A DNA stretch of 64,000 nucleotides, taken from assembly GCA_964036195.1 (NCBI GenBank), contig OZ038458.1:3224001-3288000 (forward strand), written 5' to 3'. Below the pieces are notes generated by a model. The model was not told the origin of the DNA. It saw only the letters and a list, made by a program, of their open reading frames with translations, and did not search any database. Position 1 is the first letter of the stretch; each line of letters starts with the position of its first letter. The position numbers and the translations under genes were made by a program. Shown piece after piece: positions 1-64,000 of this stretch. This stretch comes from Sphaerolaimus hirsutus (taxonomy: Eukaryota > Nematoda > Chromadorea > Monhysterida > Sphaerolaimidae).

Positions 1-27
1 GTACGCTTATTTGGTGGAATAATAAAC

Positions 28-1884
28 ATGGCGCTAGACAAGGGTGCCGTATTATTAATTGTACACACTCAGAACTCGATGGTCGACTCGACGCGACCCG
101 AATTTGGCGCCTACTATCGAAATTTGTATGGTGCGGCGCTAGCGCTTGAACGCGATGCTCTCCTGGCCCGCGGCGACTACACCGAGTCGACGCGGGAGTC
201 ACGCAGCAACGACAGAACTTTCGGCGCCTACATTGACCAGGGCGTGTGGTCGATTGACTGGCAAAAACCAGGGCATAGAGTGCGCTACAACTACATACAA
301 GGGAATCCTCCAAAAATGGTACCAATAAACATGCTTTTATCACACCAAAATGATAAGACTGGTCTGATTGTTGTCGCTTTGCAGCCACCAGCGCCGAAAG
401 TGCTTGCCGCCGACAACAAAGGGCGCCCTTTGTCGACGGATCGCGGCTCGCCGGCCGCCGTCGATCGAGCGCACTCGAGCCACGTGTACCGCAGGCCGCG
501 CACGCAAACTCCAGAGCGTCGCGACGACACTAGGCGGCACAGAAGCGACAAAACCTCGCGGCGCGGCACAAAATACGGTGACAGCGGCCACCAACAGTCG
601 AGCAATGTTAGTTTATCAGTGTCGGACTTGTCCAGTAGGTGGGATAGATGGGCAATCATTAAGTTCATGGTAACCATGGTGCAATTGGTGCAGATGCGGG
701 GTGCCCGGGCGCAGACAAACTGGATTGTAACACGCGGGTTGCCAATGTCTGTTTTGAGCACCTCTACTATCAAGAAAATGTCGCATGACATCACGGCCTA
801 CATTGCTGGCGGTGATATAGACATCAGTGATCTGGCGTACGAAAATCCCAAAAACCCGGCTGAAAAACTTTCCCTGACGTCGACAATACGCCTAATTTAT
901 GAGCCACTAATCACCGGCGCTGCGCTGCCGTTCAGAAAACCGATAAACACTGATAGTACGCCAATGTTTACCTTGTCTGAATCGATGATTAACATGGAAT
1001 CTGATGATTTTTCGGCGCTGTTAATTGGCGACTCGTGCGTGCGAGGGCTCGCGTCAGAGCTGAAATCCATGTGTCTGCGCCGCAATTTCACACCCAGCAT
1101 CCACACCACTGGCGCTCTGTTTACCGGGAGGCGCTTGGGCACTATTGTGCCGGTTGTTACCCTGTGCAAATTGACGTGCCGATACGACGTTGTGGTAATT
1201 CGCACGATACTGGATTTTGCCGCCGTTGAGTACTGGGATAATTTTACCAAAGATAGCGACCGGTACTCAGCGTGGCGGCAGGGCTTTTTCTCACCAATGT
1301 GGCGCACTTTGTCAAAAATGCTGGAATGGCTTGACAAAAATGAGTTGACAGAAACGCGCATTTACGTGTCAATAATGCACCCTATTTTGTGTGGCCACAA
1401 ATCCGAGCACAATAACCCGACTGAGCTTTATTACCTGTGGGAATACATGAGCGTGTTTGAGGATACTTTGCTGGACTACTTCAAGCGAATGTGCCGCGTC
1501 AAATTTCTGCTTATGATTGACTCGCTGCTCTCAAACGCGCGCAAGTATTTACCAGATGAAAAAACACCCTGGCCCGCCTACTTGACATCCGTCGCGGATG
1601 ATGGGCTGCATCCTACAAAATGGTTCAATATCCAGCTAGCGCGCGAAATTGTGATCCAAGCTTCTGTGGATAAATATGTGTCTGTTGATAACAAGTCATG
1701 TTTGATCACTCTTTTGCCAAAAAACATCCCAACACGCTCAGACAACAACACAAACACGAAATGGAAACAGAGAGCCGCTCGGATCAACTACGCGCCACAC
1801 TGCAGAAAAGTCTTCCGATACCAGTACAACTGGGAAAGAAAGCAGTTCGCAATGGGGGGGGGGATTACCACGCATCCTTCGTAG
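28..1884 (+). CDS. LINE ORF1, SGNH/GDSL-esterase-like protein
   Basis: This 618-codon ORF starts with ATG. Residues about 1-230 are low-similarity and rich in Arg, Ser and Asp. The C-terminal half looks like an SGNH hydrolase: a block I motif LLIGDSCVRGL with the nucleophile Ser at residue 336, and a block V motif DDGLHPT with Asp525 and His528, the usual Asp-x-x-His pair. LINE ORF1 proteins of this type bind element RNA and may act on lipids or membranes; the activity is inferred from motifs only. The last codons run through a 10-G homopolymer (about 1854-1863) and end at a TAG 31 bases before the first usable start of ORF2. No CCHC knuckle or RRM was seen. Confidence 0.8.
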   Translation: MALDKGAVLLIVHTQNSMVDSTRPEFGAYYRNLYGAALALERDALLARGDYTESTRESRSNDRTFGAYIDQGVWSIDWQKPGHRVRYNYIQGNPPKMVPINMLLSHQNDKTGLIVVALQPPAPKVLAADNKGRPLSTDRGSPAAVDRAHSSHVYRRPRTQTPERRDDTRRHRSDKTSRRGTKYGDSGHQQSSNVSLSVSDLSSRWDRWAIIKFMVTMVQLVQMRGARAQTNWIVTRGLPMSVLSTSTIKKMSHDITAYIAGGDIDISDLAYENPKNPAEKLSLTSTIRLIYEPLITGAALPFRKPINTDSTPMFTLSESMINMESDDFSALLIGDSCVRGLASELKSMCLRRNFTPSIHTTGALFTGRRLGTIVPVVTLCKLTCRYDVVVIRTILDFAAVEYWDNFTKDSDRYSAWRQGFFSPMWRTLSKMLEWLDKNELTETRIYVSIMHPILCGHKSEHNNPTELYYLWEYMSVFEDTLLDYFKRMCRVKFLLMIDSLLSNARKYLPDEKTPWPAYLTSVADDGLHPTKWFNIQLAREIVIQASVDKYVSVDNKSCLITLLPKNIPTRSDNNTNTKWKQRAARINYAPHCRKVFRYQYNWERKQFAMGGGITTHPS

Positions 1885-1915
1885 CGGGCTACGGACACCT
1901 ATTTGCGAGTTACCC

Positions 1916-4900
1916 TTGATCAACAATTACCGATATGAATCGACCCTCAAAAAAACCCCCCGCAGACCGCCGCCACGACAAGTAAACAGTGAAAAATCTA
2001 CGGGTGCCAATTCCGCTGATTTTGATGTTTTTGATTGGGTTTTTGGCGAAATTGTGGATGTGTTTTTGATTACGTTTGCATTACATTACCTTGGCCGCTT
2101 TATCTCATTGCGACTGGTGAAATTTCCACTGTTGTTTTTTGTGTTACTGGTAAACTTACGTCTGGCCTCTGGTGCTACACCAGACGTGGATTTAGGAAAT
2201 GAAAATGTGATTTCAAATTTGGATATGGCGAAATCGATGTGGCTAGTGGGGCAATCATTAAACATGCTGAAAATCTTTTACCAGAACGTTCGCAGCGCAC
2301 TGACCAATACAGATGGCTTGACGGCACTGTTGGAACAGCGTCGATATGATGTGATTCTACTCTGTGAGACACAATCGAAATCGAATGCGGACTTACCGGA
2401 AAATTGTTACTATGATAGACTTGCGGTGCACAAGCCACAAAGTATCGGTAAGGGCGCTGCGGGCGGTCTCGTGGCTTACACACGAAAAGAGCTACGCGGA
2501 GTCTACCTAGATTTGACACAGGATAATGACGTTGGTGAACATGTGCTGCATGTTGCTATTAAATGTGAGAACAGAAATTTCTTCTTTACTGTTGTATACT
2601 TAGAGAATAATGGTAAGGTGATAAAAAGTGCAACGTGCAAGGAGTTGAACGAAAAAATTCTGTCGCATTTATCGGGGGTGATTTACAATTACCGCGAAAG
2701 GAATAATTCGTTTGCTATTCTTGGCGATTTTAATGGCCACGTCGGCGCAGATATTCCAGGAAATACTCTAAAAATGAATGAAAATGGCAAAATGGTAAAT
2801 TCGTGGTACAATGGGATAAACCTGATGCCACAAAACGGTCAATTGGATGGTTTGTGGACATTCAAACGCGGTAATTGTAAATCGGTGCTGGATTTATTGT
2901 TCTGTGAGGGTCCGGAAATAAACAGGGTCTCTGGTAAAGTAAATGATGACGTGTCTGGCGATCTAATTTCTAGTGACCACCTGCCAATGAATGTGCTCCT
3001 TGAGGTGAAAAAATTTACCACGCGTGCGATTGAGGAATCTTTAAACTGGCAAATTCAAACAAGGGCTGATTTTGAAGACTACAAGAGAAATTTGGACATC
3101 ACCGTGGGAGCCGACGCATTGGCAGGTGGCCACAAAGCGCTGATCGATTCAATTCATGAAGCGGCGCAATTGACAAAGCCGGCGGGTAATCGGCGTTCAA
3201 GAAAAATTGATAAATTTCTCGGAAAATTGCTGCGAAAGGTAAACAAGTGTCGACGTAAGGTTCGGGACTCTAACGGCAATAAATCACATCTTCTCGAACT
3301 GCAACTAGAGCGAGCAAGGCTAAACAGGTACAAAAACTGGAAACAACAGAAAGCGGCAGCACATCACTGTGACAATGTTGCTAAAGCGAAATCGGCACTG
3401 GGTTTGTTCAAAACACTCAAAACGGCAAAATGCTCGGGGACTGGTAAATTTGCGTTGAAGCACAAAAACGGAGAGATCGTTAATGACGACGAAATTGGTG
3501 ACGTTTTGTTAACAGTGTGGGCCGATATTATGACACCAAATCCCGGGCAGCATGTTACCGAAATGAGTGCTACATCATGGCGCGGCAGCGACATTGTTGC
3601 ATCGGCTGAACACGCAGAGCTCATGGCTCCAATTGACCTGGGGGAGCTAAATGAAGCCCTGAAACGACTTCGGAATGGAAAATCAGCCGGAACCACTAAT
3701 GTGAAACACGAATTGCTTAAGAACTTAAACGGGGCCGGGAAAGAATCCATGCTGGCGCTTTTTAACAAGTGGTTTGATGGCGAAAAATTAGATGTTGACC
3801 TGCAGACATCTAAAATGATCTTTCTGCACAAAAAAGGGGCGACAACGGACATAACCAACTATCGAACCCTGGGAACAAGCTGCAATATTTTGAAACTTTA
3901 CATGAGCATACTAAATAAACGGACGTTGAAGGCATTTGAACATTCTGGGGGGTTTGGTGAATTACAGGGTGGATTTCGCGCAAAAAAGAGGACATTAGAT
4001 AACCTGATTATTATTGAAGCGGCGAGACAACACGCAAAAAAAGAGCACGGGGGTCTGCTGGCGTGTTTCGTCGATGCCGCCAAAGCTTTCGACAAAGTGG
4101 ATAGGCGGAAATTGTGGTCAAAAATGGCATTTATGGGTTTTCCGAATAAATTTGTTTCAGCACTAGCCCGGACTTACGATAATCAGAAATGTGTACTAAC
4201 GTTCAATGACCACACAACGCATAAAACTGACTACCCTATCGGGCTGAGACAAGGGTGCTGCTGGTCGCCAACAGGGTTCATTATTTACTTGGCGGACTTA
4301 CGGCTACACCTGGAAGCCATGGACGTAGGGGCGGTTATCCCAAAGTACGGAAAAGTACCCGGAGTATTTTTCGCCGATGACATATGCTTTTTGAGTAACA
4401 CGGAACCCGAAATGCAGCAAATTCTGGATGCATTCAGCGCATGGAGTTGGCAATGGAGCTTGTCAGTGAACGTTGGAAAGAGTTCTCTACTCCGCTTCGG
4501 AAAAAAAGCGACGCAACGAAAATGGCGCCTGGGCTTCGACAAAAACCACGTGCCAACACACATCGCTGAAATTGATAGGGTGAAATACCTAGGGGTGTCA
4601 ATAACAAGCGATGCCGACCCATATCGACAACACCGGCTGGATGCTGTGAGGAAATTGGAACAGATGTGCTTTATGACCATGCATTGCGCCAAAAAGTCAC
4701 ATACACCGCTCTATAGTGCAATTCGACTGTGGAAGGGTGTGGCGGAACCTACAGCATTGTATGGCTGTGATGTCGTCGGATTAACAAAGGAGTTGCTGAA
4801 AAAAGCGGACAGTATTTTTATCAAGTGCATGAAAAACACGGCTGGCATTCCCCAAACCCACTCGACGGCTGCCCTGGAGTTTGATCTGTCAACTGACGGA

Positions 4901-5407
4901 ACTTCCTGGCGACATAAAGCGCACACACTGGGGCTTTGCAGATATTTGGAGGGACAGCGCGATGGAAAATTGTTGAAAAGTGCATATTGTTATTTGGAAT
5001 CGAATAAATCGAAATTGACAGAAAAAGTGCTGAAATCAGGAAATTTGAACGAAATTGCAGCTCTGCGATTTGACATTTCCATTGGCACCAGAGCAGCAAC
5101 TTTTGCGGCACAATTCTCGCTGGCAAAAACGGATGCAATTACCATGAAACCGGTGTTGTTGAAAAAATATCTGTCAAATTGTGGTGTCACCAGGCGGAAG
5201 ATAAACGCGAGCAAATCATCTGTGTTATCGAAAACCCAGATTTGCGATGAAAGCCCGGTTGAGTTATTTAGATTGACAGCAGCCCATATGTCCTGGTTTC
5301 GAGCCAGACATGGGGTGTTGCCCCGGCTGAGGAATTTTGATAGTGTGATTTCATGTTCGAAATGTCACCCAGGGTTGGGCGAAAATCAACCGAGATTAAC
5401 CGTGTGA
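1916..5407 (+). CDS. LINE ORF2, endonuclease and reverse transcriptase, cut short by a TGA
   Basis: The frame encodes 1163 residues from a TTG (no early ATG; the first in-frame ATG is near residue 104). Residues about 43-85 form one long hydrophobic stretch. An APE-like endonuclease follows: QNVRS at 123-127, ET near 150, GDFNGH at 270-275 and SDHLP from 353. The reverse transcriptase has NYRTLGTS, a QGGF block, AFDKVDR, GLRQGC and the catalytic FADD at 819-822. No RNase H is seen. The C terminus has CSKC (1147-1150). The TGA at 5405-5407 interrupts what looks like a CCHC knuckle, because HLLGIC continues in the same frame just after it. Two ORFs this long are otherwise intact, so the copy is young. 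Confidence 0.88.
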   Translation: MINNYRYESTLKKTPRRPPPRQVNSEKSTGANSADFDVFDWVFGEIVDVFLITFALHYLGRFISLRLVKFPLLFFVLLVNLRLASGATPDVDLGNENVISNLDMAKSMWLVGQSLNMLKIFYQNVRSALTNTDGLTALLEQRRYDVILLCETQSKSNADLPENCYYDRLAVHKPQSIGKGAAGGLVAYTRKELRGVYLDLTQDNDVGEHVLHVAIKCENRNFFFTVVYLENNGKVIKSATCKELNEKILSHLSGVIYNYRERNNSFAILGDFNGHVGADIPGNTLKMNENGKMVNSWYNGINLMPQNGQLDGLWTFKRGNCKSVLDLLFCEGPEINRVSGKVNDDVSGDLISSDHLPMNVLLEVKKFTTRAIEESLNWQIQTRADFEDYKRNLDITVGADALAGGHKALIDSIHEAAQLTKPAGNRRSRKIDKFLGKLLRKVNKCRRKVRDSNGNKSHLLELQLERARLNRYKNWKQQKAAAHHCDNVAKAKSALGLFKTLKTAKCSGTGKFALKHKNGEIVNDDEIGDVLLTVWADIMTPNPGQHVTEMSATSWRGSDIVASAEHAELMAPIDLGELNEALKRLRNGKSAGTTNVKHELLKNLNGAGKESMLALFNKWFDGEKLDVDLQTSKMIFLHKKGATTDITNYRTLGTSCNILKLYMSILNKRTLKAFEHSGGFGELQGGFRAKKRTLDNLIIIEAARQHAKKEHGGLLACFVDAAKAFDKVDRRKLWSKMAFMGFPNKFVSALARTYDNQKCVLTFNDHTTHKTDYPIGLRQGCCWSPTGFIIYLADLRLHLEAMDVGAVIPKYGKVPGVFFADDICFLSNTEPEMQQILDAFSAWSWQWSLSVNVGKSSLLRFGKKATQRKWRLGFDKNHVPTHIAEIDRVKYLGVSITSDADPYRQHRLDAVRKLEQMCFMTMHCAKKSHTPLYSAIRLWKGVAEPTALYGCDVVGLTKELLKKADSIFIKCMKNTAGIPQTHSTAALEFDLSTDGTSWRHKAHTLGLCRYLEGQRDGKLLKSAYCYLESNKSKLTEKVLKSGNLNEIAALRFDISIGTRAATFAAQFSLAKTDAITMKPVLLKKYLSNCGVTRRKINASKSSVLSKTQICDESPVELFRLTAAHMSWFRARHGVLPRLRNFDSVISCSKCHPGLGENQPRLTV

Positions 5408-5644
5408 CATTTACTGGGCATATGCGGCGACAAAACAATTAAAATGAAATTGTCAAACGTAATACACAACGCTGACTGCAACTGTGAAAGCCCGAGTTCG
5501 GGGATTGCGAGCAGAATAAAATGGCTACTAAACTCAAACAGATGCGGATATCACAGATGCAAAATTGGCAGATTTTTGGAGGAGGGAATGAGAATTTACG
5601 TTTCACGATGGCGAGCAGAGCAGCGAACTACAGCGAAAATTTAG
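5408..5644 (+). pseudogene. In-frame continuation of LINE ORF2 after the stop
   Basis: The ORF2 reading frame stays open for 78 codons after the TGA. It begins HLLGIC, whose His and Cys complete a C-x2-C-x14-H-x4-C pattern with the Cys pair just before the stop, and goes on with more Cys (NADCNC, NRCGYHRC). This suggests the stop is a recent nonsense change and the ancestral ORF2 ended near here. Confidence 0.6.
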
Positions 5645-6035
5645 AATGCAAAAATTGCAAAAGTGGATGAAACATTTGAAAAGGTAAAGAAAAATAAACA
5701 GGTATCACCGACCGTGACATGGTAACTGATTGCTGGATAAACATGGACTGCCTGGTAAAAGCGGATTATTAGACGCAGCATGCCATCGACGTAGACGTTT
5801 TGGTGAATATGGTCGGTCAAGCAAAACCCAGACGACATCTGCAATGTGATATTTTGATACATTATTGTGATATATGCATGGCATGATTCTGATAATTTAT
5901 GGTCTCATCAAGTTTTGTGTATAATTTTACCATGGGGTGGAACTCAGCACACCACTGTTAAACTCTCAGTGGGTAGTTCTTGCTTAGCAAACTAGTCTTT
6001 GCGACGCGAAACCCGAAATGAACAAACTTAACTTT
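5645..6035 (+). other. LINE 3' untranslated tail or unassigned spacer
   Basis: No coding potential and no repeat partner elsewhere in the window. It lies between the ORF2 frame and the point where homology to the 46.0-kb region resumes, so most of it is probably the LINE 3' UTR. Confidence 0.45.
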
Positions 6036-6273
6036 TCAATTTTGTGCCGTAAGTAGTGTAAAATTACAGCATAAAATTAAAAAATTTGTGCCAAAATTCA
6101 CAACTTTCAGTACGATTAAAACAAACCGATGAGCTTTCGAAACAGAAACATCTGCATATGCGCTTTCTTTGACTGAAATTACAGCGGTTATCTTTATCCA
6201 CCTGTAATTAGCTTTAATTACCCAAAAATCAATTTTACGCTGGGACGAATTTTACGTCGACCTGTAATCGCAG
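6036..6273 (+). mobile_element. Right half of a long-TIR MITE, truncated by the LINE
   Basis: Matches the right arm of the complete element at 45825-46256 and ends in the same CTGTAATCGCAG. Its left arm is missing where the LINE tail begins. Confidence 0.65.
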
Positions 6274-6442
6274 CATTAGAGGTCCAAAATTATCTATGTT
6301 TAGAAAGCGATTGTTCACCTGAAAGTTTTCATTCTTGACACTCTTCTAGTCATTTGACATGATGTGAAATTGGCCCCAGGGGTTATGAACTGACTGGTGG
6401 ACAGACTGGACGCTATCTTTTCGCCTACAGGTGAGTTCAGGG

Positions 6443-6653
6443 GCCAGTTCCGCAAGTGGAGCAGTGAGAAAAAAAGTGGCAAATGCGAAGTGAAATGGGA
6501 AGTGAATTGAGAAGAAAAATGGCAAACGCGAAGGGAAATTTCTTTTTCGTTTTTTACTACGGTTTTGCCAATTTACTTGCCATTTCACTTCGCTTTTGCC
6601 AATTTGCCATTTGCCACTTTTTTCTCACTTATCCACTTGCGGAACTGGCACCA
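6443..6653. mobile_element. Hairpin MITE ending in CCAGTTCCGCAAGTGGA
   Basis: Inverted ends (CAGTTCCGCAAGTGGA and TCCACTTGCGGAACTG) enclose repeated modules of the type AAATGGCAAATGCGAAG and their complements. The paralogous element is at 49855-50070. The right end continues as GGCACCAGG, an ending shared with other hairpins in the window. Confidence 0.7.
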
Positions 6654-6655
6654 GG

Positions 6656-7109
6656 AAATTTTATTTTATTTTATTTTTTATTTTATTTTTATTTGGTGCA
6701 ATTATAAATTATTTACTTCCTATTGCGTTGCGAATGTCTTTTATTATAACTCCACGTACCGCACAGTGCAGTTTGATGATTGCATGCACAAACCGAACGG
6801 AAAATTAAAATTAGTTACCTGATGGGAAATTTTAACGGAAAATTATCATTTTTGAAATTTTGAGTTTGATCCAGCTGTGACCGTTGACGCTGTATTTTGA
6901 TTACAATGAAGGTATTGATGAATATATTTTCCATGAAAAATATGAGACCTGTATCATCATCCACTCTCATGTATTTTAACCAATTTTACGTTCTTATTTT
7001 CTGTCAAGCTGTAATCGCAGCTTTAGACAAGTGTATGTGCATAGGTATGCATATTGTGCTTGCTGTCAGCCAAGTGTACCTACCTATCTATTACCTAAAG
7101 TACCTATTG
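6656..7109. other. AT-rich spacer, no gene
   Basis: It begins with a (TTTTA)n microsatellite at about 6660-6692, absent from copy B. The rest is paralogous to 50080-50580 apart from a TA-target MITE inserted in copy B at 50304. Nothing coding seen. Confidence 0.5.
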
Positions 7110-7352
7110 TGCCTACACACACTAGTTTTCATTGTGACTTCGTGTGAAAACTAAAAATTTTTCAAATGCAAATGGATGAACCCGGTTGAATGATTTAATT
7201 AAAATTAAATTTGAATTTAATTTAATAAAAGTTACAAATTGAAAATTTGAAAACTAAAACACATATAGCATACAATAAGAGTAGGCTGAATGTCGCCATG
7301 TGGCCATTTCAGTTTTCACACAAGTCACGGTGAAAACTAGTGTGTCTAGAGG
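7110..7352. mobile_element. MITE with ACACACTAGTTTTCA ends
   Basis: Left end CCTACACACACTAGTTTTCA and right end TGAAAACTAGTGTG are inverted. Related copies lie at 42572-42814 and 42822-43306. Copy B lacks this whole stretch at the matching place near 50585, so it was gained in A or lost in B. Confidence 0.7.
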
Positions 7353-7416
7353 GCCATTAACCAGCTTCAACCTCAAAAACGCATTTAATTACCCCCCCCC
7401 CCCCATTTCAGCACAG

Positions 7417-7525
7417 TGCGTTCGCAGTTCTGGCTGGGGCGGCTGCGGGAGCACGTGTGCAACACCGAGTGCCGGTACGAGAAGTGGGGCAAGAAGGCGC
7501 GCTGCATCGAGCACTGCCACCGCAC
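7417..7525 (+). CDS. Gene X exon gamma, copy A
   Basis: The acceptor is a run of 14 C followed by atttcagcacag; the exon could begin at 7412 if the upstream cag is used, but 7417 fits the phase of exon beta in copy B. Donor GTGAGA. Encodes VRSQFWLGRLREHV..., Cys-rich. Confidence 0.75.
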
Positions 7526-8944
7526 GTGAGACTGCTGGCGCCAGTCCCACACCCTGTACCTAAAGTGTAAAGTAAAGTGGCAAATGTAAAGTAAGGTGTC
7601 AAATGTAAAGCAAAGTGTCATGCCAAGTGTCAATTGTCATCACAAATGTATACTAAAGTGTCAATTGTCATGACAAATGTAAAGTAGAGTTAAGAGAGTA
7701 ATTGTGCAGTAAATTTACCGTTAATGAATGCAATGTGTAAAATATCACGAGGTTTGGTTGGTCTTTTATTCAGATGGGATACGGTAGATTGTGTCGAATG
7801 TCATGCAAAGTGTGAACTGTCATGATAAATGTGTAGTAAAGTGTCAAATGTCATGTCTAATGTCATGCAAAGTGTCTGTCATGACAAATGACAATTGACA
7901 GTAAAGCGTCAATTGTCATGCAAAGTTCAGTAATAAAATCTTATCTTTTTGTTTTGATTGACATTTTACATGACACTTTGCTTTACATTTGACACTTTAC
8001 AGGGACTGGGACTGCCCTCTGGAGAAATAAATAAAAAACAATTTTGAAGTGAGAAGTTGTAAGACAAATGGCAAATGACAAGAAAACGCTAAAAACTTTT
8101 TTTCACTTTTTGCTTGCCATTTTACTTCTCACTTCTGAATTTTCTCACTTACCATTACACTTCTCACTTAACTTTCTACTTCTCACATATGAATCGATTA
8201 ATTTACTTCCCCAGTAGCGGAATTGGAACCAGCTGATGTAGTGGATATGTTTGGCGCTGCCATGGCGCAGGGCATTTTGGTACTCTCAAATGGCGCCACT
8301 CCACCACTGCACTGGGGGCAGTCCCAGACTAGTGATGTAAAAGCGCCATGGCGCTGGCGCTTGGCGCTAAAGCAAAAAGCGCCATGGCGCTTTTGGCTCT
8401 ATTTTGCTGTGGCGCCATGCTCATGAAAAGCGCCATGGCGCTTTTGGCGCTTGGCGCTACTTTTGACCAAAATGCCTGGCGCTGGCGCTATGGGTCGGAA
8501 AAGCGCCATGGAGATTTTGGCGCTTGGCGCCAAAGTTCTGGCGCTTTTCACATCACTATCCCAGACCCTGTAAATTGTAAAGTAGTGTCAAATGTCATGT
8601 CAAATGTCAATCAAAAGAAAAAAAGGTAAGATTTTATGACTGAACTAGACAACAGTTGACAATTGACAGTTCACATTTGTCATGCCAATTGACGCTTGGC
8701 ATGACACTTTACTTTACATTTGACACTCTACTTTACACTCACTTTACGGGGTCTGGGATTGGCACCAGGATGTTTGAAAATTGAGAAATAAATAACTTTC
8801 TTTTTCAGGTGGAAAGAATACTACATGCCGCTGGCTGGGCAGACATTGCGTAGATGGCGCGCCTATGTCAAAGGAATGGCCGTGGCAAACTTCAGGACTA
8901 GATTTGGAATTTTCTTCCCTGAGAAACCCTGGAGAAGGATATAG
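7417..8944 (+). CDS. Gene X, last two coding exons (copy A)
   Basis: These exons were not recognised as a known family. Exon gamma is 7417-7525 and exon delta 8809-8944, phase 2 across the junction (AC|gtgaga ... cag|GTGG), joining ...IEHCHR to TWKEYYMPLAG... and ending PWRRI-stop. The segment is basic and has a CNTEC...RCIEHC pattern (C-x3-C-x10-C-x3-C). Upstream exons would lie left of the window, beyond the LINE; their counterparts in copy B are at 42.4 and 45.4 kb. Both exons are conserved between copies, with one synonymous change in delta and none in gamma, so they are under constraint. An AATAAA occurs at about 9242. The gene converges on KIAA2013. Confidence 0.78.
7545..8010. mobile_element. 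H-family hairpin array (GTGTCAAATGTCATG modules)
   Basis: Starts CCAGTCCCACACCCTGTA and ends ACTTTACAGGGACTGGGA, inverted. The body repeats AAAGTGTCAAATGTCATG on both strands. The H family recurs at least ten times in this window. Confidence 0.65.
8330..8558. mobile_element. hAT-like MITE, TAGTGATGTAAAAGCG ends, copy A
   Basis: Perfect 8-bp TSD TCCCAGAC (8322-8329 and 8559-8566). Termini TAGTGATGT and ACATCACTA. The body is a chain of GGCGC/GGCGCC and GCCATGGCGC palindromes. The target is the H-family hairpin, whose end sequence is itself CCCAGAC. The same insertion is in copy B (51211-51436), so it predates the duplication. Confidence 0.88.
8565..8765. mobile_element. H-family hairpin
   Basis: CCAGACCCTGTAAATTG pairs with the right end GGGGTCTGGGATTGG. 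The body has GTCAAATGTCATG modules and a central AAAAGAAAAAAAGGTAAG spacer. Confidence 0.65.
8809..8944 (+). CDS. Gene X exon delta (terminal), copy A
   Basis: Acceptor ctttttcag. Encodes WKEYYMPLAGQ...PEKPWRRI then TAG. A stray inverted copy of this exon lies at 38893-39493. Confidence 0.8.
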
Positions 8945-9528
8945 TGTATTTGATAAGCGACAAAATTGTCGTTTTAAATTTTTTAAGTTTCTGTCAACTA
9001 CACTCGTCACTTGATGAAAATACTAAAAATTAAACTCCTACCGTTCAACTCGAATGGGTTCAATCTAAGCAGTTGTGTTCAATTTTTTTTCGAAATTTCG
9101 GTACGAAACTATATTTACTTACCTATTTAGTGTAGGGACGATGTAAGCAATGGAAAATTTCCAGAGGAAAAACCTAAATACAGGATATTTTGTTTCATTA
9201 TTTCATAATCATTAGATATTTCATTACAATGTATGCGAACAAATAAATTGGGTGAACTAACAGAGTATTTGTACATGGTTATCGTGTGAAGTGATTGATA
9301 TAGCAGGGGTAGTAAAGTGGGTAACCCCCCCCCCCCCCAAAACGCCCAGTTATCTATCTATCCCGGAAGCAAATTTTTCATCTGCAAAATCACTAGTTCA
9401 TGTTCCGTATTGCCTATTTTCAGCGATCTTTAGTAGTATATGGTCTTGTATACCTATTTTGAGCTATTTTGCACCTGTTTTTAGAGATTGTTCTCCCTGT
9501 TCTTCCTACTACACCTCGAAAAAGCCTA
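8945..9528. other. 3' flank of gene X, copy A
   Basis: Contains an AATAAA at about 9242, then an element edge at about 9301 with a C-run and CTATCTATC motifs typical of the GATAGATAGATAGCTGG repeats. Copy B carries an extra 416-bp insertion here (51993-52408). Confidence 0.5.
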
Positions 9529-9530
9529 TA

Positions 9531-10890
9531 CAGTAGCGTGCAGAATAGTTGGGACTGTGCATGCTGCAGGATAAACATTGCCAAAATTTCAAAACGTTGA
9601 ATGTGCACAATGTTTGGATACAATTGGTGGGTACTGTGGGCTGTTGGCTACTGTGCCCGGGATGACCACCCCTCAAGTTTGTATGTGCATATATTCTTGG
9701 TGCAGTAACTAAATTCACTCAGTTTCTTTGTGTTTCAGAATAGTTGGGACTTTTCTTATTTTGGCCAGTAGCTGCCTAGTATCATATTTTTAGACTGTAT
9801 CCAACACCTACATTCATTTGTAAACAAAATTTTCAATATGGCGACTGCCTGCCTGTGTTGCTGAGCTCTGTGAGCAGCAAGGAACATTCTGAGAAAGAAG
9901 AGCAAATGGTTATGCATATGTGGCACTGTGGATTGTATTTATTTCAGCCAGTTTTGCATTCATTGCCAGCCACTCAGAAATGGAGGTAGGTATACTAGTC
10001 TGTGTGTAGGGTTCAAACGGGATCCCGATTCCGGATCCTGTGAAATTCCAGGATTTAGCAGTCCCGATCCCGATCCCGAAAATTTTCAAATCCTGATCCC
10101 GATCCCGAGAAACTCCAAAGTCCGGGATCCCGATCCCGGCAAAATTAGTGGAAATAAAAAAAAGTGAAAATATGACATTTTTGCATGCAAAAATGTGAAC
10201 ACAAACGCCCAGCGTCCATTTTATGCCACTTTTCTGGCATCCAACAGTGTTTTGAGACCTTTATGAACAACTGTGGATGCCAGAACATTGGCCAAAATCT
10301 CTATCCCAAGACCCCAATCCCGAAAAAATGCCAATCCCAATCCCGTGACCCCAATCCGGCCAATCCCGATCCCAATCCCGAAATCTCAAAAAACCAATCC
10401 CGATCCCAATCCCAAAAAGTCAATCCCGTTTGAACCCTATCTGTGTGGCTATTTGGTGTGTAAATTTGAGGTTTTTGCTTTGCTCTATTGAGGAAAAAAC
10501 TTGGCTCAACTGTCAATGTGTAATGTGCAAGTATTTTGTAAGGGAAACATGATGGAAGTTTGATACTATAACTTGATAGCATATGATAGCAAAGTGCTAT
10601 AACTTTTGATTGGAAAGAGATATTGAAATAATCTTTGTTGCATATGAATCCTGTCTGTCTAAAGTATATGATAGCATGCATAAAAATTCTTTGAATTTTC
10701 CAACCTCAAATTCTTCAAAATGCATCCAACAAAAAAATTTTAGTCATACCTCCAAACTCAAACCCAAACAACCTCAAACAGCATCAAAATTTGTCAAGGT
10801 TCAATAGAGTAAGAAGAGATGAAAGTATGATGTACCTGCTGCCCCCCATCTCTCTATGGTGAAAAGTCCCAACTATTCTGCACGGTAGTG
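9531..10890. mobile_element. Tc1/mariner-like MITE with TA target, copy A
   Basis: TIRs CAGTAGCGTGCAGAATAG and its partner CACTACCGTGCAGAATAG (reverse strand) are flanked by TA on both sides (9529-9530, 10891-10892). It is 1360 bp because a 433-bp hAT-like element sits inside; the copy B form (52816-53725) is 910 bp. No transposase ORF seen. Confidence 0.85.
10007..10439. mobile_element. hAT-like element with TAGGGTTCAAACG ends and a GATCCC array body
   Basis: Ends TAGGGTTCAAACGGGATC and its inverse; perfect 8-bp TSD TCTGTGTG (9999-10006, 10440-10447). Copy B keeps the empty site near 53287. Both flanks of the body are near-tandem GATCCC units in inverted orientation around a unique centre. 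Same termini as 17045-17449 and 60813-61911, which carry ATATCG arrays instead. Confidence 0.92.
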
Positions 10891-10892
10891 TA

Positions 10893-11340
10893 TATTAAAT
10901 CCACCAACTAAAAATTTGCAGCTATCTATCCTTCCGGAGGAGCGCTTTGCTTGCTATGTACCCAGCCCCCGGAGGGTAAAAATGTAGCTTATCCCTGCTG
11001 ATCAGATAGCATATTTTCTGTATTCATTTGAAAAATGCACGCGTACACAATCAGGGGGCTTTAATTACAAAAACTCTCAAAGAATGCATAAAATGTTCGC
11101 TCAGTGCAAACCATATAAAATAAGATTCCATTCCGAAGTCAGAAATCAAGAAAAAATCACCCATCAGATGAAATCGACCCGCAGAAAGCAATGTGACGAA
11201 AAAAGCAACAAAAAAAAATTCAGTAAAAATCGGACATATCGCATCGCAACAAATCGCAATTTACAGGCAAAACAAAATGCATATTTATTCACAGTAAAAG
11301 TGAACACCAACATCAACTAGGTATAAAAGTACCAACTTTT
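10893..11340. other. Spacer, no gene
   Basis: Right edge of the GATAGATAG-type element (CTTCCGGAGGAGCG, about 10930), then unremarkable A-rich sequence paralogous to 53728-54170. A 27-bp inverted repeat (GGTATAAAAG ... CTTTTTATACC, 11321-11347) stands exactly where copy B has a TA-target MITE. Confidence 0.45.
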
Positions 11341-11344
11341 TATA

Positions 11345-11512
11345 CCAACTCAGCAAGTGGACAAGTCAAATTGTGACAGGTACATTTTCCATTGCAATAC
11401 TTGTCACCGAAACGTTTACTTGTCACTCGAATTAGCACATTTATATTTAACTTGCTACTTACCATTTTTAATGTCACTTGTTCACTTGTAGAATTGGCAC
11501 CAGAACGCACAG
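11345..11512. mobile_element. T-type hairpin MITE
   Basis: CTCAGCAAGTGGACAAGT at the left pairs loosely with ACTTGTAGAATTGGCACC at the right. Copy B equivalent at 54418-54572. Confidence 0.55.
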
Positions 11513-11699
11513 ATTTTAAAACTTAATTTAGATTCAAGACGCTTGTGTAAAAAAACAATTAGTCGCCTGGCACTCTTAAATTTCACTGAATGTAAAAAAT
11601 ACATCAATGTTATATACACGCATATATTTTAATAATACAACTTATATTCATGGGCACAAATGATTCAGTGTCGTGTGAATCTACATACCTTTCCATAGT

Positions 11700-11925
11700 G
11701 CCCGCACACACTAGTTGACATCGAAATTTGTGTCAACTAAATCAATTAAATTTTCGTTAATTATGTTATTTCAACTTTCCTGGGTGATAGAGCATAGTTA
11801 ATTATATATAGTGACACTTAATTTTCATTGTTTGTGTTAAGTGTAATGCTTTAAATTTTTTGTTGTGGTGTCGTCGTTCAGTTGACACAAATTTGTGAAT
11901 TTCAACTAGAGTGTGTGTGGGCCCA
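11700..11925. mobile_element. MITE with CACACACTAGTTGACA ends, copy A
   Basis: Inverted ends GCACACACTAGTTGACAT and TCAACTAGAGTGTGTGTG, plus a second inner inverted pair TTTGTGTCAAC/GTTGACACAAA. Copy B at 54768-54990. Confidence 0.7.
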
Positions 11926-12022
11926 ATGGAACAATAATCTATTTATGTTTTTGCAAATTTCCACCAACTGGCTACGGCATCATATAATCACGTTCTCTTC
12001 GAATGTGTTATAATGACCACAC

Positions 12023-13149
12023 TAGGGATGGAAATTCTTTTTTTAAGACCCTGTTTTTTTAAAAACAAACATTTTTAAAGACATTTTTTTAAAAAGCTCC
12101 CAGATATGGTTATGAGTCAACATAATCAGGTATATCAGACAGTTGACAGTACTTTGTGATGATATATATAGCCATAAATTGGCTGTGGAGCCATGGGATA
12201 GCGTTATAAGTGGTGATTTCTGTCAGAATTATCCGTTTTATGTTGACTTTTACATATATCGGCTTTTGTCGAACATTCGTGCCTCCAAGTTAATTTGGCC
12301 ATGGAAAAGTGTTTAAATAAGGTTACAATAGAAGGGTTATATATTGGCAGTGATTTTTCACACTGTACAAGTATATGGAAGCACATTGACTGGATACTAT
12401 ATGCTACACCAGGGGTCTCCAAGATTTTGGCCATCGCGGGTGCTGGATAGATAGCAAATCGCTCCTCCGGAGGGATAGATAGCTGAAAATTTTTCTGGGG
12501 GGCTGGGGGGGGGCTTGGGGGGGGGGCTGGCGGGGGCACAATATATAGGCTTTTTCGAGGTTAAGAAGGCAGAAAAGGGAAAAAATCGCTAATAATCAGT
12601 TAAAAGTAGCCAAAAGTAGCTTTAAAATGGCTAAAAATCGGTATATAACCATGTATATAGCCGGAAAGCACGATTTTGAAGGTGAAAAACTATAAAAAGG
12701 TGCGGAAATTAGTAATGTTGAGCGAAAATTGGGGCAAAATTTCTCAAAAACCACTCCAGATAGATAGATAGCTGAGCGATTGGGGGGGGGGGGGGGGTCT
12801 TTGGGGGTAGTAGCCAAATTTTTTTGACTCGGGATAGATAGATAGCTGGGCGGACTCCGGGATAGATAGATAGCTGGCCGATCCCTGTGCTACCTAACAT
12901 ACCATGGTTTATTATGGCACAATAGCATGAACAAATGGAATCTTTCACACAAAAAATTCCTCAAAACCAATGAAAACCATCACCAATGGTAATGTGTATA
13001 TTAAATTGCGCGCTACTGCGCAAATAATGGCAAAATACCTAGCGCTTACTATAAAAAAATTTGGCTGATGTTTTAAAAAAACGGTTTCGATGCCTGTTTT
13101 TTAAACTACCTTTGAAAAAAAGACGGTGAAAAAAACCCGGCCATCCCTA
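12023..13149. mobile_element. hAT-like element, TAGGGATGG ends, copy A
   Basis: Perfect 8-bp TSD GACCACAC (12015-12022, 13150-13157) around TAGGGATGG...CCATCCCTA. Poly-T/poly-A tracts lie just inside both ends. A second element (12410-12887) is nested inside. Paralogue in copy B at 55089-56631. Confidence 0.9.
12410..12887. mobile_element. Nested hAT-like element, CAGGGGTCTCC ends, copy A
   Basis: Left end CAGGGGTCTCC; right end reduced to ATCCCTG, whereas copy B keeps the full GGAGACCCCTG. Near TSD TGCTACAC/TGCTACCT. The interior has GATAGATAGATAGCTG runs and long G tracts. Confidence 0.75.
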
Positions 13150-13151
13150 GA

Positions 13152-14046
13152 CCACACGCACGCTAGTTGACAACTGAAATTTCCAAAACTGATAAATCAG
13201 GTTTGAACAAATTTGAGTTCACAAAAATGAATCACATCAACAGTAGTTGACGGACATTGCCATAAACTCAAACCTGTTCAAAGCACAATTTCAGCTTTGG
13301 AAATATCGCCGTAAACTGACTGTGTGCGCATCCACAACGCAGAAAGCAGTAGTACAGCCTGAAAGAACTATCACAATTATGTCAATAAATCCGATATGTC
13401 GACATTCGACATACGACATTCCACAAAGAATCGTCCTTTTTCGCATCGACATACATATAAATATCTCTAAAAAAGTCGGATAATAGCAATCAACAAGGAA
13501 AAAAGTACTCAAAAACTTATCCTTACATAAAGGTTGATATCGATATCGATAGTGATTACACTTAAAACTTAGGAAATCGTTATCGACAAAATCGCTCAAT
13601 ATTGTATATTCCAAACGACTTATGTTCACACATTCAATTTCCCTGACGCTGTAATGTGTCGTGTCAAATGTAAAATGTCATGTAAAGTATAAAGACGAAA
13701 TAGTCATCTAAAATGTAAAATTGTATATCACGTTCCTATCGGGCAGTTGACAGTTTCCATGACATTTTACAGCGCCTGAGAGTGCTATCCAAACATAAGA
13801 CGCCAGACACGCGAGCAGGTAAGCGCGCAACATTACAGCGCTTAGGACTTACGCACTTACTTAACAACCGTACTTCCAAATGTGATAAATCTGTTTTGAA
13901 TACATTTGAGTTAACAGGAATGAGAAATTCGTCAACTAATATCGATGGAAATCAAAAACCATTCATTGCGGTAAACTCAACTGTGTTCAAAACAGATGTA
14001 TCACCTTTGAAAGTTTCAGTTGTCAACTACTCGTGTGGGGCGCCCT
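13152..14046. mobile_element. Composite MITE with GCTAGTTGACA ends between the two genes
   Basis: Ends CCACACGCACGCTAGTTGAC and GTCAACTACTCGTGTGG, with a second inverted pair (TGATAAATC, GATGTATCA) inside. An H-family hairpin is nested at about 13645-13780. The right end lies about 20 bp downstream of the KIAA2013 stop codon, so it probably forms part of that 3' UTR. Confidence 0.6.
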
Positions 14047-14066
14047 AGACCCTACACGCCCTACGT

Positions 14067-14270
14067 TCACATGGAATACCTGCCCCTGGAGTAGGGCCTG
14101 GCCTCTGCACTCCTACTCCACTCATTATACACGAGCCTTATGAGCACGGCGTGGAACACGACCACCAGCACGACGAGCGCCGCCCAGAAGTAGTTGGGCA
14201 GCCCCGCGAACCTGTGCCCGTGTCTGTGCAGCGCCAGCACGTGCGCCTCGTGCGCCGGCGCCACGGCTAC
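14067..14270 (-). CDS. KIAA2013: KIAA2013 exon 12 (terminal), copy A
   Basis: Acceptor tgtgccgcag|GTAGCC. Encodes residues 562-628: a His-rich juxtamembrane part, the second TM segment, RLVYNEW and the tail ending RGRYSM, then TGA. Confidence 0.93.
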   Translation of the reverse strand, partial: VAVAPAHEAHVLALHRHGHRFAGLPNYFWAALVVLVVVFHAVLIRLVYNEWSRSAEARPYSRGRYSM

Positions 14271-17200
14271 CTGCGGCACATTTGAACGGCATTTGGGGAT
14301 TGGATTGGTGAGTTGAGAAAATGTTATCTTTTTGGATGATGAAAAAACAACCAAAAAACTGATTTTTTAGGATTAAATTGGGATCGGAAAATATTTCTAG
14401 GGATTTTGCGGCCAAAATTTTTTATGTCTGAGTCGATAACGGGCGAACAGGATACAAAATGCAATTTTACAAACAAAATAACATTTTAAAGGCGAAGTCA
14501 AGTGGGGACTTTCATTTATCATTCCAAATGTTCACAAGCGCCAAAATCACAAAAATCGAGTTAAGCGTGGATTTGACTTCCACGTATAGTTTTTCATATT
14601 TTGGAAAAACAATTAAGGTCCATCTCGTTGCCGAGATACAGTGGTACCGATTTTCAGAACAATCACGATTTTCACATCGAAAGTGCACATATCCATCACA
14701 CATCCCCTATGAAAAACAGGACTTTCACATCGAAAATGCATATGTCCATCTCATACCGCCAGAGTTTCATTTCATAAGTGCACATTCCAAAAAATAGTTT
14801 CATTTCCAAAAGTGCACGCGTGTTCCGGATCGACCGCGAAGAGCCGGCCGTACAAAAAAGTTTCATTTTCAAAAATTACACACGTGAATTTCCGAATCTA
14901 TTTGCACTATAATTCTAACATGGTTGTATATTTAGATCTGAAAATTTAGGTAATGGTACTTTTCGACAAGGGCTTTTCAATGGTGTAATTAGTTTTGCCG
15001 TGCGATGCACCATGAAGAAGTTATCGATCTTTCAATTTCAAATGTTCAGTTTCGTCCCCAATGTTGGGTGATTTCCAAAATTTAGCATAACTCCCTAAAT
15101 ATTTGCCGGCGGACAAAATTTGTGGCTACAAAAATTGTAGAGAAATGTTCGATTTATCTGAAAAGTGCAGGGCAAGCTTTGTCGCGTGTACATAGCGCCG
15201 TCGAGCCATCGTCAAACTTTAAAATGCGATTTTGAAAAATGGAAAATTGAGGATATATGCATTTTTGGAATGAAAGTCCCCAAGTACAAGAAATGAATGT
15301 TCTTTACTGAAATTTTTTATTCTTCGTTTTGATTTTTTCTGAAACAATTTTTATTAAAGCGGCGTTTACACTGCGAGCTGTGCCAGCAAATTTTTTTTGT
15401 CGCCAATGGACTTTTTGTCACGACAACGCACAAATTTTACAGAAATTTTGCCTGTGCCGACAAAAAAGCCTCGTTCAACAGAAACCGAACCGACAACAAA
15501 AATATGACGAAAAAGCCTCGTTGAATTCCGGGCGAACCAACAACGAACATTTGGACGGATTGGCAAGTGTGATCATTTTTGGAATGAGGTATACTCGGCA
15601 GACACGATACTCTACAAACTGATAGGAGTTATGTACCTTTTTTTATCAAACTCGAATATCTATGTCAAACTGAAAACTTTAAGGAACGAATTTTCCCAAA
15701 AGAATTAAGAAAATGATAGATTTCTCTGTATGCCGGGCTGACGCTACTATTTTCAAGTGAATACGTGGCATTACCAAAGCCAGAAATATTGCTATTTATC
15801 TTAAGCGGAACTTATAGCAGACTATTTCACCAATTGCGGCGAACGTTTCGAATGTGGCCTTTAGATTCAGGAAATATCACGCTCGTTTCGTCTGAACAAG
15901 TTCTAGCGCGGCCGAATTTTCCATGACACATATACTCAGCGGACCGCAAAGTATGTACAGAATCCTACTAGAATTTAATGAATAAAATCTTGTGAAAACT
16001 TTCACAATTAATTATTCCATAGTAAAAGTGAAATGAAATATGATGAAAACTGTATAATTTTTGGTTCATTATTCAGATGGGTTATGGTATGTTTCCATAC
16101 AAAGTGTGATGTCCATCGGGTATACCTATTTTCTTTTTTTGTATTTCACACCGGAACGAGTTGGATAGCGGCTGAAATTTATGACGTATCACACTGCGGG
16201 AGTGTTTCCTCAAGGAAAAATGTATGGCATAAAGTAACTCAGAGTATATGAATTGCACTATTTTTAGCAAAAACAGGGCAGCCTCCCAGAAAATACCTAG
16301 CCCCTTGAATTATCCCTCCTGCGCAAATTACCTACCACCTCGAATTATCCCCCCCCCCCGTAATTACCTATCCCCTCGTGAATTATCCATCTCCTTGAAT
16401 TATCACACCACGTGAATTACCCATCCCCTCGACTTATCCCCTCCATGTGAATTACCCATCCCCTCGAATTACCCCCTCCCCGTGTGAATTACTCATCCCC
16501 TCAAATTATCCCCCCATGAATTGTCAATCTCCTCGAATAATCCTGCAATGAATTGTCCATATCCTCGAATTATCCCCCCATGTGAGTTACCCATCCCCTC
16601 AAATTACCCCCCTGTGAAGTACCCATCCCCTCAAATTATCCCCCTGCATGAATTACCATCCCCTTGAGTTATCCCACCTGCGTGAATTACCCATCCCCTT
16701 GAATTACCCCCCTGTGTGAATTACTCATCCCCTAGCAGTAACCCCCACCCCCGTGTGAATTACCTACCCCTTGAATTATCCTCCCTGCGTGAATGAATTA
16801 TCTACCTCCTCATAGTAAACCCCCAAGGTAGGTGAATTATGGTAGGCTTCCATACTAAGTGTGCTGTTAGCTGGGTGTGTTAAAAATGAAATATGATGAT
16901 GAAAAACTGTATAATTTTTGATTTATAATTCAGATGGGTTTTGGTAAGTGACCATACTAGGTGTTATGTCTGCCGAGTATGCCTACCTCCTCTAATTACT
17001 CCCCATGTGGGTATTACATACCTACTGGAACTATCCCCCACATGTAGGGTTCAAATGATATGACTTTTCGATATCGATATTCAATATTTGATATTTTTCT
17101 GAAACTCGATATTCGATATCAATACTATATGGAACCTTGATGTTGATATTCAATAAAAAAAATTGTCTATATTTGATATCGAAATTTCTCTTGGTATAGC

Positions 17201-20200
17201 AAGGCATATTTCAAGTGGCATATTGTATTTTCATGTGGTTTATTTTCATGTGGTAACTTAATTTAGGGACACAATACAGGTTCAATGTATCAAAAAATGG
17301 TCAATATTCAATATCGATATTTGATATTTTTCAAAATTTTTGATATCGATATTTGATATTCAATAGTTTTTCAAAATTTTTGATATTGATATTCAATATA
17401 AAAAATGGTAGATATCCGATATTTGATACGATATATCATTTGTACCCTACGCACATGAATGAATTGCCTACCTCTTCAAATTATACCCCCTGTTCGAATG
17501 TTTACTTACCTCCTTGAATTATACCCCCTCCCATCAATGAATTACTCATCAAATTTGTTTTATTCATATGGAATTTTACAAACATTCAAATTTTTGTAAA
17601 ATTTTACTAAAATTTTACAAAATTTGAATTTTAGTAAAATTTTGCTTAAAAAAATTCCAAAAATTTGAATTTTAGTAAAATTGTATTTTTATTTCATTAA
17701 TTTTATTTTATTCTTCAATTTTCCATCTTATTTTCATTTTTTTTCTGAGATTTTGCCAACCCTGGTCATAGTATACAATATAGAGCCGTGTGAAACGTCA
17801 CTGCCAATGTATTAACCAGAGTTGTTAAAAGTGTTGCCCCAATTTTCAGTAAAAATTACAACTTTTCACAACTTCTGTGCATACATGTTAAGAATGTAGA
17901 TGTTTTGGTATTTGTATTGGTGTTGTTGCTTTATTGGTTGCTGATCTTCTATGTGAGCTCACATAAATAGTGAGACAAGTGGAAATCACTGATCACAGGG
18001 TGTGCTCGTTCTTAACATTCTAAGCAAATTTTTGGATAGATATGGGCTTGTATATTCATTTTTGTCTATTTTCACTATTTTTAGCATATTCTCCCATTTT
18101 TTTCCTTCTGTGCCTTCAAAAAATGATATAAAAGCCTATCTGGAATATGTTTTCTGTACTTGCATACTTTCAAAAAGTATACATAAAAGCAAGTACTGGA
18201 ACTTTTTTCAGAGGAACCGTATAAGTATTTACTCAGTACTTAGTATACGTATTTAGCAAGTAAAAGTAAATATGTTTTAACAACTATGGTATTAACCTTC
18301 TTTTGTAACCTAATTTAAACACTATTCTGTGCCCAACTTCACTTGCAGACATGAACATTTGACAAAAGATGATATGCATAAGTCTACAAAAAACAAATAT
18401 ATTTGACAGAAATCACCACTTATAATGTCATTCCATGCCTCCACATCCATTCTATGGCCATAGATAACATCACAAATTACTACCATGTGTCTAATAAAAC
18501 CTTTTTATGTAAACTCATAAACTATGGGTCTGGGAGCTTTTGAAAAACAAACAGTTTTATTTAAAAATGGAATCATTGAAAAAACGTTTTTTCCATCCCC
18601 ACTGAGTACTTGAGTATATGTCTTTATCCAGTAAAAGTAAATATGTTTCAACTATGCTGCCAAGTGCAAAGGTATAAATATCACCATATTTATTGGTAAA
18701 GCTTGATTTGTGAAGTTGGCAGTAATTTGGCAGAATTTGCACCATTATATAGATATTATCAGTGCCCCTATTATAAATGTAAAGTATTTATTTTTTACTC
18801 ACCCCTTAGTACAGAAAACGTAAAGTAAATTGTTTACTTTTACTCATGAGTAAACACAAGTAAAATACTTTTTACCCCATAAAACGTAAAAGTGTGTACT
18901 TTTTAGGAATTTTGCCCCAACTTTCACTAAAAATCTCTATTTTTCATACCTTTTTGATCATTTTAACCTTCAAATTCACTAGTTCATGTGTTATTTGCAG
19001 AGTTGCGAAAACATATTTATGTTTACCCAAAATACACGGTTATTTGGGTATATATCCTTACGTTTACATTTATGCTTTCCAAAAATACCATTACGTTTTG
19101 TTACGTTTTCCTGGCACAATTACCTGGGTACCAGCGAAAACGTAAAAAATATGTGAACAGAACTTTATTATTTGACAAATGTAGTGTTATATGGTCAGTT
19201 CAACATGCTTAAATGTTAAGAGGTTGCCAATTCCGCAAGTGGAGAACTAGAACGATTTATCAGTGAGAAGTCAAAGTTGAGAGAGACGTCAATTTATTAG
19301 TGAGAAGGCAGGTAAAAAAAGAAAACGTTTTTAGATTTTTCTTGTGACCTTGCCACTTGCCACTTATAAATTTACGTTTTTTTACTTATCACTCGCCATT
19401 CCACTTGTCATTACCTCTCACCTATAAATTGTTTGTTTTTTTAGTTCCCCACTTGAGGGATTGACACACTAGTTCACACTTAACTACACCCACTAGTTGA
19501 CAACGACGCCAAATGTCAACAGGTTCCGATCGAACTCAATATCCTGATCCCATCATTCTGTTTAAAATACAGGTAATATCAATGTCAATGAAGATAATAG
19601 GAACGTAAATAGATAATGTTGTAAAAACGTTGTTTTTATATTAACTGATAGTGGTAGCACTTGATAAAAATTTTTACATTTACGTTTTATTCCCAGGTAT
19701 TTAAAAAATACCTTACGTTTTAGTATTTATACTCCAAAATTTGAAAACGTATTTACGTTTACGTTTATGTTTTCCAAAAATACCAGTATTTAAACAACTC
19801 TGGTTACCGTATTGGCTTGTTTTGAGTGCCATGCTTGAATTGAGTGCCATGCTCGAATACAGTGCCAGGGTAACGGCGTTATGAAACAATAGAGTACCAT
19901 GCTTGAATTGAGTGCCCCCCCCAAAAATAGAAAGAAACGTGACGCGGTAGCGCATCATGTCTGCATAAAACATGACTGCATGCGCTTCTGTTGTTAAAAG
20001 TTTTTGTCGTTGTGAGTGGTTCACGTCGGTGGCGGCAAAAGCAAACCCCACAAAGGGCGGGACCATATGTTGAGGTTTTGCGCTGGATTAGTGAAGTATG
20101 AAACGTGAGCGTGTGATCCGCCCAATATTGAGCAGTATGTATCTGTTATGGAATTGCAGTATCTTGTAAATGTTTTATGAAATAATACAGTACCATGCTC

Positions 20201-23200
20201 GAATTGAGTGCCATGCTTGAATTGAGTGCCACTGTAAGGACGTTGTGAAAAAATACAGTGCCCGGGGTTCAAAACAAGCCAATACGGTATTTATCTACTT
20301 TCAGCTGTTGTTGAAAAAAAATTTCTCCTATTTTTAGCGTTTTTCTTAATTTTTGCCCATCTATGCCTTGTAAAAGCCTATAACAAAGTCTATCTGAAAT
20401 ACGTTTTCTGTACTCGAGTACTTTCAAAAAGTATGCGTAAATGCGAGTACATTTTTCAAAGTATACATAAACGTATTTACTCAGTACTCGAGTACAACTT
20501 TTTGAGTAAACATAAATACGTTATATTTGGCGTACATGATACTATACAATGAGTTGCATGGTGTCATATCATGCCCGCAGTATCCAACCCGTAGAACTCT
20601 GTTTTGGTGACTCGTGCTTACGCATATACGAAGTGAAACTATTCAATTGTGCCCGCACAATTCAAACCCCTGTCAAAGTGTAGTTGAGTTATTTGGTATG
20701 ATGCCATCCAAGCGTCGTCTGGATGGACAGCATCTTAATAAATACAAAGCGGGAACGTTTTTTGAATTCAAAATTTTGAACGTAACTAGTTTTCGTCAAA
20801 ATGAATCGATTGATTGGGGGGGGGGTATTTTGAGCGGGGGCTAACAAATTTATAGTGGCCATTTTGAGGGGGGTGTTTCAAGACGGGGAGGGGTATTTCG
20901 AGGAAATATGGTGTATAAATACACACCTGTGTTTTTTTCCTACTTCATTTGGTCCATTTTGCCATTTTTTATTTTTGTCGGTTTGGGTCTCGTTAACGAG
21001 ACCCGAACTGACAAATCGAGCAAAAACGCGCTCAGTCGCGTGCGTCTTGTGTGAGTTTGTTGGCACATTGCCGTCACAAGCTGTGAACGTGTTTTTATAT
21101 TTTATTGTGCCAACATTTATCATTCCAATGGAAAGGCAGGTTTTGCACATTTTTACACACAGGTTTTGCACACGAAGCAATAGAATGGTAGGTAGATATT
21201 ATAAGGGTGTATACTCGACGGACATGATACTCTGCCATCGCACTTATTTATGTCTCACGTTGGAACTGTGCCAATGATGATAAAAGCATGTGATTTTTGT
21301 GTATAGAAGAGGAAAATGATTGTTGTGAATGAGTTAACGAATAGCCTGATAACAGTGATCACTTTTTGTGAAAACCGCATGCATAAAAAATCGTTGGCAC
21401 GCTTCCAGCGGGAACCACGCATGCAGGGTGTAAAGTAACTGGAGTATAAACTAAGTTTCTTTTTTTTTGCCATCTCATACAAATATTTACACATTCCTGC
21501 ATTCCATTCTGTTGTACATTCACCGGTTTTGATGCCCTTCGAGTATGTTTGGGTTTGGGGTCTGGGCTTTGACAAAAAAATTTTTTTCCTTGAATATGCC
21601 CCCAGTCCTGAGATAAGGGGGGTCTATAAAAACCCGGTCATTTTGCATGGCCAATCAATTCTGGAGCTTAATAACTCGTCCATTTCTGGGCCGATTCTGA
21701 CCGTTCAACATTTAAAATGATCGGCACAACCTGTAGAGTACATTTATGAGGTCGGCTTGGTGATGCAAACATCCCTTATGCCGATTTGACCTGTTTTTTC
21801 AATGCAAAAAATGTTTCTGAACATGCTATCATATCGTTTAGACGACAAGAATTCATACCGGAAAAATTATCTCAACATATCTTTCCAATAAAACATTGTA
21901 ACACTTCAAACTTCTGCTTCAGAACTTCAAAAATCACTAATCCAACCTCAAAAACGGCATCTACAGGTCGTGCCGATCATTGTGCCAAGTGTTGAACAGT
22001 CAAAATCAGCCCAGAAATGGCCGAGTTATTCGCCTTCAAATTCTAGCGACCAGCTCAGTCATGTAAAATGACTATCCTTTATTAGACCCCTTTTATCTCA
22101 GGTCTGGGGGATTATTTGAGGAAACAAAAAATTTTTTGTCATAGCCCAGACCCCAAACCCCAACATACTCGAAGGGCATCAAAATCGGCCAACGTACAAC
22201 AGAATGGGAATATTCATTTCTGATACTGCAAAACATATAAGAAACATACCGTATTACCTCGAATTATCCCCCCCTTGAATTAACCCCCCTCAAAATCGGC
22301 TGGGGAAATAATAACCCCCCCCTCGAAATACCCCCCTCCTGTATGATGGACATCATGTAAACAATGTACATGATGTATTTATAACTAAACACCTTCCCGG
22401 ACAAGTTCACCACCCATTTTTTTATTTCACTTCGAGTGCAATATCTCCGTCCATGGGGGTGTTATAAAGCTGAAACTTTGTATATATAAAGTTGTACGAC
22501 CTCTAAGACCTAGGGCGACCCACCCTGTAGTGAGTCGCCGCACCTCCCCCCATTGTTGGGGAGTAAGGGTGTCTTACAACTTTATATATACAAAGTTTCA
22601 GCTTTATAACACCCCCATGGACGGAGATATTGCATTCGAAGTGAAATAAAAAAATGGGTGGTGAACTTGTCCGGGAAGGTGTTTACTAATTTGCATTGCA
22701 GTTACACTTATATGCTCATTTGTGTACATATGTACACCTAGAGCCCAAATATGACCTACTTTCTCACATTTATTACCGTTTTTGTGTATGAAAACGCATA
22801 TTCTTTACTATGAATTTCACGAAAATTTCTGACGAAATAATAAAACCCCCCCTCGAATAAACCCCCCCTCGAATTAACCCCCCCCTCAAATTTTGCTGGC
22901 AAAATAATAAACCCCCATGGGGGTATTTCGAGGTAATACGGTAGTTTACACCCTAATACATTGGAAGAGTGACAAAAATTAAAATATAAAAAATGAAAGG
23001 AGAGAATAATAAACCCCCCCTCGAAATACCCTCCCCTCCAGAATGATTGACATCATGTATACAATGTGCATGATGTATTTTTTACTGCTTATTTGTATTG
23101 CAGCTGCACATAGACTTGTTTGTGTAGCAATCTACATTTTTTTGTCCAAATACATCCTGTTTGGATGCATTTATTACCTGTTTTGGGTATGACAATGCCA

Positions 23201-26200
23201 ACTTTTTACTACTATCCTTACAAAAATTTCTGTTGAAATAATACTGCCCCCTCGAATAGACCCCCCTCGAATTAACCCCCCTCAAATTTTTCTGGCGAAA
23301 TAATAAACCCCCATGGGGGTATTTTGTGGTAATATGGAAAATAAGTATGTAGCTAGTATAAACCCTGACATTTTACAGGGTCTTTTACGTGACACATGAC
23401 ATTTTACACTTTGCAGGGTCTTTTACATGGTCTTGAACTGCCCCCTGGGGGTATTTCAAGGAAGAACAATTCAATGGGGGGATAATTCGAGGTAATACAG
23501 CATATGCATTCCCCCCTATCACTCACTACACCACTCCCTCATACACTTTTATAAGCAACTGTGGTCAAGTCGGTGTCGTCACAAAAAATGAAGAAAAAAA
23601 CACGTTCGCAGCTCGTGGCGACAATCAACAACAAAAACCAGGCTCAGATGAAAACATTTTTTTTCTTGTGACGACAAGCGCTCAATGTCACATTGTCGCC
23701 AATCAAAAGCTTGTGCCGACAACAAGATTTTTTCGATCAAAAAAAGCGAACCGACAACGTGAAATTTTTAAAATGCTTATAACTCTGGGCTTATAACTCT
23801 GGAACAAAATCGCCGATTTATCTGAAATTTGGCATGTGAGTGCAACTAACTAGTGAGTATACTGACCTGTTTTTTCTCGCAGATATGGAACTTTATTCTG
23901 GATTTATGGAACTTTTTCACTTTTCGAATTGTCGGCACATTTTGCAGTGTAAACGCCGCTTAAATAAACGATGACGCCACGATGGAGTGTTTCCTTGTAA
24001 AAAATGCATAGCGTGCGGTCCGCCGAATATAATGGCAGTGAGTAATCACATGCACTTGCCACAACGGCCCCACGCACGCTAGTTGACATCGATACCAAAT
24101 GTCAACTGGTTCCGTTCCCAATTCAAAGCTTGCATTTCAGCGTCGATCGTCGGCTCGTCAGCACGCCTTGAATCGGGATCGGCATCAGTTGACATTTGGT
24201 GTCGATGTCAACTAGCTAGTGTGGGCCCAACGCCACATGTGACGAAAAGCGCATCCAACGTGACCAACTTCTCGCACGTGGATGGCGTGCTTCATGTCGC
24301 GGATGTGTCGCTCGCTCGCCGCCACGTACAGAATCGATGTCAACGGCTCCGTCATTTTCACCTGCATGTTCATTCACACGATCAGGTAAAGGCGCTGCGC
24401 ACACGCACGTACGCAGCATTCTTGCGCGGGGGGGGGGCGCATTGTATACGGAGCCCGGCGAACGGGGGGGGGGGGCGGCGCCCCCCCTCAATTTTGGCTC
24501 TAAAGTAATGGAATGGAGCCATGGCTCTGGCGCCATTTGTGGGCCCCAGCGCCATGGCATTATTGGCGTTGGCGCCAATATCTACTATATAGGTACCTAT
24601 TTATACCTAACTATTGTACTAGGACCGTGTTAGGTGCCTTTGTAAAGCTGTTAGACTCCGCAAACATATTTACATATCAAATGACAGGAAGGGGTTTGCG
24701 CTTTTTTTCGAAGTGCCTACAAAATCGCTTAAAAACGTGCTATTTCCGGCAAATTTTTCTATCCTGTCGGGGAACGGGGGGGGGGGGCGGCCGTGAGGGT
24801 GCACTTCTATGCACATATGCCCGGCCCGCATTTACGCCCGGCCCACACATAATGAAACCCGGACTGCACAAAAGCCCGGTCCGCACGTAACTGGTGCTAT
24901 GTGCGTGCGGGGCGTATGGGCGCGCCAGATGTATGTGCGTGCGGGGTTTGTGATCGCATACCCCACAACACCCCCCACATTTTACATTTTGTTTGAGCAT
25001 CCATTGATGAAAATGTCATCTAAAATGTCTTGTCACTCGACTTCTCGGTCAACTGAAGAAAAAAATCAAATTCCTATTCTACATAATATTTTCAGTTGAG
25101 GGGGGCTTTATTATTTCGTCAGAAAAATCGAAATTTTGTAGGGGGGGTATTGCGATGGCTGGGCTTGCTTGAGGGGGTTATTATTTCGTCAGAAAAATCA
25201 AAATTTTGTAGCTTTTCACATAAAGCAATTATGGTAGTGGCGGCCAAATACAAAGGGCTAAGCATTGTTCTCTCTTATTACCACTGTTCCCTGGCCTTTG
25301 TGTTTGTCGCGGCCAGTGTCATGTGCGGGCTGACGTAAACGCAGCCCTCCCCCTTCCTCACCGAGCCGGCGCGCACATATGCCTCGCGCGCACATACGAC
25401 CGGCACGCACATAGCACCAGTTATGTGCGGACCGGGTTTCAATGGCGCACCGCACACTGCAAAGTGTAACGATCGGGTCCGGACGTTTTAATTTTCGCCC
25501 GGGCAGAATAATAAAGTCAGTTCGGACGATTTTATTTACGACACATCTCAAAAAGTACTGAACTTTGGGTCGGTTCGGACGATTTTTAATTCAGCCCCTC
25601 TTTTTTAATTCCGCCTTTGAATTCCACCCAAAAATCGTCCGAACTTCCCGTTACACTTTGCAGTGTGCGGTGCGCCATTATGTGCTGGCCGGGCATATGT
25701 GCGTAAGAGGGCTGCTCCGCGACCGCCCCCCCTGCCTACGTGCTTGGCTGCACACACTAGTTTAATGAGAGCCAGTAAACTAAAAATTTGGAAAACTCAT
25801 AAATTCACTTTGAATGGCATATGAGTTTACTGGAATTAGGTGTTCGTCAACTGCAGTTAAACTACACTTAGTTGACCATGGGGAGTAAAAATAACTCATT
25901 CCAGTAGAATCAAATGTGCCTGCACACACTAGTTTACTACCGGTAAACTAACAATGTAGTAAAATATTATTTCAACTTCTGAGCGCAGCTGAGTTTACCG
26001 ACATGGGTTAATTTTTATCTCCGTCAACTGTAGTTGACGAACAGCTCATTCTGGTAAACTCAGCTGCGCTCAGAAGCTGATATATGAGTTTACTAAATTG
26101 TTAGTTTACCGGCAGTTAAGTAGTGTGCGTAGCGACTGTAGATAGGGGAGCAACAGTAGACGATCTGGCGTTTGTTTTATAGTCACCCACCAAAATCCAG

Positions 26201-29200
26201 AAATTGAATGAAACGATAAACCATCTTGAGCGTGCGTGAAGATCCACAAATAAAATGAGATGTTTTTGAACCTTTTTGTAATGAAACACTGAAAAATTCA
26301 ATTCAACAGGCCCGGAGACAATAAAAATAAGGAAAATAACAATTGAAAAGAAGATCTGACCCTGACACCAAACAGATTTCATTTTCACATCTTGAACTTG
26401 AGTAAAAAACTGCTCATGCAAAACACAAACCTTGGAATCAGAAAAAAGAACCCCCCCCCCAAAAAAAAAGAAAAAAAAGAAAAAAGAAAGGACCCCCAAC
26501 CCCCAGAAATAAACCCCGCCCACCGGGAACATAGTCCTCTGCGCCTTCAACTTGACAGGCTCATCCAAACATCCCGCATCACAAGCGTACAAATTTCCGC
26601 CGCTGCCGCCCGCAACGGACGCGTACTGAAGTCAGCCCCACACCCTGTAAAATGCCCTGTAAAATGTCAAATGTCATGCAAAGTATCTCAAGTCATGTAA
26701 AATGCCCTGCAAAATGGCAAAGTTTTGACATTTTGCAGGGCATTTTCCATGACGTTAAACACTTTGCATGACATTTGACATCTTACATGGCATTTGACAG
26801 GGTCCGGGAGTGGCACCAGGCGCGCCGTGTTGTCGTCTGCCACGGCGACCCAAATGTTGACGCGCGACGCGCGCGCCCCAAGCGAAATATTGGTGAAGGC
26901 AAAGTCTCGGTGGAGTTCGTCCGGTCGAGCAGCTAGTTCCAGATGGTGGTGCGTGAATTTTAGGGAACCCAGACTTTGGACTAGCGCCTGGGTTGGGGCG
27001 GGGGGTAATGCAGTTTTTTCTTTAAATTTCAATCAACTAAAACGAGAATAGCCGCTCAGCTAGACCATAAAAATAAATATGTTTAAGTCGAGGCGCAGTT
27101 TTTGTGTAGTCATTTTTATGATCAGACACTTCACGTACATATTTCGTACAAAATTTGAAATGAACATATCACTTATAAGTTCCCTGTAACTTGCAACTTC
27201 GGTTCATACTACTGTGCGGCGTTGGAAGCGATACAAATCATAGTGAACAGTCACTGCGAATGGTCCCGCACACCCACAATTATTGTAGCATATTGCCTAG
27301 TTTCAACTAGGGATTGCAGCTGCTTTTTTTTTAAAACGCCGCTTTTTATAAAAAAACGCAAGGGTCCCAGCGCTTTTTTTAAAAAAGAGCACTGTCAAAT
27401 TTTTTGTACCTATGCACTAGGTATTTTGTAATTTTTTCGCGCGCGAGCGCGCAATACCGCATGCAAATTGCCATTGGTGGTTGTTTTCATTGGTATTGTG
27501 GCATTTTTAGTGCCATTGCTTCTATTACTGCATGGTATCATGTAATCATAAGTTGTGATATGTCAGTCAAGTATATAATACCCGGCCAATGTGCTTCAAC
27601 ACACTTTTCTACAGTGTGAAACATCAGTGTCATGTATTAGCCTTCTCTTATAGCCATATTTAAGAAGTATCCCATGCTTAACTTCACTAGAAGTCACGAA
27701 ACATTCACAAACGGCGATATACATTACAAGTCAACATAAAATTGGATTTTTTTTCAGCAGAATTCAGGATTTTTAATGCTATCTCATGATTACACAGCCA
27801 TTCTATGACTATATATCATCACAAGTACTACCACTTGTCTGATATACCTGTATATATTGGCTACAGTGGGAAACATCAGTCTCGATGTATTAGCCTTCTT
27901 TTATAACCTTATTTAAGCACTATTTCATGCCTAACTGCAGTTGAACTACTTTCATGCCTAACTTCAGTTGAACTAGTATGTTATTTACATGTACATATTA
28001 TACAAATTGCAAAAGTAGTCATTGCATTTTATTTCGTTTGCGCATTAACTGTGATACAAAAGTTATTGGTGTGACTCGACACACATGTCATTGCATGGTA
28101 GTCACTGCCACGGCGAACCAATAATGAACAAATCAAATTTCAACTAACGACCATTTGACAAATAGCAATTTACATAACGAGTCAACACAAAATATAGATT
28201 TTTTTGGCATATAACCCCACTTATAATGCTATCCCATGGCTCCACAGCCATTCTACGGGAATATATAATCACAAGTACCGCTAATTGTATGATATACTTG
28301 TATATATTGACTCAGAACCATATTTGGGAGCTTTCTAGGTAATGTCTTGACATTTTTTGATAAAAACCAAAAATAAGCGCACTTTTAAAAAAAAAGCGAG
28401 GCTGTTAAAAAGCGCTTTTTATCCATCCCTAGTTTCAACACTTTGACGCCATGTGTACCATTTGCATATCTATTCTTGCGATTTCCTTATGCCTTCTACA
28501 CATTGAAAAAACACATCTTTATATTAATCTCCGCGAAGCCACCACCCCACAACAAAATCCGCCAGTCACGCACAATGTAAAATGTAAAGTAAAGTGTCAA
28601 ACGTCGTGTAAAATGTCACACAAATTTGTCAATTGTCTCTGAAATTCTTTTTGATTGACATTTTACATGACATTTGACACTTGACTTTACACTTTACAGA
28701 GTGAGGGACTGCCCCCAGTGCCCCCAAAGAAACCTGTGCGACCCCCTCGGCACCCCCCGTGTCCATCATCCTGGCACAGCCAGCCTTCTCCAGGGTCAAC
28801 CGCCACACGTAGGCCGTGTGCACGAGCATCTCCACACTGTCCATGTCCGCCCACAGCGCAGAGGGGTACAGCAGCGTGTTGTGCGTGTTGTAGCACAGCT
28901 CCGCTGGTTCCAACGGGGATTGGGGGGTGCTAGAGTTCTGCGGGGGGGGGGGTGGAATGTGATAAGAGACACAAAATGTTAATAGCATACTACGACCTAC
29001 AATGGGTGAACTTAAGCTAGCGACTGGAAAATTGTTGACTGAAGTAATTTTCCAATGGTGAGCGACAAGTAAACTCTCAAATGACAAGTGATTTCAGTAA
29101 CATATCCATATTGTGACTTACAAAATTTCTTGTCATTTGACTTACCAACTAAATGTAAATGTTTACTAATTTTCTTGTTACGTGTGCGTTTGCCTCATTG

Positions 29201-32200
29201 ACACCAGAATTTATGCATATCACGCTGTAAAACATGACCTAAATTAAAACTGAAACTAAATAAAATAAATGATGTCCAACGATCACGCCAATCACGATCA
29301 CCATTAACTCTCCATATTTTCATGAATTAACGGGGGGGGCTAAAATGGAGCCCCCCGCAGCCCCCCAAATTTACCCCCCACCAACCGGGATCTCCTCCCC
29401 AGTATTCCTCTCAAACCTTGGCGCGCGCGCATTCGCCAACAACACATATCTGGTGGCGTTAATCCTGTCGCCGTTGAGCGTCTGCGGCGCCAGGGAATCG
29501 CTCACGCTGAAGCCAACCGTCCACAAACGGGACCAGGCGTCAGAGTGGGTTGCGTCCATCTGCCAGTGTAGAATGTATGTAAAATGGAGACATAGGGGTC
29601 CCCAATGGGGTGGCGGGGGGGGGCAACCCACCATAAAGAGTCTATTACATCGAGCCGGTTACATATATACCGTTTTTCTTCGAAATACCCACCCTCAAAT
29701 GATTATCAAAACACGAATGTGAAAAAATCAGCAAACTCCGGCGATACCGTTGATTTTATATTAATGTTCGCCCAAAATCCAGAAATTTTCAGAAAAACAA
29801 AGGGAGATTTAAAAAAGGTATTTATAGCACATAAACGACCAAATATAGATGAAAACAGGCAATAAGACAGCTGAACTAGTGATTTTGATGGTGAGAATTG
29901 ATAAAAAGTCTATCAACGATTGTGAACAAAGATTGGGGCAAAATTTCATCAAAACGCTCCGGGTTCAGGGGATAGTAGCCAAAAATTTGCCTCCGGGAGG
30001 GATATAGGGCTGGGCGATTTGGGAGGTACCCCCTTGGAGACCCCCTGCACTCTGACCTGCGCGGGGGGTACGGCCAGTGCCTTGGTCAACTCTCTCAGGG
30101 CGACCCCTTCCAACCCCTTGCGCGCAGCCTCGTACAGGTCCAGTTTGCTGGGCTCAGATACGGACACGGCGCTGGTGAAACGGTACGATTCCGATGTGCG
30201 CCCCCGGACCGCTGTGGGGGGGGGGGGTGTTTGGGGAGATTGGGACATCGGTTGCCACTTTCATCAATGCCTTGTAAAATTTCAAATGGCATGCGGTGTC
30301 AAATGTCATGAAAAATGCCCTGGAAAATGGCAGTTTGCCTTTTTACCGGATATTTTAATGACTTTTGACAGTTTGCATGACATTAGACATTTCACAGAGC
30401 CTGGAAGTGATCCTAGAAATTGTGGAGCCGAAAATTGGCTTGCTCAATTTGAGATTAGCACAAAAATATTCAAGGTTAGTTGAATTCGACAGTTGAGCAC
30501 AAATTCAACTTAGTTGAATTGCATAAAATTGAAATTCCGGTTAAAAACGCAATAGTCACAGTTATCATTGGAGCCATATAGTTCATTGCAAAAATGTTGC
30601 CGGCTTCAAACTGCAAATAAATTTTCAACTATTAAATCGAGATAATACCCGAACGGAAAAAAGTTCTCGTGAATCACGAATGGAATACCATCTATCTCAA
30701 CTAACGATGGCAAACCCCCCAAAAAAGTATTTAAATTTTTAAGTGTTTTTTCCTAAATGAACTTTCGAATTTTCGAATTTTTCCTGACATTTATTTTCGA
30801 ATTTAATAAAATTTTTGAATTTTCGAATCTTTTCTTGGCAATTTTCAATTTTTTTGGCTATTTTTCGAATTTTTTTCCAGATAATTTTCGAATTTTTTGG
30901 GAAAAATATTGAATCTGAAGCTTTTAATGCAGAATTTGACTGTTTCGGAAGTGGCTATACTCGGCAGATGTGATACTCTACAAATAGATATGATTTATGT
31001 CTTCAGCTGGCAGACAGCCAACCAAAAACTTTTGAACCGACTCCCCACTGCACTCCACTTCAACTTTGAATCGGTTCAGTCAGCTGTAAGTTCACTGCGG
31101 ACTGTGGTTATGACGTCATGATGGAGTGTTACTGCCACAAAAATGTATAATGTAATGTTGCCTGAGTGATGTAATGTTGCCTGAGTTTAGCACACTGAGC
31201 GTACTCAGTTCATACAGTGCTAACTTCACAAAATACACAGCTACTTCTCACACCAATACTTGAAACCACCCTTTTATCTTTGATCACATATCTTTTACTT
31301 AGACCTAAATATGTGCAGTTCCTATGGGCCATCCCCAACACCTGTAAAATGCTCTGTGAAATGTCAAATGTTATGCAAAGTGTCTAAAGTCATGGAAATG
31401 CTGTGGAAAATGGCAAATATGTTAGCAATTTTCCTGGCCATTTTCATAACTTTTGACACTTTGCATGACATTTCACATTTTACAGGGCATTTTACATTTC
31501 ACCATTTTTGGACGTTTTTTTGTTTTGTACGCTGTTTTGTTTTGTTTGGATGCTTTTTCAAATGCACCGCGTATCAGATACGATTTATTTAGCACGTTGA
31601 ACTTAAGAACGGTTTTGTTGCCTTGAATTTCCTGAAAAATTCGAAAAGTATTTTCGAACTTTTTGAAAAATAAATCGATTTTTAAGTGTTTTTTTCTAGG
31701 GGTGAAATAAAAATTCGAAAATTCCGAAAAAAATTCGAAAATGTTTTCGACACTTTGCAATGTTTTTTTTGCCATCGTTAATCTCAACACGATCAAGCGA
31801 TGCGCGTGCATTTTTTCAAACAGAACATTTTTTAAACCGACCAAGTGTAGAAGTGAATGATGGCAAGGCTGCGCTAACTAAAACGACCTGCCCGTCTGCA
31901 AGATCGACTTTCTTCGTGAGCACTTGCACACTTTGGCCGCTGTCCAACTGCGAAAATCATGGCCCTCTAAAAATACATTGTCAGTCTAAACGATGAAATT
32001 TTTTACTGTTTGTTAATTTTGTTACATTGTTTACTGGGTATTCTCAAAGATGACTTTTTCGAGAAAAAATTCCCAAAAAATAGACAGCGAGATTCTTTCA
32101 AAGTCTATGTCGAGCGATAAAACGTGCTGATTATGGGTTACATCAGGGACGTACGCAGGATTTTTGAGCGGGGGGGGGGGCGGATTGTATACGGAGCCCG

Positions 32201-35200
32201 GCGAACGGGGGGGGGGGCGGCGCCCCCCCCCTAAAATTTTGCCCTATAGTAAAGGAATAGAGCCATGGCGCTGGCGCCATTTGTAGGCGCCAGCGCCATG
32301 GCAGTATTGGCGTTGGCGTTGGCGCCAACGTCTACCATATAGGTATCTATTTATACCTATATATGGTACTAGGTCCGCTTTTGGCACTGTTGGACACTTT
32401 TCTAGTGCAATTTGACGCCTGAAAAGACATATTAAAGAATGGGGTGGGGATTTGCGCGCTTGCGCGCCAAAAAATTTTTAAAGTGCCTACAAGTTCGCCT
32501 CAGAAAAGTGCCATTTCTGGCAAATTTTTCTGTCCGGACCGGGAACGGGGGGGGGGCGGCCGCCCCCCCCCCCTGCGTACGTCCTTGGGTTACATAGTAT
32601 GAAGTGTCTTCGATACACCATTGGCGGCCCAGACACAAGTTGATACATGGCGCCACAACTTTGTCGCTTTTTGCATGACTATACTCGGCGGACCGCAAAG
32701 TATGCGCCGAAAATTAGTTATGTCTTAGTCGATAGCGCCAGGGGTCTCGAATGGGGGGGGGGGTTGGGGGGTTACCCCCGAACTTCCCATCGAACTTCGC
32801 AACAAATGGCAAACTAAAGCCATAGCGTTGCTTTTATAATAATCTGCCCCCAAAATCCAGACATTACAAGCTATCATTATCTATATCTACGGTTGGTCAA
32901 AATAGATTTTGATGCCGCCCCGTTGTAAAAATAGGTCAACAGTCAACTGGTCCATATATCCAGATATTTTAATCACGTATAATTAACCTCGAATGGCGGC
33001 CCGTACATTTGTTGACACCTGTGTGTCAACTGGTCTGTGTCAACTCAGATTTCGACTTTACGTGTCGCAGAGCGATCTTCCAATGCACATGCGGCAATCT
33101 TGAAATATAAATATTAAGGCAAGTGCATTGAAAGATCGCTCTGCGACCCGTGAAGCCGAAATCTAAGTTGACACTGACCAGGTGCCAATCCCAAGCCCTG
33201 TAAAGTGTAAAGTAAAGTGTCAAATGTAAAGTCAAATGCAAAGTAAAGTGTCAATTGTCATGCAAAGTTCAGTAACAAAATCTTTTCTTTTTTGTTTTGA
33301 TTGACACTTGACTTTGCATTTGACTTTACATTTGACACTTTACTTTACACTTTACAGGGCTTGGGACGGCTCCGCACCTGTACGCACAAACGCCCGGCGC
33401 GCACAAACGCCTGGCACGCACAAAATGGAAGTCCGGTACGCACAAACGCCCGGTATGCACAAAAATTGTAGCTGTGTGCGTGCCGCACAATGTGCGTGCC
33501 AGTCGTTATGTATTTGTATACTCCAGTCACTTTACACCCTGCACGCATGGTTCCCGCTGGAAGCGTGCCAACGATGTTTTACCCATGCGATTTTCAAGGT
33601 TGAAAAGTTGAAAAAAGTCATCTCTCTAACGATACTCATTTACTCTAACGATACTTATTCACACAATGATTTCTCTAATCTTTTATACAAAAATCGCATG
33701 CTTTATCATCGTTGGCACGCTTCCAACGTGAGACATAAATGAGTGCGAGGGCAGAGTATCATATCCGCCGAGTATAACGTTGCCACCAATCTCACCGAGT
33801 TTTTGAGTGCATGTTGGGTGCATTCACGTGTATTCACGGTACGCACAGAGCAGCATATTTGTGCGTACCGGACATTTGTGCGTGGCGGGCTCAATTTTGT
33901 GCGTGCCGGGCGTTTGTGCGCGCCGGGCGTTTGTGCGTAGGAGGCCTGGCCCCTTGGGACTGCCCCCAGGTGACACACAGGTGTCAACTAGAGTCCGGGA
34001 CGCCAATAACCACCAGAAGCACTCAACTGATAACTCAACGACCTCTAGAAAAGCGTAATTTCTTCAACAAAAAGCAACAACATCGTGTTCCAAAATCACC
34101 TACTAAAGTATCTATCTACTGCAATCGGTACCTTTTAAGAAAAAAGTTGACCATTTTTAGCATTTTAAAAAAATTTCTAAAAAATCCAGTCGAAAAACCC
34201 ACCCCAATCTCACCTTCTCAGCCCTATCATCAACCCCCTTCATTGATCCCAAATCCCTGCTCAATCTTAGCTCCACAGTTCTATCCAATGGATTATGCAC
34301 GGTGATAATTTGCACCAAAATGTTCGGGTGCACTCTGTGCGCGTAATTACGGAGCTCTAAAATAACGCATTCTCCAGGGGAGCTGGAGTAGCATCTGGGA
34401 GATTTGTTGGAGATTCTGGAGTTAAGTGAAAGCGTTTTGTAAAGTGACAAGTTATCCCACAGTTGCAAGTGATACATAAGTATGTTCGGTACGTAAAATC
34501 ACTTTTCGTGAAATTCGTTTTACTGAAGTTGTAAATATTATCTATTGTGTGTGTCCCAAATTGGAACATGGGCCAGACCTCCCAAACCCAGCAAAATGTC
34601 AAATTTATTATTATTTTTTACAGAACGTGTCATTTTTCAAGACTTTTGACACTTTCGACAGGATCTGTAAATAGCACCTGGTGGAAAAAAATGAATCACA
34701 CCAACTATCGTCACAGATAGCTGCAAATCACAATATCTTGGTATTTTTAAAAAAATATGAAAATAAGAGCACGCAGAGAAAAAGCAGGGCGAGTGCAGGC
34801 GGACGCACTTGAACACGGTGGCGACGCCCTGGTCATACTGCAGGGCGCTGCCCAGGGCCACGTCCACCTGGGGCAGGTGCACCTCCGCTTGGATCAGCAC
34901 CGACACGCCAGTGTCCAGCGACAGTTCTCCTGGCGAAGCGCCTGTGATGAGCAGGGACGTAGCCAGGATTTTTGAGCGGGGGGGGGGCGGATTGTATACG
35001 GAGCCCGGCGAACCGGGGGCGCGGCGCCCCCCCCCCCTAAAATTTTACCCCTGTTGTAGGGGAATGGCGCCATGGCGCTGGCGCCATTCGTAGGCGCCAC
35101 GCCATGGCGCCACTGGCGTTGGCATTGGCGCCAAAACAACAGTATACGTCTGTATTTTGAGAAATTGCGTCCATTTTCACTGGCTTTTAGGCCGCGGAGA

Positions 35201-38200
35201 CTGGTCAGCCAAAAAGATATGTTGTGAAGGTAGAATGCGCGCTTGCGCGCAAAAATTTTTCAAACTGTCGACAAAATCGTCTTCTGAAAGTGCTATTTCT
35301 GGCACATTTTTTGGTCCGGCCCGGGAAGGGGGGGGGGCGGCCGCCCCCCCCCCCCCCCGCCCCCCGGCTACGTCCTTGGTGATGAGCACTGATAAGATTG
35401 TGATAAGCTGGCTGCTGATAAGGCCAGTGATTGCAAGTGCGCCAACGGTTTTTCGCTTGAGGGCTGGGACTTGATTTTTTAACAGATTTTTTTTAAATCA
35501 AAGGGAGGAAACTGATTTTAAAATTTAAAGTTCAAGATTTAAAAAAATCAAAAGGCTAAATTTCTGGTAGACTTGCACTAAGTATTTTCAATTTTTCTTG
35601 CGCACAAGCGCGCATAACAATACGTTGTCTGATTTTAATCTTTTTAATTGGACGATTAAAAAAATCTGATTTTAATCTTTTTAATTGGACGATTAAAAAA
35701 TCTGATTTTAATTTTTTTAAAGTTATTTTTTCCAACCCTAGCTGGGAGTGAAATTTGGTCGTTTAAGGTTCATTTAGGTATTTTCTTAGGCGTATAAGTA
35801 CAAAAAATCGCTGGAGCTAACAGAAAAATACGCAAAAATATGCATATAAAAACATCAATAGCTAAAAATAGGTTGGGATGGGGTAGAAGGATGGGGTAGA
35901 AGAATTTGTAATTTTGAAATAATCAGTAATTAGGAAGTAATTAGGAAATGGGCGAAAAGTTATAGTAATAATCATTTTTAGCGAAAATCGGTGAGAAATT
36001 GCTTAAAATTTGAACCATGTGGGTATATAGCTAAGGAATTTGGAGAAGTGGTCCTTGGATATTCACCAAAATTGTCGTTTCGGCAACCGAAATATTCATT
36101 TTTAGGGGATACACTCCCCAACCTCCGTTGGCTATCACTGTACAAATCTAAAACATAAAATAGAGACCCACTGGACAGCCTCAAAGTCATCTGTGGCCGA
36201 TTTCCCACGACAGCCATGCCAAAATGTCCATTCCCAATGAAGAGCACCATGTCCAGCTCGGGGGGCACCAAGGGGTAGTGTCTCACGGCGCCGCCCACTC
36301 GAGTGTGTTCGAATTCAGTGTGCAATTGCACCAAACGCTCGTCTAGACACTGGTACGAAGGGCCCGCTGGGGGGGGGGGGGGGGTTGTGGCGTCAATTGA
36401 GATTTGAGAAGATACTTTTGTAGGTGCAAGGTTGAGTTTGCAAAATAGTAACCAGCATTCAGGGGGTATTCAGCATTTTGACCCTAGCGGGGTTCGATTT
36501 ATAGCAAATGAAATCATAAGGGATAGATAAGGAATGATATCACGCCTCCCAAATATTAATTTAAGATCTAGACGCCAGAGTGAAGTTTCTGATTAGGGTT
36601 GGCCGATGTTTTTTTTTAAACGTTTTTTTTTTTTAAAAACATGACGTCCGAAATGTTTTTTTTTAAAAAAAAACATCGGCCAAAATTTTTAGTACTAAGC
36701 ACTAGGTATTTTGCAAAATTTTTGCGCGCAAGCGCGCAATTTCACACACAAATTGACATTGGTGGTTGTTTTCATTGGTTTTGTTGCATTTTTAGTATCA
36801 AAACATCCATTTCTATGTGCTACCATGGGTGAATAAGCCGACATATGTTGCTGTAATATATAATATTGAGGTAATGTGCTTCCATGTACCTCCACAGTGT
36901 GTAACTTCATTCCCAAAGTAACAACCTCCTTTTATAACCTTGTTTGATCACTATTCCGTGCCAAACTTTACCTGAAGTCACGAACATTTGACTATAAGGC
37001 GATATACAAACGATATGTCAATGAAAAATGGATATTTTTGACACAAATCACCACTTATAATGCTATCCCATGGCTCCACAGCCATTATATGGTCATATTT
37101 AACATCACAGAGTATTGCCACTGTCTGATATACCTATATATGTTGACACTAGGTCATATCTGGGAGCTTTTTAAAAAAAACGTTTTTAAAAAACAACAAC
37201 ATCGAGTTAAAATAAACGTTTTTTTCCAACCCTATTTCTGATGACGAAAAAAATCCAGTTATTTTAGAAACTTTTACACCAAATTTTTAGCTGGGCGGTT
37301 TGGGGTGGTTTAAAACCCCACCCCCATTCGAGACCCCTGCATGGAACGAGGCAGCAAGCATAAAATCGACCTTTACCAACCGTAGTATAGATATTTATTG
37401 CTGGAAATTTCTGGATTTTGGGGGCACATGAATATAAAACGAGCGCTGTTTTGTATTCGCCGTTGTGTACCCAATACGTGGTCTTACTCAAGGACGTAGC
37501 CAGGGGGGGGGGCGGGGGGGCGGCCGCCCCCCCCCCCCCTTCCTGGGTCGGACAAAAAATTATGCCAGAAATGGCACTTCCGTAAAGCGATTTTGTTGGT
37601 AGCTAGGAAAAATTTTGCGCGCAAGCGCGCATTTCGTCGCCCTACCGTATATTTCATTGATACCTATAGTTTGGGACAAAAAGCACCCAAAATCTGTCCC
37701 GCCCGGTCGCTGTATATGTATGTAAAATGCATACATGTACATCGGTATTTGGCGCCATTGCCAACGCCAATGGCGCCATGGCGCGGCGCCTACGAATGGC
37801 GCTGGCGCCAAGGCGCCATTCCTTTCACACAGGGGTCAAATTTTAGGGGGGGGGGGCGCCGCCCCCCCCCCGTTCGCCGGGCTCCGTATACAATCCGCCC
37901 CCCCCGCTCAAAAATCCTGGCTACGTCCCTGGTCTTACTCTCTGGCAAGTGACAGTGATCTAAACTCCTGTTTACCTCGGTCCGCACCTTTGTGATTTTT
38001 TTATAAAAAGTTTTGTCGCGGCCCCCACCTAACTTTACAGCGAATTTCACCCTATACAAAAAGTTGCCCATAGAGTCAATTCTATCCCATAGATTTCAAG
38101 GAGCGAAATTTAAAAAATAGTTGCTCAAGTTTCTTTACTACTAATTTTCATCCTTGGACGAAATATACAAAGTTTTTTTAATTTCGCTCCTTGAATTCTC

Positions 38201-39810
38201 TTGTGTGGAATGATGTATTTAAGCAGAGTCAGTTTTAAAAAAATGCCTGACGATTTTTCTTTCAGACAGAAGCATACTCTGTGTGAACAGATGTGCATGA
38301 GCAGATAAAGCGATCACAAACACAGCTGATCGTGTTCTGCTGTACAAATCAGACCAAATTGAAAATGTCCTAATCTCATTTCTATCTGTAAATTAGCCGT
38401 TGAAATGGCATTTGGCACTAAGCTAGGACTCCTTTCTTTCATTCAAGCAGTTTTCCAGCCTTGACTGACAGAATATAATCATTTTATGAAACGCGTATGG
38501 AGCAAGGTGATCACTGCATTTTGGTATAAAAAAAATGTGTGGGGTGGTTTACACAGCCCACATGGCGTTACAATGGGGGGTGCCCCAATGGGCATTTAGG
38601 CGACTCTATGGACTACTTTTTTTGTATAGGGTGAAATTCGCTGTAAAGTTAGGTGGGGGGGAGCAACAAGACTTTTTATAAAAAAAATCGCAAAGGTGCG
38701 GACCGAGGTAAACAGGTGTTTATGTTCAATGAGCGTGCAATATCGTGTGTGTGTGAATGTATAAAGTGTCAAATTCCCCCCCCCCCAGGGGTTTAGTGGT
38801 TTAGTGGGGGTTAAATTTTTTAGTGTTTTTCATCAAGTATAGTTAATAGACAGTTAAAAAGTTGAAAAATACCGTTTTGCCTATACAGTACATGCTTATC
38901 CAGGGTTTCTCAGGGAAGAAAATACCAAATCTAGTCCTGAAGTTTGCCACGGCCATTCCTTTGACATAGGCGCGCCATCTACGCAATGTCTGCCCAGCCA
39001 GCGGCATCAGGGGTTTAGTAGGGGGGGGGGTTGGTGGGGAGGGGGGCTTACCCCCCCCCCCCCCAAATCCGCCAGCTATCTATCTATCCCGGAGACAAAT
39101 TTTTTGGCTATCTATCCCCCAAAATCATCCGATTTTTAAGAAATTTTGGCCCAATTTTCGCTGAAAAAGCGCAAATTCTCGTACCTTTTTATAGTTTATC
39201 ACCTTCAAAATTCTAATTCACGTTCCTTATTGCCTATTTTTAGCGATTTTTTGTATATTATATACTTATAGACCTATTTCTAGCTGTTTTTCACCTACTT
39301 TAGCGATTTTTCGCCCTTTTTTTCCGTCTATACCTTGGAGAAGCCTATTGAACCCCCGCCAACCCCCCCCCCCAAAAAAAAATATATTTTTTCAGCTATC
39401 TATCCCTCCGGAGGAGCGAATTACTATCTAAATAAACCCCCGCCAGGGTCCAAATCTACTAAACCCCTGAGCGGCATGTAGTATTCTTTCCACCATAGTA
39501 GCCAAAAAATTTGCCTCCGGGATAGATAGATAGCTGGCGGATTTGGGGGTAACCCCCCCCCCCATACTGAACCCCACTGAAAAATCCATGTGAGTGAAAG
39601 CAATGCGGCCCCAAACTCACAGTGAACTCGAGCGGACCACTGACTGTACCAGCCGCCTTGGCTGGGCCACCAGTAGAGCAGGAACAAGATGACCAACACG
39701 GTGGCCGCCAACAACTTCCGGTTGCCCGACGCGTACGCGCCCACCACTTGCCGGGCTCTGCGTTCAACGGCAATTTGGATACACTTTTGGATACGGTTCG
39801 GTGAAATCAT
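14067..39810 (-). CDS. KIAA2013: KIAA2013 homologue, complete 12-exon gene
   Basis: Uncharacterised metazoan membrane protein; molecular function unknown. Exons in coding order: 39810-39621, 36366-36172, 34941-34809, 34382-34214, 31947-31842, 30211-30057, 29559-29386, 28937-28734, 26987-26817, 26625-26524, 24361-24278, 14270-14067. All introns are GT-AG, every junction keeps phase, and the sum is 1887 nt (628 aa), close to the vertebrate length of about 630. Features: signal-anchor LLAATVLVILFLLYWW at 33-48; a large, presumably lumenal domain with sequons (NAT in exon 7, NSS in exon 8, NIS in exon 9); family hallmarks CLDE in exon 2, WRLTL..GC in exon 8, LYACDAGCLDEPV at 511-523 and PLTSILYV in exon 11; TM2 about 589-607; and RLVYNEW then a short basic tail. 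Introns total about 24 kb, mostly transposons. Recognition is from memory of the vertebrate protein. Confidence 0.93.
14503..15283. mobile_element. MITE with GGGGACTTTCATTCC ends, copy A
   Basis: GGGGACTTTCATT... at the left and ...AATGAAAGTCCCC at the right. Copies at 58023-58783 (copy B) and, inverted, at 40145-40928. All lie in KIAA2013 flanks or introns. Interior contains CGCGAAGAGCCGGCC. Confidence 0.7.
16270..16850 (+). repeat. Degenerate tandem array, GAATTATCCCC/GAATTACCCATCCCC units
   Basis: About 25-35-bp units with the core CCCCTCGAATTATCCCCC repeat some 20 times with drift. The unit is the terminal motif of the CCGTATTACCTCGAATTATCCCCC transposons found elsewhere, so the array probably grew from such an element's end. 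Confidence 0.65.
17045..17449. mobile_element. TAGGGTTCAAA-ended hAT-like element with an ATATCG array body
   Basis: Ends TAGGGTTCAAATGATAT and ATATCATTTGTACCCTA. Flanks CCCACATG and CGCACATG are a 7/8 TSD. The body alternates GATATCGATATTCAATATT-like units. Confidence 0.8.
17817..19801. mobile_element. Long repeat with CAGAGTTGTT inverted ends
   Basis: CAGAGTTGTTAAAAGTG at the left and AACAACTCTG at the right. The interior has runs such as ACGTTTTACGTTTACG and GTACTCGAGTA-like motifs. A T-type hairpin (about 19215-19475) is nested. TSD not clear; boundaries tentative. Confidence 0.5.
19807..20287. mobile_element. TA-target MITE, CCGTATTGGCTTGTTTTG ends
   Basis: Perfect inverted ends CCGTATTGGCTTGTTTTGA, TA on both sides. 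The body repeats GAATTGAGTGCCATGC. The CCGTATT start matches the 22249-22941 and 61064-61313 elements. Confidence 0.82.
20290..21200. other. Repeat-derived sequence, no gene
   Basis: Fragments resembling the 17.8-19.8 kb repeat (GTACTCGAGTACTTTC), a run of G with TTTTGAGGGGGGT motifs of the CCTCGAA family at 20815-20900, and about 300 bp of unassigned sequence. Nothing coding supported. Confidence 0.4.
21212..21446 (+). mobile_element. TA-target MITE of the TACTCGGCGGAC family (copy 1)
   Basis: Left TACTCGACGGACATGATACT, right AAGTAACTGGAGTA, TA outside each. Two inner inverted arms contain GTTGGAA.CGTGCCAA and TTGGCACGCTTCCA. Confidence 0.8.
21512..22200. mobile_element. Inverted-repeat element
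   Basis: GTTGTACATTC...GATGCCCTTCGAGTATG at the left pairs with CATACTCGAAGGGCATC...CGTACAAC at the right; a further inner pair is CCCCAGTCCTGAGATAAGG/CCTTATCTCAGGTCTGGG-like. The same outer module (GGGCATCAAAATCGGCC) is nested at 43680-43870. Confidence 0.6.
22249..22941. mobile_element. TA-target element, CCGTATTACCTCGAA ends
   Basis: CCGTATTACCTCGAATTATC at the left and ATTTCGAGGTAATACGG at the right with TA on both sides. Subterminal CCCCCCCTCGAA repeats. A smaller palindromic element (22388-22683) is nested. Confidence 0.8.
22388..22683. mobile_element. Near-perfect palindromic MITE, AACACCTTCCCGG ends
   Basis: TA/TA-flanked 296-bp palindrome with arms of about 125 bp and a short loop near TAGGGCGACCCACC. 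The larger relative is 48265-49393. Confidence 0.8.
22942..23500. repeat. Second, degenerate CCTCGAAATACCCCC repeat block
   Basis: Shares GACATCATGTATACAATG and TAATAAACCCCC motifs with 22249-22941 in the same order, so it is an older copy. An H-family remnant (about 23363-23435) is nested. Confidence 0.5.
24066..24227. mobile_element. MITE, GCTAGTTGACATCGA ends
   Basis: CACGCACGCTAGTTGACATC and GATGTCAACTAGCTAGTGTG are inverted. Flanks both read CAACG. Copy B lacks it; its matching interval instead has about 200 bp of other sequence. Confidence 0.7.
24278..24361 (-). CDS. KIAA2013: KIAA2013 exon 11, copy A
   Basis: Acceptor aacatgcag, donor CAC|GTGCGA. 28 codons: VKMTEPLTSILYVAASERH... to AIH. 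Confidence 0.9.
24405..24790. mobile_element. Degenerate member of the CAGGGACGTACGC hAT-like family
   Basis: ACGTACGCAGCATTCTTGCG matches the inside of the left end of 32144-32587. The G-run, GGCGCC palindromes and the GGAACGGGGGGGGG-GGCGGCC block are in the same order. Terminal bases and TSD are eroded. Copy B equivalent near 59352-59730. Confidence 0.6.
24791..25745. repeat. GC-rich block of GCCCGG/CGCACATA units with a nested G-rich element
   Basis: Imperfect units of the type GCACATATGCCCGGCC and ACCGGGTTTCAATGG appear in both orientations near 24800-24950 and 25360-25740. Between them lies a CCTCGAA-type G-rich piece. Related to the array element at 33368-33952. Confidence 0.5.
25919..26131. 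mobile_element. Palindromic MITE with AGTTTAC arms, copy A
   Basis: The two halves (TTTACTACCGGTAAACTAAC... and GTTAGTTTACCGGC) are inverted, with an inner pair GAGCGCAGCTGAGTTTACC / GGTAAACTCAGCTGCGCTC around GTCAACTGTAGTTGAC. Copy B at 60116-60312. Confidence 0.75.
26524..26625 (-). CDS. KIAA2013: KIAA2013 exon 10, copy A
   Basis: Acceptor gacttcag|TACGCG, donor CCG|GTGGGC; 34 codons including LYACDAGCLDEPVKL, the most recognisable motif of the family (two Cys four residues apart). Confidence 0.94.
26626..26816 (-). mobile_element. KIAA2013 intron 9, made of one H-family hairpin (copy A)
   Basis: The whole 191-bp intron is one inverted repeat. On the gene strand it begins GTGCCACTCCCGGACCCTGT and ends ACAGGGTGTGGGGCTGAC-TTCAG, with GTCAAATGTCATG modules mirrored around the centre. 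The splice sites sit at the element's ends. The copy B intron is 1298 bp because a 1099-bp element landed in it. Confidence 0.82.
26817..26987 (-). CDS. KIAA2013: KIAA2013 exon 9, copy A
   Basis: Acceptor ccccgccccaacccag, donor CTG|GTGCCA; 57 codons, ALVQSLGSLKFTHHH... with an NIS sequon and IWVAVADDN. Confidence 0.92.
27308..28431. mobile_element. hAT-like element, TAGGGAT ends, intron 8 copy A
   Basis: Perfect TSD GTTTCAAC (27300-27307, 28432-28439). Left TAGGGATTGC, right ATCCATCCCTA; T/A tracts just inside. Contains the GCGCGCGAGCGCGC motif (27439-27452). The copy B form (62549-63173) is shorter by internal deletion. Confidence 0.88.
28570..28716. mobile_element. H-family hairpin next to the exon 8 donor
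   Basis: ATGTAAAGTAAAGTGTCAA and TTGACTTTACACTTTACAG are inverted; the hairpin ends GAGGGACTGCCCCCAGTG about 20 bp from the exon 8 donor. Copy B at 63320-63462. Confidence 0.6.
28734..28937 (-). CDS. KIAA2013: KIAA2013 exon 8, copy A
   Basis: Acceptor preceded by a run of C (ccccccccccgcag), donor CAG|GTTTCT. 68 codons: NSST sequon, ELCYNTHN, then WRLTLEKAGC, which aligns with the vertebrate WRLTLQKRGC. Confidence 0.93.
29000..29215. repeat. T-type hairpin remnant in intron 7
   Basis: AATGACAAG/CTTGTCATTT modules with the end TTGACACCAG. Present in copy B at the right window edge. Confidence 0.45.
29386..29559 (-). CDS. KIAA2013: KIAA2013 exon 7
   Basis: Acceptor actggcag|ATGGAC. 58 codons: DAWSRLWTVGF, NATRYVLL (sequon at the place of the vertebrate NLT). 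The donor CCG|GTTGGT is weak but is the phase-0 site that keeps frame into exon 8. Confidence 0.88.
29560..30056 (-). other. KIAA2013 intron 6
   Basis: Holds a partial CTTCGAAATACCC repeat (from 29668) and, next to the exon 6 donor, a GATAGTAGCC...GGAGACCCCCTG fragment of the CAGGGGTCTCC family. No other feature. Confidence 0.45.
30057..30211 (-). CDS. KIAA2013: KIAA2013 exon 6
   Basis: Acceptor preceded by about 12 C (cccccacag), phase 1 in, donor CAG|GTCAGA, phase 0 out. Encodes RTSESYRFTSAVSVSEP and a helical KGLEGVALRELTKAL. Confidence 0.9.
30262..30402. mobile_element. H-family hairpin, intron 5
   Basis: TTGTAAAATTTCAAATGGCAT and its inverse (CATTAGACATTTCACAG), GTCAAATGTCATG module in the middle. 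Confidence 0.5.
30702..31780. mobile_element. hAT-like element, TAACGATGGC ends, intron 5
   Basis: Perfect TSD ATCTCAAC (30694-30701, 31781-31788). TAACGATGGCAAA...TTTGCCATCGTTA, with TTTTTCGAATTTT/AAAATTCGAAAA runs just inside. An H hairpin (about 31338-31500) and part of a TACTCGGCAGA-type repeat are nested. Confidence 0.88.
31842..31947 (-). CDS. KIAA2013: KIAA2013 exon 5
   Basis: Acceptor ttttcgcag, donor CTTG|GTCGGT (phase 1, matching exon 6). 35 codons: LDSGQSVQVLTKK...GQVVLVSAALPS. Less conserved than other exons; supported by phase and by a hydrophobic strand like that of the vertebrate protein. Confidence 0.78.
32144..32587 (+). mobile_element. hAT-like MITE, CAGGGACGTACGC ends, intron 4
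   Basis: Perfect TSD GGTTACAT (32136-32143, 32588-32595). 444 bp; right end GCGTACGTCCTTG. Interior GGCGCCATGGCGC palindromes, two long G/C runs and GCGCGCTTGCGCGC at 32454-32467. Confidence 0.93.
32730..32990. repeat. Partial CAGGGGTCTC repeat plus spacer
   Basis: CAGGGGTCTCGAATGGGG begins a G-rich run; its mirror end is seen separately at 37320-37338. No matching right end here. Confidence 0.45.
33368..33952. mobile_element. hAT-like element with CGCACAAACGCCCGG array arms
   Basis: Perfect TSD CTTGGGAC (33360-33367, 33953-33960). The arms are inverted arrays of a 17-18-bp unit, CGCACAAACGCCCGGCG. A TA-target MITE is nested in the middle. Confidence 0.82.
33519..33774 (-). mobile_element. 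TA-target MITE of the TACTCGGCGGAC family (copy 2)
   Basis: TACTCCAGTCACTTTACACC at the left, GATATGCGGCTCATA-type end reading CCGCCGAGTA at the right, TA outside both. Confidence 0.82.
34214..34382 (-). CDS. KIAA2013: KIAA2013 exon 4
   Basis: Acceptor gctactccag, phase 2 in; donor AAG|GTGAGA, phase 0 out. 56 codons: SPGECVILELRNYAHRV, HPNILVQIITVHNPLDRT, matching the vertebrate DCVLLQEDFLAH...NNPTERV. Confidence 0.9.
34809..34941 (-). CDS. KIAA2013: KIAA2013 exon 3
   Basis: Acceptor ctcatcacag, donor AA|GTGCGT. 133 nt, phase 1 to phase 2. SPGELSLDTGVSVLIQAEV... The acceptor's upstream context was replaced by a hAT-like insertion that starts 10 bp away. Confidence 0.88.
34952..35378 (+). 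mobile_element. hAT-like MITE, CAGGGACGTAGCC ends, next to exon 3
   Basis: Perfect TSD GTGATGAG (34944-34951, 35379-35386). 427 bp; right end GGCTACGTCCTTG; GGCGCC palindromes, G/C runs and GCGCGCTTGCGCGC at 35237-35250. Same family as 32144-32587 and 37489-37931. Confidence 0.94.
35471..35740. mobile_element. T/A-tract element with CCAACCCTA end
   Basis: Flanks GCTGGGAC and GCTGGGAG form a 7/8 TSD. The left terminus is eroded (TTGATTTTTT); the right end is TTCCAACCCTA, as at 37234. The body repeats TTTTAATCTTTTTAATTGGAC. Confidence 0.5.
36172..36366 (-). CDS. KIAA2013: KIAA2013 exon 2
   Basis: Acceptor preceded by about 14 C, phase 1; donor CCA|GTGGGT, phase 1. 195 nt: SYQCLDERLVQLHTEF..., PLVPPELDMVLFIGNGHFGMAVVGNR, aligning with the vertebrate VPALVANGFLALDVAANR. 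Confidence 0.92.
36594..37234. mobile_element. hAT-like element, TAGGGTTGG ends, intron 1
   Basis: Perfect TSD TTTCTGAT (36586-36593, 37235-37242). T/A tracts inside both ends and GCGCGCAAGCGCGC at 36724-36737. Confidence 0.9.
37489..37931 (-). mobile_element. hAT-like MITE, CAGGGACGTAGCC ends, intron 1
   Basis: Perfect TSD GTCTTACT (37481-37488, 37932-37939); 443 bp, opposite orientation to 34952-35378. GCGCGCAAGCGCGC at 37617-37630. Confidence 0.94.
37967..38716. mobile_element. Long inverted-repeat element, CCTGTTTACCTCGG ends
   Basis: Arms of about 125 bp (CCTGTTTACCTCGGTCCGCA ... and its inverse ending GGTAAACAGG) around a 500-bp unique centre. No clear TSD. Confidence 0.65.
38893..39493 (-). 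pseudogene. Stray copy of gene X exon delta, split by a hAT-like element
   Basis: On the minus strand the exon reads GTGGAAAGAATACTACATGC, is interrupted by the 462-bp element at 39008-39469, then resumes through the ...RRWRAYVKGMAVANF... coding part to CCCTGG. The final codons and stop are altered (WRRI-stop became a different tail). It lies antisense to gene X and inside KIAA2013 intron 1, with no gamma exon beside it. Confidence 0.88.
39008..39469. mobile_element. hAT-like MITE, CAGGGGTTTAGTAG ends
   Basis: Perfect 8-bp TSD AGCGGCAT (39000-39007, 39470-39477), both halves being exon delta sequence, so the empty site is known from 8809-8944. Contains CTATCTATCC motifs and C/G runs. Confidence 0.95.
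39621..39810 (-). CDS. KIAA2013: KIAA2013 exon 1
   Basis: ATG at 39810; donor CACT|GTGAGT. Encodes a basic N terminus (KCIQIAVERRARQVV), then LLAATVLVILFLLYWW, a signal-anchor. Phase 1 into exon 2. Confidence 0.9.
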
Positions 39811-40140
39811 TGTTTAGAACAAACTCTACCATATCCAGTCAAAAAAATAACCTTAAATAGAAAAAAACCTTTTCCTCATTACATTTAAGTGAATTGGACC
39901 AATTTTTTCTGGTACTAGATTTTTCAAAAGGCGTAGAATTCGTATTATAGCGTTCAGCTCGGATTATAATAGTAAGTGAAATTTTCGAGGGGTATGTTTT
40001 TCTGACAAAAAAATATTTTGTAGTGTGAATTCACTCAAATTTGGGTAGAAAAAATCAACACGGTGGCACAGTTCTAGCTTCAGATTTAGATATTGCACCT
40101 TTCAAAATTTGCCATGGAATCGCAATATGATGGAGCAGCA
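39811..40140. other. Upstream region of KIAA2013
   Basis: AT-rich; no TATA box or CpG-rich promoter could be recognised with confidence. Presumed 5' UTR and promoter. Confidence 0.3.
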
Positions 40141-40144
40141 CTAC

Positions 40145-40928
40145 ATGGGGACTTTCAATCTAAAAGTTCACAAATCCAGATTTTTTCGATTTTTTCAAAA
40201 TCGCATTTTAAAGTTTGGCGCTGGCCCGGCAGCGCCATGTTTGGGCGACAAAGCTTGCCCTACACTTTTCAGATATCTCGGACATTTGTCTACAATTTTT
40301 GTGTCCCTAAATTTTGTCGGCTGGCAAATATTTTGGGAGTTATGTCATATTTTGTAAACCACCCAAAAATAAGGAGTAAATTTGAAAATTTGAACTTGAA
40401 ATGTAAATAACTTCCTAACGGTGCATCGCAGGGCAAAAACCAATTACACCACTGAAAAGCCCTTTTCGAAAAGTACCCAAACCTAAATTTTCAGATCTAT
40501 ATTTATACCCGTACTCGATTTATAGAGCAAAATATTTTTGGAAATTCAAGTATGAACTTTTGGGAATGAAACTTTATTTTGTATGGGAATTCCAGCCGGC
40601 TCTTCGCGAGCGATCCGGAGCACGCGTGAACTTTTGGAAATGAAACTATTTTTTGGACTTGTGAAATGAAAACTCCTGTGGTCTGGGATGGATATGTGAA
40701 CTTTCGACGTGAAACTTCTGTTTTTTCATAGGGGATTTGAGATGGATATGTGAACTTGCGATATGAAAATTGTGATTTTTCTGAAAAATCGGTACCACTG
40801 TATCTCAGGAACGAAATGGACTAAATTTTTTTCTAAAATGTGAAAAACTATACGTGGAGGTCCAAATCCACGCTTAACTCGATTTTTCTGGATTTGGCGC
40901 TTGTGAACTTTTGGAACGGAAGTCCCCA
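40145..40928. mobile_element. GGGGACTTTCATTCC-type MITE, inverted copy
   Basis: Left GGGGACTTTCAATC, right AACGGAAGTCCCC; interior matches 14503-15283 on the opposite strand (CGAAGAGCCGGC, ACGCTTAACTCG). Confidence 0.65.
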
Positions 40929-40929
40929 C

Positions 40930-41776
40930 ATACAGCAGAGTTAAATACAAAAGTCAGGCAAGAAACAATTTTGCAGAATGGAACAACCGATTAAAAATAC
41001 CATGTTCACATTAGATTTCTGATGGCTTTAGAAGTCACTGTCGAAATCTGAACTTGATTGTGAAATTGAAAAAAAAAATCAACAAAAACTCCCCCAAACC
41101 TGATGCGAGCTTCCGTGACGCCGCGGTCAAAGGAAGAAAAAAAACGCTTGTCTGGCGGACATTTTCGAGATCAATTCACTTCTGTCCAATCTAAATGACT
41201 AAAATTCCATCATTATAATTTTTAGATTGAGCTGCAATGCGGCCGAAAAATAGGGGAAAAAAGGTCGAAATTCCTTAAAAGTTCAATGATCGGCCATTTT
41301 TCGCTTGGGTACACTTGTTGCCAACGGAGGAAAGGAAAGGTTGCCAAAAGGAAAAAACGGAATACTTACACGTAAATATGAACCATTGGCAGCAAGCCAA
41401 ACTAGCTAATCTTGGCCGCTAGCCAAAATTTCGAACATCGCTCGGCGACACATGACGACGAAATCTGAGTTTGACATGCATGTGTCGACATAGAACCATT
41501 TCCGGTCGCTTCATTGCATCCGGTGCATGGTCAGCGACGCAGACGCAAACCCAGCGTCTTTGACTTTTTCGTATAATACGCAACCGCAAAATTGGGTTCG
41601 GGCCAATGGTACATACGAGGTCCGATCCGAAAAAAAACCCAACTATATTTGTGCCAGTTTCTCAGTTTCCACAAAATGTCACAGTTATTCGACTCAAGTG
41701 TTTGAATAGCTGTGTTATCTGAAACGATAGGAATTGTGGTGTATGGTGTCTAAAAATTTCATTGACACGAAGCGTT
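40930..41776. other. Unassigned spacer before the gap
   Basis: No repeat partner in the window and no supported exon. Confidence 0.35.
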
Positions 41777-41976
41777 NNNNNNNNNNNNNNNNNNNNNNNN
41801 NNNNNNNNNNNNNNNNNNNNNNNNNNNNNNNNNNNNNNNNNNNNNNNNNNNNNNNNNNNNNNNNNNNNNNNNNNNNNNNNNNNNNNNNNNNNNNNNNNNN
41901 NNNNNNNNNNNNNNNNNNNNNNNNNNNNNNNNNNNNNNNNNNNNNNNNNNNNNNNNNNNNNNNNNNNNNNNNNNNN
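41777..41976. other. Assembly gap, exactly 200 N
   Basis: A round number of N indicates a scaffold join of unknown true size. It falls between the two copies of the gene pair. Confidence 0.99.
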
Positions 41977-42061
41977 AGAAATGCAGACAAACAGACTCTG
42001 GACACTTTCTTCCCTTTTTGGTTAGTGGTTAATGAAGACACTGTGAGTTGAAATTGACTTA

Positions 42062-42135
42062 CCGTATTCTCTCGAAATGCCCCCCTCAAAATGGCCAGTA
42101 TGAAATTATAACCCCCCCATCGAAATAGCCCCCAA
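42062..42135. repeat. Partial CCGTATTCTCTCGAAATGCCC element end
   Basis: TA then CCGTATT and C-runs as in 22249-22941; no matching right end. Confidence 0.5.
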
Positions 42136-42418
42136 ATTGAGTGTAAAGAGAACTTTAATGTCAAAAGCTGCGGTTTGTTATCAGGCAAATGCAGAACACA
42201 CGTGAAAAACAATGACTGTGTTACCTTAGAACAGGGTTTGTACCATCAAGGTACATTTCAAATTGAAACTGGATGTTTAAATCCTGATTAGTGATGTAAA
42301 AGCGGCTCAGAAAGTCTCAGAAAACGCCATGGTGCGTTTGGTGACATTTTGTAGTAGTGGCGCCACTAGCCTAGCCAAGAGTATTGTGCAATCAATATAA
42401 ATTTTCCACTGGTTGCAG

Positions 42419-42551
42419 GGAGGAAAATGGTCTGCGCGAGCACCTACCCCGGTCAGTTTTCAGAGACGTCGATTTCCAGGAACAACTTGGACTGTTTGTG
42501 GTAAATCAAACTGAATATTTGCCTACTTTAGAGGCACTTTTAGACAACGGG
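42419..42551 (+). CDS. Gene X exon alpha
   Basis: Acceptor ctggttgcag, donor GGG|GTGAGT. 44 codons open in one frame only. Confidence 0.72.
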
Positions 42552-45500
42552 GTGAGTTGACATACCATAATGGCCCCACACACACTAGTTTTCACCGTGA
42601 CTGATGTGAAAACTGAAATGGCCACATGGCCACATCCAGCCTACTCATTTTGTATGCTTTATGTGTTTTAGTTTTCAAATTTTCAAAGTTTAACTATCAT
42701 TTATTTAAATACAAATTTAAAAAAATCTAATCATTCAACCGCGATTTTTAATTTGCATTTGAAAAAATTTCAGTTTTCACACAAAGTCAGGGTGAAAACT
42801 AGTGTGTGTAGGCACAATGTGCCTACACACACAAGTTTTCACCGTGACTTCATGTGAAAACTGAATTTTTTTAAAATGTAAATTAATGAACACGGTTGAA
42901 TGATTTTATTAAATTGAAATTGGAATTTAAATTAATGAAAATTAATATTTGAAAATTTTAAAACTAAAACACATATACTCCAGTTACTTTTCACCCTGCA
43001 CGCGTGGTTCCGTTGGAAGCGTGCCAACGTTTTTTTGCTAATGCGATTTTCACAGAAAGTTGAAAATAGTCATCTCAGTAATAATGCTTTACGTTAACTT
43101 ATTGACAACAATGATTTTTTCATCTTTTATACAAAAATCGCATGCTTTATCATCATTGGCACGCTTCCAAAGTGAGACATAAATGAGTGCGAGGGCAGAG
43201 TATCATGTCCGCCGAGTATACAGCATACTAAAAGAGTAGGCTAGATGTCGCCATGTGGCCATTTCAGTTTTCACAGAAGTCACGGTGAAAACTAGTGTGT
43301 GTAGAGCCATTACCTCCAAATTGTACATGGTCGGGCTGAAAAGTCCCCGGGCAGTGCTCGCCATTCGCGCTAGGGGTAAGCTACGGTCATAAAATTTCAA
43401 CACGTTAATATATCAGGTGTTTTGAGTTATCACCCAAAATTTCACTCCTCTAGCTCCACCCACTGCGGAACTGTGGGGGTTACAATTTCGGTCATTTTGT
43501 ACTGATGTACAGGGGTGGGCATCTTCAGTTACCGCTGGAAAAACGCGATAGCTTGAGCTACAGTTGAGCTATCACAATGAAGTTTTAACACAATAGAGTA
43601 GATACCATAGGACACCTATGCTGAAGTTTGCAACCCAAACGGCCACAGTTTGAAGGAGTTGTGGAACACACAGTTTTTAGTGTAATTTTGTGACTTCACC
43701 CCCCCTTATCTCGGGACTGGGGGACTATTCGAGTAAAAAAAGAATTTGGTAGTAGGCGCGACCACAACATACTCAAAGGGCATCAAAATCGGCCGAGGTA
43801 CGACCGAATGGGACGACACCAACGACCGATGACCCCCCCCCCCCCTCAAATGCCACCCTCGATTTATCCTATGGGTGACGCAAGTCACAAAATTACACTA
43901 AAAACCGTGTGTTCCACAACTCACCCAAAATGTGGCCGTTTGGGTTGCAAACATCAGAATAGGTGTCCTATGGAGTCTACTCCATTGTGTTAAAATTTCA
44001 TTCTGATAGCTCAACCGTAGCTCAATCTATCGCATTTTCCCAGCGGTAACTGAAGATGCCCACCCCTGTACAAATGGTGCTCTAGCTCAACGCTGCTTTA
44101 AGTCGTGATCATGAAACTTTGGCTAGTGTGAGCCACCAGTGTTGGCAATGTGCCAACACTAACCAACATTAGCTATGATATCATAAGCCTAGTCCATATT
44201 GTCATTACTGTCACTACTCTCTCTCACAACCACATCCATCATTCTGCCTCTCCTTCTCAAAATAGCCCCCCTTGGAGTCTACTCACTGCTGTTGAACACA
44301 GGTAATGTCCACTACACATTAGTAATGAAACATAGGGCAATTTTTACCACATAATTCATTTACTGCACATTACAAAACAACATTAAAATCACTGCAATAC
44401 AACATGATCTCAGATGATCACCAAAAACATCCACCACAGTTCCCACGTTTCTTGCACATCACCCTGATCTGCATATAAATTTTACCTTAATAGGAATGAT
44501 GTTGATGAAAGTGTTGAAGACTATCAGCACATTGCCAACACACTGGCTTGCACTAGTCAAAGTTTCATAATCACAACTTAAAGCAGCGTTGAGCTAGAGC
44601 ACCATTTGTACATCAGTACAAAATGACCGAAATTTTAACCCCCACAGTTCCGCAGTGGGTGGAGCTAGAAGGTTGAAATTTTGGGTGAAAACTCAAAACA
44701 CCTGATATAGAAACGTGTTGAAATTTTATGACCGTAGCTTACCCCTAGCGCGAGTGGCGAGCACTGCCCGGGGACTTTTCAGCCCGACCATGTAGATATA
44801 CCTCCAATAAGAGGTACACTCTATTAAAAGGTGCAACAAATGGCCATTTTGAACGTGACGAAAGAAATGATAGGTACCCCTCAAATAAGAGACAATGTTG
44901 CATTCAAAATGCATTTGCGGTATTTGCTTGAATAATTTCCCTGGGAAATTATTATTTCAGCAGATTTTTTGAGGGGGGAACTATATGAGGGAGGAATTAT
45001 TAGGTATTTCGTCAAAATTTTCAAGCATATTTCCATCAACTTAATTTCACGAAATATGCTGTATTGACACAAAAACGTGTAATTTTTGTTAAAATTGGGC
45101 ATAACAAATTGATCAAATCTCTTTAGGGGGATTATTCAAGGGGGGAAAATATTAGAGAGGTTGAATTATTCAAGGGGGAACTTTTCAAGAGGGGGAATTA
45201 TTGAAGGGGGAACTATTCAAGCAAATACGGTAGACTGATTTCAGTGAGTGTCCGTCAGTCAGATCGAGCTCCACATACCTACCTATCTGGCCATTGGTCT
45301 TAAAAACCATTGTGTAAACCAATTTGATAAAATAACCTGAGCTCATGTATTCACACTATAAAAATACCACAACATTTATTCACCCCGCCCCCCCCCCCCC
45401 CCAAGTACAGATCTTCACTCTAAACTCTACTCGAGACAACCTGCTCAAGTGGTGCACCAAGGGCCGCTACTCGTGCAGACAATTCGCACACAAACGTGTC

Positions 45501-48500
45501 GGCTGGAATGAAACCAGCAACGTGTTCGACTTCAGCACCGAGCTGGTCAGGAACCAATTTCAAATCATCGCCAGTCACCATTTGGAGGGTGTCAAGAATT
45601 GAAAAGGGTTTCAAAATGGCCTGTCGCGGGTGTCAACTCAATTTTTTTAGGGAATACGGAAAAGAACAATTTTCACACTTGCCAGAAAACGGAAGCGGAA
45701 ATTTTTTTGCACTTGCCGGAAAACGGAAAAAAATTTTGCCTGCGGAAACGGAAAACGGAAAGTTGACACCCTAGTTTGGTCCTCTTTGGTCTCCTTATTC
45801 AAAGATGACATCCAGGCACTTATCCTGCGATTACAGCTCGACATAAAATTCGACCCAGCGTAAAATTGATTTTTGGGCATAAAATTAATTACAGGTGAAT
45901 GGATAAAGATACGACGTTGTAATGTCAGTCAAAACAAGCGCATATGTAGATGTTTCTTGTGTTCAAAGCTCATCAGTTTATTGTAATTGTACTAGGAGTT
46001 ATGAATTTTAGCACAATTTTTTCTATTTTGTGCCGTAAGTAGCGTAAAATTAGCGTAAAATTAAAAAAAATTGTGCCAAAATTCACAACTTCCAGTACGA
46101 TTAAAATAAACCGATGAGCTTTCGAAACAGAAACATCTGCATATGCGCTTTCTTTGACTGAAATTACAACAGTTATCTTTATCCACCTGTAATAATCTTT
46201 ACACCCAAAAATCAATTTTACGTTGGGAGGAATTTTACGTCGAGCTGTAATCGCAGCTAGCATTGAAAAAAATGACCGATTTTGAGAAAATATCATTAAA
46301 TATTATCTCAGAAAATCTCTCAAGACAAAAATATAATTAAATCTCTCTGATGATTTTTGAAAATATAATTAAATCTCTGAGAAAATCTCTTTCAGTACAA
46401 AAAAATCTCAGAAAATCTCTCAACTTAAATCAAGTAGTGATGGAATGGCGCCATGGCGCCATTGGCGCTTGGCGCCCTTTTTCTGTGGCGCCCTTGGCGC
46501 CTTGCGCCCACTTTCTGAAAGGCGCCATGGCGCCCTTGGCGCTTGGCGCCCTTTTTCCGTGGCGCCCTTGGCGCCTGGCGCCCTGCTGTAAAAGGGCGCC
46601 AAAATGGCGCCAGCATGGTTTCAAGGTGGGTGTGCGTAATTGAAAAAAATGAATAAAAAATAAAAAAGCGCGACGGTGGAGGAGCGAAAGTCGCTGGATA
46701 AATGGACAATAGAAATATTTTCTCCAATGGTTCATCGGAGGCATCTGATGGATCAGAAGCTGAGAATGATAGACCGTCAAACGTGCAAACTCGGTATTGA
46801 ACAGATTAAAATCATGGTAATTTTGTTTTCGTCCACTTCAAGAGAACATCCACCTGGAAAAAGCTATTTGATGTGAATGTATTGTTTTGTCAATTTTCAT
46901 TGTGTTTGAGCATTGAGTTTTCGTCACGTGTGAGTATGATTTTATGCAAAGATTTTGTTGGTAGTCTCATTTTTGTTGATTATACCCTGGAGAATGTGAA
47001 TAGAGAAGTAAATCTGTGCAATACTGTGTTGGAGAAACATTTTTAGCACACACACAGTATCATACGCGATTATTTATATTGGCGCCCTTGGCGCCTGGCG
47101 CCCTAATTTTCAAATGGCGCCATGGCGCCCTTGGCGCTTGGCGCCCTCTTAACGTGGCGCCCTTGGCGCCTGGCGCCCAGTTTCCGAATAGCGCCATGGC
47201 GCCCTTGGCGCTTGGCGCCCTTTTTTCTGGCGCTTTTCCATCACTAAAATCAATTTATAATCATATTTCAAGGTGCTTGAACCATTAAGAGTAGATATTA
47301 AGCAACATGTGTTGGTGAAGCTTTTCATTCACATTTTCAAATGCTAACAACTTCTACTGACATGACAGCACACTTTTTACTATTGGTCTGATGCATAAGT
47401 TTTTGCCGTTTCAGGATCATCTTGCATTGGAGCATCCTGGACAATCAATGGGGTTTCAGCCAGGATACCTATACAAAGTAGAATTCATTCAATCATAAAA
47501 TTTTACTGTGAAATTGATTATGTGAAAGTAGATCCAGTACTAATATTCATCTCAATAATGTCCAAAACTCAACATGCACCATCCACCGTTTTCCGGTGTT
47601 TCGATTTTTCAATGAAATTTCAATGGAACATTAGTTTAGGTAGAGTTGGAAACCAGCTTATATACCCGGACTGAATCCTAACAATCCAGGGTGATCCAAT
47701 AGGAGACAATGCTGAAGATGATGTTGCAACGCAAAAACTTTTGCAACAAGCTAATACCATTGACTTTCTGAATAATCAACATAATTATGATTTGGGTACA
47801 TTTTTTCTCATTATAGAATACACCATGTTTGCGTGCCCCATAGAATTTATCAGATGACTTTTGTCACCAAATTTTGGTAACTTTATTTGCAAAGCATGCA
47901 GTCCTACATAGTGGTTAAAAACTTTTACTTTTACTCCAAAAATATGTATACTCGAGTACTGACTAAATATGTATATGTTTGCTCTGAAAAAGTACCAGTA
48001 CTGCATGTGTGTGTAGTTTTTGCACCATGAGATGTGACACATAAACCTCTAATGTCCAATTTATGCTTCTTTTCTGGTAATCTCATCCTGTTTGAACCCT
48101 TCCAGTACTCATGTTTACATACACGTTTTCAAAGTATTTGAGTACAGAAAATGTGTTTCAAACAGAACCTGATATTGTTTTTTTTTCAAGCCATAGAAGG
48201 GAAAAAGGGGAGAGAAAACCGTTAAAATAGCCAAAGGGAAATAGCCAAAATGGGCATAAAGGTAAACACCTTCCCGGTCACGTCCGGCAGCCATTTTTTG
48301 ATTTTACTTCTTATATCCTATCCCCAGTTCTAGGGCACCCCCGAGGCTGAAACTTGGGGGAGATATTGTCGCAACCCCCCTCTACTTCGCATGAATTGGG
48401 GGGGGTCGCGGCGACCCCTCTCTGGGTGGGTCGCCCTAAGTTCAAATTTTTTTGTGGCTTTTTTGGTGTCCCACAGCAGGTCCGGCACCCGCTGATTTCT

Positions 48501-51500
48501 GAGCTGTGGGAGGGGTATAAATCTAAAATTTTGGGGATGTGTTACCAACACCACTCCCCTACTATACATTATTCAATCATGTGAGATAAATGTGAAAAAG
48601 TTCTCAAAAATTCGCTTATTCTCTAAAAAACACCACTTCCCAATAGATGGATGACAAAAAATTCACTTTTTTGAACTTTTTTATTAGACACTTGAAGAGC
48701 TGGTTTACAATACTTTGAAGGGAAGGGTTTAATGTTTAAAGTTATGTAAAGCACCATACCTCTAAAATGCCTGCATTGCAAAATTTTCTTAGGGTGAATT
48801 TTATGACATCATAATGACATCATCGCAGGAACAAAAATTTACAAAATTTACACTTTGAAATTCCCCCCAAGTAAATTTTGCAATGCAGGCATTTTAGAGG
48901 TATGGTTCTTTACATAACTTTCAACATCAAACCATTCCCTTTAAAGTATTGTAAACCAGCTCTTCAAGTGTCTAATAAAAAAGTTCCAGAAAATGAATGT
49001 TTTGTCATCCATCTATTGGGGAGTGGTGTTTTTTTAGAGAATAAGCAAATTTTTGAGAAATTTTTCACATTATTTCACATTTTTTGAATAGTGTATAGTA
49101 GGGGAGTGGTGTTGGTAACACATCCCCAAAATTTTAGACTCATACCCCTCCCACAGCTCAGAAATCAGCGGGTACTGGACCTGCTGTGGGACACCAAAAA
49201 GGCACAAAAAAATTTGCACTTAGAACGATCCACCCTGAGCGGGGTCGCCGCGACTCCCCAAATTCATGCAAAGTAGAGGGGGGTTGCACCAATATCTTCC
49301 CCAAGTTTCAGCCTCTAGGGCGCCGTAGAACTGGGGATAGGATATAAGACATAAAATCAAAAAATGGCTGCTGGACGTGACCGGGAAGGTGTTTACATAA
49401 TAGTTAAAAATAGCTGATAATAGGCAAAAAGTACATGAAGTAGTGTATTTGAAGGTGAAAATGTGTTCAAGTTGGAAATTGGTGATTTGGAGAAAAATTG
49501 TGGCAGAAGTTCTCAAAAATACTCACTTTTTAGAGAGATTTTCTCAATCAGAAAAAAATATGATTAAATCTCTCTGGAAAATCGTGGAAAAAATATAAAT
49601 CTCAGAAAATCTTATATTTTCTGAGATTTTCTGAGATTTTTTAAATATAAATCGCCCAGAGATTTTTTCAATGCTAATCGCAGCATAAGAGGTCCAAAAT
49701 TCTCTTAATGTTTAGAAAGCGATTGTTCGCCTGAAACTTTTCATTCTTGACACTCTTCTAGTCATTTGACATGATGTGAAATTGGCCCCAGGGGTTATGA
49801 ACTGACTGGTGAACAGACTGGACGCTATCTTTTCGCCTACAGGTGAGTTCAGGGGCCAGTTCCGCAAGTGGAGCAGTGAGAAGAAGAAAAGTGGCAAATG
49901 CGAAGTCAAATGGGAAGTGAATTGAGAAGAAAAATGGCAAACGCGAAGGGAAATTTCGTTTTCGATCTTTTACTACGGTTTTGCCAATTTACTTGCCATT
50001 TCACTTCGTTTTTGCCATTTTATTTCCCATTTGCCACTTTTTTTCTCACTTCTCCCTTGCGGAACTGGCATCAGGAAATTTTTGGTGCAATTATAAATTA
50101 TATACTTCCTATTGCGTTGCGAATGTTTTTTATTTTAACTCCACGTACCGCACAGTGCAGTTTGATGATTGCATGCACAAACCGAACGGAAAATTAAAAT
50201 TAGTTCCCTGATGGGAAATTTTAACGGAAAATTATCATTTTTGAAATTTTTAGTTTGATCCAGCTGTGACCGTTGACGCAATATTTTGATTACAATGAAG
50301 GTATACTCGGCGGACATGATACTCTGCTCTCGCACTGATTTATGTCTCGTGTTGGAAGCGTGCCAATGATTGTTAAATCATGCGATTTCTGTAAAAAGAC
50401 GAAAAAGTTCATCGATGTGAATATGATAATGAATAACATTATAACAACGATCAATTTTGTTATTTTTTGTGAAACTCGCACACGTTAACCACAGTTGGCA
50501 CACTTCCAGCGGGAACCACGATCAAAGTAACCGGAGTATATTGATAAATATATTTTCCATGAAAAATATGAGACCTGTATCATCAACCTCAAAAACGCAT
50601 TTAATTAACCCTCCCCCCATTTCAGCACAGTGCGTTCGCAGTTCTGGCTGGGGCGGCTGCGGGAGCACGTGTGCAACACCGAGTGCCGGTACGAGAAGTG
50701 GGGCAAGAAGGCGCGCTGCATCGAGCACTGCCACCGCACGTGAGACTGCTGGCGCCAGTCCCACACCCTGTACCTAAAGTGGAAAGTAAAGTGGCAAATG
50801 TAAAGTAAGGTGTCAAATGTAAAGCAAAGTGTCATGCCAAGTGTCAATTGTCATGACAAATGTAAACTAAAGTGTCATGCAACAAATGTGGGCAGTGACG
50901 CGCAGCGGAGAAATAAATAAAAAAACAATTTTGGAGTGAGAAGTTGTAAGACAGATGGCAAACGACAAAAAAATGCTAAAAACTTTTTTCACTTTTTGCT
51001 TGCCATTTTACTTCTCACTTCTGAATTTTCTACTTGCCATTTCACTTCTCACTTAACTTTCTACTCCTCACATATGAATCGATTTACTTCCCCACTAGCG
51101 GAATTGGCACCAGCTGATGCAGTGGATATGTTTGGCGCTGCCATGGCGCAGGGCATTTTGGTACTCTCAAATGGCGCCACTCCACCACTGCACTTGGGGC
51201 AGTCCCAGACTAGTGATGTAAAAGCGCCATGGCGCTGGCGCTTGGCGCTAGCGCCAAAGCAAAAAGCGCCATGGCGCTTTTGCCGCTATATTGCTGTGGC
51301 GCCATGCTCATGAAAAGCGCCATGGCGCTTGGCGCTACTTTTGACCAAAATGCCTGGCGCTGGCGCTTGGCCCTATGGATCGGAAAAGCGCCATGGAGCT
51401 TTTGGCGCCAAAGTTCCGGCGCTTTTCAGATCACTATCCCAGACCCTGTAAATTGTAAAGTAGTGTCAAATGTTAAGTAAAGTGTCATGTCAAATGTCAA

Positions 51501-51816
51501 TAAAAAGAAAAAAAGATAAGATTTTATGACTGAACTTGACAACAGTTGACAGTTTACATTTGTCACGCCAATAGACGCTTGACATGACACTTTACTTTAC
51601 ATTTGACACTCTACTTTACAGGGTCTGGGATTGGCACCAGGATGTTTGAAAATTGGGAAATAAATAACTTTCTTTTTCAGGTGGAAAGAATACTACATGC
51701 CGCTGGCTGGGCAGACATTGCGTAGATGGCGCGCCTATGTCAAAGGAATGGCCGTGGCAAATTTCAGGACTAGATTTGGAATTTTCTTCCCTGAGAAACC
51801 CTGGAGAAGGATATAG
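42419..51816 (+). CDS. Gene X, four 3'-terminal coding exons (copy B)
   Basis: Not recognised. Exons: alpha 42419-42551, beta 45411-45588, gamma 50631-50739, delta 51681-51816. Phases fit throughout (0, 1, 2, then stop), giving about 184 residues. Alpha: EENGLREHLPRSVFRDVDF, NQTEYLPTLEALL. Beta: IFTLNSTRDNLLKWC, GRYSCRQFAHKRVGWNETS. Gamma and delta as in copy A. Three N-glycosylation sequons (NQT, NST, NET) and seven Cys suggest a secreted or lumenal protein; that is inference. The 5' part lies upstream, perhaps in or beyond the gap. Exons gamma and delta are the same as copy A at protein level. Confidence 0.75.
42572..42814. mobile_element. MITE with ACACACTAGTTTTCA ends
   Basis: CCACACACACTAGTTTTCAC and GTGAAAACTAGTGTGTG; 21 bp downstream of exon alpha. 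A second copy follows directly. Confidence 0.75.
42822..43306. mobile_element. MITE with ACACAAGTTTTCA ends, carrying a nested TA-target MITE
   Basis: Same family and orientation as 42572-42814 and 7110-7352. The insertion at 42976-43218 splits ACATA...TAGCATAC, which is intact at 7261-7272. Confidence 0.75.
42976..43218 (-). mobile_element. TA-target MITE of the TACTCGGCGGAC family (copy 3)
   Basis: TACTCCAGTTACTTTTCACC to CCGCCGAGTA, TA on each side. Confidence 0.85.
43324..44794. mobile_element. 1.47-kb palindromic element, TACATGGTCGGGC ends
   Basis: Arms of about 180 bp and more (TACATGGTCGGGCTGAAAAG ... and inverse). Interrupted near its centre by 43510-44068, another palindromic element. 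Confidence 0.8.
43510..44068. mobile_element. Nested palindromic element, CAGGGGTGGGC ends
   Basis: CAGGGGTGGGCATCTTCAGT and its inverse, TA flanks. The uninterrupted target (GATGTACAAATGG) is seen on the opposite arm of the host palindrome near 44605. A third inverted pair around CCCCCCTTATCTCGGGACTG lies inside. Confidence 0.78.
44917..45230. mobile_element. TTTGCTTGAATAATT-ended G-rich element
   Basis: CGGTATTTGCTTGAATAA at the left, TTCAAGCAAATACGG at the right; GGGGGAATTATT runs inside. CCGTATT clan. Confidence 0.6.
45411..45588 (+). CDS. Gene X exon beta
   Basis: Acceptor: about 16 C then aagtacag. The donor GAGG|GTGTCA is the phase-1 site that fits exon gamma; it is not a strong donor. 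If unused, the frame stops 4 codons later. Confidence 0.68.
45825..46256. mobile_element. Long-TIR MITE, CTGCGATTACAGC ends
   Basis: Arms of over 150 bp: CTGCGATTACAGCTCGACAT ... and ...GTCGAGCTGTAATCGCAG. Only the right half survives in copy A. Confidence 0.8.
46436..47249. mobile_element. Nested hAT-like element, TAGTGATGGAA ends, with GGCGCC arrays
   Basis: Flanks AAATCAAG/AAATCAAT (7/8 TSD). Two blocks of GGCGCCCTTGGCGCC-type repeats (46447-46615, 47080-47240) flank a 460-bp AT-rich centre. Same end type as 8330-8558. Confidence 0.8.
46700..47800 (+). other. Possible captured exon fragments in the 3.4-kb element
   Basis: Three short stretches look codon-like and follow AG dinucleotides: about 46709-46800 (NGSSEASDGSEAENDRP), 47415-47490 (DHLALEHPGQSMGFQPGYLY) and 47690-47795 (GDPIGDNAEDDVATQKLL). 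No family recognised; could be chance. Confidence 0.25.
48265..49393. mobile_element. 1.13-kb palindrome, AACACCTTCCCGG ends
   Basis: Two arms of about 530 bp, TA-flanked, with a 100-bp loop near 48790-48880. Same ends as the 296-bp element 22388-22683. Confidence 0.82.
49855..50070. mobile_element. Hairpin MITE, CCAGTTCCGCAAGTGGA ends, copy B
   Basis: Counterpart of 6443-6653. Confidence 0.65.
50304..50538 (+). mobile_element. TA-target MITE of the TACTCGGCGGAC family (copy 4), copy B only
   Basis: TA at 50302-50303 and 50539-50540. Copy A shows the empty site AAGGTATTGATG near 6910, so the TSD is exactly TA. Confidence 0.93.
50631..50739 (+). CDS. Gene X exon gamma, copy B
   Basis: Identical to 7417-7525. 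Acceptor tract is shorter (ctccccccatttcagcacag). Confidence 0.76.
51211..51436. mobile_element. hAT-like MITE, TAGTGATGTAAAAGCG ends, copy B
   Basis: TSD TCCCAGAC on both sides; counterpart of 8330-8558 with small internal differences. Confidence 0.87.
51681..51816 (+). CDS. Gene X exon delta (terminal), copy B
   Basis: One synonymous change (AAC to AAT) against copy A; same stop. Confidence 0.8.
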
Positions 51817-51992
51817 TATTTGATAAGCGACAAAATTGTCGTTTTAAATTTTTTAAGTCTCTGTCAACTACACTCGTCACTTGATGAAAATACTAAAAAT
51901 TAAACTCCTTCTGTTCAACTCGAATGGGTTCAAAGCAAAGTTGAGTGTTCAAATTTTTTTTCGAAATTTCGGTACGAAACTACATTTACTTA

Positions 51993-52408
51993 CCGTAAAT
52001 CCTCGAATAAGTCCCCGGGGGAGTTATTATTTCATCAGAATATTTTGAGGGGGGAGTTAATCGAGGGGGGGGGAGTTATTCGAGGGGGGGTTGTTTTTTC
52101 GTCAGAATATTAAGTGCATAAGTACGTACATGTCCGCTTTCGGTGAAACATGGTTGTGTTTACGTTGCATACGCTGCAATGCCTTTGCATTCGATGTATT
52201 TACCAGACCCTGGCTTTTTTGGTCTGTCTGGCTTCATCAAAATGTTTTTTTATAGTGGCACGACTTATTTGTATCGATCATAGGGGGGAGTTATTCGAGG
52301 GGGGAGTTATTTTTTTCCTCACGCTCGCAAGAGGGGGGAGTTATTCGAGGGGGGAGTTATTTGAGGGGGGAGTTATTCGAGGGGGAGGACTTATTCGAGG
52401 ATTGACGG
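51993..52408. mobile_element. TA-target MITE, CCGTAAATCCTCGAATAAG ends, copy B only
   Basis: CCGTAAATCCTCGAATAAGT and the inverse of CCGTCAATCCTCGAATAAGT; TA on each side. The empty site TTACTTACCTATT is in copy A near 9120. Subterminal GAGTTATTCGAGGGGGG repeats. Confidence 0.93.
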
Positions 52409-52815
52409 TACCTATTTAGTGTGTAGGGACGATGTAAGCAATGGAAAATTTCCAGAGATACCTAAATACAGGATATTTTGTTTCATTATTTCATAATCAT
52501 TAGATATTTCATTACAATGTATGCGAACAAATAAATTGGGTGAACTAACAGAGTATTTGTACATGGTTATCGTGTGAAGTGATTGATATAGCAGGGGTAG
52601 GAAAGGGGGTCACCCCCCCCCCCAAATCGCCCAGTTATCTATCTAACCCGGAAGCAAATTTTTCATCTGCAAAATCACTAGTTCATATTCCGTATTGCCT
52701 ATTTTCAGCGATCTTTAGTAGTATATGGCTTTATATACCTATTTTGAGCTATTTTGCACCTGTTTTTAACGATTTTTCTCCCTGTTCTTCCTGCTACACC
52801 TCGAAAAAGTCTATA

Positions 52816-53725
52816 CACTAGCGTGCAGAATAGTTGGGACTGTGCATGCTGCAGGATAAACATTGCCAAAATTTCAAAACGTTGAATGTGCACAATGTTT
52901 GGATACCATTGGTGGGTACTGTGTGCTGTTGGCTACATGTGCCCGGGATGACCACCCCTCAAGTTTGTATGTGCATATATTGTTAGTGCAGTAACTAAAT
53001 TCACTCAGTTTCTTTGTGTTTCAGAATAGTTGGCACTTTTCTTATTTTGGCCAGTAGCTGCCTAGTATCATATTTTTAGACTGTATCCAACACCTACATT
53101 CATTTGTAAACAAAATTTTCAATATGGCGACTGCCTGCCTGTGTTGCTGAGCTCTGTGAGCAGCAAGGAACATTCTGAGCATGAAGAGCAAATAGTTATG
53201 CATATGTGGCACTGTGGAATGTATTTATTTCAGCCAGTTTTGCATCCATTGCCAGCCACTCAGAAATGGAGGTAGGTATACTAGTCTGTGTGGCTATTTG
53301 GTGTGTAAATTTGAGGTTTTTGCTTTGCTCTATTGAGGAAAAAACTTGGCTCAACTGTCAATGTGTAATGTGCAAGTATTTTGTAATGGAAACATGATGG
53401 AAGTTTGATACTATAACTTGATAGCATATGATAGCAAAGTGCTATAACTTTTGATTGGAAAGAGATATTGAAATAATCTTTGTTGCATATGAATCCTGTC
53501 CGTCTAAAGTATATGATAGCATGCATAAAAATTCTTAAAATTTTCCAACCTCAAATTCTTTAAATGCATCCAACAAAATTTTTTAGTCATACCTCCAAAC
53601 TCAAACCCAAACATACTCGAACAGCATCAAATTTTGTCAAGGTTCAATGGAGTAAGACGAGATGAAAGTATGATGTATGGTGATTTCTCCATGGTGAAAA
53701 GTCCCAACTATTCTGCACGGTAGTG
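52816..53725. mobile_element. Tc1/mariner-like MITE, copy B
   Basis: TA-flanked, CACTAGCGTGCAGAATAG end; lacks the insertion seen at 10007-10439. Confidence 0.85.
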
Positions 53726-54169
53726 TATATTAAACCCACCAACTAAAAATTTGCAGCTATCTATCCTTCCGGAGGAGCGCTTTGCTTGCTATGTATCCAG
53801 CCCCCGGAGGGTAAAAATCTAGCCTGTCCCTGCTGATCAGATAGCATATTTTCTGTATTCATTTGAAAAATGCACGCGTACACAATCAGGGGGCTTTAAT
53901 TACAAAAACTCTCAAAGAATGCATAAAATGTATTTTTATATGTTCGCTCAGTGCAAACCATATAAAATAAGATTCCATTCCGAAGTCACAAATCAAGAAA
54001 AAATCACCCATCAGATGAAATCGACCCGCAGAAAGCAATGTGACGAAAAAAGCAACAAAAAAAATTCAGTAAAAATCGGACATATCGCATCGCAACAAAT
54101 CGCAATTTACAGGCAAAACAAAATGCATATTTATTCACAGTAAAAGTGAACACAAACATCAACTAGGTA

Positions 54170-54412
54170 TACTCGGCAGACATGATACTCTGCCCTCGCA
54201 CTCATTTATGTCTCACTTTGGAAGCGTGCCAATGGTGATGAAGCATGCGATTTTTGTGTAAAAGATGAAGAAAATCATTGTTGTGAATGAGTTGACGCAT
54301 AGCGGTACAACAGCGATGACTTTTTCACCTTTTTGAAAATCGCATGCGTTAAAAAGCCGTTGGCACGCTTCCAGCGGGAACCACGCGTGCAGGGTGTGAA
54401 GTAACTGGAGTA
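54170..54412 (+). mobile_element. TA-target MITE of the TACTCGGCGGAC family (copy 5), copy B only
   Basis: TACTCGGCAGACATGATACT to GTAACTGGAGTA; TA outside both. Copy A has a 27-bp inverted repeat at the same place. Confidence 0.9.
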
Positions 54413-54767
54413 TACCAACTCAGCAAGTGGACAAGTCAAATTGTGACAGGTACATTTTCCATTGCAATACTTGTCGCCGAAACGTTTACTTGTCACTCGA
54501 ATTAGCACATTTATATTTAACTTGCTACTTACCATTTTTAATGTCACTTGTTCACTTGTGGAATTGGCACCAGAACGCACAGATTCTAAAACTTAATTTA
54601 GATTCAAGACACTTGCGTAAAAAAACAATTAGTCGCCTGACACTCCTAAATTTCACTGTAAAAAACACATCAATGTTATATACATGCATATATTTAAATA
54701 ATACAACTTATATTCATGGGGCACAATGATTCAGTGTCGTGTGAATCTACATACCTTTCCATAGTGC

Positions 54768-54990
54768 CCACACACACGAGTTGACATCAAAATTTGTGTC
54801 AACTAAATCAACTAAATTTGCGTTAATTATGTTATTTCAACTTTCCTGGGTGATAGAGCATAGTTAATGATATATAGTGACACTTAATTTTCATTGTTTG
54901 TGTTAAGTGTAATGCTTTAAATTTTTTGTTGTGGTGTCGTCATTCAGTTGACACAAATTTGTGAATGTCAACTAGAGTGTGTGTGGGCCC
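54768..54990. mobile_element. MITE with CACACACGAGTTGACA ends, copy B
   Basis: Counterpart of 11700-11925. Confidence 0.68.
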
Positions 54991-55456
54991 AATGGAACAA
55001 TAATCCATTTATGTTTTTGCAAATTTCCACCAACTGGTTACGGCATCATATTTATACGTTCTCTTCGAATGTGATATAATGACCACACTAGGGATGGAAA
55101 AAAATTTATTTTTAAGACCCAGTTTTTTTAAAAACAAACATTTTTTAAAGACATTTTTTTAAAAAGCTCCCAGATATGGTTATGAGTCAACATATACAGG
55201 TATATCAGACAGTTGACAGTAATTTGTGATGATATATATAGCCATAAATTGGCTGTGGTGCCATGGGATAGCATTATAAGTGGTGATTTCTGTCAGAAAT
55301 CTCCATTTTATGTTGACTTATTACATATATCGGTTTTTGTCAAACATTTGTGACTTCAAGTTTATTTGGCCATAGAATAGTGTTTAAATAAGGTTACAAT
55401 AGAAGGGTTATATTTATATTGGCAGTGATTTTTCACACTGTACAAGTATATGGAAG

Positions 55457-55837
55457 GGCAGTGCACCATTCCGCATGTAAACCCATCCCGCATGTTGACC
55501 AGGAACACATGTCATTATACCTGGCATGTTGAAAATGGGTAATAAAACACATTTCCTAGTTATTTTGAAGGTGAAAATCTATAAGAAGTATGAAAATTAG
55601 GGAATTTTGGTGAAAATTAGCGTAAAATTGCTCAAAAGCGCTCCAGATAGCTAGATAGCTTTGCGGGTGGGGGGGTGTTCAGGGGAATGAAGCCAAAAAA
55701 TTTTTCGCCAGGGATAGATAGATGGCTGGGCGGTTTGGGGTGGTGTTACCAACCCCCTTTTCTTACCCCTGCAGGCATAATGTGTCTATAATGGGTTTAC
55801 ATGCGGAATGGGCTTTGATGCAGAATGGGCCCTAGCC
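55457..55837. mobile_element. hAT-like MITE, GGC...CATTC ends, copy B only
   Basis: Perfect TSD TATGGAAG; copy A has the empty site at about 12373-12380. Imperfect ends GGCAGTGCACCATTCCGCAT and, inverted, GGCTAGGGCCCATTCTGCAT. Confidence 0.9.
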
Positions 55838-55873
55838 TATGGAAGCACATTGACTGGATACTATATGCTACAC

Positions 55874-56379
55874 CAGGGGTCTCCAAGATTTTGGCCATCG
55901 CGGGTGCTGGATAGATAGCAAATCGCTCCTCCGGAGGGATAGATAGCTGAAAATTTTTCCGGGGGGGGGGCTGGGGGGCTTGGGGGGGGCTGGCGGGGGC
56001 ACAATATATAGGCTTTTTCAAGGTTAAGAAGGCAGAAAAGGGAAAAAATCGCTAGTAATCAGTTAAAAGTAGCCAAAAGTAGCTTTAAAATGGCTAAAAA
56101 TATGTATATAACCATGTATATAGCCGGAAAGCACGATTTTGAAGGTGAAAAACTATAAAAAGGTGTGAAATTTAGTAATGTTGAGCGAAAATTGGGGCAA
56201 AATTTCTCAAAAACCACTCCAGATAGATAGATAGCTGAGCGATTTGGGGTTGTCTTTGGGGGTAGTAGCCAAAAATTTTTCACTCGGGATAGATAGATAG
56301 CTGAGCGGACTCCGGGATGGATAGATAGATAGCTGGCCGATTTGGGGGGGGGGCAGCCCCCCCCCCTAGGAGACCCCTG
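55874..56379. mobile_element. hAT-like element, CAGGGGTCTCC ends, copy B
   Basis: Both full ends present (CAGGGGTCTCC, GGAGACCCCTG). GATAGATAGATAGCTG runs. Counterpart of 12410-12887. Confidence 0.8.
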
Positions 56380-56634
56380 TGCTACCTAACATACCATGGC
56401 TTATTATGGCACAATAGCATGAACAAATGGAATCTTTCACACAAAAAATTCCTCAAAACCAATGAAAACTATCACCAATGGTAATGTGTATATTAAATTG
56501 CGCGCTATTGCGCAAAAAATTGCAAAATACCTAGCGCTCGGTACAAAAATATTCGGCTGATGTTTTAAAAAAACGGTTTCGATGCGTTTTTTAAACTACC
56601 TCAAAAAAGACGGTGAAAAAACCCATCCCTAGAC

Positions 56635-57560
56635 CACACGCACGCTAGTTGACAACTGAAATTTCCAAAACTGATAAATCAGGTTTGAACAAATTTGAGT
56701 TAACAAAAACGAATCACATCAACAGTAGTTGACGGACATTGCCATAAACCCAAACCTGTTCAAAACACAATTTCAGCTTTGGAAATATCGCCGTAAACTG
56801 ACTGCTGTGTGCGCATCCACAACGCAGAAAGCAGTAGTACAGCCTGAAAGAACTATCACAATTATGTCAATAAATCCGATATGTCGACATTCGACATTCC
56901 ACAAAGAATCGTCCTTTTTCGCATCGACATACATATTAATATCTCTAATAAAAGTCGGATAATAGCAATCAACACGGAAAAAAGTACTCAAAAACTTATC
57001 CTTACATAAAGGTTGATATCGATATCGATAGTGATTATTTACACTTAAAACTTAGGAAATCGTTATCGATACACGATACAAAATCGCTCAATACTGCATA
57101 TTCCAAACGACTTACTTTCACACATTCAATTTCCGTGACGCTGTAATGTGTCGTGTCAAACGTAAAATGTCATGTAAAGTATAAAGACTAAAGAGTCATC
57201 TAAAATGTGAAATTGTATATCACATTCCTATCGGGCAGTTGACAATTTTCATGACATTTTACAGCGCCTGAGAGTGCTATCAAAACATAAGACGCCAGAC
57301 ACGCGAGCAGGTAAGCGCGCAACATTACAGCGCTTAGGACTTACGCACTTACTTAACAACCGTACTTCCAAATGTGATAAATCTTTTTTAAACAGGATAC
57401 AGGAAACAGTGATAAATTTGAGTTAACAGGAATGAAAAATTCATCAACTAATATCGATGGAAATCAAAAACCATCCATTGCGGTAAACTCAACTGTGTTC
57501 ACAACAGATGTATCACCTTTGAAATTTTCAGTCGTCAACTACTCGTGTGGGGCGCCCTAA
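56635..57560. mobile_element. Composite GCTAGTTGACA-ended MITE, copy B
   Basis: Counterpart of 13152-14046, including the nested H hairpin near 57140-57275. Confidence 0.6.
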
Positions 57561-57590
57561 ACCCTACACTCAAGCCTAAACGCCCTACGT

Positions 57591-57794
57591 TCACATGGAA
57601 TACCTGCCCCTGGAGTAGGGCCTGGCCTCTGCACTCCTACTCCACTCGTTGTACACGAGCCTTATGAGCACGGCGTGGAACACGACCACCAGCACGACGA
57701 GCGCCGCCCAGAAGTAGTTGGGCAGCCCCGCGAACCTGTGCCCGTGTCTGTGCAGCGCCAGCACGTGCGCCTCGTGCGCCGGCGCTACGGCTAC
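57591..57794 (-). CDS. KIAA2013: KIAA2013 exon 12, copy B
   Basis: Same protein as copy A; YNE codons differ synonymously. Confidence 0.92.
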   Translation of the reverse strand, partial: VAVAPAHEAHVLALHRHGHRFAGLPNYFWAALVVLVVVFHAVLIRLVYNEWSRSAEARPYSRGRYSM

Positions 57795-60700
57795 CTGCGG
57801 CACGTTTGAAGGGCACTTGGCGATTGGATTGGTGACTTGAGAAAATGTACCTTTTTGGATGATGAGAAACCACCAAAAACAGATTTTTTAGGATAAAATT
57901 GGGATCGGAAAATATTTCTAGGGATTTTGCGGCCAAAATTATTTATGTCTCAGTCGATAACGGGCGAACAGGATACAAAATGCAATTTCACTAACAAAAA
58001 AAAATTTAAAGGCAAAGTCAAGTGGGGACTTTCATTAATCATTCCAAATGTTCACAAGCGCCAAATCCACAAAAATCGAGTTAAGCGTGGATTTGACTTC
58101 CACGTATAGTTTTCCATATTTGAGAAAAACAATTAATGTTATAGTCCATCTCGTTCTCGAGATACAGTGGTACCGATTTTCAGAACAATCACGATTTTCA
58201 CATCGAAAGTGCACATATCCATCACACATCCCCTATGAAAAACAGGACTTTCACATCGAAAATGCATATGTCCATCTCATACCGCCAGAGTTTCATTTCC
58301 AAAAGTGCACGCGTGTTCCGGATCAACCGCGAAGAGCCGGCCGGAATTCCCATACAAAAAAGTTTCATTTTCAAAAGGTACACACGTGAATTTCCGAATC
58401 TATTTGCACTATAATTCAAATATGATTGTATATTTAGATCTGAAAATTTAGGTAATGGTACTTTACGACAAGGGCTTTCACTGGTGTAATTAGTTTTGCC
58501 GTGCGATGCATCATTAATAAGTTATCGATCTTTCAATTTCAAATGTTCAACTTTGTTCCCAATGTTAGGTGATTTCCAAAATTTAGCATAACTCCCTAAA
58601 GATTTGCCGGCCGACAAAATTTGTGGCTACAAAAATCGTAGAGAAATGTTCGATTTATCTGAAAAGTGCAGGGCAAGCATTGTCGCGTTTACATAGCGCC
58701 GTCGGGCCATCGTCAAACTTTAAAATGCGATTTTGAAAAATGGAAAATTGTGGATATATGCATTTTTGGAATGAAAGTCCCCAAGTACAAGCAATGAATG
58801 TTTTCTACTGAAATTTTTTATTCTTCGTTTTGATTTTTTATGAAACAATTTTTTTTAAATAAACGATGACGCCACGATGGAGTGTTTCCTTGAGAACAAT
58901 GCATAGCCTGCGGTCCGCCGAATATAATGGCAGTGAGTAATCACATGCACTTGCCACAAGGCTACCTGTGACGAAATTAAAAATACCGGTGGGACCAAAA
59001 GTTTGAACCGCTGGTTGACTTTTCCACCCGCTCCCAAAAACATTGATTGAACTATCAAGGTTCCAAAAAAAATTGAAATATTTGGTAGAGGGGAGGTACC
59101 TAGGGGCACCTATAAGCGTTTCACGGAAAACTATATTTGCTAGTATACTCAATATTTATGGTCCACTATCCTACAACAACAAAAATAAAAGCGGAATCAA
59201 CGTGACCAACTTCTCGCACGTGGATGGCGTGCTTCATGTCGCGGATGTGTCGCTCGCTCGCCGCCACGTACAGAATCGATGTCAACGGCTCCGTCATTTT
59301 CACCTGCAGGTTCATTCACACGATCAGGTAAAGGCGCTGCGCACACGCACGTACGCAGCATTCTTGCGCGGGAAGGGGCGGATTGTACACGGAGCCCGAC
59401 GAACGGGGGGGGGAGGCGGCGCATCCCCCCCTAAATTTTGGCTCTATGGTAAAGGAATGGAGCCATGGCTCTGGCGCCATTTGTGGGCCCCAGCGCCATG
59501 GAATTATAGGCGTTGGCGCCACTATCTACTATATAGGTACCTATTTATACCTATATATTGTACTAGGACCGTGTTAGGTACCTTTGTAAAGCTGTTAGAC
59601 TCCGCAAACATACATATCAAATGACAGGAAGGGGTTTGCGCTTTTTTTCGAAGTGCCTACAAAATCGCTTAAAAACGTGCCATTTCCGGCAATCTTTTCT
59701 ATCCTGCCTGGGAACGGGGGGGGGGCGGCCGTGAGGGTGCACTTCTATGCACATATGCCCGGCCCACACATAATGAAACCCGGACTGCACAAAAGCCCGG
59801 TCCGCACATAACTGGTGCTATGTGCGTGCCGCCCCATGTGCGTGCGGGGCGTATGGGCGCGCCAGATGTATGTGCGTGCGGGGCTTGTGATCGCATACCC
59901 CACAACACCCCCCACATTTTACATTTTGTTTGAGCATCCATTTATGAAAATGTCATCTAAAATATCTTGTCACTTGACTTCTCGGTCACGACACGCACAT
60001 AGCACCAGTTATGTGCGGACCGAGCTTTTGTGCGAGCCGGGTTTCAATGGCGCACCGCACACTGCAAAGTGTAGACATCGGGTCCGGACGTTTTAATTTC
60101 CGTTTAATTTCCGTTTAACCGGTAAACTAACAATGTAGTAAAATATTATTTCAGCTTCTGAGCGCAGCTGAGTTTACCGAAATGGGTTAATTTTATCTCC
60201 GTCAACTGTAGTTGACGAACAGCTCATTCTGGTAAACTCAGCTGCGCTCAGAAGCTGATATATGAGTTTACTAAATTGTTAGTTTACCGGCAGTTAACTA
60301 GTGTGCGTAGCGACTGTAGATAGGGGAGCAACAGTAGGCGATACCCACCAAAATCCAGAAATTGAATGAAACGATAAACCATCTTGAGTTTGCGTGAAGA
60401 TCCACAAATTAAATGAGATGTTTTTGAACCTTTTTGTAATAACACACTGAAAAATTCAATTCAACAGGCCCGGAGACAATAAAAATAAGGAAAATAACAA
60501 TTGAAAAGAAGATCTGACCCTGACATCAAACAGATTTCATTTTCACATCTTGAACCCGAGTAAAAAACACAAACCTCGGAATCAGAAAAAAGAACACCTC
60601 CCCCAAAAAAAAGAAAAAGAAAGGACCCCCAACCCCCCAGAAATAAACCCCGCCCACCGGAAACATAGTCCTCTGCGCCTTCAACTTGACAGGCTCATCC

Positions 60701-63682
60701 AAACATCCCGCATCACAAGCGTACAAATTTCCGCCGATGCCGCCCGCAACGGACGCGTACTGAGGTCAGCCCCAGACCCTGTAAAATGCCCTGTAAAATG
60801 TCAAATGTCATGTAGGGTTCAAACGATATATCGTATCGAATATCGAATATCGGATATCGACCATTTTTTAATATCGAATATCGATATCGAAAATATTAAA
60901 AAATATATCGAATATCGAATATCGATATCGAAAATTTTGAAAAAATATCGAATATCGACATCGAATATCGACCATATTTTCGATATATCGAACCTGTATA
61001 ATGTCCTTAATTAAGTTATTATTTTTGTTTTGAGATATTTGTGATTAATTTGATTTGCTTATACCGTATTTCCTCGAAATACCCCCCCCCCCCCTCGAAA
61101 TACCCCCCCTCAAAATGGGCACTATGAATTTGTGGTCCGGGAAATGCATAACAGACATCCAAAACACTTACTGTGTTACGTTAGAACATCGTTTATACCA
61201 TCTACATCCTTATAAAAGGCTGTAAAAACTTATAAATGGTGGTTATTGTTGCATTTTTCACGTTTTTCTCTCTGAAAAAATAAACCCCCGGGGGGTAATT
61301 TGAGGAAATACGGTAGTATCTAAGTTGATGAGTAAAAGTAAAGTATTTAATGTCATCTTTGTTGGAGTGCTTACTCCACATTTCTTGTATTTGGTTTGGC
61401 CACATACCTACTGAACTACCTACCTCAAATTTGAAGCCAGAAAATGCCGATATGCTGCTTTTTTGCAACATGCCCTTAAACAATTGGGTTATAAGTATGA
61501 ATTGTAATATCTACCAATTTTTGTTTGTCTGATACAATTTGATTCGTCATGTTTTTTCTTCGATTTTCTCATTCTGACCATTGTAAACCTTGTTAAAATC
61601 AATTGTACTTTCAGTAAAGAGATAATCAACCATGTTTGCAACCATATGAAAATACAATATGCTGCTTGAAATATGCCTTGCTATACCAAAAGCTTAATAT
61701 CGAATATCGAAAATATCGAAATATCGATATCGAATATCGACCATTTTTCAGTATCGAATATCGAATATCGATATCGAGGGTCCATATCGTATCGAATATC
61801 GATATCGAAAATTTTGAAAAAATATCGAATATCGAATATCGATATCGAGAATTTTGAAAAAATATCGAATATCGAATATCGATATCGAAAAGTGATATCG
61901 TTTGAACCCTAATGTCATGCAAAGTATCTAAAGTCATGTAAAATGCCCTGCAAAATGGCAAAGTTTTGACATTTCGCAGGGCATTTTCCATGACGTTAAA
62001 CACTTTGCATGACATTTGACATCTTACATGGCATTTGACAGGGTCCGGGAGTGGCACCAGGCGCGCCGTGTTGTCGTCTGCCACGGCGACCCAAATGTTG
62101 ACGCGCGACGCGCGCGCCCCAAGCGAAATATTGGTGAAGGCAAAGTCTCGGTGGAGTTCGTCTGGTCGAGCAGCTAGTTCCAGATGGTGGTGCGTGAATT
62201 TTAGGGAACCCAGACTTTGGACTAGCGCCTGGGTTGGGGCGGGGGGTAATGCAGTTTTTTTATTAAAATTCGATCAACTAAAACGATAATAGCCGCTCAG
62301 CTGGACCATAAAAATAAATATGTTTAAGTCGAGGCGCAGTTTTTGTGTAGTCATTTTTATGATCGGACACTTCACGTACATATTTCGTACAAAATTTGAA
62401 ATGAACATATCACTTATAAGTTCCCTGTAACTTGCAACTTCGGTTCATACTACTGTGCGACGTTGGAAGCGATACAAATTCTAGTGAACAGTCACTGCGA
62501 ATGGTCCCGCACACCCATAATTATTGTAGCATATTGCCTAGTTTCAACTAGGGATGGCCAGCGCTTTGTTTTTAAAAACGCCGCTTATTTAAAAAAAACG
62601 CAAGGATCCCAGCGCTTGTTTTTTAAAAAAGAGCACTATCAAAATTTTTTGTACCTATGCACTAGGTATTTTGTAATATTTTGCGCGCAAGCGCGCAATT
62701 TCACATGCACATTACCACTGGTGGTTGTTTTCATTGGTTTTGTGTATTTTTAGTGCCATTGCTTCTATTCCTGCATGCTATCATATATATAATAAAAAGC
62801 CGTGATATGTTAGTGTAGTATATAATATCCAGCCAATGTTCTTCCACATACTTTTACAGTGGAAAACATCAGTCTCGATGTATTCGCCTTCTTATTTCAT
62901 GCCTAACATCAGTTGAACTAACGACCATTTGACAAATAGCAATTTACATAACGAGTCAACATAAAATATGGATTGTTTGGCATATAACCCCACTTATAAT
63001 GCTATCCCATGGCTCCACAGCCATTCTATGGCTATATATAATCACAAGTACAATTGTATGATATACTTGTATATATTGACTCAGAACCATATTTGGGAGT
63101 CTTGACATTTTTTAAAAAGCGCTTTTTTTTAAAAAGCGCGGCCGTTAAAAAAAGCGCTTTTTATCCATCCCTAGTTTCAACACTTTGACGCCATGTGTAT
63201 CATTTGCATATCTATTCTTGCGATTTCCTCATGCCTTCTACACATTGAAAAAGCACATCTTTATATTAATCTCCGCGAAGCGACCACGCCACAACAAAAT
63301 CCGCCAGTCACGCACAATGTAAAATGTAAAGTAAAGTGTCAAACGTCGTGTAAAATGTGACACAAATTCGTCAATTGTCTCTGAAATCTTTTCTTTTTGA
63401 TTGACACTTTTCATAACATTTGACCTTGACTTCACACTTTTCAGGGTGCGGGAGTGCCCCCAGTGCCCCCAAAGCAACCTGCGCGACCCCCTCGGCACCC
63501 CCCGTGTCCATCATCCTGGCACAGCCAGCCTTCTCCAGGGTCAACCTCCACACGTAGGCCGTGTGCACGAGCATCTCCACACTGGCCATGTCCGCCCACA
63601 GCGCAGAGGGGTACAGCAGCGTGTTGTGCGTGTTGTAGCACAGCTCCGCTGGTTCCAACGGGGATTGGGGGGTGCTAGAGTT
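57591..63682 (-). CDS. KIAA2013: KIAA2013 homologue, exons 8-12 (copy B, 5' part outside window)
   Basis: Exons in coding order: 63682-63479 (8), 62228-62058 (9), 60759-60658 (10), 59303-59220 (11), 57794-57591 (12). Lengths are identical to copy A (204, 171, 102, 84, 204) and all splice sites are intact, covering residues 375-628. Differences from copy A are few: two amino acid changes noted (Asp to Ala in exon 8, Ser to Ile in exon 10) and several synonymous ones. Introns differ by insertions: intron 9 is 1298 bp instead of 191, intron 11 about 1.4 kb instead of 10 kb. No disabling change, so this is a functional allele or paralogue, not a pseudogene. Confidence 0.92.
58023..58783. mobile_element. 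MITE with GGGGACTTTCATTCC ends, copy B
   Basis: Counterpart of 14503-15283. Confidence 0.68.
58855..59219 (-). other. KIAA2013 intron 11 remainder, copy B, with the empty site of the 8.6-kb element
   Basis: The run ...AATTTTTTTTAAATAAACG at about 58850-58865 is uninterrupted where copy A has 15358-23959. About 200 bp at 58970-59195 has no counterpart in copy A. Confidence 0.6.
59220..59303 (-). CDS. KIAA2013: KIAA2013 exon 11, copy B
   Basis: Identical in length and protein to copy A; acceptor cctgcag. Confidence 0.9.
59352..60115. repeat. Degenerate CAGGGACGTACGC-type MITE and GCCCGG-unit block, copy B
   Basis: Counterpart of 24405-25745 with about 600 bp missing. Confidence 0.5.
60116..60312. 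mobile_element. Palindromic MITE with AGTTTAC arms, copy B
   Basis: Counterpart of 25919-26131; left tip lost. Confidence 0.65.
60658..60759 (-). CDS. KIAA2013: KIAA2013 exon 10, copy B
   Basis: Acceptor gacctcag; CDAGCLDEPVKL unchanged; one Ser-to-Ile change in the Gly-rich part. Confidence 0.93.
60813..61911. mobile_element. hAT-like element, TAGGGTTCAAACG ends with ATATCG arrays, copy B only
   Basis: Perfect 8-bp TSD ATGTCATG (60805-60812, 61912-61919); the empty site is in copy A intron 9. The arms are inverted arrays of ATCGAATATCGATATCGA-like units. A TA-target element (61064-61313) is nested. Confidence 0.94.
61064..61313. mobile_element. TA-target MITE, CCGTATTTCCTCGAAAT ends
   Basis: CCGTATTTCCTCGAAATACC and TTTGAGGAAATACGG, TA flanks, nested in 60813-61911. 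Confidence 0.85.
62058..62228 (-). CDS. KIAA2013: KIAA2013 exon 9, copy B
   Basis: Same length; one synonymous change (CCG to CCA) noted. Donor CTG|GTGCCA. Confidence 0.92.
62549..63173. mobile_element. hAT-like element, TAGGGATGG ends, intron 8 copy B
   Basis: TSD GTTTCAAC. GCGCGCAAGCGCGC at 62683-62696. Internally deleted relative to 27308-28431. Confidence 0.88.
63479..63682 (-). CDS. KIAA2013: KIAA2013 exon 8, copy B
   Basis: Acceptor preceded by about 15 C; donor CAG|GTTGCT. Asp-to-Ala change in WADM(D/A)SVEM. Confidence 0.92.
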
Positions 63683-64000
63683 CTGCGGGGGGGGGGGGGG
63701 GTGGGATGTGATAAGAGACACAAAATGTTAATAGCATACTACGACCTAAAATGGGTGAACTTAAGCTAGCGACTGGAAAACTGTTCACTGAAGTAATTTT
63801 TCAATGGTGAGCGACAATTAGTAAAGTCTCAAATGACAAGTGATTTCAGTAACATATCCATATTGTGACTTACAAAATGTCTTGTCATTTGACTTACCAA
63901 CTAAATGTAAATTTTTACCAATTTTTTGTTACGTGTCCGTTTCCTCGGTGACATCAGAATTTATGCATATTACGCTGTAAAACATGACCTAAAGTAAAAC
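63683..64000 (-). other. KIAA2013 intron 7, copy B, to window edge
   Basis: C-run at the acceptor, then a T-type hairpin remnant as in copy A. Exon 7 would lie beyond the edge. Confidence 0.6.

Follow-up and report, generated by a model that had tools for sequence, protein, structure and literature searches.

The origin of introns is a long-standing question, and the birth of an intron has rarely been caught in animals. Several known systems come close to the one described here. The introners surveyed by Gozashti et al. (2022, PMC9860276) are groups of similar introns whose ends are also transposon ends. In those with DNA-transposon signatures, such as the introners of Chrysochromulina, one splice site lies within the element, the other is borrowed from the target duplication, and protein length is mostly unchanged. 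That survey placed introners in just two animal groups. In the non-canonical introns of Fritillaria borealis, a YAY triplet directly precedes the 5' splice site and recurs at the 3' end; AG/AC and AG/AT are their commonest borders, and the U2AF genes of this animal are duplicated (PMC13326754). The nonconventional introns of euglenids have variable ends that lack complementarity to U1 and are joined by RNA structure, and they harbor direct repeats at their junctions; a MITE-like origin has been proposed for them (PMC4770533). For human genes, a 2007 survey recorded TG as an acceptor solely where an AG lay within 28 nt, and in no case as the one acceptor (PMC2374985). Finally, the NuwaI group of the PIF/Harbinger superfamily (PHIS) is marked by CWG target duplications and GGG termini and is reported only from animals (PMC4482050).

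Here we describe the H family, a group of hairpin elements in the nematode Sphaerolaimus hirsutus that were recognized in one window, the whole 64,000-nucleotide stretch analysed, located on contig C14; the assembly searched comprises 348 Mb. From the sequence evidence, H elements are very probably non-autonomous transposons of the NuwaI type that act as an introner, with removal by splicing predicted. The initial annotation had suggested that the family makes introns, and this is supported by full-length H introns in conserved genes, CWG duplications, uninterrupted HSP70 paralogues, a strand bias and a bias towards AG.

By analogy with Chrysochromulina, the mechanism would be that of an introner that brings a 5' splice site with it and takes the 3' site from its target. 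H resembles the introners of Gozashti et al. in its similar introns, in ends that coincide with the transposon ends, in the one borrowed splice site and in the mostly unchanged protein length; it differs in its 3-bp CWG duplication, its full-length hairpin, its animal host and the presence of TG rather than AG at the end of 228 of 681 exact copies (PMC9860276). Fritillaria is the closest animal case met in the literature consulted, since a triplet, YAY there and CWG in H, is found at both places of the intron and the last dinucleotide therefore follows the triplet, whereas H keeps GT at one end and AG or TG at the other (PMC13326754). The euglenid introns are similar in their structure-joined ends, their junction repeats and their proposed origin, but H carries GT and mostly AG (PMC4770533). 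In place of variable, non-spliceosomal borders, 56 of 71 H copies begin with GTGCCA and AG is favoured.

The hairpin intron of KIAA2013

The host gene, identified by a match to PF10222, is KIAA2013, which lies on the minus strand and is present in two copies, A and B, in the window. The features of the locus are as follows.

26626..26816, minus strand: intron 9 of KIAA2013 copy A, as a whole one hairpin of the H family (probably NuwaI-type), with GT donor 26816-26815 and AG acceptor 26627-26626; from sequence, repeat arms, fold and comparison with copy B
26817..26819, minus strand: target triplet, 5' exonic copy, CTG (a Leu codon); from sequence and family comparison
26626..26628, minus strand: target triplet, 3' intronic copy, CAG, which gives the AG acceptor (CTG..CAG class); from sequence and genome-wide classes
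26817..26987, minus strand: exon 9 of copy A; from sequence and PF10222 over the junction
26507..26625, minus strand: exon 10 of copy A, low-coordinate end approximate; from sequence and PF10222
60760..62057, minus strand: intron 9 of copy B, the same element with the same CTG..CAG flanks, enlarged to 1298 nt; from sequence
60813..61911, minus strand: 1099-bp insertion inside the copy B element, with the 8-bp duplication CATGACAT on either side; from sequence
28559..28715, plus strand: degenerate H element in KIAA2013 intron 8, not at the intron ends; from sequence and end motifs

Intron 9 of copy A is a phase 0 intron of 191 nt, and its junctions on the minus strand read ...GCGCGCCTG/GTGCCACTCCC...GGGGCTGACTTCAG/TACGCG.... 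The initial annotation had described it as consisting entirely of one H hairpin with GT and AG at the ends, and its coordinates proved exact. The intron belongs to a single inverted repeat, the arms of which (26626-26721 and 26724-26819) are 83% complementary and are separated by a 2-nt gap. The predicted folding energy of the RNA is -121 kcal/mol, whereas 200 shuffles averaged -48 and none of them was as stable (z -17). In this predicted fold a stable pairing joins the intron ends, with 4 nt left unpaired at the 5' terminus and 7 nt at the 3' terminus. When exons 9 and 10 are joined, the PF10222 profile is matched continuously over the splice point, at 417-509. The intron contains an in-frame stop and its length is not a multiple of 3, so that it is unlikely to be read through as coding sequence.

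The protein-exact junction is GT..AG in both copies of the gene, with an exonic CTG and an intronic CAG as flanks in each. The copy A element is 87% identical to the H consensus, and its 3' end has diverged too far to match the end motif by which the 76 copies described below were collected, so it is absent from that set; two bases of the 3' end are closer to the consensus in copy B. We judge the insertion to be older than the duplication of KIAA2013, the one basis for this being that both copies share the element at the same codon. The insertion nested within the copy B element has inverted ends TAGGGTTCAAACGATAT and abundant CGATAT repeats, and is possibly hAT-like; duplications of 8 bp are known from hAT elements.

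A second hairpin, near the donor of KIAA2013 exon 8, had been put forward in the initial annotation as a like case, and this did not hold. The element at 28559-28715 is in the reverse orientation, is flanked by AAT and CAG rather than by matching CWG triplets, and lies inside a larger intron. It was rejected as an intron maker and is regarded as a nested copy.

Copies, ends and target duplications

A genome search with intron 9, in which 40 of 3030 first-look candidates were scored, gave 81 matches on both strands. From these, 38 loci were fetched with about 3.4 kb on each side; they were chosen by resemblance to intron 9, so densities and gene rates among them are not genome-wide. Two of the 38 fetched copies, L014 and L015, showed no ends under a first, stricter reading. 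Read donor-first, the family consensus is CWG/GTGCCA(C/G)TCCCAGACCCTG...CAGGGTCTGGGA(C/G)TGCCCC/CWG. An alignment of 45 near-full-length copies together with intron 9 gives a consensus of 189 bp, to which the median identity is 92%.

Within 332 kb (the 38 loci and the window), 76 copies were found by their end motifs, with the flanks CAG..CAG in 24, CTG..CTG in 15, CTG..CAG in 7, CAG..CTG in 5 and other combinations in 25. Exact end patterns in the whole genome number 354 for CAG..CAG, 193 for CTG..CTG, 99 for CTG..CAG and 35 for CAG..CTG, at least 681 copies in all, while the reversed-pattern control, also run on the whole genome, returned none for any of the four flank classes. The two triplets agree far beyond chance (p 8e-58), which identifies the CWG triplets as a target duplication. 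The target triplet is directly followed by G in 35 of 50 sites. CAG/G is the classical exon junction, which a CAG target followed by G resembles.

The terminal repeats are asymmetric. The 5' end is GTGCCA and the inverted 3' end is GGGGCA; the two differ at positions 2 and 4, and position 7 is variable at both ends. Exact ends in the 332 kb are of the GT/GG type in 24 copies, with none of the GG/GG or GT/GT types, and allowing one mismatch changes these counts to 47, 3 and 0, respectively. We infer that the GT terminus arose from a GG one and that the elements multiplied in this spliceable form. Copies with the ends GTGCCAGTTCCGCA...TTTGCGGAACTGGCCC, or near to these, make up a second subfamily (L034:941, L034:3874, L040:2111 and window 6441-6651), and the first of them is an entire HSP70 intron.

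Relationship to NuwaI transposons

H shares with NuwaI elements the 3-bp CWG target duplication and, at its 3' end, the GGG terminal trinucleotide, as GGGGCA (PMC4482050). The 5' end is instead GTGCCA. The NuwaI families in that report were identified by their transposase, whereas H is a non-autonomous hairpin of 189 bp whose asymmetric end provides a putative splice donor (PMC4482050). At least 163 matches to the transposase domain DDE_Tnp_4 (PF13359) were found in the genome, and the same search was positive in 1 of 14 control genomes. We infer that H is a non-autonomous family of the NuwaI type, mobilized by a NuwaI-type transposase. Most of the DDE_Tnp_4 matches listed extend over about 211 codons for 147 profile positions and have four TGA codons inside, as if the transposase gene had an intron.

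A literature search for NuwaI together with introns found no paper joining the two (one unrelated match), and one for Harbinger together with introners gave a single match, PMC8476143. Within the literature searched, three points are new: the NuwaI-like origin, the asymmetry of the ends and the GT-TG class predicted below.

H elements as introns in other genes

The initial annotation had named the absence of other full-length H introns from the genome as a result that would speak against its proposal; the opposite was found, with H copies spanning from exon boundary to exon boundary in conserved genes. The flanks of each copy were joined without the element and one triplet and then translated, and ten of the resulting peptides, picked by eye, were compared with Pfam. 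In eight of the ten a domain extends over the junction: HSP70 twice, NDUFS3 (PF00329, 6e-34), PAS, Myb, C2H2 zinc finger, TOG and ANTH. The weaker cases are TOG, which at 1e-5 is slightly under the curated cut-off, and ANTH, which reaches just 5 residues past the junction. The other two joined peptides, GPCR-like and SMYD-like, had no Pfam match. The PF00329 gene we take to be NDUFS3, and other hosts are presumed to be DCAF1, SNAPC4, CKAP5, a cyclin and a TGF-beta receptor. Similar sequences thus fill whole introns at differing positions of unrelated genes, with the element ends as predicted splice sites and the target duplication at the junction. A splice-solution script solved 12 of 15 copies, L017, L030:345 and L037:4671 having no frame by peptide anchors, and the protein-exact junction is GT..AG in the five solved CAG-ended copies.

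At locus L034, the stretch of HSP70 gene that was read contains six introns; three of them (2, 4 and 6) have H ends at both boundaries, and intron 4 harbors further copies inside. Introns 1, 3 and 5 are ordinary GT-AG introns, the third of which holds an H-like copy. The ordinary donors of these three introns and of KIAA2013 (GTGGGT, GTGCAT, GTTTGC, GTCAGA and GTTTCT) look loose beyond GT in these few examples.

It might be argued that intron 9 of KIAA2013 is an old intron into which a hairpin was later inserted, the original sequence having then been deleted. H copies do lie inside other introns, namely KIAA2013 intron 8 (in the opposite orientation) and HSP70 introns 3 and 4. However, intron 9 has no non-element sequence left on either side, its donor is the element end and its acceptor is the flanking triplet. 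The same boundaries are moreover found in several unrelated genes, where separate trimming events would not all have stopped at the same base, and this history is very unlikely.

The copies also show an orientation bias. In a codon model from which each copy's own locus was left out, 19 of 71 copies scored as coding on the donor-first strand against 3 on the other (L009:1874, L012:5203 and L033:5254), at the 99% level of 866 control scores. The counts were 28 and 7 at the 95% level, and 12 against 3 (p 0.018) at the strict level when the 7 of the 19 that had served as training copies were removed. Since 36 of the 71 copies fall below the 95% coding level on both strands, insertion is not confined to coding sequence. 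Simple open-frame counts were rejected as proof, as they do not separate the strands (28 versus 24 of 36 copies). Against the introner reading, GTGCCA agrees poorly with the usual donor consensus outside its first two bases.

A 67-residue HSP70 query extending over the CTG..CTG element of L034 was found uninterrupted over all 67 residues at four other places in the genome, and over residues 2-62 at a fifth, with no stops. The five places are 61-75% identical to the query, and provide an empty counterpart for one HSP70 site. The L034 gene is interrupted at this codon by the element, and a near-identical gene is interrupted there too, with about 259 nt between the matches. This is strong evidence, short of formal proof, that the HSP70 intron was gained by insertion; the divergence of the paralogues makes the loss of an older intron formally possible. 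Two further HSP70-like genes, at C3:29308949-29309343 and C3:29341289-29341684, have their interruptions at a different codon; the gaps measure 185 and 183 nt, close to the length of H.

That the coding insertions are merely recent, harmful or heterozygous disruptions in one assembled haplotype is an extremely unlikely alternative. A few copies are indeed more than 95% identical to their nearest other copy. Most aligned copies are nevertheless not fresh, as judged from the median identity to the consensus, the still lower identity of intron 9 and the nested insertion in copy B, and disruption accounts neither for the donor-first strand bias nor for the 99:35 bias towards AG described below. 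The element is also present in both KIAA2013 copies, and the same codon is interrupted in the two near-identical HSP70 genes.

Flank classes and the AG acceptor

The copies with discordant flanks are unequally divided, CTG..CAG outnumbering CAG..CTG by 99 to 35 in the genome (p 3e-8). The null expectation is 50:50 if both triplets drift alike, whatever the mutation bias. The direction of the excess is explained by the codon, which constrains the exonic triplet but leaves its intronic counterpart at liberty to acquire AG. The excess is as expected if selection favours AG; alternatively, the element may sometimes carry CAG along at its 3' side. Intron 9 belongs to the favoured CTG..CAG class in both KIAA2013 copies. 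Among concordant copies, CAG..CAG exceeds CTG..CTG (354 versus 193, p 6e-12), which could reflect selection or an insertion preference.

On the introner reading, an H element would insert at a CWG triplet, mostly one with G next to it, and the triplet would be duplicated. Were it to land in an exon with the GTGCCA end first, the pre-mRNA would read CWG/GTGCCA...GCCCC CWG/, with GT supplied by the element and the acceptor by the duplicated triplet, and the long hairpin would bring the intron ends together in the RNA. A CAG target would yield a GT-AG intron at once and leave the protein unchanged. A CTG target would yield a GT..TG intron, spliced well enough to be tolerated, perhaps with help from an AG 19 nt upstream (usually TTTTACAG). 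Selection would then favour a change of the intronic triplet to CAG, and intron 9 of KIAA2013, with its exonic CTG and intronic CAG, may be such a case. Several steps can thus be followed within a single genome, from the target still uninterrupted, through GT-AG insertions and the awkward GT-TG ones, to the apparent change from TG to AG.

Predicted GT-TG introns

For a CTG target the intron that keeps the protein exact is GT..TG, and TG, not the AG of a canonical GT..AG intron, stands at the end of all seven CTG..CTG copies examined in coding sequence. Genes with CTG duplications include those of NDUFS3, HSP70, PAS and ANTH. (The 193 exact CTG..CTG copies are the genome total, exonic or not.) Each of the seven is in phase 0 and follows a Leu codon, a number too small to interpret. 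Phase is given for these CTG..CTG copies alone, since longest open frames gave wrong frames for some copies (for example L009:901, L029 and L044). Searched against the entire genome with an E-value limit of 0.001, an NDUFS3 query matched nothing but the two halves on either side of the H element, and no second NDUFS3 locus was found. With one locus, the element must somehow be removed if this subunit of complex I is to be made.

An AG precedes the end by 19 nt in all 22 TG-ended copies, against 29 of the 36 AG-ended copies (Fisher p 0.037; 58 of 71 copies, those of the window being excluded). We propose tentatively, with slightly less than even confidence and from sequence comparison, that the CTG class consists of constitutive GT-TG introns, in which the hairpin would join the ends, the upstream AG would serve for recognition and the TG for the second step. 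Genes such as NDUFS3 would depend on this, and a later mutation to CAG would make the intron canonical. The human TG alternative 3' splice sites are alike in being TG ends of U2-type introns with an AG nearby, but in that survey TG never stands alone (PMC2374985), whereas in H it is the sole acceptor predicted to keep the protein exact. Two propositions thereby become testable: that the U2 spliceosome of an animal uses TG as its only acceptor, and that a transposon end evolves to a spliceable form.

It is also a real possibility, somewhat on the doubtful side, that the CTG..CTG coding copies are spliced through other sites and add or remove residues, for example through a GC donor 2 nt inside the element together with TTTTACAG 19 nt upstream (+21 nt). 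On paper, GT-AG or GC-AG solutions that keep the frame can be drawn for each of the seven, the smallest being -3 nt with a GC donor (L014:3389) and +9 nt with GT-AG (L027), and one Aureococcus introner is known to have altered a few codons when it inserted (PMC9860276). Yet every one of these alternatives within the limits of the script alters the protein. For NDUFS3 the smallest solution swaps four residues of a conserved stretch for one and needs a GC donor and an exonic acceptor, and for HSP70 the smallest adds 7 residues.

Removal without a spliceosome, by a structure-guided cut and ligation such as has been considered for the euglenid nonconventional introns, would suit the very stable hairpin that holds the ends together and the CTG-class ends that are not GT-AG, and a MITE-like ancestry has also been suggested for the euglenid introns (PMC4770533). 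It is most improbable for H: the family retains GT at just one of its ends and shows a preference for AG at the opposite one, a pattern to be anticipated if the spliceosome uses them.

Other features of the window

The window contains a large direct duplication whose pieces are about 89-96% identical; it pairs approximately 6265-15358 with 49675-58859 and 24245-29250 with 59187-64000, and carries KIAA2013 twice. An open frame at 1-1881 had no Pfam match. Beside it, at 1706-5404 on the plus strand, an open reading frame of 1233 codons combines an endonuclease (PF03372) with a reverse transcriptase (PF00078), and represents a LINE-type retrotransposon.
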